Source of the DNA: Actinocorallia herbida
GTDB taxonomy: Bacteria; Actinomycetota; Actinomycetes; Streptosporangiales; Streptosporangiaceae
NCBI RefSeq assembly: GCF_003751225.1
Contig: NZ_RJKE01000001.1
Location: 6,200,001-6,264,000 of the forward strand
Length of the DNA stretch: 64,000 nt
Direction: 5' to 3'
Shown here piece by piece: positions 1 through 64,000 of the stretch (positions within the stretch are counted from its first letter, which is position 1; every line of letters begins with the position of its first letter). A model generated the notes under the pieces. That model saw nothing but the letters and a program-made list of their open reading frames with translations. It did not search any database and was not told the DNA's origin. The position numbers and the translations under genes were made by a program.

Positions 1-476
1 TGCTACGAGTCATCGGCGACACCTCTTGGTGCGACGCATCAATACGGCCTTTCATTGAGCGGATCGGAGGGACGCATCGCCCTCCTGGGTGGTGACGGAT
101 CCGGCTCCTCACTGTTCGGCCAGACGACTGGAGCGAGTGAACGTGGTCGCAGGCCGGCCAACGCTCAGGAGAAGCGCAGGACCGCCGAACCACTGTGACC
201 GCTGTCACCTCGACCCAGGAAGCCGTATTTGCTTAAGCGCGATATCAACCGGGCTTATGCACCAACTACTGGAACGCTTCCGGCGAAGCACCGCACTTCT
301 CAGTGAGGTGGTCTCATCGAGTTTCGGATCGGGGGTCTGTGCTGCCGCAAGCGGCACCGACCCGGATCAAGAACGAACGCTCGTCCGGTTAACGATCTCG
401 ACTTAGCTCGATCACACAGGTGATTCGGCCTCGGCCGCTTCCTTCTCGGCCCCGTGGAACCCGTTTAAGAACCATC
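1..476. other. Leading region without a recognisable gene
   Basis: This stretch precedes the first IS. The only open frame of any length (89-406, plus strand) has an amino-acid composition typical of a chance frame and no recognisable family. I see no tRNA, repeat or clear promoter here. It ends at the TA (477-478) used as target by the first IS630 element. Confidence 0.5.
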
Positions 477-590
477 TAGTGTCCTGCGCCTGAAATTCGT
501 CGGCAAAATCGTGCGAGGGATTCGAGGATCTCTTCGGCGGTCTTGGTCCAGATGAAGGGTCGAGGGTTGCTGTTCCAGTCGTTGATCCAG

Positions 591-1515
591 TGAGCCTTTT
601 TCACCATGCTGCGAGGGCAGCCTCGCGGTTTTGAAGGACGCTGATGGCTTTGGCGAGGTGGCCGGCTCGGTGGGGGCAGCAGCGGAGCCTTGCCAGGATG
701 CTCCATGACTTGAGCTGCGCGTTTGCGCGTTCGCCGGGGCCGCGGAGCTTGGCGTGGGAGGGGTTGGCCTGCTTCTGTGCCTCGGGCTTGTTTCGGCCCT
801 TGTAGGGCGTGAGGATGTGCGGGCCCGCGCCGGTGTAGCCCTTGTCGGCCAGGACAAGCAGCCCGCAGCCGTCGAGTGCGCGGATCACGCCCCAGTTCCT
901 GGCCGCCGTCAGGTCGTGGATCGAGCCGGGGACCGCGCCCGAGACCCACACGATCTGACCTTCTGGACCGGCTATGACCTGCAGGTTCACCCCGTGTTTC
1001 CGGTGCTTTCCCGAGTAGAAGAGCCGGTCGGCGGCCAGCCGGTCGATCGCGATGAGCGTGCCGTCCAGCACCAGGTGGCCAAGCCCGTCCTTCTTCGCCT
1101 TGGCCAGCGCACGCTCCAGCTTGGGCGAGCGCGCCGACAGCAGCATCACGGTCTCGTTGACGTAGCGCCACGCGGTCGTGGTTCCGACTCCGAAACCGGC
1201 CGCGAGCTGCTGATACGTCTCACCCTTCTTCAAGTAGGCGACGGTCATGAGCGCCTGGCGGCCGGGCGGCAGGGCCCGGCCCTTGCTCCGCACCTTCCGC
1301 CGGTGCCGGCGCACCAGCCCGGTCACGTAATCCAGGGTCGAACGCGACAACGGCAGCGAAGAACGATAGAAAAGCATGCGAAGCCTCTGGTCGGGGACGT
1401 GTGGAGGTCAGAGACCACCCGTCCTACCAGGGGCTTCTTCACGTCCCGCGCCAGCCACACCGCCCGCGACCATGCTGTGACCAGCAGCCGCGAAAGGCTA
1501 CTGGAAAAGGTTCAG
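591..1515 (-). mobile_element. IS5-family-like element inside IS630 copy 1
   Basis: This segment is absent from IS630 copy 2 and so marks a precise insertion. The left end begins TGAGCCTTTTTCA; the right end read in reverse begins TGAACCTTTTCCA, giving imperfect inverted repeats. CAG occurs at 588-590 and at 1513-1515. The target duplication could be 1 to 3 bp, because the repeat ends and the duplicated bases overlap. With a 3-bp duplication the element is 922 bp (591-1512), normal for small IS5-group elements of actinomycetes. Confidence 0.85.
601..1377 (-). CDS. IS5-family (DDE_Tnp_4/HARBI1-like) transposase
   Basis: This 258-residue transposase fills its element. The N-terminal third has a helix-turn-helix ('QLAAGFGVGTTTAWRYV'). 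The catalytic domain shows the DDE pattern: 'LVLDGTLI' (first Asp), 'VLADKGYTG' (second Asp) and 'GERANAQLKSW' (Glu). This arrangement is that of the DDE_Tnp_4 family found in IS112- and IS1647-like Streptomyces elements. The frame is complete and undamaged, so the protein may be active. It is transcribed in the same direction as the transposase it interrupts. Confidence 0.85.
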   Translation of the reverse strand: MLFYRSSLPLSRSTLDYVTGLVRRHRRKVRSKGRALPPGRQALMTVAYLKKGETYQQLAAGFGVGTTTAWRYVNETVMLLSARSPKLERALAKAKKDGLGHLVLDGTLIAIDRLAADRLFYSGKHRKHGVNLQVIAGPEGQIVWVSGAVPGSIHDLTAARNWGVIRALDGCGLLVLADKGYTGAGPHILTPYKGRNKPEAQKQANPSHAKLRGPGERANAQLKSWSILARLRCCPHRAGHLAKAISVLQNREAALAAW

Positions 1516-2869
1516 TCGCGGATGTCGGCTTCCAGGGCCTGGACGCTTTTGTGGGCGCCACGGCGGATCTTCTGGTCGGCCAGGAAGCCGAACCAGCGTT
1601 CCACCTGGTTGATCCAGGAGGACCCCGTCGGGGTGAAGTGCATGTGGAAACGTGGGTGCTTGGCGAGCCACGCTTTGATCGCCGGGGTCTTGTGGGTGCC
1701 GTAGTTGTCCACGATGAGGTGGACGTCCAGGTCGGCGGGCACGGTCTTGTCGATGGTGATCAAGAACTTCTTGAACTCCGCGGCCCGGTGCTGGCGGTGC
1801 ATCTGGCCGATGACGGTGCCGTCGGCGATGTCGAAGGCTGCGAACAGGGTGGTGGTGCCGTGCCGGGCATAGTCATGGGTGCGGCGCTCGGGCATGCCCG
1901 GCATCATCGGCAGAACAGGTTGCGACCGGTCCAGCGCCTGGATCTGCGACTTCTCGTCCGTGCACAGGACCACCGCCTTCTCGGGCGGGTCGTGGTAGAG
2001 GCCGACGATGTCGACGACCTTCTCGACCAGCAGCGGGTCGGTCGACAGCTTGAACGTCTCAGCCCGGTGCGGCTTGAGCCCGAAATCACGCCAGATCCGG
2101 CCGATCGTCGACTTCGACAGGCCGCTGCGCTCGGCCATCGACGCCCGCGACCAGTGTGTGGCGTTCTTCGGCGTCTCCTCCAACGTCGCCACCACCACTT
2201 CCTCCACCTGATCCAGAGTGATCGACGGAGGCCGGCCCGGCCGTTCCTCGTCCATCAACCCATCCAACCCCAGCCGGACGAACCGGCCACGCCACTTGGA
2301 GACGGTGGAGGCGTCCACCCCCAACCGGGCGGCGACGTCCTTGCTGCTCATCCCGTCCGCACACGCCAATATGATCTTCGCTCGCATCGCCAGGACCTGC
2401 GCGGACTTCGCCCGCCGAGCCCACCGCACCAGCACCACCCGCTCATCATCACCCACCCTCAGCACGGCCTTGGGCCGGCCCTCCCGAGGCGCATCCAGCA
2501 GCCCCTCCACCCCACCGCGCGCGAACGCCGCCCGCCACTTGCGCACCGTCGTCACCGACACCCCTAGATCACGCGCCACCCGCGCGTTACTCGTCCCGGG
2601 CTCAGCACACGCCAGCACGATCCCCACCCGAAGAGCCAACGCCGACGACTCCACTGACACACCCACCAACCGCGCCCGCTCGACCTCACCCAGCTCGATC
2701 TCGACCGCAGCAGGACCCCGATTCGCCATAACAACACGATACATACTTAACCAACGAATTTCAGGCGCAGGACACTAGTGTCCTGCGCCTGAAATTCGTC
2801 GGCAAAATCGTGCGAGGGATTCGAGGTGATGTGCCCCGCTGATTCCGGACAGCTCTATTTGCGGTCAAT

Positions 2870-3781
2870 TCACGCTGAGAGCTGGGAGTTCAGGTACTCA
2901 GTGTGAACCTGGGCCGGGCTCTTGTTGCCGAGTGCTGAATGCCGTCGCCGGGGATTATACCAGAGCTCGATGTATTTGATGATGTCCCGGCGTGCGTGTT
3001 CTCGAGTGGGATATTCCGTCCGATGGACGCGCTCGTTCTTCAGTGCGGCGAAGAAGGATTCCGCGAGTGCGTTATCCCAGCAGACTCCGGTCCGCCCGGT
3101 CGATTGCCGTAGCCGGAGGCGCCGCAGGGTCTCGGCGAACTGCCTGGACATGTAATTGCTTCCGCGGTCGCTGTGAAATATCGCGCTTTCGGCCAGCCGG
3201 TGGTTTCGGGCCGCCATGCCGATCGCCTTCTCGATCAGCGGGGTCTTGTAGTCCTCGCCGATCGCCCAGCCGATGACGGCTCTGGAATAGCAGTCGATCA
3301 CCGTCGCCAGATAGATCCAGCCCTCCCATGTTTCGACGTAGGTGATGTCGCCGACGAGTTTTTCGCCGGGGGCGGACGCGGTGAAGTCGCGCTGCACGAG
3401 GTCGGGCACGTGGTGGGCCTGGCCGTCCTGCTCGGTCAGCCCGACGCGCCATGGCCTGGGCTGGCAGGGCTCCAGCCCCAGCTCCCGCATGACCGAGCGG
3501 ACGAGCTCCGGCCCGGCGGGCACGCCCTGTTCCACCAGATCGGTGTGGATCCGCCGATACCCGTACGTCCCATCGGAAACGTCGAAGAAGTGCCTCACCC
3601 ACGCCTTCAGCTCATCGCGGCGCCGCGCGGTCGCCGACTCCGGCCGGCTTCTCCATTCGTAGAATCCCGAGCGCGAGACACCCAGCCATGCGCACATCTG
3701 AACGATTGCCGGCGATCTATCGCCGATGACGACCGAAGGGTTGGCGTACTCCGCGTCGATGAACTCGTACTTCGAGGTCAC
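2870..3781 (-). CDS. IS3-family transposase OrfB, rve integrase core
   Basis: This 303-residue OrfB has an HTH_21 segment ('DGTYGYRRIHTDL') followed by an rve catalytic domain. The first Asp is in 'LVGDITYVETWEG', the second in 'FHSDRGSNY', and the Glu in 'WDNALAESFFAALKNE'. The start given is the GTG at 3781 that overlaps the orfA stop. Synthesis as an OrfAB fusion through the A7G slippery site at 3811-3817 is more likely than independent initiation. The frame is complete, so this IS appears potentially active. Confidence 0.92.
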   Translation of the reverse strand: MTSKYEFIDAEYANPSVVIGDRSPAIVQMCAWLGVSRSGFYEWRSRPESATARRRDELKAWVRHFFDVSDGTYGYRRIHTDLVEQGVPAGPELVRSVMRELGLEPCQPRPWRVGLTEQDGQAHHVPDLVQRDFTASAPGEKLVGDITYVETWEGWIYLATVIDCYSRAVIGWAIGEDYKTPLIEKAIGMAARNHRLAESAIFHSDRGSNYMSRQFAETLRRLRLRQSTGRTGVCWDNALAESFFAALKNERVHRTEYPTREHARRDIIKYIELWYNPRRRHSALGNKSPAQVHTEYLNSQLSA

Positions 3782-4068
3782 CGCTGCTCCCGAGCGAAGT
3801 ACAACGCCGCTTTTTTTACGAACTCGAGCTCCATCTTGAGTTCCTGGATCTCGCGTTCCTGCTCCTTCAGGCGCACCCGCTCATCGAGCGTCAAAGGAGC
3901 CTCTTCCCCGGCATGCTCACGCCGGTACGCACTCACCCAATTCGCCAGAGTCCCGGCATTGATGCCGAGCTCCTTCGCGACCTGTGCGATCGGACGGGAA
4001 GAATCCACCACCAACCTGGCGGCTTCCTGCCGATATTCAGGAGAGTAATTCCTCTTCGAACGAGCCAA
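3778..4068 (-). CDS. IS3-family transposase OrfA
   Basis: This 96-residue OrfA has an N-terminal helix-turn-helix of the HTH_Tnp_1 type ('YSPEYRQEAARLVVDS', then 'AQVAKELGINAGTLANWV'). A leucine-zipper-like stretch follows ('VRLKEQEREIQELKMELEF'), as usual for IS3 OrfA. It ends in a GTGA overlap with orfB. Seven A residues followed by G (complement of 3811-3817) lie just before the end, and the orfB frame is open back through them. A programmed -1 frameshift there would produce the OrfAB fusion transposase. Confidence 0.9.
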   Translation of the reverse strand: MARSKRNYSPEYRQEAARLVVDSSRPIAQVAKELGINAGTLANWVSAYRREHAGEEAPLTLDERVRLKEQEREIQELKMELEFVKKAALYFAREQR

Positions 4069-4073
4069 ATCAC

Positions 4074-5429
4074 TTACCTTTCCGGACTACCCCATTCTAG
4101 TGGGGCCACTGTCCGGAACCTTCGGGGCGGCTCAAGGATCTCTTCGGCGGTCTTGGTCCAGATGAAGGGCCGGGGGTTGCTGTTCCAGTCGTTGATCCAG
4201 TCGCGGATGTCGGCTTCCAGGGCCTGGACGCTTTTGTGGGCGCCACGGCGGATCTTCTGGTCGGCCAGGAAGCCGAACCAGCGTTCCACCTGGTTGATCC
4301 AGGAGGACCCCGTCGGGGTGAAGTGCATGTGGAAACGTGGGTGCTTGGCGAGCCACGCTTTGATCGCCGGGGTCTTGTGGGTGCCGTAGTTGTCCACGAT
4401 GAGGTGGACGTCCAGGTCGGCGGGCACGGTCTTGTCGATGGTGATCAAGAACTTCTTGAACTCCGCGGCCCGGTGCTGGCGGTGCATCTGGCCGATGACG
4501 GTGCCGTCGGCGATGTCGAAGGCTGCGAACAGGGTGGTGGTGCCGTGCCGGGCATAGTCATGGGTGCGGCGCTCGGGCATGCCCGGCATCATCGGCAGAA
4601 CAGGTTGCGACCGGTCCAGCGCCTGGATCTGCGACTTCTCGTCCGTGCACAGGACCACCGCCTTCTCGGGCGGGTCGTGGTAGAGGCCGACGATGTCGAC
4701 GACCTTCTCGACCAGCAGCGGGTCGGTCGACAGCTTGAACGTCTCAGCCCGGTGCGGCTTGAGCCCGAAATCACGCCAGATCCGGCCGATCGTCGACTTC
4801 GACAGGCCGCTGCGCTCGGCCATCGACGCCCGCGACCAGTGTGTGGCGTTCTTCGGCGTCTCCTCCAACGTCGCCACCACCACTTCCTCCACCTGATCCA
4901 GAGTGATCGACGGAGGCCGGCCCGGCCGCTCCTCGTCCATCAACCCATCCAACCCCAGCCGGACGAACCGGCCACGCCACTTGGAGACGGTGGAGGCGTC
5001 CACCCCCAACCGGGCGGCGACGTCCTTGCTGCTCATCCCGTCCGCACACGCCAATATGATCTTCGCTCGCATCGCCAGGACCTGCGCGGACTTCGCCCGC
5101 CGAGCCCACCGCACCAGCACCACCCGCTCATCATCACCCACCCTCAGCACGGCCTTGGGCCGGCCCTCCCGAGGCGCATCCAGCAACCCCTCCACCCCAC
5201 CGCGCGCGAACGCCGCCCGCCACTTGCGCACCGTCGTCACCGACACCCCTAGATCACGCGCCACCCGCGCGTTACTCGCCCCGGGCTCAGCACACGCCAG
5301 CACGATCCCCACCCGAAGAGCCAACGCCGACGACTCCACTGACACACCCACCAACCGCGCCCGCTCGACCTCACCCAGCTCGATCTCGACCGCAGCAGGA
5401 CCCCGATTCGCCATAACAACACGATACAT
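4074..5429 (-). pseudogene. IS630-family transposase, C-terminus replaced through IS3 insertion
   Basis: The reading frame is intact from 5429 to the codons for 'AEEILE'. It then runs into the IS3 end and stops at 4074, giving 451 residues, the last 16 or so of them foreign. The lost native tail is 'SLARFCRRISGAGH' plus the TA-derived stop, whose first part is visible at 2778-2826. The two helix-turn-helix units and all three acidic residues of the DDE domain are kept. The fused protein could therefore still be functional, although I treat it as disrupted. It is almost identical to the copy 1 transposase. Confidence 0.75.
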
Positions 5430-5463
5430 ACTTAACCAACGAATTTCAGGCGCAGGACACTAG

Positions 5464-6425
5464 TGGCGCGTCACGCAACCTTGCTGGGGTAACTGGTCCA
5501 TGAGCGGATCGGGGAGGTGGCGGCGAAGCTGGTCTTGGGTCGGGCGTGCCGGTTGTGCCAGCGGATGTAGGCGGCGATGACGGTGTTCTGCTGCTCGTGG
5601 GTGCGGTGGTCGGTGCCGTTGAGTGCGAAGTAGCGCAGGGCGGCGAACTCGGATTCGATCCAGTTGAGCCAGGAGCCGTAGGTCGGCAGGAACACCAGCT
5701 CGACGTCATGTGCGGCGGCCCATGCCCTGACCTCGGGGTGCTTGTGGGGCGAGTAGTTGTCGCAGATGACGTGCAGGCGTTCGCTGGGCCACCGTGCGCG
5801 CAGGCTCTTGAGGAAGGACAGGAACTCCCGCCATCGTTTCCGGTGCCGGATCCGGTAGTAGACCTTGCCGGTGGCCAGGTCGAGGGCGCCGAGCAGGTGC
5901 CGGACCCCGTCGTTGCGGTTGAACGTGGCGCGCAGCCTGGCCGGATGCCCGCTCGGCCGCCAGGTCTTGCCCTTGCGCGGCTGGAGGTTGAGCGGACCGA
6001 ACTCGTCGACGCAGATCACCCGGCCTCCCTGCGGCGGGTGTCGTAGAGGGCCAGAACGGCGTGCATTTTGGCGACGAAATCCGGATCGTTCGAGCTCTTC
6101 CACGTGGTCGTGGTCTGCCACGACACGCCGCCGGCCTTCAGGATCCCCGCCAGATGCGTGCGGCTCAGCGACGTCACCAGCCCGACGTCCTCGAGGTGGG
6201 CGGCCAACTTCGACAGGCTCCAGGTCGAGAACGCGGTGATGCCCCACTCGGCGGGGGTCGTCCGGGCGATCAGGCAGATGCGCTCACGCACCCACTCACC
6301 GATCCTCCTCGAACGGCCCCCTCTCCATTTTGGGTCCAGCGCGTCGAACCCCCGCTCATTGAACGCGTGCACCACCGACCGAACGTAATCATCGCTGACC
6401 TGCATCAACGACCGAATCGCAGCCG
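5464..6425 (-). mobile_element. Truncated second type of IS630-family element
   Basis: The left end (TGGCGCGTCACGCAACCTTG) matches the left end of the complete element at 48991-50181, but the match stops abruptly at about 6425. Roughly 230 bp of the other end, including the N-terminal part of the transposase and the right inverted repeat, are missing. Its left end is preceded by CTAG (5460-5463), which overlaps the end of IS630 copy 2. It therefore appears to have inserted at, or beside, the junction of the older element. Confidence 0.85.
5471..6408 (-). pseudogene. IS630-family transposase fragment with a one-base deletion
   Basis: Two frames (6408-6016 and 6247-5471) together match the C-terminal 80% of the 48998-50152 transposase. 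They are joined by a frameshift at about 6036-6040, where this copy has GGCGGGTG and the intact copy has GGCGGGGTG. One G has been lost, in the segment coding 'YDTPPQGGRVI'. The DDE_3 parts are recognisable ('VICDNYSPHKHPEV', 'SWLNWIESEF'). The first residues of the family, before 'LMQVSDDYVRSVV', are absent. It cannot give an active protein. Confidence 0.88.
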
Positions 6426-6634
6426 GGGCCTCTTCGTTTCCAGAAGATCAAGATCGAGACATAACGTCGACACCTTGGCCAATGCCAGCCCCGGCAGACC
6501 AGGACCGCCGCTGGCGAACACCTCGTCGCCAGCCCGCCCCGGCCCGCCGCCCGCTACGGTGGAGCACATGCCACGCCGCAACCAACTAGGATCTCAAAAA
6601 CATAACGCCCCCATATAAGCCCAGGTCGCGAAGG
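6426..6634 (+). promoter_or_regulatory. Probable CRISPR leader region
   Basis: This 200-bp non-coding segment lies between the truncated IS630 element and the first CRISPR repeat. Its last 60 bp are AT-richer than the surroundings (around 6590-6617), as leaders of type I arrays usually are. It lies on the 5' side of the repeats when they are written in the conventional type I-E orientation. The IS truncation at 6425 may have removed its outer part, along with any cas genes. Confidence 0.4.
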
Positions 6635-6962
6635 GTTCGCTCCGCGCAGGCGGAGGTAGTCCGCCGCGTCCGACGCGGCCCAGGAGGAGCTGGCGGTTCG
6701 CTCCGCGCAGGCGGAGGTAGTCCGTCCTTGTGTTCCTGCGGCTGTGATATCTGCGTGTTCGCTCCGCGCAGGCGGAGGTAGTCCGTCCTTGTGTTCCTGC
6801 GGCTGTGATATCTGCGTGTTCGCTCCGCGCAGGCGGAGGTAGTCCGGCCCGCACCGCGACGGAGACGGCGCTCACCGAGTTCGCTCCGCGCAGGCGGAGG
6901 TAGTCCGGTCGCGTTGCCACTGCTCAGAGCTGAGATCGAGTTCGCTCCGCGCAGGCGGAGGT
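6635..6962 (+). CRISPR. Type I-E-like CRISPR array, five full repeats and one truncated
   Basis: Repeats of 29 bp begin with GTTCGCTCCGCGCAGGCGGA at 6635, 6696, 6757, 6818 and 6879 and end in GTAGTCCG. A sixth, starting at 6940, is cut after 23 bp at 6962. Each repeat has a CTCCGC/GCGGAG stem around GCAG. All five spacers are exactly 32 bp: 6664-6695, 6725-6756, 6786-6817, 6847-6878 and 6908-6939. Spacers 2 and 3 are identical, a one-unit duplication. The 29/32 geometry and repeat form are those of type I-E arrays of actinomycetes. No cas gene lies in the window. Confidence 0.95.
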
Positions 6963-6979
6963 GGGACTGTTCCGCGAAG

Positions 6980-7163
6980 GGCTCTGTTGTGAAACCGGTG
7001 GTAACTCAAAGTGGCCGTCCTCGTTCCGGACATTCGCACCCTTCGCGCCACCTCCGGGAGCACTGTCGATAACGAAGTGTCGGTCCCCGGATCACCGAGA
7101 ACTACGGCAAACCACAGATCTCGGGCATGCACGCTCCGTCACCACCGAATCTGAAACAGAGCC
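6980..7163. repeat. MITE-like sequence with ISL3-type ends
   Basis: This 184-bp non-coding segment is bounded by imperfect 26-bp inverted repeats (6980-7005 and 7138-7163; 19 of 26 positions agree). They share the form GGCTCTGT...CGGTGGT..C with the ISL3 terminus at 8752-8780. It directly abuts the left end of the ISL3 element. It looks like a non-autonomous derivative of a related element, or the remnant of another copy. Confidence 0.55.
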
Positions 7164-7172
7164 CCGTAATCG

Positions 7173-8744
7173 GTGGTAGCTCTGTGTGATTTCGTGGCAG
7201 GCTGGAGGGTGCTGAGGGCTGAAGAGCTGGTCGGGGTGGTGTTCGCGGGGTTGTCCGCGCTGGTCATCGAGGACGTCGTGGAGGGCGGCGAGGTGATCCG
7301 GGTGAGGGCGAGGACGCGTGAGGAGCAGGTGCCGTGCCCGGTGTGCGGGACGTTGACGGGCCGTGTGCATGGCAGGTTCGGCCGGACGGTCGCGGACGTG
7401 CCGGTGGATGGGCGTCGGGTGGTGGTGTCGGTGCGGGTGCGGCGGCTGGCCTGCCAGGCGTGGTCGTGTTCGCGCAGGACGTTCCGGGAGCAGGTGCCGG
7501 GCCTGCTGGAGCGGTATCAGCGGCGGACCAGCCGTCTGGCCGACCAGCTGGGTGCGGTCGTGCGGGAACTCGCCGGCCGGGCGAGCGCTCGGATGTCAGC
7601 TGCTCTGGCGGTGGGTCTGTCGAGGTCGACCGCGTTGCGGCTGCTGGCAGCCTTGCCGCTCCCGCAGGTCCAGGTGCCCAGAGTGCTCGGGGTGGACGAC
7701 TTCGCGTTGAAGCGCCGTCACCGATACGCAACGATCCTGATCAACGCCGAGACCAGCGAACCGGTCGACGTCCTACCGGGCCGCGGCGCAGTCATCCTGG
7801 AGGAGTGGCTGCGGACGCATCCCGGAGTCGAGGTCGTGTGCCGAGACGGCTCCCTCGTCTATGCCGAAGCCGTCCGGCGGGCGCTGCCCGAGGCAGTGCA
7901 GGTCAGTGACCGGTGGCATCTGTGGCGGAACCTGTGCGACAAGACCTTGGCCGAGGTCCGATCCCACTCAGCGTGCTGGGCGACCGTCAACCCGCCCTGC
8001 CCCGGTGGCGTCCGCGAGCAGACGACCCGGGAACGCTGGCAGCAGATCCACAACCTCCTCGACCAGGGCATCGGCCTGCTGGAATGTGCCCGCCGCCTCG
8101 ACATCAACCTCAACACCGTCAAACGCTACGCCCGCCGCGGCGAACCCGAGGAACTCCGGATCGCGCCCCGCTACCGGGCCACGCTCGTCGACCCCTACCG
8201 CGACCACCTGCGCGCCCGCCGCGCCGAAGACCCCGCAGTCCCCGTCACCCAGCTCCTGCGAGAGATCAAGGAACTCGGCTACACCGGCAGCCTCAACCTT
8301 CTCTACCGCTACCTCAATCAGGGCCGCGCCGAAGGCGACCGGCCCGTCACCACCCCACGCCACCTCGCCCGCCTGCTCCTCACCCACCCCGACCACCTTC
8401 GCGACAAGGACGCCGACCTGCTGCGCGACCTCACCGCCGGCTGCCCCGAACTCACCGAACTCGCCCGCCTCATCGATGCCTTCGCGCAACTCCTCACCCC
8501 CGCCGACGGCAACGACGTCCTGCTCTCCGCCTGGATCACCGACGCCCGCGCCGCTGACCTGCCCCACCTGCACAGCCTCGCCAAAGGCCTCGACCTCGAC
8601 CGCCCCGCCGTCAACGCCGCGCTCACCCTGCCCTTCCACAACGGCCGCACCGAAGGCGTCAACACCCGCACCAAAAGAATCATGAGACAGATGCACGGAC
8701 GCGCTGGCTTCGAGCTCCTCCGCCACCGCATCCTCCTCTCCTAA
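7173..8744 (+). CDS. ISL3-family transposase
   Basis: This ISL3 transposase is full-length or nearly so (up to 523 residues). The N-terminal zinc-ribbon-like segment ('PCPVCGTLTGRVHG', then 'CSRRTFREQVPG') is followed by the DDE domain. 'VLGVDDFALKRRHRYATIL' carries the first Asp, 'CRDGSLVYAEAVRRALPEA' the second, and 'FHNGRTEGVNTRTKRI' the Glu. The middle has the family insertion with an HTH ('ECARRLDINLNTVKRYARRG'). The true start may be a GTG or TTG near 7208 rather than 7173. No inactivating change is visible. Confidence 0.88.
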   Translation: MVALCDFVAGWRVLRAEELVGVVFAGLSALVIEDVVEGGEVIRVRARTREEQVPCPVCGTLTGRVHGRFGRTVADVPVDGRRVVVSVRVRRLACQAWSCSRRTFREQVPGLLERYQRRTSRLADQLGAVVRELAGRASARMSAALAVGLSRSTALRLLAALPLPQVQVPRVLGVDDFALKRRHRYATILINAETSEPVDVLPGRGAVILEEWLRTHPGVEVVCRDGSLVYAEAVRRALPEAVQVSDRWHLWRNLCDKTLAEVRSHSACWATVNPPCPGGVREQTTRERWQQIHNLLDQGIGLLECARRLDINLNTVKRYARRGEPEELRIAPRYRATLVDPYRDHLRARRAEDPAVPVTQLLREIKELGYTGSLNLLYRYLNQGRAEGDRPVTTPRHLARLLLTHPDHLRDKDADLLRDLTAGCPELTELARLIDAFAQLLTPADGNDVLLSAWITDARAADLPHLHSLAKGLDLDRPAVNAALTLPFHNGRTEGVNTRTKRIMRQMHGRAGFELLRHRILLS

Positions 8745-8805
8745 ACCACGGAGAGCTACCACCGATTACGGGACAGAGCCCTTCGCGGAACAGTCCCCCT
8801 ACTGG

Positions 8806-8825
8806 GGCACGGTGCTTCTCGTGCC
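8806..8825 (-). terminator. Possible hairpin after the PAP2-like gene
   Basis: GGCACG (8806-8811) and CGTGCC (8820-8825) can pair around an 8-base loop, 17 bp past the stop codon of the PAP2-like gene. There is no T-run, so this would be a weak or Rho-assisted terminator at best. Confidence 0.25.
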
Positions 8826-8841
8826 GCTCGGCAGATCTTGG

Positions 8842-9456
8842 TCAGTGCGTCAGCAGAAGCGGCAGGGCGGCAGCGAGTGCGCCGATGGGGATGGCTGTGA
8901 GAACTTGGGCGGTGGTGTGGTGGGTGAGGGCTGTGCGAGCCCAGGCGATCAGCAGCAGGAGTGGGGACAGGGCGAGGAAGCTGGTGCCGTAGAGAAGCAC
9001 GAGGACGGTGGCTGCGGCAGCCGCCACACCCGTGTGGAAGCTGATCTTCCAAAGGGCTGTGATCGGTGCGCCGACGAGGCCGCCGGTGAGGATGGCGGTT
9101 TGGGTGGTCAGGATGTCGGCGGGGGCGTTGAGGTTGTGCAGAACGGCGATGCCCAGGAGGACGAGGGTGATGGCGAGGATGAGGGGGACGAGGCGGTGAC
9201 GTCGGGTGGTGAGGTGGTGGTCGGCGTAGCGACCGACGAGGACTCCGGCGAGGATGACGAGCATGGGGGCGATGCTGCAGAAGAAGGCGCCTGCCAGGCC
9301 CCAGGCCAGGCCGTTGTCACCGGAGTTGAAGCCGACGGTCAGGAAGAGCGCGACGATGACGGTCCACGGGGCGAAGATCTCGGTGATGATTCTGGCGCTG
9401 CGCTCCCGCGAGGTCGAGCGGTCGGGGGCCGCGCGATCGGACTTCACTTCGGACAT
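8842..9456 (-). CDS. PAP2-like integral membrane protein
   Basis: This 204-residue membrane protein has about five or six hydrophobic segments. The C-terminal half resembles PAP2-family phosphatases of actinomycetes: 'ALWKISFHTGVAAAA' matches the segment around the first conserved His, and 'WARTALTHHTTAQVL' matches the Arg...His part. The classical 'PSGH' is reduced to 'SFHTG' and the last Asp is not obvious, so enzymatic activity is uncertain. The start codon is the ATG at 9456, overlapping the 3' end of the DUF6545 gene. It is the last gene of a four-gene minus-strand set with the XRE, peptidase-like and DUF6545 genes. Confidence 0.6.
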   Translation of the reverse strand: MSEVKSDRAAPDRSTSRERSARIITEIFAPWTVIVALFLTVGFNSGDNGLAWGLAGAFFCSIAPMLVILAGVLVGRYADHHLTTRRHRLVPLILAITLVLLGIAVLHNLNAPADILTTQTAILTGGLVGAPITALWKISFHTGVAAAAATVLVLLYGTSFLALSPLLLLIAWARTALTHHTTAQVLTAIPIGALAAALPLLLTH

Positions 9457-10619
9457 GGGTCGCCTTCCACAATGAGCGCAGGTTGCGGCGGGAACGGTAG
9501 AGGTGAGAAGAAGGCGCGGCTCACGGCTTCCAGCCATGCGGCTTCTTCGGGCAGGTCGGTGCTTTGCGGTCTGGTCAGTTCGAGGGTGGGCACCGCTCTT
9601 GTGGAGCCTCCGGTTCGCCGGGCTTCGAGGGCGGCGGCGAGCAGGGTTCCGTTGACCGCGGCTTCGAGGCTTGGTCCGCTGAGCCCTGCCTCTGCTGCGG
9701 CCCTGTGCGCGAGTGCTTCCCATTGCGGGTCTCGGTAGGGGGCAAGGGTGAGCCGCGCATCGTGGATCTCGATGACGCGCCGGTAGAGGCGCTCGCGCAT
9801 ATCGCCTCTGTGCGGGTCGAGCACGAGGTGCGGAAGCTCGCCGGTCAGGGTGCGCCACAAGGGTTCCAGGCGCCGGTAGGCATGGCGGTAGCGGAGGCGT
9901 TCGATGAGTGCGGCTCCCCAGGAACCCACGGTCAGGCCGGCGACGATGAACGTCGCGGACGTCATCGCCAGGACCGGACCGATGATCCCTTCCGTTCCCA
10001 AGGTCGGCAGGTGCCAGAACTTGGAGAGGGCGAAAAAGGCTTTGTAGAGGCAGTACAGCAGGCCGATCGCGCTGCCCGCCCCGCCCAGCCGCAAGCCCGC
10101 GCGGAGCGCCGCGTTGCGCGCCTTGGAGGCGTGCGACCACGCCAGTCGCAGGGCGTCTCCCAGCGTCGCGGCGAGGTAGCACAGGTACAGGAGCAGGTAC
10201 GCGACGACTGGGCCTCGATGGCCGTGGACGTGAACGAAGTCCGGATGGTCGTGCAGTCCCGTGGTCAGCAGGAGCGCTCCCATCGTGCCGATCACCGCGA
10301 GGAGGGTGAGCGCTTTGCGGCGGAGCTGCGCCGGCGCGAGTCCGTCTCCAGCGATGAAGGCCATGGCGATCTGGATGCTGCATCCGGCTGCCAAGGTTGC
10401 GCTGTTGCCGAGCCACCGGGCGCTGTTGGGCGCGCCCGTCCAACCGTCGATGGCGAGACGGGAGGCAGGTGCCAGCGTGACGAAGGCGAGGCTCAGCAGG
10501 GCCAGGGTCGAGCAGGTGCCGCGCAAGGACGATGAGCCGGGGTCGCGGCTCAGGTCTCGCAGCTTGTAGAGGGCGCCGACAAGGCACAGGCCCGCCAAGA
10601 GGTAGTAGGCGTGCGTCAT
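9444..10619 (-). CDS. DUF6545 / MAB_1171c-type membrane protein
   Basis: The protein has 391 residues. The N-terminal 240 contain seven or so transmembrane segments starting directly at the N-terminus ('YYLLAGLCLVGALYKLRDLS'). A cytosolic helical tail with 'RRLEPLWRTLTGELP' and 'RLYRRVIEIHDARLTLAPY' follows. This layout, and those tail motifs, are those of the MAB_1171c putative transporter family. The name is historical: no substrate is known to me. It starts with an ATGA overlap with the peptidase-like gene upstream. A paralogue at 52232-53434 has the same neighbour, which suggests the two proteins act as a pair. Confidence 0.8.
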   Translation of the reverse strand: MTHAYYLLAGLCLVGALYKLRDLSRDPGSSSLRGTCSTLALLSLAFVTLAPASRLAIDGWTGAPNSARWLGNSATLAAGCSIQIAMAFIAGDGLAPAQLRRKALTLLAVIGTMGALLLTTGLHDHPDFVHVHGHRGPVVAYLLLYLCYLAATLGDALRLAWSHASKARNAALRAGLRLGGAGSAIGLLYCLYKAFFALSKFWHLPTLGTEGIIGPVLAMTSATFIVAGLTVGSWGAALIERLRYRHAYRRLEPLWRTLTGELPHLVLDPHRGDMRERLYRRVIEIHDARLTLAPYRDPQWEALAHRAAAEAGLSGPSLEAAVNGTLLAAALEARRTGGSTRAVPTLELTRPQSTDLPEEAAWLEAVSRAFFSPLPFPPQPALIVEGDPCPK

Positions 10620-11254
10620 CTCCCGCGGCGCCCGCCTTGGCCCCAGGCGCTTTCGATGCGGGAGTGGACGTCCGTCACCGCGTTGTTCGGAGCGGGAGCA
10701 CGGTCACCGTACCGGGCGCGCCGCAGGAACGCTGAGGCGAAGGCCTCCGCCTCTCGCTCTTTTCGCGTGGTGTACGAGGCCCGCTTCAGCGCCCGCTCGA
10801 CCGTCTCGGGATCGAGGTCGGGGAAGAGGACGCGCTGGAGGTCTGCGGCGGCGAGGTCGCTCGCGTGGTCGAAGAGCAGATGCCCCAACTCGTGGGCGAT
10901 GATGTGCTCCCGGTGCAGCGGCGTCGAGCCGGGCATATAGAAGACGACGTCGACGCCTGCGGCGCTGATCAGCATGCCGTAGGGGAGGCCATCGGCCGAG
11001 CCGCCCACCGGCATCGGTTCCAGACGAATCGCTCTCCCCCTCCACCGCTGGAACCGGGACAGGAACTCATCCATATCGAAGGGTGACGAAAATAGTCCAT
11101 GCCGGACAAGATTCGCGACCAGCCGATCGAACTGCTGGTCGATGCTTTTCGCCCGCTTGAGGCGACCCGACCAGTTCACCCGCTGAAGCAGAGACGCACA
11201 TGAGACACGATGCCGAATGCTACTTGCGGCCTGAGAGTTGTGCGCGGACTTCAC
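10616..11254 (-). CDS. HExxH (ImmA/IrrE-like) peptidase-like protein
   Basis: The sequence has the zinc-protease motif 'HIIAHELGHLLFDHA' (HELGH) followed by 'REAEAFASAFLRRA', which supplies the third ligand region as in ImmA/IrrE proteins. In ICEBs1, ImmA cleaves the XRE repressor ImmR. Here an XRE gene lies just upstream, so cleavage of that regulator is a reasonable guess. Databases often label these proteins 'toxin'. The start is uncertain: GTG 11254 has no clear ribosome site, and the conserved part begins at about residue 40. A paralogue lies at 53431-54063. Confidence 0.75.
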   Translation of the reverse strand: MKSAHNSQAASSIRHRVSCASLLQRVNWSGRLKRAKSIDQQFDRLVANLVRHGLFSSPFDMDEFLSRFQRWRGRAIRLEPMPVGGSADGLPYGMLISAAGVDVVFYMPGSTPLHREHIIAHELGHLLFDHASDLAAADLQRVLFPDLDPETVERALKRASYTTRKEREAEAFASAFLRRARYGDRAPAPNNAVTDVHSRIESAWGQGGRRGR

Positions 11255-11324
11255 AGAATCGCTTCGACGCCCTCATCCGAATCCGAACCTGCACGGGTTC
11301 ACGAGGAGCCTGGGCCCGACAGCA

Positions 11325-11780
11325 TCAGCCCGAACTGCCGGGATCACCGCGGTAGGAGCTCTCGATCTCGGCGGTTCTGACGATCATCTCGGCGACCATC
11401 TCCCGGCCCGCCGGTGAGAGGTCGAAGAACGTGCGGAGCTGGACTCCGTGAATACCGGCCTCTCTCAGGACGGACAGGAGCTCGATCTGGTTCCTGATCC
11501 CAGTCGATTCGCCCTCCTCGAAGAAGTACGCCGGACTCACCCCGAAGAACGCCGCGAGGCCCTCAAGGACACGCTTAGTAGGATTGTCCGACTTTCCGGT
11601 TCGAAGTCTCCATAGCGTGTTGTGGGAGACCTTCTCCCCCGTAATCCTCTCAATCCCCTCTGCGACCTCATGCAAGGAATAGGGGCCTCGGCCAGCCGGA
11701 TGCATGGTCCGGAACAGATGGTCGATTTTATCTGCAAGCCCCGCTGCATCATCCGGAACTTCATCTTTTGTGGGATTCAT
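11325..11780 (-). CDS. XRE-family regulator
   Basis: A 151-residue regulator starts at ATG 11780 behind AAAAAGG. Residues 15-80 form an XRE helix-turn-helix of the variety also seen at 16842-17276: 'SLHEVAEGIERITGEKVSHNTLWRLRTGKSDNPT', then 'LEGLAAFFGVSPAYFF'. The tail 'FFDLSPAGREMVAEMI' is helical. The two regulators share layout (WKLRTG/WRLRTG and SP.YF motifs), resembling EspR-like XRE proteins. It precedes the HExxH/DUF6545/PAP2 genes. Two dyads at 11896-11942 in the divergent promoter are likely binding sites. Confidence 0.8.
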   Translation of the reverse strand: MNPTKDEVPDDAAGLADKIDHLFRTMHPAGRGPYSLHEVAEGIERITGEKVSHNTLWRLRTGKSDNPTKRVLEGLAAFFGVSPAYFFEEGESTGIRNQIELLSVLREAGIHGVQLRTFFDLSPAGREMVAEMIVRTAEIESSYRGDPGSSG

Positions 11781-11895
11781 ACCTTTTTCACCCGCCCCCT
11801 GACCTCTCCGCCTCGCATCCACGACACACCCTATTGAGCCCCGACCGAATCGTTGACAACACACCCGCACGGTTCCTAATCTCCAACCGCCGCAC

Positions 11896-11942
11896 TTCAC
11901 ATTTGTGTGACGGCACAAGAGGCAAATTCACACGCAAGTGAA
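11896..11942. promoter_or_regulatory. Tandem dyads, probable operator
   Basis: TTCACATTTGTGTGA at 11896-11910 and TTCACACGCAAGTGAA at 11927-11942 are two related dyads (arms TCACA/TGTGA and TTCAC/GTGAA), with centres about three helical turns apart. They lie between the divergent XRE gene (11780) and the gene starting at 11976, the expected place for autoregulation by the XRE protein. Confidence 0.5.
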
Positions 11943-11975
11943 GACGCCGCATCCAGGCAATCCCGGAGGTTCGCA

Positions 11976-12641
11976 GTGGTACAGAAAAACGACATTTTGC
12001 ACGCCCTACTGGCAGACATCTCGGAAACGGCCGAGGGGCAGGCACACGACGCAACGCAGCGCGCCAGGACCGCCTCCCGGTTCCCCCGTTGCACCCATGG
12101 CGACACAGCTCAGCGCTTCCCGCCGACTCCGGCACTGACCGTACGCGCGAGCGCCGCAGAGCCGCAGGCGGTCATGCGGACCTTCTTCACCAACCTGCTC
12201 GCGAACGGGCCGAGGAGACTTCAGGCGATCATCGATCGCGAGGAGCTCGACCGGTTGTTCACCGGCCGTGCCGACGAGGTGGACTGGTCCGACCTCGCTC
12301 CGCGCCTTCTCCTGTTCGACGGCCTCGAACAAGTCATCGAGCACCTCGAGGGCGAGTTCAGGGGAGGCGGCGACGCGTCCATGGATGGAGCGCCCCGCAT
12401 GTTCTGGTTCACCACGCCGGGCCCGGACCACGACGTGGTCCTGCGCACGCTCGAACCGCTGGAGCCCGGCGGGTTCGTCGGGGTGCTCCTGGGCCTCGAA
12501 CCGCACGGGCCTGCGGTCTACGCCTTCGACCGCACCTCGCACCGATCGCGGCGCCGCTTCCGAGGTCCGGCGGCACCGTGCCTCCTCTCGGAGGACGCGG
12601 CAATTCTCCTCCTTCACCAAAAATCGGATGTCGGAGCATAG
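11976..12641 (+). CDS. Hypothetical protein
   Basis: I do not recognise this 221-residue protein. I chose GTG 11976 because GGAGG at 11964-11968 lies at the right distance; the frame is open further upstream to 11907. The N-terminus is polar and helical ('QKNDILHALLADISETAEG'). The middle has 'RLQAIIDREELDRLFTGRA'. The C-terminal half ends in a basic stretch ('DRTSHRSRRRFRGP'). There are no transmembrane segments or metal motifs. It is divergent from the XRE operon and shares its operator region, so co-regulation is likely. Confidence 0.6.
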   Translation: MVQKNDILHALLADISETAEGQAHDATQRARTASRFPRCTHGDTAQRFPPTPALTVRASAAEPQAVMRTFFTNLLANGPRRLQAIIDREELDRLFTGRADEVDWSDLAPRLLLFDGLEQVIEHLEGEFRGGGDASMDGAPRMFWFTTPGPDHDVVLRTLEPLEPGGFVGVLLGLEPHGPAVYAFDRTSHRSRRRFRGPAAPCLLSEDAAILLLHQKSDVGA

Positions 12642-12735
12642 CCGCGCGAGAAAATTCACTGCCGAATTTCGCGCCTCACGCCTCATGGGGTGGCACATGC
12701 CCCCTCCAAGATGATTTTCTGAAGTAGATCAAAAC

Positions 12736-12777
12736 CGGTTGGCGCCGATTATAAGCAACAACGATCGGCGCCAACCG
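12736..12777. repeat. Perfect 13-bp inverted repeat in a long AT-rich gap
   Basis: CGGTTGGCGCCGA (12736-12748) and TCGGCGCCAACCG (12765-12777) are perfect inverted arms around a 16-base AT-rich loop. Each arm contains the small palindrome GGCGCC. It lies in the 195-bp gap between 12641 and 12837. It could be a terminator for the gene upstream, an operator for the mobilization operon, or an end or replication structure of the element. Confidence 0.6.
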
Positions 12778-12836
12778 TATCGCCGCAAAGATCACATAAC
12801 CACCCCATCTCCATACACGACTCAATAAGGAGACAC

Positions 12837-13175
12837 ATGAACGATTCAACGGAAATGTTCAATAAGTCCGTTCATAACGCCGCCGCTTTGATACTCGGTG
12901 CGCTCACCGAGGTCCGGCGCGAGAGTCACGGGGCTGAAGACGCCGCGACGAGATGGGGTGAGGCCGATGACCAGATGACGGAGGCTTTGGAGAGCCTCGC
13001 TCCGCTCATCGCCTCGGCCCCGGTGACCGGGGCGTCCTCGGACCCGCGTGCAGCGCTCGGCGAGGCCGCCGAGTCCCTCGAACGCGCCGTCGAAGTGGCT
13101 CCGGATGCGGATGGCAAGCTCGCCTGCCTTGAGGCCGCCGTCCACGTCAGCCGCGCGATGAGGGCGCTTCTCTAG
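12837..13175 (+). CDS. Small helical hypothetical protein, first gene of the mobilization operon
   Basis: This is a 112-residue acidic protein with an excellent start: AAGGAG 6 bases before ATG 12837. The sequence is almost entirely helical, with Ala/Glu-rich segments ('GEADDQMTEALESLAPLIAS', 'ALGEAAESLERAVEVAPD') and no membrane segment. I do not recognise the family. Its stop overlaps the GTG start of the next gene, so the two are translationally coupled. It opens the run of plus-strand genes that leads to mobC and the relaxase. Confidence 0.7.
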   Translation: MNDSTEMFNKSVHNAAALILGALTEVRRESHGAEDAATRWGEADDQMTEALESLAPLIASAPVTGASSDPRAALGEAAESLERAVEVAPDADGKLACLEAAVHVSRAMRALL

Positions 13176-14644
13176 TGCGCCCGGCTCGCTTCGGTGATCT
13201 CGTCTCGGTGGCGCGCGAGCACTGGACCGAGGCCCTGCAGTGGTCCTCGGTCCAGGGGCGGCTCGAAGACCCGACCTTGGACGCCGCCTTCGAACGGTCC
13301 GTCACCGTGCTCCTGCGGTATGCGGAGCGGATCGAGGTCGGCTTCGGCTGGCGTCCCCGGAACCCGGGCTTCACCCAGGACGCGAGCGCGTGCGCCGACA
13401 GCCTGCGCGACGTCCTCGCGTTCATGCCGTCCGACGAGGCGGCGCGAGCGGTGCGCAAGAGCGACGTGGCGCGGAGCCTCATGCTCGGCAGCGAGGCCCT
13501 CGGCTGCGGGTTGGACCTGCTGTCGGCGCACTTCGAGGTCGGCCGCGACGGAGGACTTCGAGCGGTCACCGACATCGGGCGGGAGATGACGGGCTCGGTC
13601 GGCGCCAAGTCGTTCTTCGGCGTGGTGTCAGACCACTCACGGCAACTCGCCGACGTGGCCGCCGCGTCGGGCCGTCAGGAACTCGCGTCGAAGCTCAGGG
13701 TCGCCTCCTCTTTCGGCACCCGATACGCGACCCGGCCCAGGCGGCAGATCATGAACGCCGTACTGCCGGAGAAGCGCTCTCAATCTCAACAGGTGTCCAG
13801 AACCGCGATTCTGAGAGAGCCGGGTGAGGAGCGGCTTCCTGCGAAGGTCCCCCTTCTCGACGGCGAAGACCGCAACCGGGCCTTGGCGGGGCTCAAGGCG
13901 AGCACCGCCTGGTTCGTCAGGGCAGGGACCCCGTCATCGGCCAGGACCTGGCGTTCCCTGGCGACGTCCACGTTGATGACCTGCGAGATCAGCGGGCTGC
14001 TCACCCGGATGCTCATGGCCCGCGCGCGCGAGCTGGGGCTGGCGAAGGAAGTCCAGGCGCTCGCCACGGTGGAGGCTCGTATCGGCGAGCTCACCGAGCA
14101 GTGGTCCGGGATCCGGGACCTGTGGCGTGGAGTCCGCTGTTCGAGCGGGTCGACCCTGGATTCGCTGGCGGTCGACGCGGGAGAGGTCGTCGTGCGGCTC
14201 GGACGTCTCGCCTACGCCGACCGGGCATGGAGGCCGACCGGCGGAGCAGTCTTCAAAACGATCCCTCCGAGAGCCCTAGCCCCCGGGACAAACGGCTTCG
14301 GCGAGATCACGGGAGCCGTCACCGACGCACTCACCGTCTGCCGAACGTCTGCGGCCTGGGGCTCCGCTGCGCTGGGCGGACCGATCTCAGGGCTGGTCTC
14401 TCCCGAGCAGTTCGAGCCCCGCCGCGAGAGGTTTTGGCAGAGCTACCAGAAAGCCGACCAGGCGGCGCTGGACGCGGAGACGGCCATGACGGCAGCGAGG
14501 AAGTCCTTGGCCGGCGCCACGGGAACACCTGACCGTCAGGCCCAGCAGAGCTTCCCGAACCCGGCGAACTCCAGAACGGCGCCAAGAGCCGATGTCCGGC
14601 CGCGGAACTCCACACAGCGCAGGGGCCGCTCCCGAGCGCCGTGA
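13175..14644 (+). CDS. Hypothetical protein of the mobilization operon
   Basis: This 489-residue protein starts at a GTG overlapping the preceding stop. It is predominantly helical, with no signal peptide or clear membrane segments. The last 80 residues are low-complexity, rich in Arg, Pro and Ser ('NSRTAPRADVRPRNST'), and likely disordered. I do not recognise the family. Its position directly before the origin-like region and the mobC/relaxase pair suggests a relaxosome or transfer accessory role, but nothing in the sequence proves it. Confidence 0.65.
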   Translation: MRPARFGDLVSVAREHWTEALQWSSVQGRLEDPTLDAAFERSVTVLLRYAERIEVGFGWRPRNPGFTQDASACADSLRDVLAFMPSDEAARAVRKSDVARSLMLGSEALGCGLDLLSAHFEVGRDGGLRAVTDIGREMTGSVGAKSFFGVVSDHSRQLADVAAASGRQELASKLRVASSFGTRYATRPRRQIMNAVLPEKRSQSQQVSRTAILREPGEERLPAKVPLLDGEDRNRALAGLKASTAWFVRAGTPSSARTWRSLATSTLMTCEISGLLTRMLMARARELGLAKEVQALATVEARIGELTEQWSGIRDLWRGVRCSSGSTLDSLAVDAGEVVVRLGRLAYADRAWRPTGGAVFKTIPPRALAPGTNGFGEITGAVTDALTVCRTSAAWGSAALGGPISGLVSPEQFEPRRERFWQSYQKADQAALDAETAMTAARKSLAGATGTPDRQAQQSFPNPANSRTAPRADVRPRNSTQRRGRSRAP

Positions 14645-14768
14645 CGCTCGCTCGGGCTCCAGGATTTCTGCCGGGGCCGCTTCGCGGGGCAAGAGATAGA
14701 TAAAGGCAACTTACGTCCTGACCGGGCGCGGTTCAGGGTGCGGACCGGGCGCGGTCCGAGGAAGGAAA
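14645..14768 (+). other. Candidate origin of transfer upstream of mobC and relaxase
   Basis: This 124-bp gap carries a 13-bp direct repeat, GACCGGGCGCGGT, at 14720-14732 and 14743-14755. It also has a hairpin CGGACC/GGTCCG (14741-14746 and 14753-14758). A short AT-rich run (14693-14713) precedes them. Direct repeats and a hairpin next to an AT-rich stretch, immediately before the nicking genes, are the usual organisation of oriT. No nick-site consensus can be assigned. The hairpin might instead only regulate mobC. Confidence 0.4.
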
Positions 14769-15161
14769 GTGGGAAAGCTGGCTGTTCGAAGAAGGACGAG
14801 AAGAGCTCATGGACGGAGTCGTCGGGTCGTCATGCGCCTCGACGACGTCGAGTTCGAGGCGTTGGGCCTCGCGGCGAATCGGCAGGACCTGTCGCTCGGC
14901 GCGTACGGCGCGATGGTCTGCATGGCTCATGTTCGAGGCCTCGACTCTGCCGAGCAGGAGGGGCTGCGGGACCTGCTGAAGGGCCTGGTCGCCGCTTCTG
15001 CTCAGGTCCGGCGGGTCGGGGTGCTGTTCAACCAGGTCGTCGCGCGGCTGAACGCGACCGGTGAGGTGCATGAGTCCCTATCGGCCTACGGTGCCGCAGT
15101 CACTCGGACGCTGAGCCGGGTCGATGACGCCGTCGAGCACATACGGATCCGCCTTTCGTGA
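14769..15161 (+). CDS. MobC-like relaxosome accessory protein
   Basis: A 130-residue basic protein starts at GTG 14769 behind GAAGGA. The N-terminal third is Arg-rich and followed by a ribbon-helix-helix-like start ('MRLDDVEFEALGLAANRQDL'). The remainder is helical, with 'VRRVGVLFNQVVARLNATGE', close to the 'l.riGNNLNQiAr..N' signature of bacterial MobC proteins. MobC binds oriT and helps the relaxase open the strands. The stop overlaps the relaxase start (GTGA), the usual mobC-mobA arrangement. Confidence 0.8.
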   Translation: MGKLAVRRRTRRAHGRSRRVVMRLDDVEFEALGLAANRQDLSLGAYGAMVCMAHVRGLDSAEQEGLRDLLKGLVAASAQVRRVGVLFNQVVARLNATGEVHESLSAYGAAVTRTLSRVDDAVEHIRIRLS

Positions 15162-16885
15162 TCGGCAAGGTGTTGCGGGGGCAGCGGGTCGGTGGGCTTC
15201 TCCGGTACCTCTTCGGTCCCGGGGCTCGTGGCGAGCACGAGGACCCGCGGATCGTCGCCGGCTTCGGGGAGACTGCCGAGCTGGAGCCGGCGCTCTCGTC
15301 GCTTGGTCGGCGGGATTTCCGGAAGCTGGAGGCGCTCATGTCGCAGCCGCTGTCCCTGCTCGATCCGCTGGGCGGAGTGAACCGTCCGGTCTGGCACTAC
15401 CCGATCCGCGCTCATCCGGACGATCCGGTGCTGACGGATGAGCAGTGGGCGGAGATCGCGCGGGAGGTCGTGCACGCCGTCGGCTACGCCCGCCGCGATG
15501 ACGAAGGGGGCTGCCGCTGGTTCGCGGTGCGGCATGCCGACGACCACATTCACCTCGTCGTCACCCTCGCCAGGCAGGACGGCACGCGGCCCGAGGTGCG
15601 CAATGACGCACTGCGGGGACGGCAGGCCCTGCTGCGGATCGAGCGGAGGCTGGGGCTGGTGCGCACGGCGCCGGCCGATCGTACGGCGGCCCGGAGAGCC
15701 ACCCGAGGAGAGATGGAGAAGGCCGGACGAGTGGGGCGCTCAGAGCCCTCTCGGGACACGTTGCGAAGGGTCGTCACCACGTGTGCCGCGCGAGCACGCT
15801 CGGAGGCCGAGTTCTTCGAGCTTCTCAGAGGGGAAGGACTCGTCGTCAAGACGCGGGAGAGCCGGGTGCAGCCTGGTGAGATCACCGGCTACGCGGTCGG
15901 GCTTGCTGGCGATGTCGCCGCTGGTGGCGCTTCGGTCTGCTTCGGCGGCGGCCGACTGGCCTCCGATCTGACGCTTCCCCGGCTGCGGCGTCGATGGCCT
16001 TCTGGAGCTGTCCGGGCCGATCCGCGTGATCCGGATCGTTCCGCGGTGTGGGGAGAGTCGCTCTCCCTACCGACGGTCAGAGCGGTCTTGCGGAGGACCC
16101 TACGGGAGTGCGCCGAGGGCGCGGCGAGCCTCGACGAGTTCTTCTCCCGCGTGGAGCAGGCGGGGATGCTGCTGAAGGTCCGTTACAGCGAACGCGTCCC
16201 TGGTCAGGTCACCGGGTATTCCGTCGCCCTTCCGGGCGATCTGGAGCCTCCCGGATCGATCCGCTGGCACGGAGCGGCGCGGATCGATCCTTCCCTCAGT
16301 CCTTCTCGGCTCGCGGAGGCGCGCCGGTCCGAGGCGCCCATGACCCATGAAGAGCTGCAAGGCATCTACGACGATGCGGCGAGGGCGGCGTCCGCGGCGG
16401 CGGAGCGCATTCGAAACCTCGTCGGCGTCGATCCCAAGGCCGCTCATGATGCCGCTCGGGCTGTCTCCGACGTCCTGCATGTGGCTTCTTGGGCGACCGG
16501 GAACCACCATCTGCGCCGGGCCGCGGACGACTTCGATCGGGCCGCAAGGCCTCCGAACGCCGTTGTCCCACGGCCGTCCCCGGCGGGTCGGCGGCTTCGG
16601 ACCTCGGCGCGGCTCCTGTCGCTGGGCGGGCTCGTCGGCAACCGGACGACGCTGGATGTGCTCGCGCTGGCCGTGGCGCTCTCGCGGGCGACCCGGGAGG
16701 TCGGCGTGCTCCGCGCCTCCGAAGGCCGCCATGCCCAGGCCTCCGCCGCGTACCGCTGCGCCGCTCACCTGGACGAGCTCGTGCCCGGTGCCAAGGCGCG
16801 CCGCGTGGCTTCGTTCTCGGCCGAGCGGACCGCGTCGCGGGTCAGCCCCGACGTCGCCGGTCGGCGGCGGCCGCGGCGAGGATGA
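15158..16885 (+). CDS. Relaxase / mobilization nuclease
   Basis: This 575-residue protein has an N-terminal MobA/VirD2-type relaxase domain (residues 1-170). The triple-His metal site is 'WFAVRHADDHIHLVV' (His126, His130, His132). A candidate catalytic Tyr is Tyr17 in 'GGLLRYLFGPG'. Two homologous segments follow, each beginning 'TLRRVVTTCAARARSEAEFF' or 'AVLRRTLRECAEGAASLDEF' and containing 'VSRVQPGEITGYAV'-like sequence, an internal repeat typical of actinobacterial relaxases. The C-terminus is helical. It is coupled to mobC, and its last 44 bases overlap the convergent XRE gene. It should nick oriT and lead the strand through the secretion apparatus. Confidence 0.88.
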   Translation: MIGKVLRGQRVGGLLRYLFGPGARGEHEDPRIVAGFGETAELEPALSSLGRRDFRKLEALMSQPLSLLDPLGGVNRPVWHYPIRAHPDDPVLTDEQWAEIAREVVHAVGYARRDDEGGCRWFAVRHADDHIHLVVTLARQDGTRPEVRNDALRGRQALLRIERRLGLVRTAPADRTAARRATRGEMEKAGRVGRSEPSRDTLRRVVTTCAARARSEAEFFELLRGEGLVVKTRESRVQPGEITGYAVGLAGDVAAGGASVCFGGGRLASDLTLPRLRRRWPSGAVRADPRDPDRSAVWGESLSLPTVRAVLRRTLRECAEGAASLDEFFSRVEQAGMLLKVRYSERVPGQVTGYSVALPGDLEPPGSIRWHGAARIDPSLSPSRLAEARRSEAPMTHEELQGIYDDAARAASAAAERIRNLVGVDPKAAHDAARAVSDVLHVASWATGNHHLRRAADDFDRAARPPNAVVPRPSPAGRRLRTSARLLSLGGLVGNRTTLDVLALAVALSRATREVGVLRASEGRHAQASAAYRCAAHLDELVPGAKARRVASFSAERTASRVSPDVAGRRRPRRG

Positions 16886-17276
16886 CATCGTCGAGGAGGA
16901 AACGCGCTTCCGGCGAGAGGCCGATGAGTGCCCGGAGCACGTCGGAGCGGATCACCCCGTCGCGCAGGCCGCGCAGCAAGGCCTGGTCGACGAGGCCGAC
17001 GTCGATCGGCGCGGCTTCGTCGGCGAAGCCGAAGTAGCCGATGGGCACGCTGAAAAAGGTCGCCAGCGCGGTGAGCGTCTTGAGCTGCGGGTTGTCCTGG
17101 CGTCCGGTGCGCAGCTTCCACACGGTCGTCGAGGAGATCTCCTCCCCCGTCCGTGCCGCTATGGCTTGGGCGATCTCGACGTTCGTGCCCGAGGCCGGAA
17201 CGTCGTCCGGCCACGAGTTCGCGATCAGCCACTCGATCCTGTCGGCGAGCGTCGCCGCGGTTGAAACCGTTCCCAC
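16842..17276 (-). CDS. XRE-family regulator, convergent with the relaxase
   Basis: A 144-residue regulator with a helix-turn-helix at about residues 30-85 ('NVEIAQAIAARTGEEISSTTVWKLRTGRQDNP', then 'LTALATFFSVPIGYFGFADE'). It is the same subtype as the 11325-11780 protein. The C-terminal helix 'IRSDVLRALIGLSPEARFL' may mediate dimerisation. The gene faces the operon starting at 17419, separated by a 140-bp gap with several GTGAC repeats (around 17360-17390) that could be operators. It probably represses the downstream transfer genes. Confidence 0.82.
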   Translation of the reverse strand: MGTVSTAATLADRIEWLIANSWPDDVPASGTNVEIAQAIAARTGEEISSTTVWKLRTGRQDNPQLKTLTALATFFSVPIGYFGFADEAAPIDVGLVDQALLRGLRDGVIRSDVLRALIGLSPEARFLLDDVILAAAAADRRRRG

Positions 17277-17418
17277 CAGTCAACTCCTCAAAAAAATGAC
17301 GCGCCACGCCATCGCCTTTGATTGACGCGACCCGTCGCCGTCTTGCATGGTTCTCCGCATCAGTGACTTTAGGTGACGACACGGTGACTCGTCAGCTAGC
17401 AACACTCGGGGGACTCAC

Positions 17419-17703
17419 GTGACCACGACCATCGACAACGACCTTCTCGCCCGCCAGGAACTCATGGACGAACTCCACCACCTTCTGCAGGAGCGCGGCA
17501 TGAACGTCCGGCTGCGCAGACACCCGAGCGGTATCCCGAAGCTCAAGGTCAGGTCCGGGACCTGGACCGAGACGGTGCAGTGCGCGGGTGCCGAAGGCGT
17601 TTACGCGTTCGTCACCGCCCACGGCCGCCTGCTCGGCAGCGGTGACGAGCTGCGCACCGTCGCGGACATCGTCCAGTTCATGGCCACCCGGCGGCAGCGG
17701 TGA
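17419..17703 (+). CDS. Small hypothetical protein
   Basis: This 94-residue protein starts at GTG 17419 behind GGGGGA. It has an N-terminal helix ('NDLLARQELMDELHHLLQER') followed by a compact alpha/beta segment ('GMNVRLRRHPSGIPKLKVRS'). There is no membrane segment. Similar small proteins precede DUF2637 genes in other actinobacterial elements, but I do not know a function. Its TGA overlaps the GTG of the DUF2637 gene (GTGA), so they are co-translated. Confidence 0.65.
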   Translation: MTTTIDNDLLARQELMDELHHLLQERGMNVRLRRHPSGIPKLKVRSGTWTETVQCAGAEGVYAFVTAHGRLLGSGDELRTVADIVQFMATRRQR

Positions 17704-18524
17704 CCGGCAGCAGGACCCTCCTGTGGTGCCGGCTGGCCCTCGTTCCTCCCATCGCCGCCCTCGCAGTGCTCGGAGCCATCGGCTCCTTCGCCACCGTCCG
17801 GGCGGCGGCCGTTCCGTACTTCGGCGCCGACCTCGCCTGGATCGTGCCCGTTGGACTGGATCTCGGCATCCTCGTCCTCATCTGCTGGGACCTCCTGCTC
17901 GAACTCGACGACACACCCTGGCCCGTCCTGCGCTGGATCGCCTGGTCCTACATCGGCGGCACCGTCCTGGTGAACACCTCCGCCGCCCACGGAGACCCCG
18001 CCGCCACGGCCGCGCACGCGGCCATGCCCGTCCTGTTCATCACCGTCACCGAAGGAGTGCGCTTCCAAGTCCGGCGCAGGGCGGGCCTGGCGTCCTCATC
18101 CGGCCGGGAGCGGATTCCCCGCGCGCGGTGGCTCCTCGCCCCTGTCTCCACGACGCTCCTGTGGCGCAGGATGGTCCTCTGGCAGGTCGCTTCCTACACC
18201 CGGGCCCTCGAACTGGAGCAGGAGAGACTCATGCTGATCTCGCAACTCCAACAGAAGCACGGCCGCTTCTCCTGGCGGTGGCGCGCCTCCGTCGCCGAAC
18301 GGCTGATGCTGAAGACTCCCCCAGCCGAAGACACCCCCGAAGAAGACGAGGAGCTGGTACTCGCCGCCTGCCTCATCCTGGCTTCGCACGAGGCGGACGG
18401 CCGGCGTATCAGCAACACCGGCCTTGCCCGGAAGCTGCGGGATGACGGCCACAGCGTGGCCAACGAGCGTCTCGCAGGCGTCGTCCGCGCCGCGCGGGCC
18501 CGGATGAACGGGGCACTCCCGTGA
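17700..18524 (+). CDS. DUF2637 membrane protein with C-terminal helix-turn-helix-like domain
   Basis: A 274-residue protein. The first 125 residues contain four hydrophobic segments ('LVPPIAALAVLGAIGSFATV', 'LGILVLICWDLLLEL', 'WIAWSYIGGTVLVNT' and the segment around 'HAAMPVLFITVTEGV'), the DUF2637 layout. A basic helical region and an acidic linker ('PPAEDTPEEDEE') follow. The last 70 residues look like a winged helix ('GRRISNTGLARKLRDDGHSV'). DUF2637 proteins are common in mating and spread (spd-like) gene sets of actinomycete plasmids and ICEs. It overlaps both neighbours by a few bases. Confidence 0.8.
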   Translation: MTGSRTLLWCRLALVPPIAALAVLGAIGSFATVRAAAVPYFGADLAWIVPVGLDLGILVLICWDLLLELDDTPWPVLRWIAWSYIGGTVLVNTSAAHGDPAATAAHAAMPVLFITVTEGVRFQVRRRAGLASSSGRERIPRARWLLAPVSTTLLWRRMVLWQVASYTRALELEQERLMLISQLQQKHGRFSWRWRASVAERLMLKTPPAEDTPEEDEELVLAACLILASHEADGRRISNTGLARKLRDDGHSVANERLAGVVRAARARMNGALP

Positions 18525-20383
18525 GGAACGACCTCGAAGCACTCCTCCGAACGATCACCCGCCAAGAGCTGGAGCGCGTGCACCGGGGCGAACTCGCCTG
18601 GGAGACCGTCGTGGAACGGATGGCCGCCTACGGCCGATACGGCTTCGCCAACGTCCTGCTGATCGGCGCCCAGCGGGAGGTGACCGACGTCCGAACGTTC
18701 GAAGAGTGGAAGGCGGCGGGGAGGCGGGTCCGCAAGGGCGAACACGCCATCCGCGTCCTCTCCCGCCAGGGCAAGCCCCGATCTGTCTTCGACCTCGCCC
18801 AGACCTCCGGTCCCGAGACTGTCCTCGGTACAGCGGACAGACCCGCATGGCAGAGTGTGAAGGCGCTCGCCACATCACGGCGCCTCTTCGTGGACCGCGG
18901 CAGCACCTGGTCCTACCTAGGCGATCCGAGCAAGCGCGTCGTCATCCCGCCCGGGCTCGATGACGACGCCGCCGCGCTCTTCCTGGCTCACCAGCTGGCG
19001 CACATGGTCCTGCACCGGGGCGAACTCGACGATGGCAGCCGCGTATGCGCGGGGATCGGCAAGGTCGAGGCCGACTCCGTCGCGGCCATCGTCGCGCGCG
19101 AACTCGGCCTGCCGATCACACCGGCGACGGCTCCGGTCTCCTCCTGGGCGGGCACCGACCCGAGGTCCCGGCCCCTGAAGACGATCGAGCACGTCGGAGG
19201 ACGGATACTGCGCGCGGCGGCCGTGCTCCGCCGCGACCTACAGAAAGCAGCGAACGAGCCGACGGCGGAGGCGAAGGACCGATCGGCCGCCGAAGAACCG
19301 ACAGCAGAGCCACCCGACCGAGCGCTCCTCGAAGCCCTCAAGGCAGCCCATCTCTTCTTCGTCGGCCGATTCCCCACGTCATGGGCTCCCGGCTATCTGA
19401 CGAGACGCGGCTTCCCCGAGGCCTACCAGCTCCAGCGGCAGGCAGGATACGCACCGAACGGCTGGCGCGGGCTCCTCGATGCCCTGACTTCTCAAGGCTT
19501 CCCCCTGGAGACGCTCGTCGAGGCCGGACTGGTGAAGGTCCGCAACGGCCGCGCCTTCGACGTCTTCCGGGACCGCCTCGTCGTCCCCGTCCGCAGCGAG
19601 CACGGCGAGGTCGTCGGCTTCATCGGCAGAGCAGCCCCAGGCGACACCGGCCCCAAGTACCTCAACAGCCCGGAAACGCCCGTCTACAAGAAGGGCGCGC
19701 TTCTCTATGGCCTCCACGAAGCAGCTCCGAAGCTCGCCGCAGGCGCCCGCCCCGTCATCGTCGAAGGCGTCCTCGACGCCTGGGCGATCGACCTGTCCTC
19801 CGACGCCCACGCGGCCGTCGCCCCGAGCGGAACCGCCCTCACCGAGGACCAGGTCGGCCTCCTCGCCGGCGCCGCCGACCTCACCACCCGCGGCCCTCTC
19901 CTCGCCCTCGACGGCGACACCGCCGGCCGCCGCGCCACCGCCCGCGTCTGGAAGGCGTTCACGCAGGTCAGCGGAAATGTCGGCGCCATATGCTTCCCTG
20001 ACTCCCAAGATCCAGCCGACCTTTTCCTGCACCACGGACCCGTAGGAGTCCGCCATGAACTCGCACAAGAACGCGACCTCATCGAGCACGTCCTCGACGC
20101 CGCGATCGCCGAAGGCCTCGCCCGGGGAGATCCCGCATCCGCGCTGCGGACAGCCGCCGAAGCCATCATCGGCCTCGGCCGTCACAACGCCGCACGGCAC
20201 GCAGCCCGCGTCGCCCAAGGCCTCGACATCGACCCGCGAGAAGTGACCCGGCACCTCATCAACGCCGCCTCTCCCCCGGCCAGAGCCTCGGAGACCTTCC
20301 CGTTAGCCGCGACCACCGCCCACACGGACCCGCCCCCTCCGACCCCGAAAACACGCCACGACAGCAGGAGCAGACGACCATGA
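18521..20383 (+). CDS. ArdC-like / DnaG-type primase fusion
   Basis: The protein has 620 residues in two modules. Residues 1-200 match ArdC-like antirestriction proteins: 'YGFANVLLIGAQ', 'VRKGEHAIRVL' and a metallopeptidase-like 'HQLAHMVLH' (157-165) with 'VEADSVAAIVA' (Glu183). The canonical Glu of HExxH is Gln158, so peptidase activity is doubtful. Residues 285-500 are a DnaG catalytic core: 'RAFDVFRDRLVVPV' and 'GPKYLNSPETPVYKKGALLYGL' (Toprim_N), 'VIVEGVLDAWAI' (Glu415) and 'LALDGDTAGRRA' (Asp464, Asp466). The CHC2 zinc finger is missing. It probably protects the incoming strand and primes its complement. Confidence 0.85.
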   Translation: MRNDLEALLRTITRQELERVHRGELAWETVVERMAAYGRYGFANVLLIGAQREVTDVRTFEEWKAAGRRVRKGEHAIRVLSRQGKPRSVFDLAQTSGPETVLGTADRPAWQSVKALATSRRLFVDRGSTWSYLGDPSKRVVIPPGLDDDAAALFLAHQLAHMVLHRGELDDGSRVCAGIGKVEADSVAAIVARELGLPITPATAPVSSWAGTDPRSRPLKTIEHVGGRILRAAAVLRRDLQKAANEPTAEAKDRSAAEEPTAEPPDRALLEALKAAHLFFVGRFPTSWAPGYLTRRGFPEAYQLQRQAGYAPNGWRGLLDALTSQGFPLETLVEAGLVKVRNGRAFDVFRDRLVVPVRSEHGEVVGFIGRAAPGDTGPKYLNSPETPVYKKGALLYGLHEAAPKLAAGARPVIVEGVLDAWAIDLSSDAHAAVAPSGTALTEDQVGLLAGAADLTTRGPLLALDGDTAGRRATARVWKAFTQVSGNVGAICFPDSQDPADLFLHHGPVGVRHELAQERDLIEHVLDAAIAEGLARGDPASALRTAAEAIIGLGRHNAARHAARVAQGLDIDPREVTRHLINAASPPARASETFPLAATTAHTDPPPPTPKTRHDSRSRRP

Positions 20384-21018
20384 ACGAACACCACGCCGAC
20401 CCTTTCCACGACGCCGTTTCCGAGGGCGGCCAGCGCCTCGTGCAGATCCTGGCCGCCGCGACCATCGGCAAACGGACCTTCATGGAATGGCGCGAACGAC
20501 GACGATCCGCCGCGGCCGCCCGCGAGCACCTCGCAGCACAGGCCGCCGACTCGCTGATCGCCGCCAGCTACGCCGATGCCTACACCGCCTTCTCCCGGGC
20601 ACTCGACCCCGCCTGGCTTCGCGAAGCGAGCCTCTTGGAAACCGCCCAAGCCTGGGGAACCGCGATCCCCCACATCCACGAGAAGCCGGACGCCACACAA
20701 GCCGTATCCCTCTGTGAAGAACGCCTACGCCACCTCCACCCACACGGCATGTCCCACTACGACCGCTTCCGCACCGATGGCGCCGACCACCTCACCGCCA
20801 TGCGCGCCGCCCTCCCCTACCTGGCCCGCGACCCCCGCACCCACACCGGCCACCCGGCCGCCCCGAAGCCGGAACTCACCTCACCCAACGCCGCCGACCT
20901 CGCCGCAGAAAGCTTTCCCTACACGGCCGCCGAAGCCATCCGCCGAGGAACCCGCACCACCCACGCAGGCTCCCACCGAACCCCGACACTCGACCGCACC
21001 CGCCGAAGGACGAGGTGA
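20380..21018 (+). CDS. Hypothetical protein downstream of the primase
   Basis: This 212-residue protein starts with an ATGA overlap with the primase gene. Its N-terminal 100 residues are Ala-rich helices ('REHLAAQAADSLIAASYADA'). The middle carries His-rich stretches ('HIHEKPDA', 'RHLHPHGMSHYDRF'). The C-terminus is proline- and Thr-rich, probably disordered. I cannot assign a family. Tight coupling to the primase implies a role in transfer or replication of the element. Confidence 0.6.
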   Translation: MNEHHADPFHDAVSEGGQRLVQILAAATIGKRTFMEWRERRRSAAAAREHLAAQAADSLIAASYADAYTAFSRALDPAWLREASLLETAQAWGTAIPHIHEKPDATQAVSLCEERLRHLHPHGMSHYDRFRTDGADHLTAMRAALPYLARDPRTHTGHPAAPKPELTSPNAADLAAESFPYTAAEAIRRGTRTTHAGSHRTPTLDRTRRRTR

Positions 21019-21021
21019 CCC

Positions 21022-21324
21022 GTGACCGACCTCATCACCCCGGACGAGCAGATCATGCTCCTCCTCGCCGGCGTCATCCTCCTCTTCATCGGCCCCTCCC
21101 TCACCGTCCTCTTCCGAGGCTGCCCCGGCCTCACCGACTTCCTCGTCCTCAACGCCCTCGCCTTCGCCATGCCCGCCGCCCTCATCGTCATCTGGCCCCT
21201 CGCCTTCCTCTGGCCCGGCCCCCTGCCGCCCATCCCGCACCCCAAGCCGTCCCCGCGCCGCCCGCTACCCGGACCGCCCCAGGGAGGCGTCACCCTGATG
21301 AGCTCCCGACGCGTCCCCGATTGA
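21022..21324 (+). CDS. Small two-helix membrane protein
   Basis: The 100-residue protein starts with GTG 21022, three bases after the preceding stop. Two transmembrane helices ('IMLLLAGVILLFIGPSLTVLF' without its last residue, and 'LALAFAMPAALIVIWPLAFL'-like at 45-65) are followed by a proline-rich cytosolic or exported tail. It is the last gene of the plus-strand transfer operon. Small membrane proteins of this type occur in conjugation modules of actinomycetes; no specific role can be given. Confidence 0.55.
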   Translation: MTDLITPDEQIMLLLAGVILLFIGPSLTVLFRGCPGLTDFLVLNALAFAMPAALIVIWPLAFLWPGPLPPIPHPKPSPRRPLPGPPQGGVTLMSSRRVPD

Positions 21325-21361
21325 CCGCCTCCCGGCCGCTGAGCGGTTCGCCCACATCTCG

Positions 21362-22255
21362 CTATCGAACGCGGCGAACCAGGTCGGCGAGTGCGAGCCG
21401 TCCCCGTTCGACGAGGACGACGTCGTGGTTCCTCCTTCCGGTGGACCAGTACGAGACGGCCAGGCGAGCGGTCAGCAGGACGAGCATTCGGTACTCATCG
21501 CGGCTCAGTGCGCGACCGTATCCGTCCAGGAACGCCTCCTCCAGGTCTGGACGGCTGGTCCACAGCGCTCCGAACAGCCAGACCATGTCCTGCACCGCCA
21601 GCCCGGGGCCAGCTTCCTGAAAGTCGATCACGCCGAGGTCGCCTGCGTCTGCGTGCCACAGCCAGTTCCGACTCCCGAAGTCTCCATGCAGATACATCAA
21701 CGGCATCGACTCGGCGAGGGCGGGAAGCTGCTCGACCTCGCCGATCAGGGCGCGCGTTGCAGCGTCGAGTTCGTCGCTGAGATGCTCCAGACATGCTGCC
21801 GCTTCGGCCGCCTGGCCGGTCATCGCCGCTTTGAGCGTGGCACGGGCTCGCGCGGATTCGGGCTCAGGGTGTTCATGCCAGGCACGTAGGATGCTGCCCG
21901 CAAGCCGGTGAACTCGCGTTTCTGTCGCCCTGGACAAATCCAAGTGGCGCACGATTTCGCCCGGGAGTTCCGTGACCACGATCGCGCGCAGCCCCGGTTC
22001 CGCAGCGAGCAGGCGCGGGGATTGACCCGGAACGAGTGCTTCCTGGGCGTGACGGAACCCGCTGATCTCGCGCTCAAATGCATCCAGGCTCGGGCTCATC
22101 TTCGCGTAGGCCACGGTGGATGTGGTCTGTACCCGCCAGACCCGGGAGGTCTCCCGGTCCCAGGAGGTGTCGGTCGCGGCTATGAACGTGCCGGGCAGGT
22201 GTCCGGTGAGCCACTGCCGAAGATCGTCGGGAATCGGTGCCGAATCGCCCATCAT
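21362..22255 (-). CDS. APH/choline-kinase-fold phosphotransferase
   Basis: This 297-residue kinase-fold protein shows Brenner's motif 'MYLHGDFGSRNWLWH' (catalytic Asp, metal-binding Asn) and the second metal site 'GVIDFQEAGPG'. The N-lobe Lys appears to be in 'STVAYAKMSPS'. Two Met codons, 22255 and 22252, follow GGAG; the second has the better spacing. The real substrate is unknown: APH folds act on aminoglycosides, homoserine, choline and others. It is the last gene of the minus-strand mur-like cluster, and a second APH protein at 29885-30766 closes the other side. I infer a role in that pathway or in self-protection. Confidence 0.8.
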   Translation of the reverse strand: MMGDSAPIPDDLRQWLTGHLPGTFIAATDTSWDRETSRVWRVQTTSTVAYAKMSPSLDAFEREISGFRHAQEALVPGQSPRLLAAEPGLRAIVVTELPGEIVRHLDLSRATETRVHRLAGSILRAWHEHPEPESARARATLKAAMTGQAAEAAACLEHLSDELDAATRALIGEVEQLPALAESMPLMYLHGDFGSRNWLWHADAGDLGVIDFQEAGPGLAVQDMVWLFGALWTSRPDLEEAFLDGYGRALSRDEYRMLVLLTARLAVSYWSTGRRNHDVVLVERGRLALADLVRRVR

Positions 22256-22390
22256 CAACTCCAATTGCCGATGTCTCCATCGCCCATGGACGCCGGAGGA
22301 ACTCGGCGACAACGGCTCCGGCGGAGTGGCACCTGTCTCCCATGACGGCCCTGCCCTTGTCACTGAACGGTCGTCGACCAGCGACGAAGC

Positions 22391-23764
22391 TCAGAGGTTC
22401 AGGGCGTCTGCGAAGTTCTCGAGCCCGACGAAGCGAGACGCCTTGATCAGGACGGTGTCGTCGGGTTCCAGGATTCCGGTCAGCAGGGGTAGCAGTGTCT
22501 CGGGGCTTTCGGTTGTCTCGATGCGGGGCTGACGGGCGTGGTCGGCGGCGGCGTCTGCGAGAGCGGTGATGTTCGTTCCGGTGCCGACGGTGATCAGGAT
22601 GTCGGTGCCGAGGGCGGCGGCGAGGCGGCCGATCTCGGTGTGGGCTGCTTCGGCGGTTTCGCCTAGTTCGCGCATTTCGCCGAGGACGGCGATGGTGCGG
22701 CGGGTTCCTGCGACGGCGTGGAGGGTTTGGAGGGCGGCTCGGGTGGATTCGGGGTTGGCGTTGAAGGCGTCGTTGATGATCGTCACGCCGTCGGGGCGTT
22801 CGGTGACTTCCAGGCGGCCTGCGGAGACGGGGGCGGCCTCGGTGAGTGCTTGGGCGATGGCGGTGGCTTGCATGCCGACGGCGTGGGCGGCTCCGGCGAC
22901 GGCGAGGGCGTTGTGGATCTGGTGGCGGCCAAGGAGTCGGAGCTTGACCGGGGCGGTGCCGGTCGGGGTGTGCAGGGTGAAAGCGGCGCGGCCGTCGGCG
23001 AGGGTGATGTCGGTGGCTCGGATGGTCGCGGTGGCGGTGGTGCCGTACGCGAGGACTGCGGCGCTCGTCTGGTCGGCCATCGCGGCGACGAGGGGGTCGT
23101 CGGCGTTGAGGACGGCGAACCCGTCGGCGGGGAGGGCTTGGACGAGTTCGGATTTGGCCTTGGCGATGGAGGCGCGGTCGCCGAATTCGCCGACGTGGGC
23201 GGTGCCGATGTTGAGGACGATGCCGATCTGGGGCGGGGTGAGGGTGGTGAGGTAGGCGATGTCGCCGATGTGGCGGGCGCCCATCTCCAGGACGAGGTAG
23301 CGGGTCGTGTCGCCGGTGCGGAGGACCGTGAGGGGCAGGCCGAGTTCGCCGTTGAACGACTTCTGGGTGGCGACGGTCTCGCCGTGGTGGGCGAGGACCT
23401 GGGCGAGGAGGTCTTTGGTGGTGGTCTTGCCCGCCGAGCCGGTCAGGGCGATGATGGTGGCGTGGGTGCGGGCCAGGACGTACTGGGCGAGCTTCCCGAG
23501 CGCGGCGGTCACGTCGGGGACGATGACGGCCGGGGCGTCAACGGGGCGGGTAGCGAGCACGCACACCGCCCCGGCCTTCATGGCTTGGGGCACGTAGTCG
23601 TGGCCGTCGACGCGGGCGCCGGTGAACGCGACGAACATGCCGCCGGGCACGACGGCGCGGGAGTCGATCACGGAAGGCGCGGTCGCCCGGGCGTCCGGGT
23701 CGGGCACGTCGTGCAGGGTGCCGCCGGTCGCCTCGGCGATCTCGCCGAGCGTCAGGATGATCAC
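22391..23764 (-). CDS. MurF-like ligase (UDP-MurNAc-tripeptide D-Ala-D-Ala ligase family)
   Basis: A full-length Mur ligase of 457 residues. The N-terminal domain begins 'IILTLGEIAEATGG' and contains 'FVAFTGARVDGHDYVPQA'. The ATP loop is 'ALTGSAGKTTTKDLL', followed by 'FNGELGLPLTVL' and 'DAFNANPESTRAAL', all MurF signatures. MurF adds D-Ala-D-Ala to the UDP-MurNAc-tripeptide in the cytosol. GTG 23764 overlaps the stop of the C39-like gene. This copy lies in mobile cargo without ftsW or other division genes, so it is an extra paralogue. It may join a dipeptide to an unusual acceptor. Confidence 0.85.
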   Translation of the reverse strand: MIILTLGEIAEATGGTLHDVPDPDARATAPSVIDSRAVVPGGMFVAFTGARVDGHDYVPQAMKAGAVCVLATRPVDAPAVIVPDVTAALGKLAQYVLARTHATIIALTGSAGKTTTKDLLAQVLAHHGETVATQKSFNGELGLPLTVLRTGDTTRYLVLEMGARHIGDIAYLTTLTPPQIGIVLNIGTAHVGEFGDRASIAKAKSELVQALPADGFAVLNADDPLVAAMADQTSAAVLAYGTTATATIRATDITLADGRAAFTLHTPTGTAPVKLRLLGRHQIHNALAVAGAAHAVGMQATAIAQALTEAAPVSAGRLEVTERPDGVTIINDAFNANPESTRAALQTLHAVAGTRRTIAVLGEMRELGETAEAAHTEIGRLAAALGTDILITVGTGTNITALADAAADHARQPRIETTESPETLLPLLTGILEPDDTVLIKASRFVGLENFADALNL

Positions 23765-24300
23765 GAAGTCCTCCCGGGCAGAGGTGCGAAGGTGATGGCG
23801 CGGCCGGAGTAAGAGGCCACCGCGCGGGTGAACGGAACACGGTCGTGGTCCTGGCCCCACCGGGACGGGTCCCGGAACAGCAGATCCCCGCGGTCGTGGC
23901 CGCGCGCGACGACGAGATGGCCCCCTCGTCGACCGTCCTCGGGGAACCGTTCGGTCACCGAGAAGATCAGCGGAGCCTCGGTGAGGCGATCCAGGAGATC
24001 CTCAGCGGCGACGGGCTCTGCCTGGGCGGGCACCCCGAACTCTGTCGCGATCTCGGCCAGACCGGCGTGCAGCCAGCCCGTCCCGGTGATGAAAGCCTCC
24101 CGCTTCACCCCGAGCTTCACCAGTTCGGTGAGCGGCGGCGTGTCCTGCCCGTAAGCGAGAAGGATCATGCGTAGCGAAGCCATCCCGCAGGCCCGGTTCG
24201 ACCACTCAAGGCGGTCGCCGAGGGCCCAGCCTCCGCACCTGTCCCATTCCTCGGGCTCGATGAGCTGACGGCACATCGGCACGTCGTGGACGCGGGACAC
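23761..24300 (-). CDS. C39-like / papain-fold cysteine peptidase
   Basis: This 179-residue protein has the triad layout of C39-type cysteine peptidases: 'SNRACGMASLRMIL' (Cys38), 'GRRGGHLVVARGHD' (His128) and 'LLFRDPSRWG' (Asp144). 'ACGMASL' corresponds to the C39 motif around the nucleophile. There is no signal peptide or transporter domain, so it should act in the cytosol. It starts at GTG 24300 and overlaps murF. Next to peptide-ligase homologues, it may trim, transfer or hydrolyse a peptide intermediate. A transpeptidation or amide-transfer role is equally possible. Confidence 0.7.
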   Translation of the reverse strand: MSRVHDVPMCRQLIEPEEWDRCGGWALGDRLEWSNRACGMASLRMILLAYGQDTPPLTELVKLGVKREAFITGTGWLHAGLAEIATEFGVPAQAEPVAAEDLLDRLTEAPLIFSVTERFPEDGRRGGHLVVARGHDRGDLLFRDPSRWGQDHDRVPFTRAVASYSGRAITFAPLPGRTS

Positions 24301-24326
24301 GGTGCGCGGCCTCCCCTTCGTTCGGA

Positions 24327-25394
24327 TCAACCAGAGGCGACCTCGAAGACCGGCTCCGGCAAGGGTCCACTGTAGGCGGGGCGGGTCAGTGCTTCGTGGA
24401 GGATCGCGGTCACGACGTCGGCGTGGTCGAATCCGCAGAGTTCGGCGGCGGTGACGAAGTTCGACTCGCTCGACAGGCCCGGATTGGTGTTGACCTCCAG
24501 AGCGTACGGCTCGCCGATCCGGGTGACCATGAAGTCGACGCGGGCCAGGCCCCGGCAGCCGAGGCCGTCCCAGAGCTTGACGGCGAAGTGCTCCAGGGCC
24601 GCGAGCGCCACAGGCGTGAGGTCGGCGGGGCGGGTGCGGACGGTACCGGTGCTGTCGGCGTCGAGTTTGGAGGCGGCGTCGTAGAACTCCGCGTCCGGTA
24701 CATCGGTCATCAGCGGCGGCAGGACGAGCAGGCCATCGGGCAACTCCAGGAGCGCGACCGTCACCGGGGTACCCGGTATGTAGTCCTCGATCAGGACGTG
24801 GCCTGAGTCGACCGCCGCGGCCTCTTCCACCGCCGTCCTGAGCCCGTCGAGGGTGTGGACGAGACTCATGCCGACGCTGGACCCGCCGAGCGAGGGCTTG
24901 ACCATGGCCGGGCGGCCCGCCCACTCCCAGGTCCGGCCGTCCCAGACCCGCCACCCGGGCGTCGGAACCTCCAGACCTCGCATGGCTCGCTTGCACAGGA
25001 GCTTGTCGGCGGCCACCGCGGAGGCTGCCACGCCGCTCCCGCAGTAGGGCTTGCGCAGGTAGTCGAGCAGCCCCTGGAGCCGACCGTCTTCGCCGTAGGG
25101 GCCGTGGAGGTTCGACAGCACCACGTCGTAGCCGGCGATACTACGGACGAAGGCGGGCTCGCACGGGTCGAGGATGTCGAAATGCACACCGATCGACTTG
25201 AGCGAGCGGGCCAGCGCGGTGACCGACATCTGCTCGACCGGGCTCTCTGCGATGTAGAGCCGGTCCTCGGTGGAGACTCCTCCGTACACCAGCGCGACGG
25301 ACAGCCCGGCGCATCGCTCCGCCCGCCAGGAGCGGAGGACATGGAGCTGCGCTTCGACTGCGGGCGTATCGGCGGCGATGAGGCGATGGTTCAT
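24327..25394 (-). CDS. D-alanine-D-alanine ligase-like ATP-grasp enzyme
   Basis: A 355-residue ATP-grasp ligase. 'NLHGPYGEDGRLQGLLDYL' matches the Ddl signature HGxxGEDG. 'MVKPSLGGSSVGMS' is the ATP-binding loop, 'VLIEDYIPGTPVTVALLE' the grasp strand, and 'ALEVNTNPGLSSESNFVTA' carries the metal-binding Glu and Asn. Ddl joins two D-Ala residues. About 45 residues precede the usual Ddl start ('LSVALVYGGVSTED'), an N-terminal extension. Side-chain choice (D-Ala, D-Lac, D-Ser or another amino acid) cannot be judged by eye. It overlaps dapF by ATGA. Confidence 0.85.
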   Translation of the reverse strand: MNHRLIAADTPAVEAQLHVLRSWRAERCAGLSVALVYGGVSTEDRLYIAESPVEQMSVTALARSLKSIGVHFDILDPCEPAFVRSIAGYDVVLSNLHGPYGEDGRLQGLLDYLRKPYCGSGVAASAVAADKLLCKRAMRGLEVPTPGWRVWDGRTWEWAGRPAMVKPSLGGSSVGMSLVHTLDGLRTAVEEAAAVDSGHVLIEDYIPGTPVTVALLELPDGLLVLPPLMTDVPDAEFYDAASKLDADSTGTVRTRPADLTPVALAALEHFAVKLWDGLGCRGLARVDFMVTRIGEPYALEVNTNPGLSSESNFVTAAELCGFDHADVVTAILHEALTRPAYSGPLPEPVFEVASG

Positions 25395-26227
25395 GCCAGT
25401 ACTCCTTCGTAGACGACGGTGACGGGCCCGCCGACCCAGAACGTCTCCGGCCGCTGCGCATGCGGACGGACGGTGAGCGGGCTTCCAGACTGGTTGTGGA
25501 CCGCGACCGGGCGGTCGTCGACGAGGCCGTGCCGGCGAGCGACGACGAAGGAAGCCACAGCACCGCTCCCGCACGAGAGGGTCTCGGCTTCGACTCCGCG
25601 CTCATAGGTACGCACCCGAAGTTCGTCGCGCGCCACGGCCTGGACGAAGTCGACGTTCGTGCCGAGCGGAGCGAGCCGCGGGTGGTCGCGCACGGCGCGT
25701 CCTATCCCCTCGACGTCGAGGTCGTCCAGTTCCTCGACAAGAGCGACGAAATGCTCCGTCCCGGTGTGAGCCGGCTCGAAGGTGAGGTGTCGTCCACTGC
25801 GGCCAAGGGTGAGCGGCTCCTGCGGCGTCGTGCCGAGTTCCGCGGTCACTTCGGCATGGCCGCCCGTCACGATCGCCTGGTGTTCGACGCCCGCCATGAC
25901 AAGGCGCAGCGCCGCCGAGGAATCGTCGGGGGCTGCAGCGAATGCGGCGCATCGCAGCGCGTTCCCGCACATGGTCGCGATCGAGCCGTCGGCATTGAAG
26001 CAGGCAACCAGAAGGATGCGGTCTCGGAGTGTTCGCGCGGTGAGTACAAGGCCGTCCGCGCCGATTCCGAGCCGCCGCTCGCAGAGCAGCCGCGCCTTCG
26101 TGGCCCAGTCCCGCTCCAGGTCGGTGGGCTGGACGTCGATCAGAATGAAGTCGTTTCCCGCGCCGTGGAGCTTACGGAACGGGACGGCGTCTTGCGGTGA
26201 CGCCGTTGCTTGCCGCGAGTTCTGCAT
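25391..26227 (-). CDS. Diaminopimelate epimerase-like protein (DapF family)
   Basis: A 278-residue DapF-family protein with both catalytic cysteines in context: 'NADGSIATMCGNALRC' (Cys87) and 'ETLSCGSGAVASFV' (Cys219). The N-terminal 'FRKLHGAGNDFILID' is diagnostic. DapF converts LL- to meso-diaminopimelate, the stem-peptide residue made in the cytosol. The start ATG 26227 lies behind GGAGG. Residues 1-14 form a short extension. The chromosome must have its own dapF, so this copy likely feeds the dedicated pathway, or epimerises a related amino acid. Confidence 0.87.
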   Translation of the reverse strand: MQNSRQATASPQDAVPFRKLHGAGNDFILIDVQPTDLERDWATKARLLCERRLGIGADGLVLTARTLRDRILLVACFNADGSIATMCGNALRCAAFAAAPDDSSAALRLVMAGVEHQAIVTGGHAEVTAELGTTPQEPLTLGRSGRHLTFEPAHTGTEHFVALVEELDDLDVEGIGRAVRDHPRLAPLGTNVDFVQAVARDELRVRTYERGVEAETLSCGSGAVASFVVARRHGLVDDRPVAVHNQSGSPLTVRPHAQRPETFWVGGPVTVVYEGVLA

Positions 26228-26257
26228 ACCGGCCTCCGTTGTTCGACGGTCTTGGCG

Positions 26258-27655
26258 TCAGCCCAGGCGGGCGGTCTCGACCGCTTCCGTCGCGGTGGCG
26301 AGGGCCGGGGCGAGGTCGGCGACGTCTCCGGTGCCCATCAGGACGATCACGTCACCGGGCTTCACCGCCTCCAGGAGCGCATCCGTGGCTTCGGCCAAGT
26401 CCCTCGCGACGGCGCGGACGCGCCTCTGGCGGTCGGCGATCATCGGGAGCAGATGGTCGTGCTCGCCGCCGGTGTAGCGGGTGTGGAGGGGCAGGAGGAC
26501 GGTCTCGTCCGCCGCGGCCAGCGCCAAGGCGATCTCGGTGTACATCGTGGTGACGCGGTGCAGGCCGGAAGGCTGAAAGGCCAGGATGAGGCGTCCCCTG
26601 CATTCGTCGGCGAGCTGCCGCGCCGCTTCGAGGTCGGCGCGGATGGCGGTGGGGTGATGGGCGTAGGAGGTCAGGATGGTGGTTCCGGTATCGAACGTGG
26701 AGTGGGTCAGTCGCCTCTCGACCCCGGCGAAGGTCTCCAGAGCCTGGGCTGCATCAGCCTCCGGGACACCATAGAGACCCGCGACCGTGATCGCGCCGAC
26801 GGCGTTCAGCGCCTGCTCCTCACCCAGGACGGGGAAGGTGAAGGTGACGCCGGAGGTAAGGGCCACGACGGAGCCGGCCCGGCCGCTCTCGATGCGTTGG
26901 ATGCGCATGTCGGCTGCCGCGGTCCGGCCGTAGGTGGTGATGTGCGGGCTGCCGCCGATGCCCAAGAGCCTGTGGCGCAGCATCATCGCACCGCCGTCGT
27001 CCCCGCACAGGACCAGCTGGGTGTCCTCGCCCAGGTGACGACCCCACTGCTCGAAGGCGTCGACCAGTTCGCCGTACCTGCCGTTGTAGTTCTCCAGGTG
27101 GTCGGCGTCTAGGTTGAGGACGAGCGCGATCGGCGGTGAGGTGAGCAGGAACGACCGGTCGCTCTCGTCGACTTCGGCGACCCCGGCCTCTCGGATGGAC
27201 CATCGGGCCGCCTCCATGCCGATGGGGCTGCCGCCGATCGCCCAGGTCGGGTCAAGGCCGCTCCGCAGGAGGATGTGGGCGAGCATCGCCGTGGTGGTGG
27301 TCTTGCCGTGGGTGCCGGTGACGGCGGTCCAGTTGTGGTCCGCCAGCACCAGGTCGAGCGCCTGTGCCCGGTGGACGACGGGGATCCCCTGCACCTTGGC
27401 CGCCGACACTTCGACGTTGGTCTCTTCGATCGCCGTGCTCCGGACGACGACGGTCCGGCCGTCCACATGGTGCGCCGCGTGGCCGCCACGAGAGGCGTCC
27501 GAGCCGGTCACCGTCGTGCCCGCACCGCGCAGCAGTGTGGCGAGCGGTGCCATGCCGAGGCCACCTATGCCCACCAGGTGCGGCCGGGACAGATCGACGT
27601 CGGCAACGGCCTGTGGTCTGCCACCCGGCCAGGGCATTCTTCGGGTTTCGGTCAT
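26258..27655 (-). CDS. MurC-like ligase (UDP-MurNAc-L-Ala ligase family)
   Basis: A 465-residue Mur ligase starts at ATG 27655 behind GAAGGG. 'HLVGIGGLGMAPLATLL' is the GxGGxGM Rossmann start specific to MurC/Mpl, and 'AVTGTHGKTTTTAML' is the ATP loop. 'NLDADHLENY' and 'SYAHHPTAIRADLEAAR' match the catalytic and C-terminal MurC motifs. MurC attaches L-Ala to UDP-MurNAc. With MurF, Ddl and DapF homologues nearby but no MurD or MurE, the set does not reproduce the normal stem-peptide pathway. Confidence 0.87.
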   Translation of the reverse strand: MTETRRMPWPGGRPQAVADVDLSRPHLVGIGGLGMAPLATLLRGAGTTVTGSDASRGGHAAHHVDGRTVVVRSTAIEETNVEVSAAKVQGIPVVHRAQALDLVLADHNWTAVTGTHGKTTTTAMLAHILLRSGLDPTWAIGGSPIGMEAARWSIREAGVAEVDESDRSFLLTSPPIALVLNLDADHLENYNGRYGELVDAFEQWGRHLGEDTQLVLCGDDGGAMMLRHRLLGIGGSPHITTYGRTAAADMRIQRIESGRAGSVVALTSGVTFTFPVLGEEQALNAVGAITVAGLYGVPEADAAQALETFAGVERRLTHSTFDTGTTILTSYAHHPTAIRADLEAARQLADECRGRLILAFQPSGLHRVTTMYTEIALALAAADETVLLPLHTRYTGGEHDHLLPMIADRQRRVRAVARDLAEATDALLEAVKPGDVIVLMGTGDVADLAPALATATEAVETARLG

Positions 27656-27734
27656 TGTTTGCCCTTCAGGAATGAGTCCGCGCGCCTGGACCCGCGCGGA
27701 CTCGGGGAGCTTCTGATGTCCAGGACGGGGGCTT

Positions 27735-28160
27735 TCAGTGCTGGGCCGGCGTCGGAGCCGATCGCCGCGCCAGAAGTTCCGCCAGCTCGTCGATACGGTC
27801 GGCGGGGAAGTAGAGGACGGACTCGGGTCGCAGGCCGGTCGGTTCCAGGACGGACGCTGCGGCCCACTGCGCGTCGCGCAGGTCATGGGCGATACCCAGG
27901 AGCAGCTGCAGGTCCGGCGTCGGCATGCCCAGGTAGGCGAAGCCGTCGAAGTAGGTCGCGCGCCGGAACCGCTCGGCCGGAGAGAGGGCCGCCCCGCCGA
28001 GCGCGTAGAAGTCTCCGGTGTCCTCGCAGCACTCGATGGTGTCCAGACCGGTCGCCCACAGGGCTTGGACCAGCCCGGCCATCTGTACGTCGATCTCGAC
28101 GCGGCGACCGTCAGGCCGCCGCATGGGCCGGGTCGGATGAATCTGATATCGCGCAGGCAT
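27735..28160 (-). CDS. Hypothetical protein, first gene of the mur-like operon
   Basis: A 141-residue protein starting at ATG 28160. It contains 'VQALWATGLDTIECCEDTG', followed by 'FDGFAYLGMPTPDLQLLLGI' and a C-terminal helical stretch ('RIDELAELLARRSAPTPAQ'). The double Cys and acidic surroundings could bind a metal, though this is speculative. I do not recognise the family. It is the promoter-proximal gene on the minus strand and lies downstream of the 28295-28315 palindrome, so it is probably co-regulated with the ligases. Confidence 0.65.
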   Translation of the reverse strand: MPARYQIHPTRPMRRPDGRRVEIDVQMAGLVQALWATGLDTIECCEDTGDFYALGGAALSPAERFRRATYFDGFAYLGMPTPDLQLLLGIAHDLRDAQWAAASVLEPTGLRPESVLYFPADRIDELAELLARRSAPTPAQH

Positions 28161-28294
28161 GTGTCGACCCTTCGGGGAACGCCGTTCGTCAGGTATGTGG
28201 CCGCCCCCCTCTGCTGGTTGAGGTGGGCAGCCCGTCTCCTTGCCGCAAGCATGCTGCGGACGGCGGCCTCTGCTCATTCGAAGGAGAAATAGTC

Positions 28295-28315
28295 GATATT
28301 CCAAGCTGGAATATC
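28295..28315. promoter_or_regulatory. Perfect 9-bp-arm palindrome, probable operator
   Basis: GATATTCCA (28295-28303) and TGGAATATC (28307-28315) are exact inverted arms around AGC. This is strikingly AT-rich against its surroundings. It sits in the divergent promoter between the mur-like operon (first start 28160) and the TPR regulator (28389), the natural position for control of both transcripts. Confidence 0.6.
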
Positions 28316-28388
28316 TTCAGCCCGGGTGACGTACCGTCCGCTTAGACTGGCGTTCGGTGATTGCAGGGAGTTTCTTGCGGGAGGTCGG

Positions 28389-29882
28389 GTGCAAAACGGT
28401 TCAAAATCGCGCGCTCGGTGCCGTTGCGGCATAGTCCTGGCGCGCGACAACTCGGCCCAACTGTGCGCGTCGTGCCAGCGGACGCGACGGGACCTGCTGC
28501 AAGCCGCACCGTTGGTTCCACCGGCGTTCTGGGAGCACCCGTCGATCGTCTCGGCGGTCACCGCCCGACACTTCGGGCAGCTCATCCACGCCTTCCGGCA
28601 CCACCCGGATCATGTGCGGCCCATCCCCCAGGCCACGGTCGCCCGCTGGCTGCACGTCACACAGGCGACGATCTCCAAGGCGGAGAACGGGCGACGTCCC
28701 CTCACCGACCTCGCGCGCCTCACGTCCTGGGCCGGACTGCTCGCCGTGCCGAGACATCTCCTCTGGTTTTCGCCTTCACCCGAAACCCGGGAGGAACTCT
28801 CCCACGGCATCATGGAGGCCGAGGCTTCTGAAAGTGGGGATCAGATGCGCAGGCGCGAATTCATCGCATTCTCCGGGACGACCGTGGCGGCCATGTCGAG
28901 CGACCTTCTCTCAGCACTGGACGCCGCCCAGTCCCCCGACCGGGTCTCCATCGAGCACATCGAACAGATCGACCAGGCAGCCGCCCTCTTCTCCCAGCTC
29001 GACCACACCTACGGCGGGGCGCCCGTCCGCCAAGCCGTCACCACCCACCTCAAGTGGGCCATCGGACTCCTCGACAACTCCTGCCCCGTCTCGCTACGAG
29101 GCGAGCTGTTCTCCTCCGTCGGCCGCCTCTCTCTGACCTGCGGGTGGATGGCCTTCGACGCCTACGCCCACGACCACGCCTCCGCGATGCTCAAGTACGG
29201 ACTCGCCTGCGCCGAAGAGGCAGACGACTGGCACCTCAGGGCGAAGGCCCTCTCCCACCTCGCCCGCCAGCAGGTGTGGTGCAACGACCCCGACGGAGCC
29301 CTCACCCACATCGACCTGGCCCTCATCACCTCCCCGAAGGGAACGATCACCGCGACAGAACGCGCAATGCTCCACACCGCCCGCGCCCGTGCTCTGGCCC
29401 GGCGTGCCCTTCTCGGCGACGCCGACTCCATCGAGGGCGCCTTGCGCGCCATCGGAGATGCCGACGACGCGTTCTCCCACTCCGACCCCGCCACGGACCC
29501 CTCATGGATGTCGTACTACGACCAGGCCCAGCACGTCGGAGACACCGGGCACGCGCTCTTCGACCTGGAGACCGCTCCCTCCGGAGGCTCCTTGGGCGCG
29601 CGGACCCGGTTGGCGGAGGCCGCCTCACTCCACACGGACGCCTACGCCCGCTCGCGCGCCATCTCCACCACGAAACTGGCCACGCTCTTGATGCTGACCG
29701 GCGATCCCGACGAAGCTTCCCAGGTCGCCGTGTCGATGCTTCCCGACGCGGGCCGTATCAAGTCCCGCCGTGCCATGTCCGATCTCGCGGAACTCTCCCG
29801 GGCCGCCCTGCCTCACACACGGCGATCCGCGGTCGCAGATCTGCGTGAGCAGATCGTCGGCATCGCCCGTCGGGCCAGCTGA
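28389..29882 (+). CDS. XRE-type regulator with TPR-like C-terminal domain
   Basis: The protein has about 497 residues from GTG 28389, which is preceded by GGGAGG; the frame is open upstream to 28326. A zinc-ribbon-like pair ('CRCG', 'CASC') near residues 12-30 is followed by a helix-turn-helix ('HVTQATISKAENGRRPL') and, from residue 170 on, by helical repeats resembling TPRs. The domain order is that of actinobacterial regulators often found beside biosynthetic genes. It is divergent to the mur-like operon, sharing the 28295-28315 palindrome. It is followed at 3 bp by an APH gene, so it likely controls this cluster. Confidence 0.78.
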   Translation: MQNGSKSRARCRCGIVLARDNSAQLCASCQRTRRDLLQAAPLVPPAFWEHPSIVSAVTARHFGQLIHAFRHHPDHVRPIPQATVARWLHVTQATISKAENGRRPLTDLARLTSWAGLLAVPRHLLWFSPSPETREELSHGIMEAEASESGDQMRRREFIAFSGTTVAAMSSDLLSALDAAQSPDRVSIEHIEQIDQAAALFSQLDHTYGGAPVRQAVTTHLKWAIGLLDNSCPVSLRGELFSSVGRLSLTCGWMAFDAYAHDHASAMLKYGLACAEEADDWHLRAKALSHLARQQVWCNDPDGALTHIDLALITSPKGTITATERAMLHTARARALARRALLGDADSIEGALRAIGDADDAFSHSDPATDPSWMSYYDQAQHVGDTGHALFDLETAPSGGSLGARTRLAEAASLHTDAYARSRAISTTKLATLLMLTGDPDEASQVAVSMLPDAGRIKSRRAMSDLAELSRAALPHTRRSAVADLREQIVGIARRAS

Positions 29883-29884
29883 CG

Positions 29885-30766
29885 GTGGACATCGAAGCGG
29901 TGGTGGCGCAGGCGCGCAGACACGCCGGGCTCGCCGCCTCGCGGACGACGCTGATTCACCGCGGGGAGAACATCCTTGTCGGCGCCGACGATGCCGTCAT
30001 CCGCATCGGACGGGTCGGCGAAGTCCCCGGGACCACGCGCGAGGTGGCGTTCGCCCGCTGGCTCGAAGAACGCAAGATTCCCGCAGTCCGCCCCCTCCCG
30101 ATTGAACAGCCCATCGAGGTCGAAGGCCACCCCGTCACCTTCTGGGAGAGGCTCCCCGCGCACCGGCAGGCCCGGCCCGCAGAGATCGGCGAAGCACTGC
30201 GCAGGCTCCACGCGGCAGCCGCACCCGACATCGGCCTACCTCGGCTCGACCCGTTCGCCCGACTACCCCAGCGCATCTCCGCCGCCACCACTTTGACCGA
30301 CGACGACCGCAGATGGCTCACCACCCGCCTCTCCACCCTTCGCGAACAGTGGAACCGCCAAGGCCTCGACGCCGTGCCCCACTCGGTCATCCACGGCGAC
30401 ATCTGGGCCGGCAACGTCGTCGTCCTTCATGGAACCAGCATCCCGATCATGCTCGACTTCGAGCGCTGCTCCGTCGGCCCCGCCGCCTGGGACCTCACCT
30501 CCATAGCGATCAAGCGCACCTCCTTCGCCTGGATCACCGACGACGAATACATGGAGTTCACCAGCGCCGTCGGCGACGATGTCACCGCCTCGCCCCACTA
30601 CGATCTGCTCCGCGACGTCCGGGAACTCCGCATGACCTGCTACCTCGGGCAGCACGCCGCCGAGAACCCCGGAACGCCCGCCGCTCAAGAGGCCGAGTTG
30701 CGCCTTCAGTGCCTGCGAGGAACGCACGGCCCCAGGCCCTGGCCCTGGACACCAGCCGCGACGTAG
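29885..30766 (+). CDS. APH-fold phosphotransferase, second copy in the cluster
   Basis: This 293-residue protein starts at GTG 29885, directly after the regulator. 'SVIHGDIWAGNVVVL' is Brenner's motif with catalytic Asp and metal-binding Asn, and 'IPIMLDFERCSVGPAAWDL' holds the second metal-binding Asp. 'NILVGADDAVIRIGRVGEV' looks like the N-lobe nucleotide-binding strands. It is more standard than the 21362-22255 protein and only distantly like it. The target could be a pathway intermediate or an antibiotic; the sequence cannot decide. Confidence 0.78.
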   Translation: MDIEAVVAQARRHAGLAASRTTLIHRGENILVGADDAVIRIGRVGEVPGTTREVAFARWLEERKIPAVRPLPIEQPIEVEGHPVTFWERLPAHRQARPAEIGEALRRLHAAAAPDIGLPRLDPFARLPQRISAATTLTDDDRRWLTTRLSTLREQWNRQGLDAVPHSVIHGDIWAGNVVVLHGTSIPIMLDFERCSVGPAAWDLTSIAIKRTSFAWITDDEYMEFTSAVGDDVTASPHYDLLRDVRELRMTCYLGQHAAENPGTPAAQEAELRLQCLRGTHGPRPWPWTPAAT

Positions 30767-30797
30767 TGGCGATCTGGTCGGCGGGATGGCCGCTCAA

Positions 30798-31186
30798 CTA
30801 CGCGGGTGTCCGAAACAGGTTGGGGGCGACGACGAGCTGCTGGATCCGGAAATACCGCGTGACCTCGTGCAGCGGGCTGGCCGACTTCTGCACCTGACGA
30901 AGGCCGGTCCCCCTCCTGCCCCGCCATTCGACGTACATGCCGGCGATGTCCCGGACCGAGACCAGGAGTCGTCGGGCTCGACCACGGCGTCGCAAGTCTG
31001 GCATCAGGCGCGCATGTCGTCCGACGAGGGCATCTGCTTACCGTGTTCTCTCTAGAAGATCTTGATCGCGTTGTGCCATCCGGCCGCGGCGGCGAGCGAC
31101 TCGGCGGTAGGGCCCGCCTCTATCGGGATCTCGCGCAGCCGAAGACCGAGCGCCTGGCGCGCGGCGAGAACGTTGGAGACAGGCAT
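30798..31186 (-). pseudogene. Decayed XRE-DUF5753 regulator
   Basis: The N-terminal piece (31186-31052) has the start of the regulator family, 'MPVSNVLAARQALGLRLREI', and 'AAAAGWHNAIKIF', where the HTH stops prematurely. A second piece (31004-30798) in another frame matches the DUF5753 start: 'MYVEWRGRRGTGLRQVQKSA' and 'EVTRYFRIQQLVVAPNLFRT'. Most of the HTH and the DUF5753 body are missing. In actinomycetes the intact gene normally pairs with a DUF6879 protein, present intact next door. Confidence 0.7.
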
Positions 31187-31199
31187 CGAGGAAACGGGT

Positions 31200-31724
31200 T
31201 CACCGGATGAGTCGGAAGGCGGAGTGGTCGGTGCCACGTTCCCAGACAGCCTCGAAGGCCTCCGCGCACAGGCGGACGGCTGCGGCATCGGTCGAGACTT
31301 CGCCGGCCTGGACCGTGCCGTCGCCCGCGAAGTGGTTCCACTGGACGACCGCGTCGTCAAAGAGCCAGAAGTCCGTTCCCGGCAGGGCCAGGTCCGCAGC
31401 GCCACGTCGTGGAAGCCAGCGCACCAACTCGCCCGCCGCGAGGTTCGTGGAGGACGTCACGGCATGCTCGTACGCGATGTAGTCGGTCACGGGCTCCGAG
31501 ACGATCCGCGCACGGCGCACGACGACGCCCCGTGAAAGCAGCTCAGCGAGGATGTCCTTCCACATGGCCTCACGCTCCGCGCGGTCGAACGATTCTCCCT
31601 TCAGCCAGAGATCGTAGGACGGGTCGCTGACCGCGTAGACGTCGCGCATCTCCAGGTGGACCGCCGAGCGCGCCGACGCCGCGAGGAGGTCCGTAAACTC
31701 CTCAAGCGTCGTGGACGCCGTCAA
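31200..31724 (-). CDS. DUF6879 family protein
   Basis: A 174-residue protein with the DUF6879 core: 'SVHLEMRDVYAVSDPSYDLW' is followed by 'RRARIVSEPVTDYIAYEHAV', 'AAGELVRWLPRRGAADLALP' and 'DFWLFDDAVVQWNHFAGDG'. I place the start at TTG 31724 because AAGGAGG is at 31733-31739. DUF6879 genes commonly sit with XRE-DUF5753 regulators; the molecular role is unknown to me. Here its partner (30798-31186) is a pseudogene, so this gene may be an orphan. Confidence 0.75.
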   Translation of the reverse strand: MTASTTLEEFTDLLAASARSAVHLEMRDVYAVSDPSYDLWLKGESFDRAEREAMWKDILAELLSRGVVVRRARIVSEPVTDYIAYEHAVTSSTNLAAGELVRWLPRRGAADLALPGTDFWLFDDAVVQWNHFAGDGTVQAGEVSTDAAAVRLCAEAFEAVWERGTDHSAFRLIR

Positions 31725-31935
31725 GCCGGACCTCCTTGAAGTCCTTGCCGAAAAACTCTAGAGCCATGGCCGTCTCCCAATTCGGGTGCGCAGGAATGCT
31801 CGCTCGCCAGCGTGGCGCAGCCGACCCAAGAAACCAAGACGATCGGCGAATTCAGCCTATTTATCCATTTCAGACAGGCTTCCGGTTCTTCATGATCCGC
31901 TATTTCAGATCAACGCTGGTCGGCGGAGGCGGGCA

Positions 31936-31949
31936 GCAGTTTTTCTGCC
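31936..31949. promoter_or_regulatory. 14-bp motif GCAGTTTTTCTGCC, first copy
   Basis: This sequence is repeated exactly at 33097-33110. It can form a CAG/CTG hairpin, or it may be a dyad recognised by a regulator. It lies about 60 bp upstream of the ATG at 32007, at promoter distance. The second copy is at a similar distance from the XRE gene. I see no further copies in the window. Confidence 0.45.
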
Positions 31950-32006
31950 AGTGGGCGGAGACCTCCGGTTTAGCTTCCGCGTAATGAATCGACTGCGGAG
32001 GGCGAC

Positions 32007-32282
32007 ATGTCGCGACTGGAGTATCTGGAGGATCTCGGCCGGGAGCTGGCCGGGCTGGGAGTAGGGGCCCGGGTGGTGAGCGGAGAGGTGCCCGTCCTGC
32101 GTGTGGAGAATCCGGGGCCACCGGTGCTCGACGAGGTGGTCGGGTGCGAGTTCGGGCCGGGAGGCGCGCTCTGGTTCTTCTGGGTGGGGGCCGGGGTCCT
32201 GCTCGCTCCCGTCGGGGAAGTGGGCGCGGCGCGGGAGCGGGTCGCGCTGGTACTCGCTATGGCCGAAGGGGCGGAGTCGTGA
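32007..32282 (+). CDS. Small hypothetical protein
   Basis: A 91-residue protein beginning 'MSRLEYLEDLGRELAGLGVG'. The centre ('CEFGPGGALWFFWVGAGVLL') is strongly aromatic and hydrophobic, perhaps a single beta-hairpin or short membrane segment. The C-terminus is an Ala/Glu helix. Proteins of this style occur with GHKL ATPases in actinomycete genomes, though I cannot name the family. It overlaps the next gene by GTGA and is probably co-translated. Confidence 0.65.
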   Translation: MSRLEYLEDLGRELAGLGVGARVVSGEVPVLRVENPGPPVLDEVVGCEFGPGGALWFFWVGAGVLLAPVGEVGAARERVALVLAMAEGAES

Positions 32283-32785
32283 GCCGCTGGCGGAGAGAAC
32301 GGGAGCCCCGGCGCGCGAGCTCCGGCCGGTGGATCGGGGACCGGCGGTTCGCGCTCGGCGAGCGCAGGGTCGCGGACGTCCAGAGATGGGCGCTCTCCCT
32401 GCTGGACGACGAGTGCGGCGGACGGGACGACCTCGCGATCGTGCTCGGCGAACTCGTCGGCAACGTCGTCGTGCACGGGGGCGGCGGCACGATCACCGTC
32501 ATCCTCATGCACGGCCGCGACGGACTGGTGGGCAGCCTCATCCACCACAAGCCGCCGATCTCGTGGGAACCGCAGATCCCCGACGCGGTGGGCGACGAGA
32601 TCTCCGCGCTTCTGGAGATCTCGATGGAGATCGACGACACGTTGATCGAGGGTCTCGCCGACGGCGGGCGGGGCCTCTTCTGCGTCGCCGCCCTCACCGC
32701 AGGAAAGCTGGAGACCTACCGCAACGCCGACTGCAGCGTCCTGCGCTGGATCCACTCCGAATGCCGCTGCGGGCGGCGGACATGA
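32279..32785 (+). CDS. GHKL ATPase, RsbW-like anti-sigma-factor-type kinase
   Basis: The 168-residue protein starts at GTG 32279, overlapping the preceding stop. It has the N-box of HATPase_c proteins in 'IVLGELVGNVVVHGGGGTIT' (Glu, Asn and His in place) and a later glycine-rich lid ('LADGGRGLFCVAAL'). Actinomycetes have many such stand-alone RsbW-like ATPases, thought to bind sigma factors or anti-sigma antagonists. The G1 Asp box is not obvious, so binding rather than activity may be the role. The next gene overlaps by ATGA. Confidence 0.72.
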   Translation: MSRWRREREPRRASSGRWIGDRRFALGERRVADVQRWALSLLDDECGGRDDLAIVLGELVGNVVVHGGGGTITVILMHGRDGLVGSLIHHKPPISWEPQIPDAVGDEISALLEISMEIDDTLIEGLADGGRGLFCVAALTAGKLETYRNADCSVLRWIHSECRCGRRT

Positions 32786-33051
32786 CCGGGCGAGGGCGTC
32801 CCTGGAGCCAGGACGACTTCGAAATCTTCCGGCACTACCTGCAGGCCGTCGTCAATGTCTACGGGCCGTGGACGGCATCGCCGATCGTCTCTCCCATGGA
32901 GCGGCGGCTGGCGCACGATCGCGTCGCACAAGCCCAGCACCAGTTGGACCTCATGGCGAACCATCCTTCATTCGCCGCGAACGAAAGCGCGGATGGAGCG
33001 ACGCAGTCTTCTCTGCCTCTGCCGGAAGCCGAAGGCTCTCGTCGCGGGTAA
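32782..33051 (+). CDS. Small hypothetical protein
   Basis: An 89-residue protein from ATG 32782 in the frame beginning 'MTGRGRPWSQDDFEIFRHYL'. It is helical and amphipathic, with aromatic 'NVYGPWTASPIVSPMERRLA', and ends in a low-complexity Ser/Ala/Arg tail. I do not recognise it. It is the third member of a compact set (32007, 32279, 32782) with overlapping starts and stops, so the three proteins are likely made together. Confidence 0.55.
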   Translation: MTGRGRPWSQDDFEIFRHYLQAVVNVYGPWTASPIVSPMERRLAHDRVAQAQHQLDLMANHPSFAANESADGATQSSLPLPEAEGSRRG

Positions 33052-33096
33052 ACAGGGCAAGAGAGCTCGGCTTGTCCCCCGGTGCCGAACGCGCTG

Positions 33097-33110
33097 GCAG
33101 TTTTTCTGCC
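33097..33110. promoter_or_regulatory. 14-bp motif GCAGTTTTTCTGCC, second copy
   Basis: This is identical to 31936-31949. It lies about 55 bp before the GTG start of the XRE regulator at 33164. Because both copies sit at the same distance from a start, they are good candidates for binding sites of this regulator. The CAG-TTTTT-CTG form is also a hairpin. Confidence 0.45.
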
Positions 33111-33163
33111 GGTCGGACGGCTGACGCCACCTAGGTTTCACCCAGGTGTTGGAAGGAGCCTTC

Positions 33164-34387
33164 GTGAGCGGTGAGCAGATGACGATGGGCCAGCGGATCG
33201 CGCGGGCCCGTCGCCGCAAGAACTGGGACCAGGAGACGTTCGCCGCCGCGATCAACCGGTCGCCCAGCTGGGTGTCGAAGGTAGAGAACGGCCGCCTTCC
33301 TCTGGACCGGCAGAGCGTAATCGCCCGTGTCGCCGAAGCCCTGGGCGTCGAGGTGGGCGAACTGACCGGCCAGCCCTACCGGCACGAGACCGCCGAACTC
33401 GACTCCGGCCACGCCTCCGTCCCCGGGCTCCGCCTCGCCCTTCAGCAGGCGACCATGCCCGGCGGCGCTGCCCTCATCGGCCCTCGCGAGCCCGCGCCGC
33501 TCGACGATCTCTCCGAGCGCCTGAAGTCAGCCGAAGCGCTGCGGCAGGATGCGCGGTTCACGGCCCTGGGCGACGTCCTTCCCGGGATCATCACCGACCT
33601 GGTCCTTCACACCTCGGATCGGACCTCTTCCCGCCGTGACGAGGCCGAAGGGCTGATGCTGCGCGCCTGCCACATGGCCCGCGTCACCGCCAACCTCCTC
33701 GGACACCACGACCTCGGCTGGACCGCCGTGCAGCGCGAACTCCTCGCCGCCCAGCACGTCGGCTCCCCCGAGCTCGTCGCCGCCGCGGCCTGGGACCTGT
33801 GCGGCGTCTGGCTCCACGAAGCCTCCCTCGAACCCGCACGCGACGTCGCCCTCGCCGCCATCGACCAACTCGAAACCCACCTCACCGACGACACCCCCGA
33901 CCTTCTCGCCCTCTGGGGAGCCCTCCACCTGCGCGCCGCCGTCGCCCACTCCCGCCTCTGGCGCAAGACCGACGCCGAAACCCACCTCGACGAGGCCGTC
34001 CAAGCCGCCCGCCGCCTCCCCGCCTACGGCAACGTCTTCCAGACCCAGTTCAACCTCGTCAACACCGCCATCCACGCCGTCGAGATCAGCCTCGAACTCG
34101 GCCGCCCCCGCGACGTCACCAATCGCTCCGAACTCGTCGCCATCGGCGACATCGACTCCCGCGAACGCCAAGCCCACTACTGGACCTGCACCGCCGCCGG
34201 CCTCGCCATGAACAACAAGGAGGACAAAGCCGTCGACGCCCTCCTCCAAGCCGACAGGACCGCTCCCCAACACGTCCGCAACCGCCCCCTCGTCCGCAAC
34301 CTCGTCCGCGACCTCCTCACCAGCCCCTCCCACACCCGCCACCGAGACGTCCGCGCCCTCGCCACCAAGATGTCACTCGATACCTGA
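33164..34387 (+). CDS. XRE-family regulator with TPR-like sensor domain
   Basis: The 407-residue protein starts at GTG 33164 behind GGAAGG (an alternative GTG is at 33146). It has a clear N-terminal helix-turn-helix ('MGQRIARARRRKNWDQETFA', then 'NRSPSWVSKVENGRLPLDRQ') and a helical repeat tail typical of TPR-containing regulators. This class often answers to peptides or controls development in actinomycetes. The 14-bp motif at 33097-33110 is upstream. It ends the regulatory block with the GHKL gene and the small proteins. Confidence 0.82.
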   Translation: MSGEQMTMGQRIARARRRKNWDQETFAAAINRSPSWVSKVENGRLPLDRQSVIARVAEALGVEVGELTGQPYRHETAELDSGHASVPGLRLALQQATMPGGAALIGPREPAPLDDLSERLKSAEALRQDARFTALGDVLPGIITDLVLHTSDRTSSRRDEAEGLMLRACHMARVTANLLGHHDLGWTAVQRELLAAQHVGSPELVAAAAWDLCGVWLHEASLEPARDVALAAIDQLETHLTDDTPDLLALWGALHLRAAVAHSRLWRKTDAETHLDEAVQAARRLPAYGNVFQTQFNLVNTAIHAVEISLELGRPRDVTNRSELVAIGDIDSRERQAHYWTCTAAGLAMNNKEDKAVDALLQADRTAPQHVRNRPLVRNLVRDLLTSPSHTRHRDVRALATKMSLDT

Positions 34388-34523
34388 CCTGCAGTACATC
34401 CGGAAGCGCGCCGAAGAAGTTCAGGATCCGTGAAGTGTCGGACGGTCGGCGGGTGCGTTCGGGGCGTGCCAGCGGTCTCGGGATCGTCGGAGATCTGAGC
34501 ACAGACTCTGAGTAGGAGTGCTC

Positions 34524-34694
34524 ATGGCCGGCGGCTTGTGCGCCCGGAGGATGAGCCCATGCCGAAGCCGAGAGCAGGGCCTGGGGCCGGCCCAGGGAGC
34601 GTTCGCAGCCTTCGCCTGGGACGTGATCGTGACGCTGGTGAGCGTGGGGGCCAGAAGCGTCGTCGAAGGGGGCGGTCAAGGGCTGGATGCTTGA
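34524..34694 (+). CDS. Possible 56-residue small protein
   Basis: ATG 34524 follows AGGAG at good spacing. The frame codes a basic N-terminus and a hydrophobic segment ('AAFAWDVIVTLVSVGARSV') that could cross the membrane. Its TGA overlaps the ATG of the next frame (34687). It may be a leader or small membrane protein, or chance. It lies in the 360-bp gap after 34387, where I see nothing else. Confidence 0.3.
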   Translation: MAGGLCARRMSPCRSREQGLGPAQGAFAAFAWDVIVTLVSVGARSVVEGGGQGLDA

Positions 34695-35261
34695 GGTGCG
34701 GCCGAACAGCTACACCCCGGTCCCTCGCGCCTTTTGGGGTGGTTCGCCGGTGACGAAGACCCTTCTCACGATCGGGGCGCTGCTGGTCCTGCTGGTCGCT
34801 GGCACCGCCGTGGCCGAGAGCGGGGTGGTCCAGTTTCTGACGATGAGGGGGAGCGAGAGGGCCGAGCGGACGGGTTCGGAGAAGCTCCGCAGAACTGCCC
34901 GCCACAACGCGGTCCACCTGCGGGAGGCACTCGCCAGGGAGCAGAACCCGACGGTCCCGCGAGTCCTGGACCTGATGCGCCAGATCGCCCAGGAGGAGAT
35001 ACGCCCCCAGGCACGGAACCGTTGGACTCCCCGGTCAGCGTGATCTTCGCCGAGGGCGCCTCGGACCCGGTGACGGCGACCGGGGAGTTCGACCTCCAGA
35101 CCCTGCAGTCTGAGCCGGACCTCCTGGGCGACGCACAGGTCCGGCTTCGGCTCTGCCTGACCATGACCGTGCGGCTGCCCGCCCGACAGGTCGAGTTGCA
35201 CGACATGCCTTGCCGATCGCCGCACGGATCGGTCGCCAAGAACATCACGCTCGAACCATGA
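34687..35261 (+). pseudogene. Small membrane-anchored protein, probably frameshifted
   Basis: One frame (34687-35043) encodes a hydrophobic N-terminal helix ('LLTIGALLVLLVAGTAVAES') and a charged helical region. A second frame (ending 35261) continues with a compact beta-rich tail: 'PVSVIFAEGASDPVTATGEF' and 'CLTMTVRLPARQVELHDMPC'. A one-base shift near 35010-35030 would join the two into a protein of about 190 residues. I cannot tell a real frameshift from a sequence error or from two genes. No family recognised. Confidence 0.35.
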
Positions 35262-35351
35262 CCTGAACAGCCCCGAGTTACTCGAAACGGTCTGGCCGCG
35301 GCGTGCGCGTGTTGAGCAGTGGCCCTGCCTGATCCGACTCAACTGCGAGCC

Positions 35352-35966
35352 TCACGACAGACGGATGCTGCTACGGCTGTCGGGGCGATGGTCGTGAACA
35401 AGCACGTACCCCGGCCCGCCCGGCGCGCAGTCGGGCCCGTGCGCGTCGAGGCTTTCAAGCTCGGTAGGGAGCGCGGTGCCAGCCGGGAGAATCTGCTCAT
35501 CGAGCGTGAAGGCGATGCGGATGCCACTGCCCATAGGCGACCCGATCCTCTCGGGAGGGCCGCTCGGGCGGAGGCCGGTGAGTTCTTGGCGAAATGCCCG
35601 GTCTTCGCTCCATACGTCCACGCTCGTCGTCCCGCAGAGGGTCGCGATCGCAGCCAGGAGCCACCATTCGGGGCCGATGAGGGAGTCGAAGTAGCCGAGG
35701 AGCGGCGAGTCCGCCCAAGCATGCCTCTGCTTGATCGTCACCTGGAAGCAGAGATCGTCGAGAATATCGATCGCCGCCACCAGCGAGTGCACTTCTGCGA
35801 CCCGAGTCGCCGGGTGCAGCGCGTGCCGAGCCGCGGCTTCCAGGAGCTTCATCGGTAGCCTGGGATCATCCAGCCCCACTTCGAAGTACATGCCCGGACG
35901 CTTGCGGACGGCTTCATCGAACTCGAGCACAGTGATGTCGGCCGCGCTGTACTCATGTCCCGCCAT
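35352..35966 (-). CDS. GyrB-like protein lacking the ATP-binding residues
   Basis: A 204-residue protein whose start copies the GyrB N-terminus: 'YSAADITVLEFDEAVRKRPG' plus 'MYFEVGLDDP', equivalent to the gyrase 'VRKRPGMYIG'. In GyrB the next helix carries 'EVVDNSIDE' with the ATP-binding Glu, Asp and Asn. Here this is 'LLEAAARHALHPATRVAEV', so these residues are lost. The later part ('FRQELTGLRPSGPPERIG') is like the GyrB transducer side. It could be a decoy or regulator of gyrase, or a structural domain. The start at ATG 35966 is well supported by homology. Confidence 0.7.
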   Translation of the reverse strand: MAGHEYSAADITVLEFDEAVRKRPGMYFEVGLDDPRLPMKLLEAAARHALHPATRVAEVHSLVAAIDILDDLCFQVTIKQRHAWADSPLLGYFDSLIGPEWWLLAAIATLCGTTSVDVWSEDRAFRQELTGLRPSGPPERIGSPMGSGIRIAFTLDEQILPAGTALPTELESLDAHGPDCAPGGPGYVLVHDHRPDSRSSIRLS

Positions 35967-36505
35967 GAGTCCCCACGCTACCCATCTGGCGGCGCTTCGG
36001 GGTCCAGGAGCCCCGCTGACGAGTAGTTACGCCAAGGACACATCCGCAGGCCACGGCGTGGCTTGTTCAGGATGAACGGGGGCTGGAACTGTCCTTCGGG
36101 CAGCAGGTCTGCGGGTGCGGTTCGGATGGTGAGGCGGCTGTCCGCGCGCGAGGGCACCGATCGAAGTGCCCCGGTCGGTGTAGTTCGACACCGGCCCGGA
36201 CAGGACGCGCAGGACGACGCCGCATGCTTGGCACCAGGCGCGGACCTTGTGGATGTCGACCAGGTCGCGGCAGAGCCGGAACAGCGCCGCCGGGGAGTGG
36301 AGTCCATCCGGACCCGCTGCGCGGGGGTGAAAGTCTCCATCGGCGTCGTCCATAAGACGTCATCCGAAGCCCGGCGACCGCGGACCACAATTCATAGCCG
36401 CGGTGTCCTTAGCCCTGATAGGCGCCCGGGAGAGGAGCCGCTGCTTACAGCGCCCTTTGAACGCGGACGGCTCGACGGGAGCGAAGCCGCCGTTTCGTCC
36501 AGCCT
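35967..36505. other. Gap with a decayed frame
   Basis: No intact gene is evident. A minus-strand frame at 36027-36353 includes 'RLCRDLVDIHKVRAWCQACG' followed by 'VVLRVLSGPVSNY', faintly like the catalytic domain of serine recombinases around the 'DR...RD' region, but the remainder does not match. It may be a fragment of a recombinase gene. I would not rely on it. Confidence 0.3.
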
Positions 36506-37189
36506 CTACGGCTTGCGTATTGATCTTGTCGCCTTCGGCGAGGGAACGGCCCGTAGAGCTGGGCGGGGACGGGAAGGCGCAGCCTCGGGCCCGGTACGTG
36601 TGGCGGGGCCACGCGGATCGGGCGAGGAGGCGATGTAGAGGTCGACCTTGGGGTCGAGGGTGGTGGCGACCTGGTCGACGGGTCGGCCGCTCCAGGTGGC
36701 GAGGGCGGCGATGAGTGCGTGGGCTTCGGGGGGCGGGGCCTGTCTGGCGCGGCGGGCGGAAGCCAGGAGGGCGATGGCTTCGAGCTCTGCTTTTCCGGCG
36801 GTGGTGGCTTCTCCTACGACGGGGAAGGGCGCGGCAGGCTCGACTTGGTCGGGGCTGATCGCGCGGAGGTGCGGGGCGCCGGGGACGTGGACGTGGAGGG
36901 TCAGGGTTCCGGGCGCGTTGGTCACTTGGCGGACGACGGTGCCTGATTCGTTGGGCCGGCGGAGGAGCCGGACCTCGTCACCGATCTTGTATTCGGATGC
37001 CTCGTTGAGGTGCGTGCGGTAACTCCGCTGGGCGGCGTTCAGGAGTTCGGCGAAGTCGAAGCCGCGGGCGTCGGCCAGGTGGTGAAGGGCGGCGATGAGG
37101 TCGCTGAAGGCCGCGTGGGCGGGCAGGCGGCCTATGCTTTTGATCGCCTCGATGGCGAGGACCTGCTGTTCGGGGCGGATGTCCGGCAT
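36506..37189 (-). CDS. Hypothetical protein with a GDEVR beta-barrel-like segment
   Basis: This 227-residue protein, from ATG 37189, has an N-terminal helical part ('IRPEQQVLAIEAIKSIGRLP') containing 'LHHLADARGFDFAELLNAA'. A compact 'YKIGDEVRLLRRPNESGTVV' segment resembling KOW/SH3-like barrels follows, and then a helical C-terminus. It shares this plan with the next gene upstream (37240-37974), so the two are paralogues. It is the promoter-distal end of the long secretion operon. Role unknown. Confidence 0.65.
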   Translation of the reverse strand: MPDIRPEQQVLAIEAIKSIGRLPAHAAFSDLIAALHHLADARGFDFAELLNAAQRSYRTHLNEASEYKIGDEVRLLRRPNESGTVVRQVTNAPGTLTLHVHVPGAPHLRAISPDQVEPAAPFPVVGEATTAGKAELEAIALLASARRARQAPPPEAHALIAALATWSGRPVDQVATTLDPKVDLYIASSPDPRGPATRTGPEAAPSRPRPALRAVPSPKATRSIRKP

Positions 37190-37239
37190 TGTTCTCCGAT
37201 TCTGCGTGGTGGGTGAGCTGGTCTCTGATGCCGGATTTC

Positions 37240-37974
37240 TCAGCGTCTGGGCGGCCGGTGCGGGGACTGCTTGGGAGTCGGGCGGCGGATGGTGGCTGCG
37301 TCGGCGAGGGCAGCCGCGGGCGGAAGGCTGGCGCGTGCCGCCGACGCTGGGCCGGTCGGTCGTCGGAGGCTCTGGTAGGCGTGGAAGTAGAGCTCGTCCT
37401 TGCGGATGCCACTCCAGGAGGACAGGGCGCCCGCCAGGGTGCGGCACAGGCTGATCGCCGTCTGCGACGGGTCCGCCAGAGCCTCGGAGACGGCCTGGGT
37501 GAAGGCCATTTCGGCCTCGAGGGCTCTCGGTGCCGCCTTGTCCATCAGGACGTTGGGGAAGGCCGTGGCGGGTGCGAGGTCGTTGGAGCGCAGGGTGCGG
37601 TGTTCGCCTTGGCCGATGACGCGGACGCTGTAAGCGGGCTGGCCGGCGTCGTCGAGGACGGCGGTGACGACGCCCTGCCGGGCCGAGTCCTGGATGCGGA
37701 CCTCATCGCCGACGGCGTAGCGGGCCTGTTCTCGTTTGTCCGACTGGTACCAGGTCCAGGCTTCGCGGAGTGCGGATTCGTAGTCGATGCCCTGGGCTTC
37801 GGCGTGGTGGGCGAGGTCGCGGAGGAGCGCTGTGAGTCGGGCTTCCTCCCACCAGGGTTCATGCGCCTGCGGTTCCGCCGAGAGGTTCGGGGCGAAGGCG
37901 ATGGGTTCGTGGGCGTCGAGGGCTCGGGCGGCGGCGGTGCGGGACAGGGTGATCTCGTCGGGTTCGTTGGTCAT
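37240..37974 (-). CDS. Hypothetical protein, paralogue of the 36506 gene
   Basis: A 244-residue protein from ATG 37974 (ATGA overlap with the gene before). It has 'LTALLRDLAHHAEAQGIDYE', then 'ARYAVGDEVRIQDSARQGVV' with 'DAGQPAYSVRVIGQGEHRTL', the same KOW-like layout as its neighbour. The tail is Pro/Arg-rich. Both proteins may bind nucleic acid or protein through this barrel; I infer an accessory role in transfer from their position only. Confidence 0.65.
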   Translation of the reverse strand: MTNEPDEITLSRTAAARALDAHEPIAFAPNLSAEPQAHEPWWEEARLTALLRDLAHHAEAQGIDYESALREAWTWYQSDKREQARYAVGDEVRIQDSARQGVVTAVLDDAGQPAYSVRVIGQGEHRTLRSNDLAPATAFPNVLMDKAAPRALEAEMAFTQAVSEALADPSQTAISLCRTLAGALSSWSGIRKDELYFHAYQSLRRPTGPASAARASLPPAAALADAATIRRPTPKQSPHRPPRR

Positions 37975-38165
37975 GGGCTCTCCAGCCAGCGCAGTAGTCG
38001 GCAGCATTGGTCGGCGACCGCAAGGAGGGCGGCCTGCTCGGGTGGGCGGGCTTTGACGGCTCCGGTCAGCAGGAGGATCGCGGCCTCGTAGAGGTAGAAA
38101 GTGAGCTCCTTGGGCTCCTCAGGTTCGGTGTTCCTGTGCACCGGGTCGGTCGGCTCATCGGGCAC
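37971..38165 (-). CDS. Small hypothetical protein
   Basis: A 64-residue protein with an acidic N-terminus ('MPDEPTDPVHRNTEPEEPKE') and a C-terminal helix rich in Leu and Ala ('LLAVADQCCRLLRWLESP'). Both ends overlap neighbouring genes in the operon. Nothing identifies its function. Confidence 0.6.
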   Translation of the reverse strand: MPDEPTDPVHRNTEPEEPKELTFYLYEAAILLLTGAVKARPPEQAALLAVADQCCRLLRWLESP

Positions 38166-38718
38166 GGCCGGGCCTTCCTGCGCTCCTGTGCGCAGGGGCT
38201 CGGTGCGGTGCGGCCTGCGCGGGGGGTCGGGCCGGGCCTGCGGTGAAGTTCTCCCGGGAGGCCGCCGGTGCCGCTGGCGTACCCGTCTTGAGGAGCTTCG
38301 TCGTGGCTTGCGTGGAGCTCTTCAGGACGCGTTCGGTGCCTGCGCCGGCCCAGGCTCCGAGGCCTTCGGCCAGGCGGATGCGGTCGGCTATGAAGGCGGG
38401 GTCGGGGCGGGCTCGGCCTTGGATGGAGGTGATGACCGCGGCCGACAGCGCGGTGAGGAGAGCCTTGGCCTGGCTCGGGCTGGTGGCGGTCCTGCTCAGG
38501 CTCGGGACCGGGATGGCGGGGAACGGGTCGGCGCGGCGGAGTTTCTGGGCGGGGATGCGGGCTGCGCCGTCGAATCCGGGGATGGAGACGAGGCGGATCG
38601 TGCGGCCGGAGTCGTTGCGCGTCGTGCCGATGACGGTGCCGCGCAGGATGTGGTGGCCGCCGTCGAAGGAGATCTGGGCGAGGGCTCCGGGCCGGTCGAG
38701 GTTGGGACGGTCGCTCAT
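38155..38718 (-). CDS. Hypothetical protein of the secretion operon
   Basis: This 187-residue protein starts at ATG 38718, overlapping the DUF4913 stop. The first half is a beta-rich segment ('QISFDGGHHILRGTVIGTTR') ending in 'IRLVSIPGFDGAARIPAQKL', followed by Ala-rich helices and an Ala/Pro/Arg tail. It resembles the GDEVR-type proteins downstream in overall composition, but I cannot show homology. The function is unknown; its coupling with DUF4913 suggests a common complex. Confidence 0.6.
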   Translation of the reverse strand: MSDRPNLDRPGALAQISFDGGHHILRGTVIGTTRNDSGRTIRLVSIPGFDGAARIPAQKLRRADPFPAIPVPSLSRTATSPSQAKALLTALSAAVITSIQGRARPDPAFIADRIRLAEGLGAWAGAGTERVLKSSTQATTKLLKTGTPAAPAASRENFTAGPARPPAQAAPHRAPAHRSAGRPGRAR

Positions 38719-39167
38719 CGGCCGGTCCCGCCTTCGCCGAACTCGCGGAGCAGGCGGAGGAGCTCGGCGTCGTCCATGGTCGCGGTGATGGCCGGGCCGA
38801 CGGGCAGCGGATCCGGGTCCCACCAGCCGTCGAGCGGTTCGGCGAGGCGGGCTTGGTGCGGTTCGAAGTGGTCGCGCTCGGTGCACTGGTAGAAGGGGCC
38901 TCGCGGTCCCATGAGGATGGGGAGCTGGTGGTCGAGGTGGTCGCGGAACCACAGGCCGATGCCGGTGGCGCCCTGGAGGCGCATCTCTTCCCACGAGTAC
39001 CAGAGGGAGGAGAGGCGGACGATGGCCTCGGCATGGCGCCACCATTCGGCGCACCAGCGGAACTCGCCGCCGAGGGTGCGGCGGTAGATCGGGTTGAACT
39101 GCTCGGTCACCCATTCGGTGACGGTGGCGTAGCGGGTGTCAATCAGTTCGGCGGGCTGCTCGGTCAT
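38715..39167 (-). CDS. DUF4913 family protein
   Basis: A 150-residue protein starts at ATG 39167 behind GGAGG. The DUF4913 pattern is plain: 'TEWVTEQFNPIYRRTLGGEF', 'RWCAEWWRHAEAIVRLSSLW' and 'ATGIGLWFRDHLDHQLPILM'. DUF4913 proteins are a regular part of actinobacterial conjugation operons beside VirD4-like genes. A 21-codon frame beginning at 39203 with its own AAAGGA overlaps the start and may be a coupling leader peptide. Confidence 0.82.
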   Translation of the reverse strand: MTEQPAELIDTRYATVTEWVTEQFNPIYRRTLGGEFRWCAEWWRHAEAIVRLSSLWYSWEEMRLQGATGIGLWFRDHLDHQLPILMGPRGPFYQCTERDHFEPHQARLAEPLDGWWDPDPLPVGPAITATMDDAELLRLLREFGEGGTGR

Positions 39168-39244
39168 GGAAGATCCTCCGGAAGATGCGGCTGAGGCTGG
39201 TCATAAGCGGTCTCGTCCTTTCTGTGCGGGAACGTGCGGATGGG

Positions 39245-40981
39245 TCAGTGCTGGGTGGCGCCGTGCGCGATGGCGGCTTCGGCGCGGGTGATGGAGGCGG
39301 TGATGGCTTCGGCCTGCTCGCCCAAGTACCAGGGCTGAAGCCTGATGAGCGCGGGCTTCGCACCGGTGGCGAGAAGCAGGGCGGTGCCCGGTTTGAGGGC
39401 TCGGATAGCGGCGGGCTCCAGGATGTCCTGGCGGCGTAGGGAGACCTGTTCGCTGGTGCGGCCGTCGCCGTAGGTGAGGGAGCTGGTGGGGACGTCGTGC
39501 TGGCCGACGAGGGTGGCGAGGTCGCGGGCGAGGCGTGGTGAGTCGCCGCCGGCGCCGATGAGCTTGCGGGTGGTGGCTCCCCACAGGGCGGCCATGCCGT
39601 GCTCGTTCCAGACGGTGATGCCCTGCTCGTAGGACTGGAGGATGGTGACGGGGATGATGCCTCGGGAGCCGAGGTGGGAGTACAGCTCGGGCAGGTCGGT
39701 GATCCGGCAGATGTTCGCGGCCTCGTCCAGGACGACGACGAGCGGCGGGTCGAGGCGGCCGCCCATCCGTTCGGCGCGGCGTTCGGCGGCTCGCATGACG
39801 GCGTCGGTGAGCGCGGCGATCAGCGGGGACGCCGCCGAGCGGGACTTGGACAGCAGGTACAGCGTCGACAGGGGCGTGAAGTCCGGCGGGCGAAAGGCGG
39901 GCAGCCCGTCCTGCGGAGTCACCCACGCGATGATCTCCTCATCGCGCAGGCACTTCGCCGCGGTCCGCGCGGTCTGGTAGATGCCGTCCCGTGTTTCGAC
40001 GGCGCCGTTCTGGGTGCCCTGGAGCGAGGACGCGAGCAGCTCGAACCCTCGGGCATGCAGCAGCTCGATCGGGGTCGGCACTCCCGGCTCGTCCAGCCAG
40101 CGCGCGACCTGGCGCAGCGTCCCACCGGAGCCCGACGCGGCGAGGAACAACGCGGTGAGGAGGTCCTGAGCCGCCGGCCCCCACAGGTCCTTCTTCTGCG
40201 GGTCGTCGACGGTGGCGACGAAGTGTCCTGCGAGCCGGTGCGCCTCCTCGACGGTCGAGAGTCCTTCGAGCGGGTTCCACCAGAACGTCTGGGGCTGGTA
40301 GGCGATGCGCTGCGGGTCGAACAGCCAGATCTCCTCGCGCAGGTCGGCGGTCGCCGCCCAAAGGTCGGCCTTGTTGCTGGTGACGACGACGGGGCCGGGC
40401 GCGGAGAGCACGTAAGGGATCGCCAGGGCCGTCGTCTTGCCCGAGCGGGGGGCCATGAACGCCGTGATCGTGTCCTCCCACGAGGAGAACAGCGCGGGGC
40501 CTTCGCCTCTCGGGACCATCAGTTTCCCGAGGAGGAGCCCGATGTGCGCGTCGGACGCCTTCGCGTCCTTGAGAGAGCGGCGCAGCTTCACCGCGCGGGC
40601 CGAAGTCGTCTCGCGGGTCAGCCCGTCGACTCCCGGGTTCCGGGCGAGCGCTGCCACGGGGTCGTCCGGCGCAGGGCGGCCGATCTGGAAAAGGCGCAGA
40701 GCTACGAAGGCCGCGGGCGCGAAGGTGAGCAGCCAGGTCAGAATGACGAGCCAGGTCGGCGTGCCCGGCCAGGCCGCGGCCCAGTCCCTCGTGATCAGGG
40801 CGCCGATGAAGCGGGTGCCGAAGTCCGCGACCTCTCCCCCGCTGAGGAAGGCCGCCGCCCACGCTCCAGCCCACAGCACCCAGGAGACGCCGACCGGCAC
40901 CCAGCAGACGATCAGCACCATCCAGCCGACGGCCCCGTTCGCTTGAACCGCGGAAGGCCTCGGCCCCAACGTGCGGGTCAT
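39245..40981 (-). CDS. VirD4/TraG-like type IV coupling protein
   Basis: A 578-residue coupling protein. Two N-terminal membrane helices ('WMVLIVCWVPVGVSWVLW' and 'PTWLVILTWLLTFAPAAFVA') anchor it. Walker A is 'FMAPRSGKTTALA' (177-183) and Walker B is 'PPLVVVLDEAANI' (near 414-420). 'WWNPLEGLSTVEEAH' and 'ILQSYEQGITVWNEHG' are typical VirD4 motifs. It should bring the relaxase-DNA complex to the channel at the inner membrane. It overlaps the VirB4-like gene by ATGA and is followed by DUF4913. Confidence 0.9.
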   Translation of the reverse strand: MTRTLGPRPSAVQANGAVGWMVLIVCWVPVGVSWVLWAGAWAAAFLSGGEVADFGTRFIGALITRDWAAAWPGTPTWLVILTWLLTFAPAAFVALRLFQIGRPAPDDPVAALARNPGVDGLTRETTSARAVKLRRSLKDAKASDAHIGLLLGKLMVPRGEGPALFSSWEDTITAFMAPRSGKTTALAIPYVLSAPGPVVVTSNKADLWAATADLREEIWLFDPQRIAYQPQTFWWNPLEGLSTVEEAHRLAGHFVATVDDPQKKDLWGPAAQDLLTALFLAASGSGGTLRQVARWLDEPGVPTPIELLHARGFELLASSLQGTQNGAVETRDGIYQTARTAAKCLRDEEIIAWVTPQDGLPAFRPPDFTPLSTLYLLSKSRSAASPLIAALTDAVMRAAERRAERMGGRLDPPLVVVLDEAANICRITDLPELYSHLGSRGIIPVTILQSYEQGITVWNEHGMAALWGATTRKLIGAGGDSPRLARDLATLVGQHDVPTSSLTYGDGRTSEQVSLRRQDILEPAAIRALKPGTALLLATGAKPALIRLQPWYLGEQAEAITASITRAEAAIAHGATQH

Positions 40982-42483
40982 CGTGCCACCTCCTTGCGGA
41001 TCGCGCGGTCGGTGTCGTAGAGCGCGTGTTCGGCGCCGACGAGGGTGAGCTGGACGGGCAGGCCGAGCCGCTCACCGGTCTTGATCAGGTACTTGCCCCG
41101 GCCCGGGTGCCGCGCTCCGGGCTGCCAGGTCTCCGGCGCCGACCAGGACGTGACGAGCTGCTGCTCCGGCCCGGTCAGCGGGGTGATCTCATGGACACGG
41201 GCGAGCTCGCGCGGCGGCAGGCCGGCCAGGATCGTGATCGCGCTGCGGTCGACGAACCCGCGCGCCTTCGCCCGGTCCTCCTCGGTCGGCAGCGCATCCA
41301 AGTCGGACAGCGAGTGCGTGATCATGATGGTGCCCATGCCCTTGGCGCGGCTGAGGCGGGTCAGGGCGTCGGCGTGCTCGACCAGGCCTGGTGCGCCGCG
41401 CAGCGCCCGCCACAGCTCGTCCATCACCCCGAGGTAGGAGCGGCGAGGGCCGCCCGCGGCTTCGGCGGCGTCGACGGTGCCGTAGGCGTAGGACCAGGTG
41501 CAGAGCATCGCGGCGGTCAGGAGCTTGTCTCCTGCGGCTCCGACGCGGGAGATGTCGACGCTGATCGCGGGCGCGTCCAGATCGAGCGGTCTGGTGGTCG
41601 GGCCGTCGAACACCCCGGCCAGGGAGCCGTGGCACAGCAGGTCGAGCGCGAAGACGAGATCGCGGACTTCGCGCCGGTAGTCCTGCTCGGTGCTGGTGCG
41701 GGCCGCGCTCCATAGTTCCTGCGGCCCCTCCTCCAGCGCGACGAGCACGTCCGGCACCGACGGCTCGACGTCGAGGCGCCGGTCGAGGAAGTCGATGGCC
41801 TTGCCCAGCACGACCTCCTCGGCGTTGGTGATCCGGCTTTCGCGCACCAGCGTGCACAGCGCCAGGAGCAGCGACAGCCGACGTCCTCGGACCTCCGCCC
41901 GGAGGGTCTCCGCGCGCGGTCCCGTGAGGCTGCGCAGTACGCCGCCGAGCGGGCCGGAGTCCAGCGGGTTCACCCGGTCGAGGCCGCGGCCGATGCGGAT
42001 CACCTGGCCGCCGAGGTGCTCGACGAGCTCGGTGTAGTCGGGCTTGGTGTCGCCGAGGATGATCGGCGTGGTGCCGGTCGCGACGGCGCCGGTGACCAGG
42101 CGCTTCACCAGCGTCGACTTGCCGGTGCCCGGCTGGCCGAGCACGAAGGCGCCCGGATTGGTGACCAGCCCTGCTCGGCACCAGGCCAGTGGATCGAGGC
42201 AGACCGCTTCCCCGTGCAGGAGGTGGCGGCCGACGGGGGTGCCGACCGTCGGGCTTCCCGCACCCGCGACGTAGGGGAACAGACCGCACAGCTGGGTCGT
42301 CGTCGCCTGGAACTCGGGCGCGACGGCCACGTGGGCGGCCCAGCCGCCGAAGCGCTCCGGCCAGCCCCGGACTCCGGCGAGCGGCTCGGCGGCCACGAGT
42401 TCCTCGACACCGCGCAGCGGTTTCCGGCCCGTCGCGCCCTTACGGCGGCGCAGCCCCTCCCCCGCATCGTTTCGCGTCTTCAC
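40978..42483 (-). CDS. VirB4/TraC-like conjugation ATPase
   Basis: A 501-residue ATPase from GTG 42483, with GAGGAGG upstream. 'AFVLGQPGTGKSTLVKRL' (116-123) is Walker A. 'DTKPDYTELVEHLGG' and 'RSYLGVMDELWRALRG' (Walker B region) follow, then 'IMITHSLSDLDALPTE', the usual VirB4 order. The N-terminal domain of classical VirB4 is short here. It energises the channel and pilus or surface assembly in the cytosol. Overlaps flank it on both sides. Confidence 0.9.
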   Translation of the reverse strand: MKTRNDAGEGLRRRKGATGRKPLRGVEELVAAEPLAGVRGWPERFGGWAAHVAVAPEFQATTTQLCGLFPYVAGAGSPTVGTPVGRHLLHGEAVCLDPLAWCRAGLVTNPGAFVLGQPGTGKSTLVKRLVTGAVATGTTPIILGDTKPDYTELVEHLGGQVIRIGRGLDRVNPLDSGPLGGVLRSLTGPRAETLRAEVRGRRLSLLLALCTLVRESRITNAEEVVLGKAIDFLDRRLDVEPSVPDVLVALEEGPQELWSAARTSTEQDYRREVRDLVFALDLLCHGSLAGVFDGPTTRPLDLDAPAISVDISRVGAAGDKLLTAAMLCTWSYAYGTVDAAEAAGGPRRSYLGVMDELWRALRGAPGLVEHADALTRLSRAKGMGTIMITHSLSDLDALPTEEDRAKARGFVDRSAITILAGLPPRELARVHEITPLTGPEQQLVTSWSAPETWQPGARHPGRGKYLIKTGERLGLPVQLTLVGAEHALYDTDRAIRKEVAR

Positions 42484-43946
42484 AAGGACCTCCTCGTCAG
42501 GTCGGGCGGGCAGATCCCGCACGGCAGGGTCGTCGCGAAGCCCGCGGCCTGGCTGCCCCACAGCCGGCGCAGCCGGATCTTGCTGGACTCGGCCGCCGAC
42601 TCCACATCGCCGACGGCATGCGGCAGCTGCCCGGGATCGGTGATGGTGACCGTCGCGTACAGCGACACCAGGCACAGGCCGGCGCCTGCCGCTTCTTCGG
42701 CCGCGGCCTGCCGAGCGCGCGCGGCGTCCCAGGCGTCGTGCGCGGTCTCGTCGCGGCCGGTGCGGCGGCGCACCTGGGCGCGGAACGCGGCGGCGTTGAC
42801 CTCGTTCTGCAGTACCCGGCTGGCCGTCGACGAGCTCAGCGCCCGGTACAGCAGCGTGACCCGCTTCGGGTACGGTCCCGGGGCCACGAGCCGGGCCAGG
42901 ACGTCGGAGTGCACGCTCTGGCGGGGAGGCTCCTGCCATCCCCAGGTGACGCTCGCAGCGCCGTCGTGCTCGTACCGGTCGGTGTACTCGGCGGCGTGGA
43001 CCGGGCCCGCGTCGGACCAGCCGAGGATCTCCGCGGAGTCAGGCCGGTTGACGAGGCGGGTGGCCTCCCCGCGGGCGCGCGGGTCGAAGGACGTGCGGAT
43101 CGCGGCGGCCAGTTCCGCCGCGGTCATCCGGCCGGTGACGGCGACGCCGCAGCCGCCGAGCCGGGATGCCAGCGAGTCCAGCGTCCTGCCGAACTCCGCG
43201 CAGGCTTCCGTCACGTCGGCCGCCTCGGTCACCTTCGGGTCGAAGGTGATGGAGACCCGGGTAGCGACCTCGGCCGAAGCTGCAGGAGCGGAGGCGACGA
43301 GGTGGTCCATGATCCGTCGCGCTTGCTCCGGCGCCGCAGGGCTCATGGCGCCGCGGACGGCGTCGGCGAGTGCGGCTCCGGGCGACGGCGCGGTGTCCAC
43401 GGTGACGGAGACCCATCTGATCATCGGCAGGTGCCCGAGCGAGGCCAGCCACCCTCCCCAGGTCGCCACCCAAGCGTCGGCCTCCCGCTGCTCCGCGAGC
43501 CACGTCGACGATGGGATGACGGACAGCGTCGCGGTGAGCAGACCCGTCCGGCGGTCCCAGATGACGCCGAAGCGGCCGCCGTAGCCGTCCTCCGCCGACA
43601 ACAGGGTCAGCGGAGCGAGCACGCCGGGGAGCTGGAAGGCACGCGGGTGGTCGACAACGATCCCCGCCCGGTAACGGTTGCGGCCGCGAAGGACGCCGTA
43701 CCACCAGCGGACGCGGGCGAGCGTGAGCACCGCCAGGGTCTGGCCGCCGATCCTTATGAGGCCGAAGACCCCGACCACCGCGGCGGGTGGCACCAGGTAG
43801 AGCGCGGCCTGCGGTGCCGCAATGGCCGTGGTGAGGAAGACGAGGGCGAAGGCGAGGACGACGAAGGTCGTGGCCGTGTCGAGGCCGGCGAGCCCGAGAC
43901 CGCGACGCCTCCGCCAACCTCCGTAGGTCCGCAGCACGTCAGACAT
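42480..43946 (-). CDS. SCO6880-family conjugation protein
   Basis: A 488-residue protein with two N-terminal membrane helices ('TTFVVLAFALVFLTTAIAA' and 'LYLVPPAAVVGVFGLIRIGG') and a soluble region containing 'VRWWYGVLRGRNRYRAGIVV', 'RRTGLLTATLSVIPSSTWLA' and 'CLVSLYATVTITDPGQLP'. This matches the SCO6880 family, common next to VirB4 genes in actinobacterial conjugation systems and thought to correspond to the VirB3/VirB4 N-terminal part. It lies directly before the VirB4-like gene. Confidence 0.82.
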   Translation of the reverse strand: MSDVLRTYGGWRRRRGLGLAGLDTATTFVVLAFALVFLTTAIAAPQAALYLVPPAAVVGVFGLIRIGGQTLAVLTLARVRWWYGVLRGRNRYRAGIVVDHPRAFQLPGVLAPLTLLSAEDGYGGRFGVIWDRRTGLLTATLSVIPSSTWLAEQREADAWVATWGGWLASLGHLPMIRWVSVTVDTAPSPGAALADAVRGAMSPAAPEQARRIMDHLVASAPAASAEVATRVSITFDPKVTEAADVTEACAEFGRTLDSLASRLGGCGVAVTGRMTAAELAAAIRTSFDPRARGEATRLVNRPDSAEILGWSDAGPVHAAEYTDRYEHDGAASVTWGWQEPPRQSVHSDVLARLVAPGPYPKRVTLLYRALSSSTASRVLQNEVNAAAFRAQVRRRTGRDETAHDAWDAARARQAAAEEAAGAGLCLVSLYATVTITDPGQLPHAVGDVESAAESSKIRLRRLWGSQAAGFATTLPCGICPPDLTRRSL

Positions 43947-45291
43947 CGCTACCTCCGCTCGGACCGTCGCTGTGACGCATCCAGGTGATCGGCGCCGCCG
44001 AAGGGAAGCGCGGGTTCGTCATGCGCGGCGCCTGGCTGCTCTGGGCGGGATTCTGCGGAAGCGCCGAATCCTCACGGCCTCCGGCCGCAGAGCCCGGAGG
44101 ATGACCAGCCCCTTGCAGAGGGCCTGGACCGCCCGCGTCGGCCTGATGCGAGCCGCCCTGATCGGAGCCCCCGTCCGCGTCGCTTCCCGCGGCAGGCATC
44201 GAGCCCGGAGTTCCAGGTGCCGCCTTCGGCTCTCCGGACCCGGGATCGAGGCTCTGCGCCACGTGTCCCGCGTGCTCCGCGGCTTTGGCCGCACCGGCCG
44301 TGACCGCGCCGACAGACCCCGCCGCCGCGCCGAAACCTCCTGCCGCGTTGACCGCGGTACTGCCGCCGATAACCGCGCCGAGAAGCCCGCCGCCCGCGTT
44401 CTGGGAGCCGGTCGAGCCGGTCGGCCAACTGAAGAACTTCAGCAGCACAGGGAACGCGACCAGGGCCAGGACGAGCATCGCCAGACCGGTCAGAGTCGTC
44501 TTGAAGTCTTTCCCGTGGCCGATCATCGTGAAGGCCGCCGCATACACGGCCGCGGCGGCGGCCGGGTAGAAGATGAGCGCGAGCATCCAGCCCGAGATCT
44601 TCTTGAACCACTCGCGTGTCGCGGGAGCGAGGGTCCCCGCGGCGGCAAGGGGAAGGACGCCGGCGAGGATGACAACCGAGGATTGGCGGAACAGCAGCAG
44701 GATCGCCTGGATGCCGCCGATCAGCAGTGCCACGAGGCCGAGTACGAAGGCCAGGACGCCGGGGACCGTCTCGCGTGCCTGCACGATGTCGGTCATCTTC
44801 TTGGCGAAGTCGTTGTCGGAGGCGGTGTTGAGCGCCCAGGCCGTCCAGATGTCGACCCACTGCAGCAGCAGGTTCGGCAACGCCACCCCGAGGGCCGCGA
44901 CGCACGCGACGAGCACGAGCCCGGACCCGACATGCAGGAGGGGATCAGCCTTGCGCAGCACCGCCATCTTCCCCCCGGCCAGCAGAAGCGCCAGGACGGC
45001 GATGGTTATCTCGATCGGCTGGAACAGCGTGTGAAGGCGGTCGACAGCCGATTCGTTCGCCAGGTCGGGGGCATCGATGCGGACCCACCAGGCCGACGTC
45101 TCGGTGAAGAACCAGCCGACGGCCTCCTGGAAGGCCCGGCCGATGGCGTCCATGGTGTTGGAGCCGAAGTTCTCGACCGAGTCCGGGATGATGAAGTCGT
45201 TGATGTGCTCCTGGAACTCCTTCTCCACCGGGCCCGGTGAGGGCTGGATGCAGGGGAAGTTCAAGAGGTTGCACTCGCCGGGTTCCCTCAT
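43939..45291 (-). CDS. VirB6/TrbL-like polytopic membrane protein
   Basis: The 450-residue protein has about six transmembrane segments between residues 80 and 305 ('IEITIAVLALLLAGGKMAVL', 'GVLAFVLGLVALLIGGIQAI', 'FRQSSVVILAGVLPLAAAG' and others). Before them is an N-terminal region with 'CIQPSPGPVEKEFQ'. The C-terminal third is a Gly/Ala/Pro-rich, probably extracytoplasmic or flexible tail. This is the VirB6/TrbL pattern of the channel's inner-membrane component. It lies between the small membrane protein and the SCO6880 gene. Confidence 0.82.
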   Translation of the reverse strand: MREPGECNLLNFPCIQPSPGPVEKEFQEHINDFIIPDSVENFGSNTMDAIGRAFQEAVGWFFTETSAWWVRIDAPDLANESAVDRLHTLFQPIEITIAVLALLLAGGKMAVLRKADPLLHVGSGLVLVACVAALGVALPNLLLQWVDIWTAWALNTASDNDFAKKMTDIVQARETVPGVLAFVLGLVALLIGGIQAILLLFRQSSVVILAGVLPLAAAGTLAPATREWFKKISGWMLALIFYPAAAAAVYAAAFTMIGHGKDFKTTLTGLAMLVLALVAFPVLLKFFSWPTGSTGSQNAGGGLLGAVIGGSTAVNAAGGFGAAAGSVGAVTAGAAKAAEHAGHVAQSLDPGSGEPKAAPGTPGSMPAAGSDADGGSDQGGSHQADAGGPGPLQGAGHPPGSAAGGREDSALPQNPAQSSQAPRMTNPRFPSAAPITWMRHSDGPSGGSDV

Positions 45292-45294
45292 CGC

Positions 45295-45627
45295 TCAGCT
45301 CCCGAAGGCGTCGACGATGGCGGCGGTGACCGAGGCCAGCGACAGACCCCCGAGGGTCCACGGGACGCCGGTGGCACCGTCGGCGGCCAGGGACGAGCGG
45401 TTCTTGCGGCCGACCATCATCATGGCGCTGCACGTCAGCAGACCGATCACCCCGGCCGCGTACACACCCCACTTGCCCCAGGAGATCAGCAGATCCATCT
45501 TCTCCCCCAGCCCGGGCGGCGCAGCCGGCGCCGGATTCGGCGCAAGACCTCCTCCCTCCTCAGGCACTTCGGGATCCGGAGCCCGCAGCACCGCCTCGGT
45601 CACCGAGATGTAGAACGCCAGCACCAT
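45295..45627 (-). CDS. Small membrane protein, possible VirB2-like subunit
   Basis: A 110-residue protein with two transmembrane helices ('LLISWGKWGVYAAGVIGLLT' and 'LGGLSLASVTAAIVDAFGS') and a preceding Pro-rich loop. In related operons such a short two-helix protein precedes the VirB6-like gene and is thought to be the pilin- or VirB2-like component. The ATG overlaps the stop of the ParA-like gene. Confidence 0.65.
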   Translation of the reverse strand: MVLAFYISVTEAVLRAPDPEVPEEGGGLAPNPAPAAPPGLGEKMDLLISWGKWGVYAAGVIGLLTCSAMMMVGRKNRSSLAADGATGVPWTLGGLSLASVTAAIVDAFGS

Positions 45628-46151
45628 CAGCGCATCCCTCCCGAACCTTCACGCCGAGGGACGACCGCCTCCGCCGCGTACCCGCGGATGTCCCGCAGCG
45701 CACGCCGCGCCGATCCACTCAGCTCGACGAGCGCCGGATCGTCGACGAGCCGGACCTCGCGCAGGTAAGGAAAGCGGACGATCCCGCCGACCCGCGCCTG
45801 AAGAAGGGTGAACCGCGCCGAGGCGTCCTTCGGCTCGGCCGCCCCGTCACCGACCACGACCAGGCACGCGACCCACTCGCGGTGGCTGCCCAGCACCGTC
45901 ACCGCGGTCGTCGCCGCCTTTGCCGCAGGCACAGTGTTGCGGCACGCCACCACGAGCGGCCTGCCGTCCGAGCGGACCGGCGCTTCGCCGACCTCGTACA
46001 GATGTCCGATCGACCCCAGATCCCACGACGGCTGAAGCAGCGCCGCAAGCGTCGAACAGCCCGACCCGCCATGCGCGCCGACCACCGCGATCTCCTGCCG
46101 CCCGTCCGGCCGCGGTGTCGCGAACCGTCGCCTGTCCTGTCGAAGACGCAC
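45627..46151 (-). CDS. ParA-like ATPase-related protein of the secretion operon
   Basis: A 174-residue protein from GTG 46151 behind GGAGG. The N-terminal 'EIAVVGAHGGSGCSTLAALL' is a deviant Walker A (GAHGGSGCST), as in MinD/ParA-type proteins. A 'WVACLVVVGDGAAEPKDASA' strand follows. It is shorter than true ParA, so it may be a regulator or scaffold for the complex. It is the first gene of the leftward operon, whose promoter must lie in 46152-46290. Confidence 0.7.
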   Translation of the reverse strand: MRLRQDRRRFATPRPDGRQEIAVVGAHGGSGCSTLAALLQPSWDLGSIGHLYEVGEAPVRSDGRPLVVACRNTVPAAKAATTAVTVLGSHREWVACLVVVGDGAAEPKDASARFTLLQARVGGIVRFPYLREVRLVDDPALVELSGSARRALRDIRGYAAEAVVPRREGSGGMR

Positions 46152-46291
46152 CCATGTACCTCCGAATCACGTCGATGAGTGGTGCAGCGGTGACAGTACG
46201 TGGCATGATTACAGAGCGCAAGTAGCGCAATAAAGCTTTGAACAGCTTCCCCGAATCACAGACAACGCCAAACACTCACAGAAAGGACGAG

Positions 46292-46741
46292 ATGAACACC
46301 GAAGACCAGATCCTCACCACCACCGAACTCGCCGCCAAGATCGGCCTCTCCCCCCAGACCGTCCGCCGCATGGCCAACGCCGGACAGCTCCCCGGCCTCA
46401 AATCCGGCCGCGACTACCGCTTCCTGTGGGCCGCGGTCAAAGCCGAACTCCGCAACCCGGGCCGAGCCCTGCTCCCCGACGCCGACGTCGACCAGATGCT
46501 CACCACCACCGAACTCGCCGACCGCCTCGGCCTCTCACCGCAGACCATCCGCCGCATGGCCCACGCAGGCACCCTGCCCGCCCTCAAAGCCGGCACCCGC
46601 GACTTCCGCTTCTCCTGGGAAGCCGTCAAAGCCCGCCTCTGGCAACCCATCACCACCGAGGAGGACCCCACTGCCCAGCCACCCCACGGCGCAGGCTTCC
46701 GCGCCCAACGCCGCGCCCGCGCCAGCGACGCCCTCGACTAA
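46292..46741 (+). CDS. Protein with two tandem excisionase-type helix-turn-helix domains
   Basis: A 149-residue protein from ATG 46292, preceded by GAAAGGA. Two near-identical HTH_17/MerR-like units are visible: 'TTTELAAKIGLSPQTVRRMA' with 'NAGQLPGLKSGRDYRFLW', and 'TTTELADRLGLSPQTIRRMA' with 'HAGTLPALKAGTRDFRFSW'. The duplicated domain would bind DNA at two adjacent sites. Such proteins act as excisionases or regulators in mobile elements. It is divergent from the T4SS operon and leads to the wall-hydrolase gene. Confidence 0.82.
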   Translation: MNTEDQILTTTELAAKIGLSPQTVRRMANAGQLPGLKSGRDYRFLWAAVKAELRNPGRALLPDADVDQMLTTTELADRLGLSPQTIRRMAHAGTLPALKAGTRDFRFSWEAVKARLWQPITTEEDPTAQPPHGAGFRAQRRARASDALD

Positions 46742-46750
46742 CACCCGGCG

Positions 46751-47695
46751 GTGCCCGTGCTGAAAACCGCCATCGCGGGCACCGGCCTCTTCCTCCTCGG
46801 CATCCCCCTCTTCATCGCCATGGCCGCCACCTCGGCGCCTGCGCCGAGCACCGCCCTGACGCCCACCGACGAGGCCATCGCCGACATCCCACCCGACTAC
46901 CTCGCCCTCTACCGCCAGTACGCGCGCCCGCCAGGCCTCACCTGGGCCGTCCTCGCAGCCGTCGGCGACATCGAATCCGACCACGGCCGCAACCCGAAGG
47001 ACTGCGCCCCGAACTCCGCGGGCGCCATCGGCCCGATGCAGTTCCTTCCTTCCACCTGGAAGGGCTACGCCGTCGACGGAGACCACGACGGCGACACCGA
47101 CATCTGCGACCCCGAAGACGCCATCCCGACCGCCGCCACCTACCTCGCAGCCAACGGAGCCACCAAAGGCGGACGCCACCTGGAGCGCGCCCTGTGGCAC
47201 TACAACCACGCCGACTGGTACGTCCGCAAAGTCCTCGACCGCGCCGCCGAATACGCCAAGACCGCAACCACCCCGGGCGCCACCGCCGCGAAAGCCGCCC
47301 TCCGCTGGATCGGCACCCCCTACTCCTGGGGAGGCGGCAACGCCACAGGCCCCACCTACGGCATCGAACACGGCGCCGGAACCCGCGGCTTCGACTGCTC
47401 CGGCCTCGCCCTCCACGCCTGGGCCCAAGCCGGAGTCGCTCTCCCCCGCGTAGCAGCCGACCAATTCCACGCCGGCCAACACATCCCTCGAACAGCCCTC
47501 CAACCCGGCGACCTCGTCTTCTTCGCCACCAACCCCAAAGACCCGAGCACCATCCACCACGTAGGCATCCACCTGGGCGAAGGCCGCATGGTCCACGCAC
47601 CCCAAACCGGCTCACCCGTCCAGATCAGCCGCTGGGCAGGCGACCCATCCCGCGAATCCGAATACGCCGGCGCAACCCGCCCCACACCCCGTTAG
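46751..47695 (+). CDS. Bifunctional lytic transglycosylase / NlpC-P60 peptidase
   Basis: This 314-residue secreted wall hydrolase has an N-terminal hydrophobic segment ('AIAGTGLFLLGIPLFIAMAA') that exports or anchors it. The lytic transglycosylase domain includes 'TWAVLAAVGDIESDHGRNPK' (catalytic Glu) and 'GAIGPMQFLPSTWKGYA'. The C40 domain has 'RGFDCSGLALHAWAQAG' (catalytic Cys) and 'IHHVGIHLGEGRMVHA' (His). Proteins of this two-domain plan open the wall for conjugation in Gram-positive bacteria (VirB1-like). It follows the tandem-HTH gene by 10 bp. Confidence 0.9.
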   Translation: MPVLKTAIAGTGLFLLGIPLFIAMAATSAPAPSTALTPTDEAIADIPPDYLALYRQYARPPGLTWAVLAAVGDIESDHGRNPKDCAPNSAGAIGPMQFLPSTWKGYAVDGDHDGDTDICDPEDAIPTAATYLAANGATKGGRHLERALWHYNHADWYVRKVLDRAAEYAKTATTPGATAAKAALRWIGTPYSWGGGNATGPTYGIEHGAGTRGFDCSGLALHAWAQAGVALPRVAADQFHAGQHIPRTALQPGDLVFFATNPKDPSTIHHVGIHLGEGRMVHAPQTGSPVQISRWAGDPSRESEYAGATRPTPR

Positions 47696-47703
47696 GAGCC
47701 CAC

Positions 47704-47922
47704 ATGTACACCGTCCGCGACCTCCACAACCTCCCCCCGACCCTCGACATCCCCACCGCCGCCCAACTCCTAGGCATCTCCCGCACCAAGGCCTACCGCC
47801 TCGCCAAAACCAACCACTTCCCCTGCCCCATCCTCCACATCGGCAACTCCTACTGAGTCCCCACCCACGGACTTATCCGCCTCCTCACTGCCCCTCCTCC
47901 CACCTCACGTCCAACCCCGTGA
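47704..47922 (+). pseudogene. Excisionase/AlpA-like HTH gene with an in-frame TGA
   Basis: The frame starts at ATG 47704 after GGAG and encodes 'LDIPTAAQLLGISRTKAYRL', a helix-turn-helix of the AlpA/excisionase type, ending 'LHIGNSY' at TGA (47854-47856). The same frame continues as 'VPTHGLIRLL' and further to TGA 47920-47922. Family members read 'SYRVPT...LL' at this place, so the stop replaces an Arg codon (CGA to TGA). It looks like a fresh nonsense mutation that removes the last third of the protein. Confidence 0.75.
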
Positions 47923-48302
47923 CGCATTCGCTATTCCGCCCGGTGCGCTCCCACCGAGCATCGCGCGACGACCAGCGTCCCCTCCCAGAACCGCGATCGC
48001 CTCAGCGCCGACACTTCTCCGCCGAACGGGGTGGCTCCCCCAGCAGGAGCACTCTCGCGTTCTCGAGACCGCCGCCGGGACGACCATCGCGAGAACGAAG
48101 TTCTCGCAGGATCCCAGCGGGCGCGGCGTCGGCAGCCACGTGTGCATCGCAGTGCCGACAGTCGGCAGAGTATTTCCGCAGGCGCAGGGCCGACGGCATC
48201 GCGAACGACGACCTGAAGGACATCACGGGGCATCCCCGAGGGTCGCGGGGCCAACGCCAGCCGCTTCAACACCCTGGGGCTGAAGCTCGGCGAATCCCCG
48301 CG
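47923..48302. other. Gap without an intact gene, right edge of the conjugative element
   Basis: An integrase would be expected here, downstream of the excisionase-like gene, but no tyrosine- or serine-recombinase signature can be read in any frame. A degenerate plus-strand piece around 48190-48300 has 'NDDLKDITG' and downstream basic residues. It may belong to a gene disrupted by the IS256 insertion, but I cannot assign it. No tRNA or obvious attachment site is visible. Confidence 0.5.
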
Positions 48303-48990
48303 CACGGGCCGGGACTGTTCCGCGAAGGGTGTGACTCAGAGAATCTGAGGAGACACTGTGAGCGAGGATTCCCCTGAGATCGTGGAGGCCGGTCTGTCCG
48401 GTTCGCGGCAGGACAAGCAGAAGCAGCAGTCGGAGGAGCGGGCGCTGGTGGGCCGGCTGGTCGAGGCGGCCCAGGCCGAAGGGCGGGAACTCGTCGGCCG
48501 GGACGGGATGCTGGCGGGGCTGGTCAAGCTCGTGCTGGAGACCGCGTTGCAGGGCGAGATGGACGCCCATCTCGGCCGCGGCCACGGCGAGATCACCGAC
48601 CCTGGCGAAACGGTCAACCACCGCAACGGAGCCCGGCCCAAAACGGTCGTCACCGATGTCGGGCCGGTCGAGATCCAGGTGCCGCGGGACCGGGACGCCT
48701 CGTTCGAGCCGAAGATCGTCCGCAAGCGCCAGCGGCGGCTCGGCGGGGTCGACGACATGGTCCTGTCTCTTTCGGCCAAAGGCCTCACCCACGGAGAAAT
48801 CTCCGCTCACCTCGCCGAGATCTATGGGGCGGAAGTGTCGAAAGCGACCATCACGACGATCACCGACCGTGTTCTTGAAGGTATGGGCGAATGGCAGAGC
48901 CGGCCCCTCGATGCGGTTTATGCCGTTCTGTTCATCGATGCCATTCACGTGAAGATCCGGGACGGGAAAGTCGCGAACCGGCCGATCTAC

Positions 48991-50181
48991 TGGCGCGTCA
49001 CGCAACCTTGCTGGGGTAACTGGTCCAGGAGCGGATCGGGGAGCTGGCGGCGAAGCTGGTCTTGGGGCGTGCGTGCTGGTTGTGCCAGCGGATGTAGGCG
49101 GCGATCGCGGTGTTCTGCTCTTCGTGGCTGCGGTGGTCGGTGCCGTTGAGGGCGAAGTAGCGCAGGGCGGCGAACTCGGATTCGATCCAGTTCAGCCAGG
49201 AGCCGTAGGTCGGCAGGAAAACCAGCTCGACGTCGTTGGCGGTCGCCCATGTCCTGACCTCGGGGTGTTTGTGGGGCGAGTAGTTGTCGCAGATCACGTG
49301 CAGGCGCTGGCCGGGCCATCGTGCGCGCAAGGACTTGAGGAAGGACAGGAACTCCCGCCATCGCTTCCGGTGCCGGATCCGGTAGTAGATCCTGCCGGTG
49401 GCCAGGTCGAGTGCGCCGAGCATGTGCCGGACCCCGTCGTTGCGGTTGAACGTGGCACGCAGCCGGGCCGGATGCCCGGCGGGCCGCCAGGTCTTGCCCT
49501 TGCGCGGCATCAGGTTGAGGGGCCCGAACTCGTCCACGCAGATCACCCGCCCGCCCTGCGGCGGGGTGTCGTAGAGGGCCAGAACGGCATGCATCTTGGC
49601 GATGAAATCCGGATCGTTGCTGCTCTTCCAGGTCGTGGTGGTCTGCCACGACACCCCGCCGGCCTTCAGGATCCGCCGCAGGTGCTCAACGCTGAGCGAC
49701 GTGACCAGCCCGATGTTCTCCAGGTGGGCGGCGAGCTTGGCCAGGCTCCACGTGGAGAACGCGGTGATGCCCCACTCGGAGGGGGTCGTCCGGGCGATCA
49801 GGCAGATGCGCTCACGCACCCACTCACCGATCCGTCTCGGACGGCCCCCGCTCCATTTTGGGTCCAGCGCGTCGAACCCCCGCTCGTTGAACGCATGCAC
49901 CACCGAGCGGACATAGTCGTCGCTCACCTGCATCAACGACCGGATCGCAGCCGCCGATTGGCCTTGGGCGGACATCAGGACCACGATCGCCCGCCGCAGC
50001 TTCACCGGGTCCTTCGCCGACCGGGTGATCCGCTGAAGCCTCCGGCCCTCCTCCATCGACAACGCACGCACGAACACCTCGGGCTTACGCGCCACGACCA
50101 CCTCCCAGAACAGGCCTGGGACAAGGCTCCCGCGCCCACCCGCAGAGATCAAATAGCCCAGGAACGTTCAGGGACGAGCCA
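48991..50181 (-). mobile_element. Complete IS630-family element nested in IS256
   Basis: This 1191-bp element is flanked by CTAC at 48987-48990 and 50182-50185. The ends TGGCGCGTCACGCAACCTTG and the complement of TGGCTCGTCCCTGAACGTTC are imperfect inverted repeats. It is the intact relative of the truncated element at 5464-6425. The longer CTAC duplication includes the family's TA. Its precise insertion into IS256 allows both the IS and target to be reconstructed. Confidence 0.92.
48998..50152 (-). CDS. IS630-family transposase, intact
   Basis: The frame spans 384 codons, though the true start is more likely a GTG near 50101 ('VVARKPEVFVRALS') than the TTG at 50152. The N-terminal helix-turn-helix ('SAAAIRSLMQVSDDYVRSVV') is followed by a winged segment and the DDE_3 domain: 'RVICVDEFGPLNLMPRKG' (first Asp), 'LHVICDNYSPHKHPEVR' (second Asp) and 'YGSWLNWIESEFAALRYF' (Glu). 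It is the functional-looking counterpart of the 5471-6408 pseudogene, which differs by one deleted base and a missing N-terminus. Confidence 0.9.
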   Translation of the reverse strand: MISAGGRGSLVPGLFWEVVVARKPEVFVRALSMEEGRRLQRITRSAKDPVKLRRAIVVLMSAQGQSAAAIRSLMQVSDDYVRSVVHAFNERGFDALDPKWSGGRPRRIGEWVRERICLIARTTPSEWGITAFSTWSLAKLAAHLENIGLVTSLSVEHLRRILKAGGVSWQTTTTWKSSNDPDFIAKMHAVLALYDTPPQGGRVICVDEFGPLNLMPRKGKTWRPAGHPARLRATFNRNDGVRHMLGALDLATGRIYYRIRHRKRWREFLSFLKSLRARWPGQRLHVICDNYSPHKHPEVRTWATANDVELVFLPTYGSWLNWIESEFAALRYFALNGTDHRSHEEQNTAIAAYIRWHNQHARPKTSFAASSPIRSWTSYPSKVA

Positions 50182-51042
50182 CTACCTCGTCATCGGTGTC
50201 ACCGCCGACGGGTTCCGGGACATTCTCGGCATCTGGGCCGGCGACGGAGGAGAAGGCGCCAAATTCTGGGCGCACGTCCTGACCGAACTCAAGAACCGCG
50301 GCGTGAAAGACGTGCTCATGGCCGTCTGCGACGGGCTCAAGGGCCTGCCGGAGGCGATCAACGGCACCTGGCCGCAGACCGTCGTGCAGACGTGCATCGT
50401 CCACCTGCTGCGGCACACGTTCCGCTACGTGCCTCGCCAGCACTGGCCCAGGCTCGCCGAAGCACTCAAACCCGTCTACACCGCCCCGACCGAGGCCGCC
50501 GCCCTCGAGCGCTGGTGCGAAGTCGCCGACACCTGGGGCGGCCGCTACCCGGCAATCGTCCGATTGTGGGACAACGCCTGGCCCGAATTCGTACCTTTCC
50601 TCGCCTTCGACATCGAGATCCGAAAAGTCATCTGCTCGACGAACGCCATCGAATCGGTCAACGCCCGTATCCGCCGGGCCGTCCGCGCCCGAGGCCATTT
50701 CCCCAACGAGCAGTCCGCCCTGAAATGCGTCTATCTGGCGCTGATGAGCCTGGACCCGACCGGCACCGGCCAGGCCCGCTGGGGACGCCGCTGGAAAGCC
50801 GCCCTGGGCGCCTTCGACCTCGCCTTCGACGGCCGCCTCACCCGCAACCATCACTGAACAGCAACAACAACCTGTCCCACCATTCGCTAAACAGACCCCA
50901 CGGGCCGACCTCACGAAGGATGGTCTCGCCCGCCTCCGAGATCGGAGCATCCGTGGGCGCGGGGCCGACACTTGTTGACCTGGGCGTTCGTGAGTCGACA
51001 CGGCCGGAATTTGTTAGTTGGATTTCCGTACCTGGGGACAGG

Positions 51043-52239
51043 TTACAGGGGTTGAGGGGGCGGGGCAGCGCTTAGGAGGGTGGGGAGGGTCTGGGGGGAG
51101 CGCATTTGGCGGCTTTGGCGCCAGGGGAGGGTGGAGGGGGGCTGGGTGAGGGTGAGGGTGGGGAAGGTGGTGAGGAGGGTGGTGAGGGCTATGTGGGTTT
51201 CTAGCTTGGCTAGGCGGGCGCCGGGGCAGTAGTGGGGGCCGTGGCCGAAGGAGAGGTGGGGTTGGGGGCGGGGGGTGGGGGTGAAGGTGTGGGGGGAGGT
51301 GAAGGATCGGGGGTCGCGGTTGGCTGCGGCCAGGGAGATCATGATGGCTTGATCGGCGGGGATTTCGGTGTCGGCGTAGGTGACGGGTTCGCGGGTGAAG
51401 CGGATGGTGGCGATGCCGAGGGGGGCGTCGAAGCGGAGGGCTTCCTCGATGATTTGGGGAAGGGCTTCGAGGGTCGTGTGCGGGTCCGACATGAGGGCTG
51501 GGCGTGTGAGGAGCATCAGGGCGGTGTTGGCGATGAGGTTCGCGGTTGTCTCGTGGCCGGCGACGACGAAGAGCGTGGCCAGGGACACCAGTTCCTCAGG
51601 GGACATCGTCGGAGCTTCGTCCTGGTCGTTAAGGAGGGCGCTGAGGAGGTCGTCGCCGCGGGTTGTTCGGCGGGTGGTGACGAGGTCGGTCATGTACGCG
51701 GCGATGTGGTGGGAGGCGGCGTCTCGGTGGCGGTGGTCGCCGTGGAGGAAGAGGTCTTGGGACCAGGTGCGGAGGGCGGGGCGGTCTTCGGGTGGGACGC
51801 CGAGGAGCTCGCAGATCACCGTTAGGGGCAGGGGGACTGCGAAGTCGGCGACGAGGTCGGCTTCGCGGCGGTCGGCCAGGTCGGCGACGAGGTCGGCGGC
51901 GATCTGTTCGATGCGGGGGGTGAGCCGGTCGGTGAGCTGGGGGGTGAAGGCTCGGGTGACGGGGCGGCGTAGGCGGGTGTGGTCGGGTGGGTCGGTGGCG
52001 AGGAGGGAGCGGGCGATGGCGGGGGCGATGTCTCGGGTGCGGCCGTCGGGGGCCAGGACGTGCTCGAAGGCGGAGGTGTCCTTGCTCAGGCGCGGGTCGG
52101 CGAGGGCCTCGCGGGCTTCGGCGTAGCCGGTGATCAGCCAGAAAGGGAAACGGCCGCCGTCCATCCGCTGGACGGGGCATTGCTCGCGCAGGCGGTCGTA
52201 GAGCGGGTAGGGGTCGCGGAAGAACTCGTCATCAAACAT
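51043..52239 (-). CDS. Cytochrome P450
   Basis: A 398-residue bacterial P450 from ATG 52239. The I-helix 'FVVAGHETTANLIA' (227-232) contains the oxygen-activating Thr. 'EEALRFDAP' is the ExxR region (Glu266, Arg269), and 'LSFGHGPHYCPGARLAKLE' (331-340) holds the haem Cys338. It is the CYP105/107-like class of small soluble actinomycete P450s. It overlaps the DUF6545 gene by 8 bases and shares an operon with the HExxH protein, so it takes the place of the PAP2-like gene in the first cluster. Substrate unknown; ferredoxin partner not present. Confidence 0.9.
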   Translation of the reverse strand: MFDDEFFRDPYPLYDRLREQCPVQRMDGGRFPFWLITGYAEAREALADPRLSKDTSAFEHVLAPDGRTRDIAPAIARSLLATDPPDHTRLRRPVTRAFTPQLTDRLTPRIEQIAADLVADLADRREADLVADFAVPLPLTVICELLGVPPEDRPALRTWSQDLFLHGDHRHRDAASHHIAAYMTDLVTTRRTTRGDDLLSALLNDQDEAPTMSPEELVSLATLFVVAGHETTANLIANTALMLLTRPALMSDPHTTLEALPQIIEEALRFDAPLGIATIRFTREPVTYADTEIPADQAIMISLAAANRDPRSFTSPHTFTPTPRPQPHLSFGHGPHYCPGARLAKLETHIALTTLLTTFPTLTLTQPPSTLPWRQSRQMRSPQTLPTLLSAAPPPQPL

Positions 52240-53434
52240 GGGCCACCTGCTGGAGGGTGAGGACCGACGGCAGGGCCGCGGCGATGTCTGCGAGCTGGCG
52301 GGCATCGCTTGTCAGGTCGGCGGGGCTGGTGGGAGAGTGCGCGGGCTCGTCCCGTATCGCTGCGGGGTTGTTCTTGCGGCGCTCTGTCAGAGCCAGGGTG
52401 ATCAGGGTCGCCTCGATGACGGCTGCGCGCTCTGGCGCCGGGATCTTTGCGGTGTCGGCTGCCGCTTCCGCTGCGGTGCGGGCCGCTGAGTTCCGGTAGG
52501 GGGTCAGGGCGGTCAGGCCGTCGCGGATTTCGATCACCCTGCGCTGCAGGCGCCATCGGGAGTCGAGGTGCGCGGTCCCTGGCATGACGATCTGGGGGAA
52601 CTCCTCGTAGAGCAGGCGCCAGAGGGGTTCGAGGCGGGTGTGGAGACGGCGGTCCTTCCACCAGTCGAGGGGTGCGGTTAGCATCGGGCCCCAGGTCGGC
52701 ACCGTCATGCCCACGACGATGAGCAGGGCTCCGACGGCGGGGAACGTGACGGAGAACAGGCATCCGACGGGCCACACGACGGACGGGCATGCACCGTCGT
52801 GTCCGGACAGAGGCAGATCCACGCCCAGGAACGTGGACTGGACGAAGATGAACTTCTCCGTGAGGTACACGAGTGCGATCACGGCGCCGCTCGCCACGCT
52901 CCACAGGCCGAACCGCAGGGCTGCGCGATGGGCGTGCCGCGAATAGCGGAGGCTGAGGAGGAGCAGAGCGACCATGGCCCTCCCGAGCATGACGACGAAG
53001 ATGTCCGTGTAGAGGACGAGTCCGGGCTTGTCCCGGTAAAGGTCTCCGAAGTCGCCGACTCTGGCCGGCACCGGGCTGGCGAGGAACGCCGCTGCCATGG
53101 TCGCGATCGCCAGGAGGTAGGCGAAGGCGAGCCGCCGCACGGCCGCCTGTGCCCGGGGAGCGGGCAGGCTGACGCCGATCAGGTGGGCCACGATGCCGAA
53201 CGCCACCACCAGGGTGCAGATGTTGGACAGGAGCCGGCCCAGATTCGGGAAGATCAAGCTCTCGACGGCTTGGGCGGTGTCCGACAACACCACGAAGGAC
53301 AGGCCCAGCGTCACCAGCAGCAGGCACAGTGCGCGCTGGCCTGCACGCACCGGTCCTCGCCGGAGGTCTCGCAGTTTGAACGCGGCCGCGGCGAACGTCA
53401 CGACGGCGATGGAGAAGAACACCGCGTCGATCAC
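52232..53434 (-). CDS. DUF6545 / MAB_1171c-type membrane protein, second copy
   Basis: A 400-residue paralogue of the 9444-10619 protein. Seven or so transmembrane segments begin with 'IDAVFFSIAVVTFAAAAFKL'. The cytosolic tail carries 'LHTRLEPLWRLLYEEFPQIV' and 'RLQRRVIEIRDGLTALTPYR', the same motifs as in the first copy ('RRLEPLWRTLTGELP', 'RRVIEIHDARLTLAPY'). Sequence identity is modest, so the pair diverged long ago. It overlaps the HExxH gene upstream (ATGA) and the P450 downstream. Transport activity is not shown. Confidence 0.82.
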   Translation of the reverse strand: MIDAVFFSIAVVTFAAAAFKLRDLRRGPVRAGQRALCLLLVTLGLSFVVLSDTAQAVESLIFPNLGRLLSNICTLVVAFGIVAHLIGVSLPAPRAQAAVRRLAFAYLLAIATMAAAFLASPVPARVGDFGDLYRDKPGLVLYTDIFVVMLGRAMVALLLLSLRYSRHAHRAALRFGLWSVASGAVIALVYLTEKFIFVQSTFLGVDLPLSGHDGACPSVVWPVGCLFSVTFPAVGALLIVVGMTVPTWGPMLTAPLDWWKDRRLHTRLEPLWRLLYEEFPQIVMPGTAHLDSRWRLQRRVIEIRDGLTALTPYRNSAARTAAEAAADTAKIPAPERAAVIEATLITLALTERRKNNPAAIRDEPAHSPTSPADLTSDARQLADIAAALPSVLTLQQVAHV

Positions 53435-54063
53435 AGCTGCCCGCTCCCCCGCCGTCGGCGGCCCCAGACGCCCTCCAGACGGGTCAGTACCTCTGCAGCA
53501 CCTCGATCCCGAACTGATGCGGCCCGCACGTCTTCGCCCGCCCGCGCGAGCACCAGGCTCGCGAAATACTCGGCCTGTTCTTCCTGGTGGTCGCTGTAAG
53601 AAATGCGGCCCAGCACCTTCCGGACCACAGCGGGATCGAGTGAAGGCAGAAGGAACGAAGCCAACTCCTCGACGCTCATCCCCGAATCCTCGTGCTCGAA
53701 GAGCAGATGGCCTATCTCATGCAGCGCGATGTGCTCACGGTGGTAGCGGGTCGTGCCCCGGATCGTGAAGACGTGGTCAGCGCTGTCGGTCGGGATGTAC
53801 AAGCCGTAAGGCGAACCGATGCCGGCAGGCAAGGTCGCGAAGACCCGGAGAGGGCGGCCCCGCTTCGTCTCCAAGTGAGAGCGGAAGGTGTCGAAGTTCC
53901 ATGGGTCGGGGACTTCGAGCTCTCGGACGAGATCCCGGCATTCCCTGCGACGGCCATGGCCATGCAACCGGGTCTGCCTGCCGAAGGGCCGCAGAAATGA
54001 GGGACATCGGAGCATCGGGATTCGGCGTCCCGAATTCTTCTCACCGCCGGGCATTGGCGACAC
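53431..54063 (-). CDS. HExxH (ImmA/IrrE-like) peptidase-like protein, second copy
   Basis: A protein of up to 210 residues with the zinc motif 'HIALHEIGHLLFEHEDSG' (HEIGH) and 'DHQEEQAEYFASLVLARA' as the third ligand region. It aligns with the 10616-11254 protein around 'VPDPWNFDTFRSHLETKRGR' and 'GSPYGLYIPTDSADHVFTIR'. The Met at 54015 is a likely alternative start; the first 16 residues are not conserved. No XRE gene is adjacent here. It could cleave another regulator, or the annotation as peptidase may be wrong. Confidence 0.75.
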   Translation of the reverse strand: MSPMPGGEKNSGRRIPMLRCPSFLRPFGRQTRLHGHGRRRECRDLVRELEVPDPWNFDTFRSHLETKRGRPLRVFATLPAGIGSPYGLYIPTDSADHVFTIRGTTRYHREHIALHEIGHLLFEHEDSGMSVEELASFLLPSLDPAVVRKVLGRISYSDHQEEQAEYFASLVLARAGEDVRAASVRDRGAAEVLTRLEGVWGRRRRGSGQL

Positions 54064-54721
54064 CGCCAGCCCTCACCTCTTTCTATCGAGTCACGACTCC
54101 GGTGGGGGCCAGCCAGGCGCGCTCCCCCACGGTCGCCCACCTGACCCCCTCGGAGGCATTGTGACCCGAAGAGGATCACACGCGCCCGGGAATCAGAGAG
54201 AAAGAGGTATGGATGATAAGGCTCCCGACGGGAAAGAAATATGCTTTTGACCGAAACCCGAATCGGTAAAAGCACTCAGACAACCAGGCACGCACCTTTA
54301 CACAGTAGATCTCGACAGCGCCGACAAAAACCGATCACCAGGGGCCTCGTCGATGCCTGCCACCCATTGACCGGGCCACAGGAAAAGGATCGGACCACCG
54401 GACAGAAGGCCATCCGAGGCCCGGGTCCGCACTTCGCAACGAAACAACCCCGCGGACATGCCCCGGCGCCATCCAGGCTTATACACCCATGAAAGCGGAC
54501 CAACCTCGCATGCAACCCATCCGAGGCGCAGGGCGGCCTCCGACGCCGAGTCGCCGCGAGCAGCCCGGAGAGGCCGCTCGGACCGAGCGACACGGGCTAC
54601 TACGCGGTGCGTGGGGTAGCCGCTGGGTGACAGCTCGGTCACCCAGCTAACTTTTTCGCTAACTTTCTGCTAGCGTACGGTCTCAACGGGTTCATGAAGT
54701 TGGGCGGAGCCGCAGGTCAGG
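54064..54721. other. 650-bp gap between peptidase-like and acyl-CoA dehydrogenase genes
   Basis: No convincing gene. The minus-strand frame at 54298-54642 has no family resemblance and atypical composition. A possible small ORF starts at ATG 54211 after AAAGAGG but ends after 13 codons. At 54645-54680 a cluster of GCTAAC/GCTAGC repeats surrounds an AT-rich run, and this may be an operator or promoter. The XRE gene expected from the first HExxH cluster is not found here. Confidence 0.45.
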
Positions 54722-55867
54722 CTATAGGCCGAGGTCGCGGCTGATGATCATCTTCATGATCTCGTTGGACCCGGCCCAGATTTTGGTTACTCGGGCGTCG
54801 GTCCAGGCTTGGGCGGTGCGGTATTCGGTCATGTAGCCGTAGCCGCCGTGGAGTTGGACGCAGGCGTCGATGATCTGGTTCTGGACTTCGGCGGACCACC
54901 ATTTGGCCTTGGCGGCGTCGACCGGGGACATTTCGCCGTTGAGGTGGTTGGCGAGGCAGGCGTCGATGAAGGCGCGGGTCACGTCGGCCTTGGTGGCGAG
55001 TTCGGCCAGCAAGAAGGCGTTGTGCTGGAATTTGCCGATGGGCTGGCCGAAGGCTTCGCGGGATTTGACGTATTCGAGGGTCTCGTCGAGGACCTGGGTG
55101 GCGTGGGCGAGGTTGGTGACGGCGGAGCCGATGCGTTCCTGGGGCAGGAGTTTCATCATGGAGATGAAGCCGAGGCCCTCTTCGCCGATCATGTTCGCGG
55201 CGGGGACGCGGACGTCGCTGAAGAAGAGTTCCGCGGTGTCGGATTCGGGCTGGCCGACCTTGTGGAGTTTGCGGCCGCGTTCGAAGCCGGGCATGTCCGC
55301 CTCGACGGCGAAGAGGCTGATGCCCTTGGAGCCCTTCGACGGGTCGGTGCGGGCGGCGACGATCACGAGGTCGGCGCTGTAGCCGTTGGTGATGAAGGTC
55401 TTGCCGCCGTTGATGATCCAGTCGGAGCCGTCCTTGACGGCGACGGTCTTCAGGGCGGCGAGGTCGGAGCCGCCGGACGGCTCGGTCATGCCGATGGCCG
55501 TCCAGAGCTCGCCCGTGCAGAAGCGCGGGAGCCAGCGCCGCCGCTGCTCCTCGTTGGTCAGCTTGACGAGGTAGGGGGCGACGATGTCGGCGTGGATGCC
55601 GAGGCAGGAGGCGTAGCCCATGGAGACCTTGGCGAACTCCTCGTTGGCGACGACGTTGAAGCGGAAGTCGTCGGCGCCGGAGCCGCCGTACTGCTCGGGG
55701 ACCTCGAGGCCGAGGATGCCGAGTTCGCCGGCCTCGCGCCAGACGTCCCGGTCGATCGAGCGCTGCTCGACGAACTTCGGGTAGTTGGGCTTCAGGACGC
55801 GGTCGGCGAAGCCCCGGACGGTCTCCCTGAAGGCGTCGTGGTCCTCGTTGAACAGTGTGCGGCGCAT
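54722..55867 (-). CDS. Acyl-CoA dehydrogenase
   Basis: A complete 381-residue acyl-CoA dehydrogenase. 'AIGMTEPSGGSDLAALKT' is the first signature around the flavin, 'WIINGGKTFITNGYSADLVI' and 'QRSSFGKPI'-like 'SREAFGQPIGKFQHN' follow, and the end 'QLHGGYGYMTEYRTAQAW' with 'KIWAGSNEIMKMIISRDL' is typical of the medium/long-chain class. It would oxidise acyl-CoA at the alpha,beta bond, feeding electrons to ETF in the cytosol. The palindrome at 55891-55908, 24 bp upstream of the start, is a likely TetR/FadR-type operator. Confidence 0.92.
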   Translation of the reverse strand: MRRTLFNEDHDAFRETVRGFADRVLKPNYPKFVEQRSIDRDVWREAGELGILGLEVPEQYGGSGADDFRFNVVANEEFAKVSMGYASCLGIHADIVAPYLVKLTNEEQRRRWLPRFCTGELWTAIGMTEPSGGSDLAALKTVAVKDGSDWIINGGKTFITNGYSADLVIVAARTDPSKGSKGISLFAVEADMPGFERGRKLHKVGQPESDTAELFFSDVRVPAANMIGEEGLGFISMMKLLPQERIGSAVTNLAHATQVLDETLEYVKSREAFGQPIGKFQHNAFLLAELATKADVTRAFIDACLANHLNGEMSPVDAAKAKWWSAEVQNQIIDACVQLHGGYGYMTEYRTAQAWTDARVTKIWAGSNEIMKMIISRDLGL

Positions 55868-55890
55868 CGGCTGCCTCCCGGTTCGTCCTG

Positions 55891-55908
55891 ATTAAGCGAT
55901 TGCTTAAT
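55891..55908. promoter_or_regulatory. Perfect palindrome, probable TetR-type operator for the acyl-CoA dehydrogenase
   Basis: ATTAAGC and GCTTAAT are exact arms around GATT. The AT-rich form in a GC-rich genome, just before the start codon at 55867, matches TetR operators of fatty-acid genes in actinomycetes. No TetR gene is adjacent, so the regulator must act from elsewhere. Confidence 0.6.
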
Positions 55909-56080
55909 GTAGCCCACGTCCTGGGCGGCCCGGCCCTTGAGGGGCCCCGGCACAGCGGACGGCGGCCGCCGCACAGGGAGACCTGGGTCACCTTTACTTT
56001 CTTGACACCCTTGCCCAGAGACCGCAACCCCCGACATCCTGGGAGGAATCCACCCCGGACGACGAGGAGTTGCGCTGCCT

Positions 56081-57019
56081 TTGGACGGATCGACCCTCGG
56101 CTCCCTGGGCGCGGCCCTCCTCGGCACCGGCGTTTACTACGTCGCCTTCGTGCTCTTCCGGCACGCCGCCCTTCGGATGCCGCCCCTGCGCGGAGGCCGA
56201 CCCTTCCAGACGGCCTGGTCGATGCTGGCCGACGGCGTGTGGTTCATGGGCGGGCTCATGCTGTTCGTCGGGCTCGCCTACCAGGTGATCGCCTTCCTGT
56301 GGCTGCCCCTCGGGGTCGCCCAGCCGGCCTTCGCGGCGAGCCTTCTCGTCCTCATCGCCTACAGCGCGGCGTACCTCGGGGAGAGGCTGAGCCGCCGGGA
56401 GTGGGTGAGCGTCGGGCTGTTCGGGGCCGCGATCGTCATGCTGGGACTGTCCGGCGGGCAGAGGGCCGACGAACTCGACGCCTCCGCGCCTTCTCTTCCA
56501 CTCCTCGCCTTGGTGGTCATTCCGCCGCTTCTCATCGCGGGCCTCGTGTGGCTCGTAGGCGACCGTCGCAGGGGTGGACGCCACGCGAAGCCCCTGGCGG
56601 GGGTCGCGTACGGGATCGGTGCGGGTGTCGGCGCCGGCGTCGCGGAGACCGGCATCCGAGGGATCGCCGCCGTGTGGGCCTCCCAGGAGAGCGTCCTGGC
56701 CGTGCTGGAGTCCCCGTACCCGTACCTGACGCTGGGAATGGCGGGGATCTCGCTTCTCCAGCTCCAGGTCGCGCTGCAGCGCTGCCGTCTTGTCATCGTC
56801 GCGGTGATCCTCACCGTGACGGGCCGGGCGATGCTCGTCCTGTGCAGCACGGTCCTGTTCGACGAACCGTGGCCAGAAGACACCGGCCCCCTGCTCCTGC
56901 GTTACGGCGGCTTCGCTCTCCTCGCCCTCGGCATCTTCCTCTTCCCCCGCCACGAGCTCCCCCGCTCGTCCGTCCCCACGTTGAGCCCCCTACGCCGCAT
57001 CGCGGAGGGCCGCCCTTAA
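56081..57019 (+). CDS. DMT/EamA-like membrane protein
   Basis: The 312-residue protein has about nine transmembrane segments: 'AALLGTGVYYVAFVLFRHAA', 'GGLMLFVGLAYQVIAFLWLP', 'FAASLLVLIAYSAAYLGERL', 'WVSVGLFGAAIVMLGLSGG' and more. 'GERLSRREWVSVGLFGAAIV' is the turn before the next helix typical of DMT/EamA-type exporters. Start TTG 56081 is chosen from GGAG at 56066. The substrate is unknown. It is divergent from the acyl-CoA dehydrogenase, so the palindrome at 55891 might also influence it. Confidence 0.72.
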   Translation: MDGSTLGSLGAALLGTGVYYVAFVLFRHAALRMPPLRGGRPFQTAWSMLADGVWFMGGLMLFVGLAYQVIAFLWLPLGVAQPAFAASLLVLIAYSAAYLGERLSRREWVSVGLFGAAIVMLGLSGGQRADELDASAPSLPLLALVVIPPLLIAGLVWLVGDRRRGGRHAKPLAGVAYGIGAGVGAGVAETGIRGIAAVWASQESVLAVLESPYPYLTLGMAGISLLQLQVALQRCRLVIVAVILTVTGRAMLVLCSTVLFDEPWPEDTGPLLLRYGGFALLALGIFLFPRHELPRSSVPTLSPLRRIAEGRP

Positions 57020-57081
57020 GGCCGTCGCTCTGACGGCCGGGCGTGGATCGGGATCGGCAGGCCGGCCGGCCCGGACGCGGG

Positions 57082-57996
57082 TCACCGTACGGGCCGGCCG
57101 AGGGGGAACGTCACGCCGGTGAGCTCCTCGGAGACGGTCCACAGGCGCTGCTGGGCGGCTTCGTCGTGGGAGTCGGGGCTGGAGCCGACCGGTTTCGGAT
57201 ATCCCCGGATCTCCCAGCGGTTGCCGGGGCCGTAGTACTGCCCGCCGGCGACGGCCGGGTCGGTGGCGGCGCGCAGGGTGGGCAGGGCGCCCATCTCGGC
57301 CTTCTGGGTGAGCAGCGGCGCGAGCCAGGTGACGGGCAGGCGGATCGCGGCGGGCGCGTTGCGGGTGAGTTCGGTGTTGGACACGCCGGGGTGGGCGGCG
57401 ACCGCGACGGTGGTGCCGTGGGGTGCGAGCCGGCGCTGCAGTTCGTAGGTGAACATCAGGTTGGCGAGTTTGGCCTGGCCGTAGGCGCCGATGCGGCTGT
57501 ACGAGCGCTCCCACTGCAGGTCGTCGAAGTGGACGGCGGCCCGGATGCGGTGGCCGGTGCTGCTGACCGTCACGACGCGGGAGCCGGGGACGGGCAGGAG
57601 CCGGTCCAGCAGCAGGCCGGTCAGGGCGAAGTGGCCGAGGTGGTTGGTGCCGAACTGCAGCTCGAAGCCGTCGGCGGTGGTCTGCCGCGGGGTGTACATC
57701 ACGCCCGCGTTGTTGATGAGGAGGTCGATGCGCGGGTGGGCGGCGCGCAGGTCGGCCGCCGCGGAGCGGATCGAGTCCAGGGAGGCCAGGTCGAGGGCCT
57801 GGACCGTGACGTCGCCGCTGATGCGGGCGGCCGCCCGCCTGCCCTTCTCGGTGTCGCGGACGGCCAGGACCACCGACGCCCCGCGTGCGGCGAGCATCCG
57901 GGCGGTCTCGAAACCCAGCCCGGTGTTGGCGCCGGTCACGATCGCCACCCGACCGTGCTGGTCGGGGATGTGCTGCTCGGTCCAGTTGCCGCTCAT
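57082..57996 (-). CDS. Short-chain dehydrogenase/reductase
   Basis: A 304-residue SDR with all hallmarks: 'AIVTGANTGLGFETARML' (TGxxxGxG), 'LLINNAGVMYTP' (NNAG), 'RVVTVSSTGHRI' (catalytic Ser) and 'GAYGQAKLANLMFTYEL' (YxxxK). It resembles retinol-dehydrogenase-like proteins that act on hydrophobic alcohols, but its substrate is unknown. The start is ATG 57996. The divergent TetR gene and the paired palindromes between them imply direct repression and induction by a ligand. Confidence 0.9.
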   Translation of the reverse strand: MSGNWTEQHIPDQHGRVAIVTGANTGLGFETARMLAARGASVVLAVRDTEKGRRAAARISGDVTVQALDLASLDSIRSAAADLRAAHPRIDLLINNAGVMYTPRQTTADGFELQFGTNHLGHFALTGLLLDRLLPVPGSRVVTVSSTGHRIRAAVHFDDLQWERSYSRIGAYGQAKLANLMFTYELQRRLAPHGTTVAVAAHPGVSNTELTRNAPAAIRLPVTWLAPLLTQKAEMGALPTLRAATDPAVAGGQYYGPGNRWEIRGYPKPVGSSPDSHDEAAQQRLWTVSEELTGVTFPLGRPVR

Positions 57997-58041
57997 GACG
58001 CGCTCCTAACGAACTGCCGGTCTCTTATGGGCCTCAACGTA

Positions 58042-58080
58042 AAAGACCGCCGGTCTCCTGTCAAGGGACCGGCGGTCTTT
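58042..58080. promoter_or_regulatory. Two adjacent palindromes in the SDR-TetR promoter
   Basis: AAAGACCGCCGGT (58042-58054) and ACCGGCGGTCTTT (58068-58080) are perfect inverted arms. Each arm itself contains the 11-bp palindrome GACCGSCGGTC (58045-58055 and 58067-58077). This is a classic double operator for the TetR regulator starting at 58095. Another half-site, GCCGGTCTC, is at 58016-58024. Confidence 0.75.
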
Positions 58081-58094
58081 AGTAGGGTGAGGGC

Positions 58095-58760
58095 GTGACT
58101 TTTCAGCGGGCGCGCAGCGAGGAGCAGCGGGAGGTCCGCCGCCGGGCGATCCTGGACACGGCGGCGGCGATGCTCGACGAGATGCCCGTGGCCGAGGTGA
58201 GCCTCAACGAGCTCAGCCGGAGGGTGGGCCTGGCCAAGTCGAACGTCCTGCGGTACTTCGAGTCACGCGAGGCGGTACTGCTCGAACTGCTGGACGCCTT
58301 CCTGGGGACCTGGCTCGCCGAGCTGTCGGACGAACTGGCCGCGGGCGTCGAGGCACAGGCGGCACCGGAAGCGCGGGCGCATCAGCTGGCCGAGATCCTC
58401 AGCCGGTCGCTGGCGGAGCGGGTGGTGCTCTGCGACCTCTTCGGCGCGCAGGGCGGGGTCCTCGAGCACAACGTCTCGGTCGAGGTGGTCAAGCGGCACA
58501 AGCGCGCCTCCCTCACGAGGCTCGCGGACATGACCGGGCTCGTGCGCCGTCACCTGCCGGAGCTCGGCGACGACGTGCAGATGTTCTGCCTGATGAGCCT
58601 GGTCTCGGCGGGCGCCCTGTCGGCGTACGTCCCGCCGCCGCCCAGCCTCCTCGCCGCCTACGCGGACGAGCCCGCCCTCGGCGTCCTCCACATGGAGCTG
58701 CACGACGCCCTGCGGGCCGCCATCACCGCGACGCTCGTGGGCGTGCTGCCGCGCGCCTGA
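58095..58760 (+). CDS. TetR-family regulator
   Basis: A 221-residue TetR protein, starting GTG 58095. N-terminal helix-turn-helix: 'RRRAILDTAAAMLDEMPVAE', then 'SLNELSRRVGLAKSNVLRYF', 'ESREAVLLELLDAFLG'. The ligand domain (residues 75-200) ends 'VSAGALSAYVPPPPSLLAAY'. It sits 15 bp from its double operator and is divergent from the SDR gene, the classical arrangement for a repressor of its neighbour. The inducer is probably the SDR substrate or product. Confidence 0.88.
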   Translation: MTFQRARSEEQREVRRRAILDTAAAMLDEMPVAEVSLNELSRRVGLAKSNVLRYFESREAVLLELLDAFLGTWLAELSDELAAGVEAQAAPEARAHQLAEILSRSLAERVVLCDLFGAQGGVLEHNVSVEVVKRHKRASLTRLADMTGLVRRHLPELGDDVQMFCLMSLVSAGALSAYVPPPPSLLAAYADEPALGVLHMELHDALRAAITATLVGVLPRA

Positions 58761-58982
58761 ACCTTGCCGCGGGAAACCCGGCAGGGCCCCGAGAGCCGTG
58801 CGCCGAGGTGCCGGCCCGTGATCCGGCAAAGGACGTGGGCTACCGGGAGCCCACCGGCCGCGCGGTGGGTAGTGGCCGTTCATCGGCACCGAGCGGCGGC
58901 AGCCGGGCGATCCCGTGAAGGTCTCGGACGCGCTGCCGAAGGTCGGCTCCGGCCGTGCCTACGACGCCTGACAAGGAGAGCC

Positions 58983-59396
58983 ATGGAACTCGTCACCAGC
59001 ACGCCCACCGTCAAGGCCCCGGCCGAGCGCTTCACCGGCGACGTCTACCTGAACATGATCCAGACGCCCGCCGAGCCCGCCCGGCTGGCGGCGGCCCTCG
59101 TGCGGTTCACGCCGGGAGCGCGGACGAACTGGCACTCGCACGCGCTGGGCCAGACCCTGCACATCACCGACGGCGTCGGGCTGGTCGGCACGCGGGACGG
59201 GCTGGTCGTGCGGGTGACGCCCGGCCAGACCGTCGTCTGCCCGCCGGGCGAGGAGCACTGGCACGGCGGGACCGACACCACCCTGATGGCCCACCTCGCC
59301 CTGGTCGTCGGTGACGGCACCGGCGACGGGACCACGTGGCTGGAACCCGTCACCGACGAGCAGTACGCCGCGGCCCTCGCCGCCGTCTCCGGCTGA
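58983..59396 (+). CDS. Cupin-domain protein
   Basis: A 137-residue single-domain cupin with ATG 58983 behind AAGGAG. 'GARTNWHSHALGQTLHITDG' is cupin motif 1 (HxH...Q...H), and 'PPGEEHWHGG' with 'MAHLALV' is motif 2. The fold binds a metal ion and might act as a small dioxygenase, isomerase or binding protein; the substrate is unclear. The 200 bp before it code, in one frame, a fragment ending 'ALPKVGSGRAYDA' that may be the tail of a lost gene. Confidence 0.82.
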   Translation: MELVTSTPTVKAPAERFTGDVYLNMIQTPAEPARLAAALVRFTPGARTNWHSHALGQTLHITDGVGLVGTRDGLVVRVTPGQTVVCPPGEEHWHGGTDTTLMAHLALVVGDGTGDGTTWLEPVTDEQYAAALAAVSG

Positions 59397-59414
59397 CGGG
59401 GCGCGGCGGCCGGG

Positions 59415-60488
<1,074 letters not shown>

Positions 60489-60506
60489 GTCGGCTAGGGT
60501 TGAGGG

Positions 60507-61094
60507 ATGGCCCCCGACACCCGCGACCGGATCGTCGAAGCCGCGCGCGCGGAGTTCGCCCGGTACGGGATCGCCGGTGCCCGGATCGACCGGATCGCGA
60601 AGACCGCCCGCACCAGCAAGGAACGCGTCTACGCCTACTTCCGCAGCAAGGAAGCCCTCTACGCGCACGTGGCCTCGATCGAGCTCGCGGCGGTCGCCGA
60701 CGCCGTCCACCTGGACCCGGCCGACCTGCCCTCCTACGCGGCCCAGATGTTCGACTACTTCACCGCCCACCCCGACCAGCACCGCTTCATCGCCTGGGGC
60801 CGCCTCGAGCTCGCCGCCGAGCCCTCCGGCGACGACCCCGGCCCCTACCAGACCGCGATCGTCGGCAAACTGGAGCGGATCCGCCGCGCCCAGCAGGACG
60901 GCCTGCTCGATCCGACCTGGGACCCGGTCGACATCATGGCCCTGGTCTCCCAGATCGCCCACACCTGGTCCGACCAGACCGCCCTCGCCGCCGTCGCCCA
61001 CCGCGCCGCCGCCGACCCCGCCCCGGCCGCCCGCCGCACCGCCGTCGTCCGCGCCGTCACCGCGATCTTCCCCCCGGCCCCGCAGAACCGCTGA
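60507..61094 (+). CDS. TetR-family regulator
   Basis: A 195-residue TetR protein from ATG 60507. The helix-turn-helix 'RDRIVEAARAEFARYGIAGA' with 'RIDRIAKTARTSKERVYAYF' and 'RSKEALYAHV' is standard. The C-terminal domain resembles the TetR_C_33 type ('DQHRFIAWGRLELAAEP'). Its operator palindromes lie at 60419-60488. It probably represses the aldo/keto reductase and itself, being released by a ligand. About 245 bp follow it without a recognisable gene. Confidence 0.88.
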   Translation: MAPDTRDRIVEAARAEFARYGIAGARIDRIAKTARTSKERVYAYFRSKEALYAHVASIELAAVADAVHLDPADLPSYAAQMFDYFTAHPDQHRFIAWGRLELAAEPSGDDPGPYQTAIVGKLERIRRAQQDGLLDPTWDPVDIMALVSQIAHTWSDQTALAAVAHRAAADPAPAARRTAVVRAVTAIFPPAPQNR

Positions 61095-61338
61095 CCCGCC
61101 GGCCCGAGCCCTGTGTCCTTGGTCAACGGCCGGGCGGTTCCCGGCCGGCAGTCGACCGCGACACGGATCCTGGACCTGCTCACCGGGCGCGCCGCACGCC
61201 TGGGCGACGCACCCGGACGCCGCCGGTACGCGCGCCACGTTCCCGGCCGGGAGCGCGATCGCGGGCGTCGTCGCCGCCTGCTGCGTCCGCCGCCCCGACC
61301 GGACCGCCGCGCCGCACCGACGAGGATCCGCAGAGAAC

Positions 61339-61983
61339 TCAGGGGCGGGCTCGGACCTGGGCCAGGGCTTCGGCGAGGCGGTCCACGGTGACGCCCATGG
61401 CGACGTAGGGGACGTCGTCCTCGTAGTGGCCGGGTCTCCAGGGGCCGTAGGGCTCGGTGAGAAGGCCCTCGGGTTCGGCCATGGCGGCTCGGCCGCCGCG
61501 GAGGGACCAGTGCGCGAGGGGCAGGTAGGTGCCGTCCGGGGATGCGGTGCAGAGCTGGAGGTCCAGGTGGAGGAAGGGCCAGGCGGCGGCGATGGCGTCG
61601 GTCTCGGCGGTGAGGGCGGCCAGGGACGGGTCGGGGCCGATGGCGTGGAAGTCGCAGCCGATGGCGCCGTTCCAGTCGCACCAGCCGTGGGGGCCGATCG
61701 GGTGGGTGGAGAGGATGCGCTCGTTGGTGAGGAACTCCAGGGGGAGGTGGTCCAGGTCGGCGAGGACGGCGAGGAATCCGGCGTCGTCGACGCGGGCGGG
61801 GCCGCACGGGACGCCGAAGACCTCGGCGACGGCTTGGACGGCGCGCCAGTCGCGGGCCCAGAGGTGGTCGGGGGCGGTCCGGAGCAGGATGTCGTTCGCC
61901 TGCTCCGGCGTCACGTCCTCGCCGGTGACGAGCAGGTGCGGCCAGCGCGGAAGGTCCACGCGCCAGGGCTGCCGAGGGGTCAT
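61339..61983 (-). CDS. Hypothetical protein
   Basis: A 214-residue protein from ATG 61983. The beginning, 'PRWPHLLVTGEDVTPEQAND', with 'ILLRTAPDHLWARDWRAVQA', is a pattern I have seen in uncharacterised actinobacterial proteins. The centre has 'PHGWCDWNGAIGCDFHAIGP' with conserved-looking Cys, Trp and His. The C-terminus shows 'HWSLRGGRAAMAEPEGLLTE'. No membrane segment or known domain is visible. It lies next to another unknown protein (62042-62857). Confidence 0.6.
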   Translation of the reverse strand: MTPRQPWRVDLPRWPHLLVTGEDVTPEQANDILLRTAPDHLWARDWRAVQAVAEVFGVPCGPARVDDAGFLAVLADLDHLPLEFLTNERILSTHPIGPHGWCDWNGAIGCDFHAIGPDPSLAALTAETDAIAAAWPFLHLDLQLCTASPDGTYLPLAHWSLRGGRAAMAEPEGLLTEPYGPWRPGHYEDDVPYVAMGVTVDRLAEALAQVRARP

Positions 61984-62041
61984 GTCGGTGGAGACGCCGC
62001 GCCGCCCCGCGGAGTTCGTCCGGGAGGCGACGCGGCGGCGG

Positions 62042-62857
62042 TCACTTGATCTGGAAGACGGCGGAGGAGGCTTGGCCCTCGCCGAACTCCCAGCCGGTGA
62101 CGGTCTCGTAGCCGGGCCGCTCGGCGAGCCGGGTGAAGTCATGAGGGCATTCGCCCTGGCCGAGGTAGTAGGCACCGTCGCTGCGAGCCCAGTGGGCCGT
62201 CAGGCAGAGCATGCGGAGGTGGTCGCGCAGGCGGGGGTCGGCGACGGAGCGCAGGGCCTCGTCCCAGGCGGGTTCGACCTCGGCCCCGGGCTCGAAGGGG
62301 ACCAGTTCGTCGGGGCCGTTCAGGGTCCAGGTGGCGGCGCGCATCGCGGCGAGGAGGGTGCCGTCGGTGCGGACACGCTGGAGCCACTGGACGCGGCCCA
62401 TCAGCTCGTCGCCGTCGGCCTCGCCGAGGTCGTCGGCGTGCTCGGCGAGGACGCGCAGGAGGTCCGCGCCGGACACCGTCCGCTCGTGGCCCGTCCCGGA
62501 GGCGACCGCGCGCAGCGCCGGGCCGATCCGGCCGCCGAGGCCGCCGTCCTCCTCGAGCAGGTCCTCTTCGAACACCCACAGGGAGCCCGGGTGGTCGGCG
62601 GGCAGGTCCTCCCAGCCGAAGCGCGGGCTGTCGTCGGGGTAGGCGTCGCCCTCGGCCTCCTCGACTTCGCCGCGCGCGAGGGCGGCGAGGTCGAGGTCGC
62701 CGCTGAGGAGGTCTTCGAGCATCAGGAACGACAGTTCGTCGTTCCAGGTGAAGAGCGCGTACTCCGCGGTCGCGGGGAACGCGTCGAGCGGCCGGCCGAG
62801 CAGCACCGCGAAGGCGTGCGCGAGATCGCGGTGCCACGCCTCGGGGTCGAACGTCAT
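62042..62857 (-). CDS. Hypothetical acidic protein
   Basis: A 271-residue acidic protein starting at ATG 62857 and ending 'SSAVFQIK'. It contains many Asp/Glu stretches ('EVEEAEGDAYPDDSPRFGW') and 'LRMLCLTAHWARSDGAYYLG'. It resembles unknown actinobacterial proteins of SMI1/KNR4-like or effector-immunity neighbourhoods only in composition; no motif confirms this. I do not assign a function. Confidence 0.55.
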   Translation of the reverse strand: MTFDPEAWHRDLAHAFAVLLGRPLDAFPATAEYALFTWNDELSFLMLEDLLSGDLDLAALARGEVEEAEGDAYPDDSPRFGWEDLPADHPGSLWVFEEDLLEEDGGLGGRIGPALRAVASGTGHERTVSGADLLRVLAEHADDLGEADGDELMGRVQWLQRVRTDGTLLAAMRAATWTLNGPDELVPFEPGAEVEPAWDEALRSVADPRLRDHLRMLCLTAHWARSDGAYYLGQGECPHDFTRLAERPGYETVTGWEFGEGQASSAVFQIK

Positions 62858-62954
62858 GGGAGAGCTCCTTCGAGCACGTCTAAGGGAACCCAATGTCTAG
62901 CGCGCTTGGTGGCCTTTTCGCCGGAAAAGTGCATGAACGATCCCGGCCCTGCGG

Positions 62955-63785
62955 TCAGAGGCCGTCGAGTAGGCGGGCGGTCAAGGAGTCGAGGCGGAGG
63001 GCGCGGTCGGGGGCGAAGTCGTCGCCTTCGAGGGGGAGGCGCTTGGCGCGCATGAAGGCGGAGAGAGGCTCCGCAGGGGGGCTGTCGATCAGGGCCGCGA
63101 TGGGGCCGATCGCGCGGTCGACGGATTGGGCGGCGACGAGTCCCAGGGTCTTGGTGAGGAGCTTGAAGGCCGGCGGGAGGGGGTCGGCCATGCCCGTGCG
63201 GACGAAGCCGGGGTTGTAGAGGACGTAGCGGGTGCGGGCGTCGGGGTGACGCAGCGGGAAGGCCGCGCCCAGCAGGTCGACGCACCGGGAGCCCTGCATG
63301 GCGGCACGCCTGCCTTGATAGCCGGACGTGAGCTGGAGGTCGTCCCAGTAGATGGTCCCCGGAAGGCCGCCGGGCCCGGCGAGGTTCATGACGACGGGGG
63401 CGTCCGCCCTCTCCAGGGCGGGGAGGAGCCCATGGCCGAGGACGTAGCGGCTCAGGTAGAAGAGCGCGAAGGTGAACTCCAGGCCGTCGACGGTCTCGAT
63501 CCGCTTCGAGGCGAACCTCTGCGCGCCGAAGACCAGTCCGTCCACGACGTCGGTCTGGTCCGTCACCTCGGCGAGCGCCTTGCGCATGCCCGCCACGGTG
63601 GCGAGGTCGGCGCGGACGAACACGGCACGGTCCGCGGCGCCGAGCCGGGCCGCCTCCGCGAGCAGGGCCGCGCCCTTGGCCTGGCCGCTCGCCAGCGCGA
63701 AGACGCGGTCCCCCCTGGCGAGGAACTTCAAGGCGAGCCCCTTGCCCATCCCATCGGTACCGCCGGTGATCACATGAGTCCGCAC
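62955..63785 (-). CDS. SDR-fold protein lacking the catalytic Tyr and Lys
   Basis: A 276-residue SDR-fold protein from ATG 63785. 'HVITGGTDGMGKGLALKFLA' is the NAD(P) Rossmann start (TGxxxGMGKG). 'VDGLVFGAQRF' replaces the usual NNAG, and at the YxxxK position the sequence reads 'AMQGSRCVDLL', with Met for Tyr and Arg for Lys. It may thus be a catalytically dead or reductively specialised SDR. The inverted repeat at 63798-63823 is directly upstream, and a MarR-like gene may end at 63883. Confidence 0.8.
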   Translation of the reverse strand: MRTHVITGGTDGMGKGLALKFLARGDRVFALASGQAKGAALLAEAARLGAADRAVFVRADLATVAGMRKALAEVTDQTDVVDGLVFGAQRFASKRIETVDGLEFTFALFYLSRYVLGHGLLPALERADAPVVMNLAGPGGLPGTIYWDDLQLTSGYQGRRAAMQGSRCVDLLGAAFPLRHPDARTRYVLYNPGFVRTGMADPLPPAFKLLTKTLGLVAAQSVDRAIGPIAALIDSPPAEPLSAFMRAKRLPLEGDDFAPDRALRLDSLTARLLDGL

Positions 63786-63797
63786 AGCCGCTCTCCT

Positions 63798-63823
63798 TCA
63801 AGTCATCGCTCGGTGACTTGAAG
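63798..63823. promoter_or_regulatory. Perfect 9-bp-arm inverted repeat upstream of the SDR-like gene
   Basis: TTCAAGTCA (63798-63806) and TGACTTGAA (63815-63823) flank TCGCTCGG. A further TGGTGACTTG lies at 63857-63866. It is 12 bp upstream of the start at 63785, a good operator for a MarR- or TetR-type repressor, possibly the gene ending at 63883. Confidence 0.65.
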
Positions 63824-63882
63824 GTTAGAAACCGCGCCGGAGCCTGGTCAACAACTGGTGACTTGTGTTGACCCCAGGGCTC

Positions 63883-64000
63883 CTAGGCCTCGGCGTGGCC
63901 GCCGCGGCAGCGTTCGAGGATGCCGGCCATGGTGGCGGCGAAGTGGTCTTTCTCGGCGGGGGCGAGGTGTGCGGTGAGGTGGGCGAGTTCCGCGCCGACG
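63883..64000 (-). CDS. C-terminal end of a probable MarR-type regulator
   Basis: Only the last 38 codons lie in the window. They read 'VGAELAHLTAHLAPAEKDHF' and 'AATMAGILERCRGGHAEA', ending TAG at 63883-63885. The helical end with the 'L...ER' pattern is like MarR-family C-termini. The orientation is the same as the SDR-like gene, whose upstream region has operator-like repeats. Function cannot be confirmed without the rest. Confidence 0.4.
   Translation of the reverse strand, partial: VGAELAHLTAHLAPAEKDHFAATMAGILERCRGGHAEA

Follow-up and report, generated by a model that had tools for sequence, protein, structure and literature searches.

A wall-precursor gene cassette on a conjugative element of Actinocorallia herbida, with a possible Van-like role in peptidoglycan remodelling

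In this study, a window of 64,000 nt of DNA from the soil actinomycete Actinocorallia herbida (NZ_RJKE01000001.1, assembly GCF_003751225.1, forward-strand positions 6,200,001-6,264,000) was analysed, and a cassette of wall-precursor genes was observed between the relaxase/primase and the T4SS genes of a conjugative element (Table 1). Its main minus-strand run spans 21362-28160 and leads, in ascending coordinates, from an APH gene through MurF, C39, Ddl, DapF and MurC-like genes to a small protein, while the regulator and a second APH gene lie divergently on the plus strand. The gene set that a sequence-only reading had delimited at 21362-30766 proved real and its coordinates were confirmed; the cassette is longer than that reading stated, as a DUF6879 gene and an HTH/DUF5753 remnant beyond it match the front of an operon form found in Streptomyces. 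The tight coupling it described at three gene pairs holds at two, DapF/Ddl (4 nt, ATGA) and C39/MurF (4 nt, GTGA), and the other gaps measure 26-79 nt.

Table 1. Features of the cassette and of its carrying element in the window.
Feature	Position	Strand	Family evidence or detail
Relaxase of the carrying element	15158..16885	+	PF03432
Primase/Toprim protein with ArdC-like N-terminus	18521..20383	+	
APH-fold kinase, start uncertain	21362..22363	-	PF01636
MurF, full length	22391..23764	-	TIGR01143, 427.9 bits (cut-off 288.6)
Cytosolic C39-like cysteine peptidase	23761..24300	-	PF13529
D-Ala-D-Ala-ligase-family enzyme (Ddl), Asn at second-substrate site	24327..25394	-	PF07478
DapF-family epimerase/racemase	25391..26227	-	TIGR00652, 183.5 bits (cut-off 114.65)
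MurC-like ligase, divergent	26258..27655	-	TIGR01082, 297.8 bits (below cut-off 335.1)
Small protein, 141 aa	27735..28160	-	
Inverted repeat, possible operator	28295..28315	.	GATATTCCA-AGC-TGGAATATC
NsdA-family HTH-TPR regulator, start uncertain	28326..29882	+	NF053720, 258.7 bits (cut-off 75)
Second APH-fold kinase	29885..30766	+	PF01636
Decayed HTH/DUF5753 regulator remnant, two pieces, ~residues 4-128 of 281	30807..31183	-	tblastn with Streptomyces module regulator
DUF6879 protein, first gene of the Streptomyces operon form	31200..31724	-	PF21806, 170 bits
Conjugation genes: TraG/T4SS coupling protein, HerA/TraG-like ATPase and neighbour	39245..43946	-	
NlpC/P60 + lytic transglycosylase wall hydrolase	46751..47695	+	

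The view of the set as mobile cargo was borne out, with the relaxase, the primase/ArdC-like protein, the coupling protein and the NlpC/P60-transglycosylase all lying within the window. The relaxase matches at 43-47% the relaxases located 4-6 kb from modules, as we call the copies of this gene set, in loci L007-L010 and L012. The conjugation genes match at 34-44% the T4SS genes that adjoin the module on plasmid NZ_CP108559.1, and relatives of the NlpC/P60-transglycosylase occur near modules in L106, L136 and L140. Every cassette enzyme is additional to other copies elsewhere in the genome: the Mur ligases at ~1.509-1.518 Mb, DapF at 1.132 Mb, and Ddl at 0.868 Mb, with another Ddl-like gene located at 9.129 Mb. 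Had the cassette genes been the only chromosomal copies, this would have told against the sequence-only reading; they are not.

Among the flanking genes, the small protein has no match in Pfam (E<=0.1) or NCBIfam (E<=0.001); two plasmid relatives share 28-31% identity with it, and the protein was not seen beside other module copies. A 45% relative of the first APH adjoins a C39 gene in L132/L101, distant NsdA-like genes adjoin modules in L107, L119 and L137, and the DUF6879 protein matches ten Streptomyces module copies at ~52-55%. The regulators adjacent to the cassette are the NsdA-family protein and the DUF6879/HTH remnant, and are not of the VanRS two-component type. What had been called an exact palindrome consists of two 9-bp arms, which are present, interrupted by a 3-nt spacer. 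Among the loci examined it was found only in this genome's own copy, and it carries little evidential weight, since simple arithmetic predicts ~0.24 such repeats per 64 kb at that spacing.

Intact catalytic motifs had been ascribed to all five enzymes. For the C39 peptidase this is so, Cys38 and His128 being invariant across 63 sequences. Its AlphaFold2 model (mean pLDDT 94.7) has the C39 fold in a Foldseek search against the PDB, and also resembles phytochelatin synthase; the protein has both the fold and the catalytic Cys and His of a C39 peptidase. Being C39 by Pfam and by fold, the enzyme is not an M15-type peptidase (VanX, VanXY, VanY), and we know of no D,D-dipeptidase member of the C39 family.

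The motifs of Ddl are likewise intact, with an alteration at one specificity site. At position L282, which we take to set second-substrate specificity (a literature search for this link found none in print), Asn was observed in all 46 module Ddl rows tested by site comparison and tree. The same position is Met, Leu or Ala in 31/31 housekeeping-type rows and Arg in 3/3 VanX-linked rows. These Arg-type controls came from a genus scan for VanX-like genes, in which M15 genes adjoining Ddl genes were detected in three of 13 genomes; no PLP enzyme was detected in the short stretch examined beside these M15-Ddl pairs. Four Ddl rows shorter than 280 aa (L017, L234, L242, L250) and four identical copies were left out of the comparison, and L106 has only a 40-residue Ddl match. 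From the Asn found in place of Met/Leu/Ala or Arg, the module Ddl probably makes an unusual D-dipeptide; an altered second-substrate site is also what the Ddls of VanC/VanA-type systems have.

In the DapF-family enzyme both catalytic Cys are present, as had been noted, and together with its TIGR00652 score and nearly all DAP-contacting residues they mark it as a diaminopimelate epimerase by family. C73, C217, N11, N64, N190, E208 and R209 are kept in 33/33 rows, a set that includes two duplicates and the Nocardia homologue L016, and from which L121 (its start ran past the upstream stop) and L224 (cut by the contig) were left out; residue roles follow the available part of PMC8225329. The GNPH motif is replaced by GTEH, with Thr at N157. 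An assignment as clearly non-DAP from this replacement was withdrawn, Asn157 being lost in 66 of 69 control DapFs and the other contacts being kept. Since the DAP contacts and both Cys persist in every row, the module DapF may still use DAP as substrate.

In a sister type of the module, the DapF slot is filled by a PLP enzyme annotated as threonine/serine dehydratase, found in 12 of the 16 Ddl-bearing loci of other C39 types. The FK.RG motif was seen in these enzymes, which have both the PLP Lys and the re-face Ser, and the SSGNH motif of the second base of serine racemase occurs in 13 of 14 rows (two of them duplicates; 11/12 distinct), with STGNH in L250. This Ser corresponds to Ser84, which serves human serine racemase as its base in racemisation (PMC6424897, PMC5998037, as far as the accessible text goes). 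The motif is compatible with a racemase without proving one, since the accessible part of PMC6424897 also records the re-face Ser in L-threo-hydroxyaspartate dehydratases.

The two Mur ligases differ in preservation. MurF scores above its family cut-off, and its motifs are intact when set against the MurF encoded elsewhere in the genome; a supposed alteration at HN..N was withdrawn, as that other copy also lacks the Asn. In a tree, the module MurFs cluster inside actinobacterial MurF, barring one long-branch intruder with weak support. In the MurC-like protein the P-loop is present, whereas GMSG (last Gly), HN..N (its HN) and DSYAHHP (its Asp) are changed; with an N-terminal domain short by ~15 residues and a score under the cut-off, it does not qualify as MurC. 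Because of these lost residues and its rarity, with 6 occurrences among the 78 distinct loci compared, the MurC-like protein is not regarded as core.

These 78 loci comprise 40 with a close C39 (the window included) and 38 with more distant C39s; they were deduplicated by identical C39 protein only, so near-identical strains may remain. Among the close-C39 loci, Ddl was found in 35/40 and DapF in 32/40, and four (L116, L117, L118, L122) have neither within the stretch examined; among the more distant ones, no Ddl was detected in 22/38. The 4-nt dapF/ddl overlap recurs in 30 of the 34 rows holding both genes (two of them duplicates). The recurrent core is therefore a racemase, Ddl and C39, mostly accompanied by a complete or partial MurF, and its order is conserved in other actinomycete plasmids and chromosomes; its members do not scatter independently. 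The larger unit MurC-DapF-Ddl-C39-MurF-APH that had been proposed was not recovered as such, APH being present in 2/78 distinct loci and the MurC-like gene in the few given above. In Streptomyces, the module takes a nine-gene form, DUF6879-HTH-orf-NUDIX-orf-dapF-ddl-c39-murFc. MurF is reduced to a C-terminal piece of ~120 aa in 31/78 distinct loci; this piece should not ligate alone. Median dN/dS values of 0.18-0.24 for murFc, dapF, ddl and c39 indicate purifying selection, which extends to the conserved stand-alone MurF domain. An M55 D-aminopeptidase-family gene was observed in four distinct Ddl-bearing loci, and one plasmid copy of the module adjoins a phage portal gene. A search of open-licence PMC papers found no mention of this module.

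A likely role in D-dipeptide or stem-peptide chemistry, as suggested earlier, is supported by these data. We give about even credence to the reading that the set is a mobile, cell-autonomous peptidoglycan-precursor remodelling cassette working like a Van operon. The racemase or epimerase (DapF here, in the sister type the PLP enzyme resembling serine racemase), with its catalytic residues in place, would supply a D-amino acid X. The Asn-type Ddl, with its changed site, would couple D-X to D-Ala or to a different D-amino acid, X being presumably polar and perhaps D-Ser or D-Asp. By family, the MurF of the cassette or of the host would then put the dipeptide on UDP-MurNAc-tripeptide, and the cytosolic C39 peptidase would clear the competing normal dipeptide or precursor in the role of VanX or VanXY. 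In the few cassettes that have it, the MurC-like protein may have a changed substrate or be partly degenerate. Element-carrying cells would then have lipid II and a wall with altered stem ends. The conserved core, the exchangeable racemase slot, the Asn of the Ddl site, the clustering of the module MurFs, the M55 genes, the purifying selection and the published pdx parallel favour this remodelling; against it stand the retained DAP contacts, the lack of a VanRS-like pair in the module, the loci with only a MurF piece, those distant-C39 loci in which Ddl was not detected, the four close-C39 loci with neither Ddl nor DapF, and the fact that C39 is not known to include a D,D-dipeptidase.

Also against it are distant Ddl-C39 pairs in biosynthetic settings, which lend an appreciable, though minor, chance to the view that the product is a small D-amino-acid-containing peptide or nucleotide-peptide (an antimetabolite, signal or inhibitor), with Ddl, C39 and the Mur-like ligases as pathway enzymes that do not act on the carrier's wall. 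L237 reads Ddl - MFS - C39 - FemAB-like - L-amino-acid ligase, an amino-acid permease and a glutamine synthetase lie upstream in L108/L112/L013, the C39 of L251 sits between FAD-binding and aminotransferase genes, and the same-subfamily DapF of Nocardia L016 adjoins aminotransferase, GlmS-like and MetRS-like genes. The likeness of the C39 model to phytochelatin synthase, a dipeptidyl-transferring enzyme, and the changed UDP-site loop of the MurC-like proteins point the same way. Nevertheless, the MurF motifs are normal, Pfam and NCBIfam searches recognised no transporter in the module of the window, and the nine genes of the Streptomyces form include none.

We see only a slim chance that the genes provide backup for essential precursor enzymes, so that the carrier withstands inhibitors like D-cycloserine with no new chemistry. 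Integron-mobile ddl genes do give D-cycloserine resistance while making only D-Ala-D-Ala (available part of PMC7691350), the DapF keeps its DAP contacts and MurF looks ordinary; however, every module Ddl tested differs from the housekeeping type at the second-substrate site, the MurC-like proteins lose conserved residues, and a peptidase together with a swapped racemase does not fit simple target duplication. It is similarly improbable that the set is directed at DAP, with DapF making meso-DAP or an analogue around which stem peptides or wall fragments would be assembled by the rest of the set, for example in converting LL-DAP to meso-DAP walls or in wall-peptide recycling. Though none of the 33 rows has lost a distal-carboxylate or distal-amine contact, the DapF slot is occupied in the sister type by a PLP enzyme resembling serine racemase, beside the same Ddl Asn, the module is without MurE, and a housekeeping DapF is present anyway. 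Phage origin or defence, the latter also raised earlier, was rejected as lead reading: scans of 50,697 phage records gave no C39 match (one of two scans used a 60-residue piece only), a viral-contig scan with Ddl gave no relative, and the PADLOC-DB anti-phage models matched none of the ten proteins.

Returning to Van-like remodelling, the recurrence of the core set on other actinomycete plasmids and chromosomes suggests a portable, unstudied means of altering the cell wall. If this is true, actinomycete plasmids and integrated elements would repeatedly carry wall-precursor remodelling as cargo, conjugation would be linked to wall chemistry, and a novel D-dipeptide ligase would be gained; environmental genes working like glycopeptide-resistance operons would form a larger pool. 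Neither the C39 peptidase class nor the Asn-type ligase specificity was described for such systems in the papers found. A bolder extension, which we consider quite unlikely, is that conjugative elements of actinomycetes carry their own wall code. The racemase, the Ddl of Asn type and C39 as a novel D,D-peptidase class would rewrite the carrier's stem-peptide end; the host would thereby be marked or shielded against the wall hydrolase that the element itself encodes, against competing antibiotics that bind lipid II, or against incoming related elements, and the stand-alone MurF domains would retarget host MurF.

Comparatively, VanC-type systems (VanC/VanXY/VanT) combine a D-amino-acid racemase, an altered Ddl and a D,D-peptidase, and the module repeats this logic with an unrelated peptidase, unrelated racemase families and a Ddl site that holds another residue. 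Actinomycete vanHAX clusters, as described in the accessible part of PMC8698665, share with it an altered Ddl and sometimes a co-located murF-like gene; the VanX-linked Ddls checked carry Arg, whereas the module carries Asn, and no module gene was found to be named VanH. The racemases DcsC, PddB and HisR (PMC8225329, PMC11602996, both seen in part) apply the DapF fold and two-Cys chemistry to amino acids other than DAP; PddB has lost the distal contacts that the module DapF retains. Integron-borne ddl6 and ddl7 resemble the module Ddl in being mobile, but by the text available of PMC7691350 they stand alone and make only D-Ala-D-Ala, while the module Ddl is part of a gene set. The pdx operon of Micromonosporales, as far as the seen portion of PMC8698665 reports it, unites a PALP dehydratase, Ddl, a VanX-like enzyme and VanRS, and a D-Ala-D-Ser-like remodelling has been proposed for it. 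Its peptidase is an M15 dipeptidase, whereas the module has C39 and no VanRS pair was seen there; the racemase of the module may be DapF, and MurF/MurC-like genes are added to it. The window, with DapF and C39, and the sister type, with a PLP enzyme and Ddl but C39, thus both depart from the exact pdx triad. By gene content, namely a compact triad of a PLP Ser/Thr-dehydratase-like enzyme, a Ddl-like ligase and a peptidase, the cassette nonetheless appears close in logic to the pdx operon.

In this study, the minus-strand cassette of the window (MurC-like, DapF, Ddl, C39-like peptidase and MurF genes) was found between relaxase and primase-like genes on one flank and type IV secretion (T4SS) and wall-hydrolase genes on the other (see the table). 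The window T4SS genes share 34-44% identity with those directly adjoining a related module on plasmid NZ_CP108559.1, and because of these flanks and this likeness, the sequence-only reading of the cassette as mobile cargo holds. The source genome is a single contig of 9.80 Mb, of which the window spans positions 6200001-6264000 and in which every cassette enzyme gene is a second copy; 4-nt overlaps join two gene pairs, DapF/Ddl and C39/MurF.

Features of the window and of related loci (L-numbers), with positions in each stretch
Feature	Stretch	Position	Remark
Relaxase	window	15158-16885	one flank of cassette
Primase-like gene	window	18521-20383	same flank as relaxase
T4SS coupling and ATPase-like genes	window	39245-42939	opposite flank from relaxase
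NlpC/P60-transglycosylase	window	46751-47695	same flank as T4SS genes
ISL3-family and Mutator-family transposase genes	window	7173-8744 and 48358-49149	at the element's two sides
ORFs (minus)	window	1512-2744 and 4074-5429	first 40 residues identical
ORF pair between them	window	2870-4068	resembles IS pair of L118; apparent insertion inside repeated gene
C39 and full MurF	L106 (NZ_CP108986.1)	8825-10931	preceded by a mere 40-residue Ddl match; module front apparently lost
tgmABC ATP-grasp RiPP cluster	L108 (NZ_CP108821.1)	11450-15862	after module end
Tandem C39 genes, one of each type	L116	7804-9081	no Ddl nearby
MurF match, N-terminal 143-163 residues only	L119; L120	9395-10114; 2137-2784	DapF-type modules; converse of the Streptomyces piece; L119 close to contig end
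Sister-type module adjoining phage portal gene	L139 (NZ_CP122459.1)	7962-14986	linear plasmid, also with MazE7/Doc genes; possibly a phage-plasmid
Stand-alone MurF C-terminal piece	L244	7520-7876	71% to the Streptomyces piece; beside sister-type Ddl and C39
Ddl - MFS - C39 - FemAB/GNAT-like - L-amino-acid ligase operon	L237	5582-11205	likely small-peptide pathway
GTEH-subfamily DapF in putative biosynthetic cluster	L016 (Nocardia ninae)	2572-10798	with genes for a class-III aminotransferase, a GlmS-like and a methionyl-tRNA-synthetase-like protein; may be a pathway whose MetRS gives self-resistance

A tblastn-type scan with the DapF query disclosed 11 Streptomyces contigs in which a C-terminal part of MurF, rather than the whole protein, is encoded after dapF-ddl-C39; L106, L107 and L112 are three further such copies, from plasmid records. 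Close C39 proteins (at least 180 bits) were noticed in 20 of 392 Streptomyces genomes, 18 of whose stretches share the order DUF6879 - HTH/DUF5753 - dapF - ddl - c39 - murF C-terminus, mostly with a small ORF, a NUDIX gene and another small ORF inserted before dapF; of the remaining two, one has ddl in pieces and the other C39 and MurF pieces only. C39 matches of at least 100 bits occurred in 6 of 297 genomes of the source's own family, and a class-wide draw of 394 genomes gave two with C39, the source genome and G015. The C39 protein of Nonomuraea plasmid NZ_CP107854.1 (198862 bases) is the same as that on contig C2 of G291, a genome of the source's family. Some scanned loci carry the same proteins (L223=L007, L233=L015), and after deduplication by C39 protein there were 40 close-C39 loci, window included, and 38 with a more distant C39. 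The close loci harbor Ddl (35), DapF (32), the MurF C-terminal piece (30), DUF6879 (27), a related relaxase in the stretch (12, window included) and MurC (1); both Ddl and DapF are missing nearby in four of the 40 (L116, L117, L118 and L122).

Among the distant-C39 loci, Ddl was detected in 16 and undetected in 22 of the 38, and thus the C39 family extends beyond the module. Those 16 carry a PLP 'threonine/serine dehydratase' in the racemase slot (12; the sister type), full MurF (9), MurC-like (5), an M55 D-aminopeptidase-family gene (4) or a MurF C-terminal piece (1). The stand-alone piece of L244, next to a Ddl and a C39 of the sister type, means that this piece crosses module types. The Ddl-PLP-C39 set is compact, with Ddl-to-PLP gene spacing of -4 to +23 nt in most, and sister-type plasmids were recorded from S. 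chartreusis NBC_00865, NBC_01244, NBC_01243/NBC_00053 (same protein), NBC_00998, NBC_01205 and 11x1, and from one Nonomuraea plasmid. In L241 and L242, too, the Ddl-C39-MurF set is followed by DUF6879 and HTH/DUF5753, and an NsdA-like regulator stands next to the module of the window and to those of L107, L119 and L137; upstream in the window, DUF6879 is kept and the HTH piece has decayed. The regulators thus link the two types.

The Ddl site compared, which we take to be the Leu282 position of E. coli DdlB, is Asn in all 46 module rows of both types, where the following Pro-aromatic pattern is missing; it is Met, Leu or Ala in 31/31 housekeeping-type rows, among them the source genome's two other Ddls, and Arg in three Ddls adjoining VanX-like genes. 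In a FastTree phylogeny of these rows, a split with support 0.968 sets the DapF type, the sister type and L237 jointly apart from the housekeeping-type Ddls. Both Cys of DapF and its contact residues N11, N64, N190, E208 and R209 (roles as described in PMC8225329) are intact in 33/33 rows, and so the enzyme may act on DAP or on some other compound that has a distal carboxylate; N157 is replaced by Thr and P158 by Glu/Asp in module DapFs, N157 being lost in 66 of 69 control DapFs as well. The PLP enzyme displays SSGNH in 13/14 rows and, by eye, PSAN, PSSN, PSAD, PSAG or PSSD in the loop matching human 152-155 in all seven rows inspected, as well as Arg at the Arg135 position; according to PMC6424897, racemisation is linked to Ser at 153-154, and the use of acidic substrates to Arg135. 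Because of these kept residues, either racemase type may accept an acidic or a hydroxy amino acid.

None of six module MurC-like proteins keeps the GMSG Gly or the HN pair, and the Asp of DSYAHHP is lost in the window protein alone. The window MurF motifs agree with those of the source genome's own MurF, and module MurFs cluster in the tree with one long-branch housekeeping row inside (support 0.231). The median dN/dS of the MurF C-terminal piece (0.18; 377/378 pairs) is like that of C39 (0.18), DapF (0.21) and Ddl (0.24), so that it is a working protein rather than a relic. The C39 sequence had no PDB match at E<=0.001; its AlphaFold2 model (53 rows; mean pLDDT 94.7) best matched the C39 proteases found in peptide transporters; a C39-like protein ranked next, followed by papain-fold contact-dependent toxins, phytochelatin synthase and pseudomurein endoisopeptidase PeiR. 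The predicted fold would suit a peptidase or peptidyl transferase, and leaves the substrate unfixed.

From the residues described, the racemase would yield D-X and the Asn-type Ddl D-Ala-D-X. Judging from what these families do and from the parallel with the Van and pdx operons, MurF, own or host, would then form an altered UDP-MurNAc-peptide, and C39 would take away the normal dipeptide or precursor. The M55 genes of four loci and VanX of pdx operons would fit a common need for D,D-dipeptide cleavage. Candidate gains for the carrier are tolerance to glycopeptides or lipid II antibiotics, shielding from the wall hydrolase that the element itself encodes, and exclusion. The main rival explanation is a small D-peptide product. 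Biosynthetic neighbours in L237, L251, L013/L108/L112 and L016, a DAP pocket that is still intact and the lack of a VanRS pair count against a Van-like precursor-remodelling cassette, and for these reasons we give this best reading an even chance.

A racemase-like PLP enzyme with Ddl and VanX has already been published as the pdx operon (PMC8698665). The C39 form, DapF form, Asn-type Ddl, MurF pieces and plasmid/ICE setting did not turn up in the open-licence PMC literature searched. Compared with the pdx operon, C39 stands here where pdx has VanX, the racemase may be DapF, and MurF- and MurC-like genes are added.
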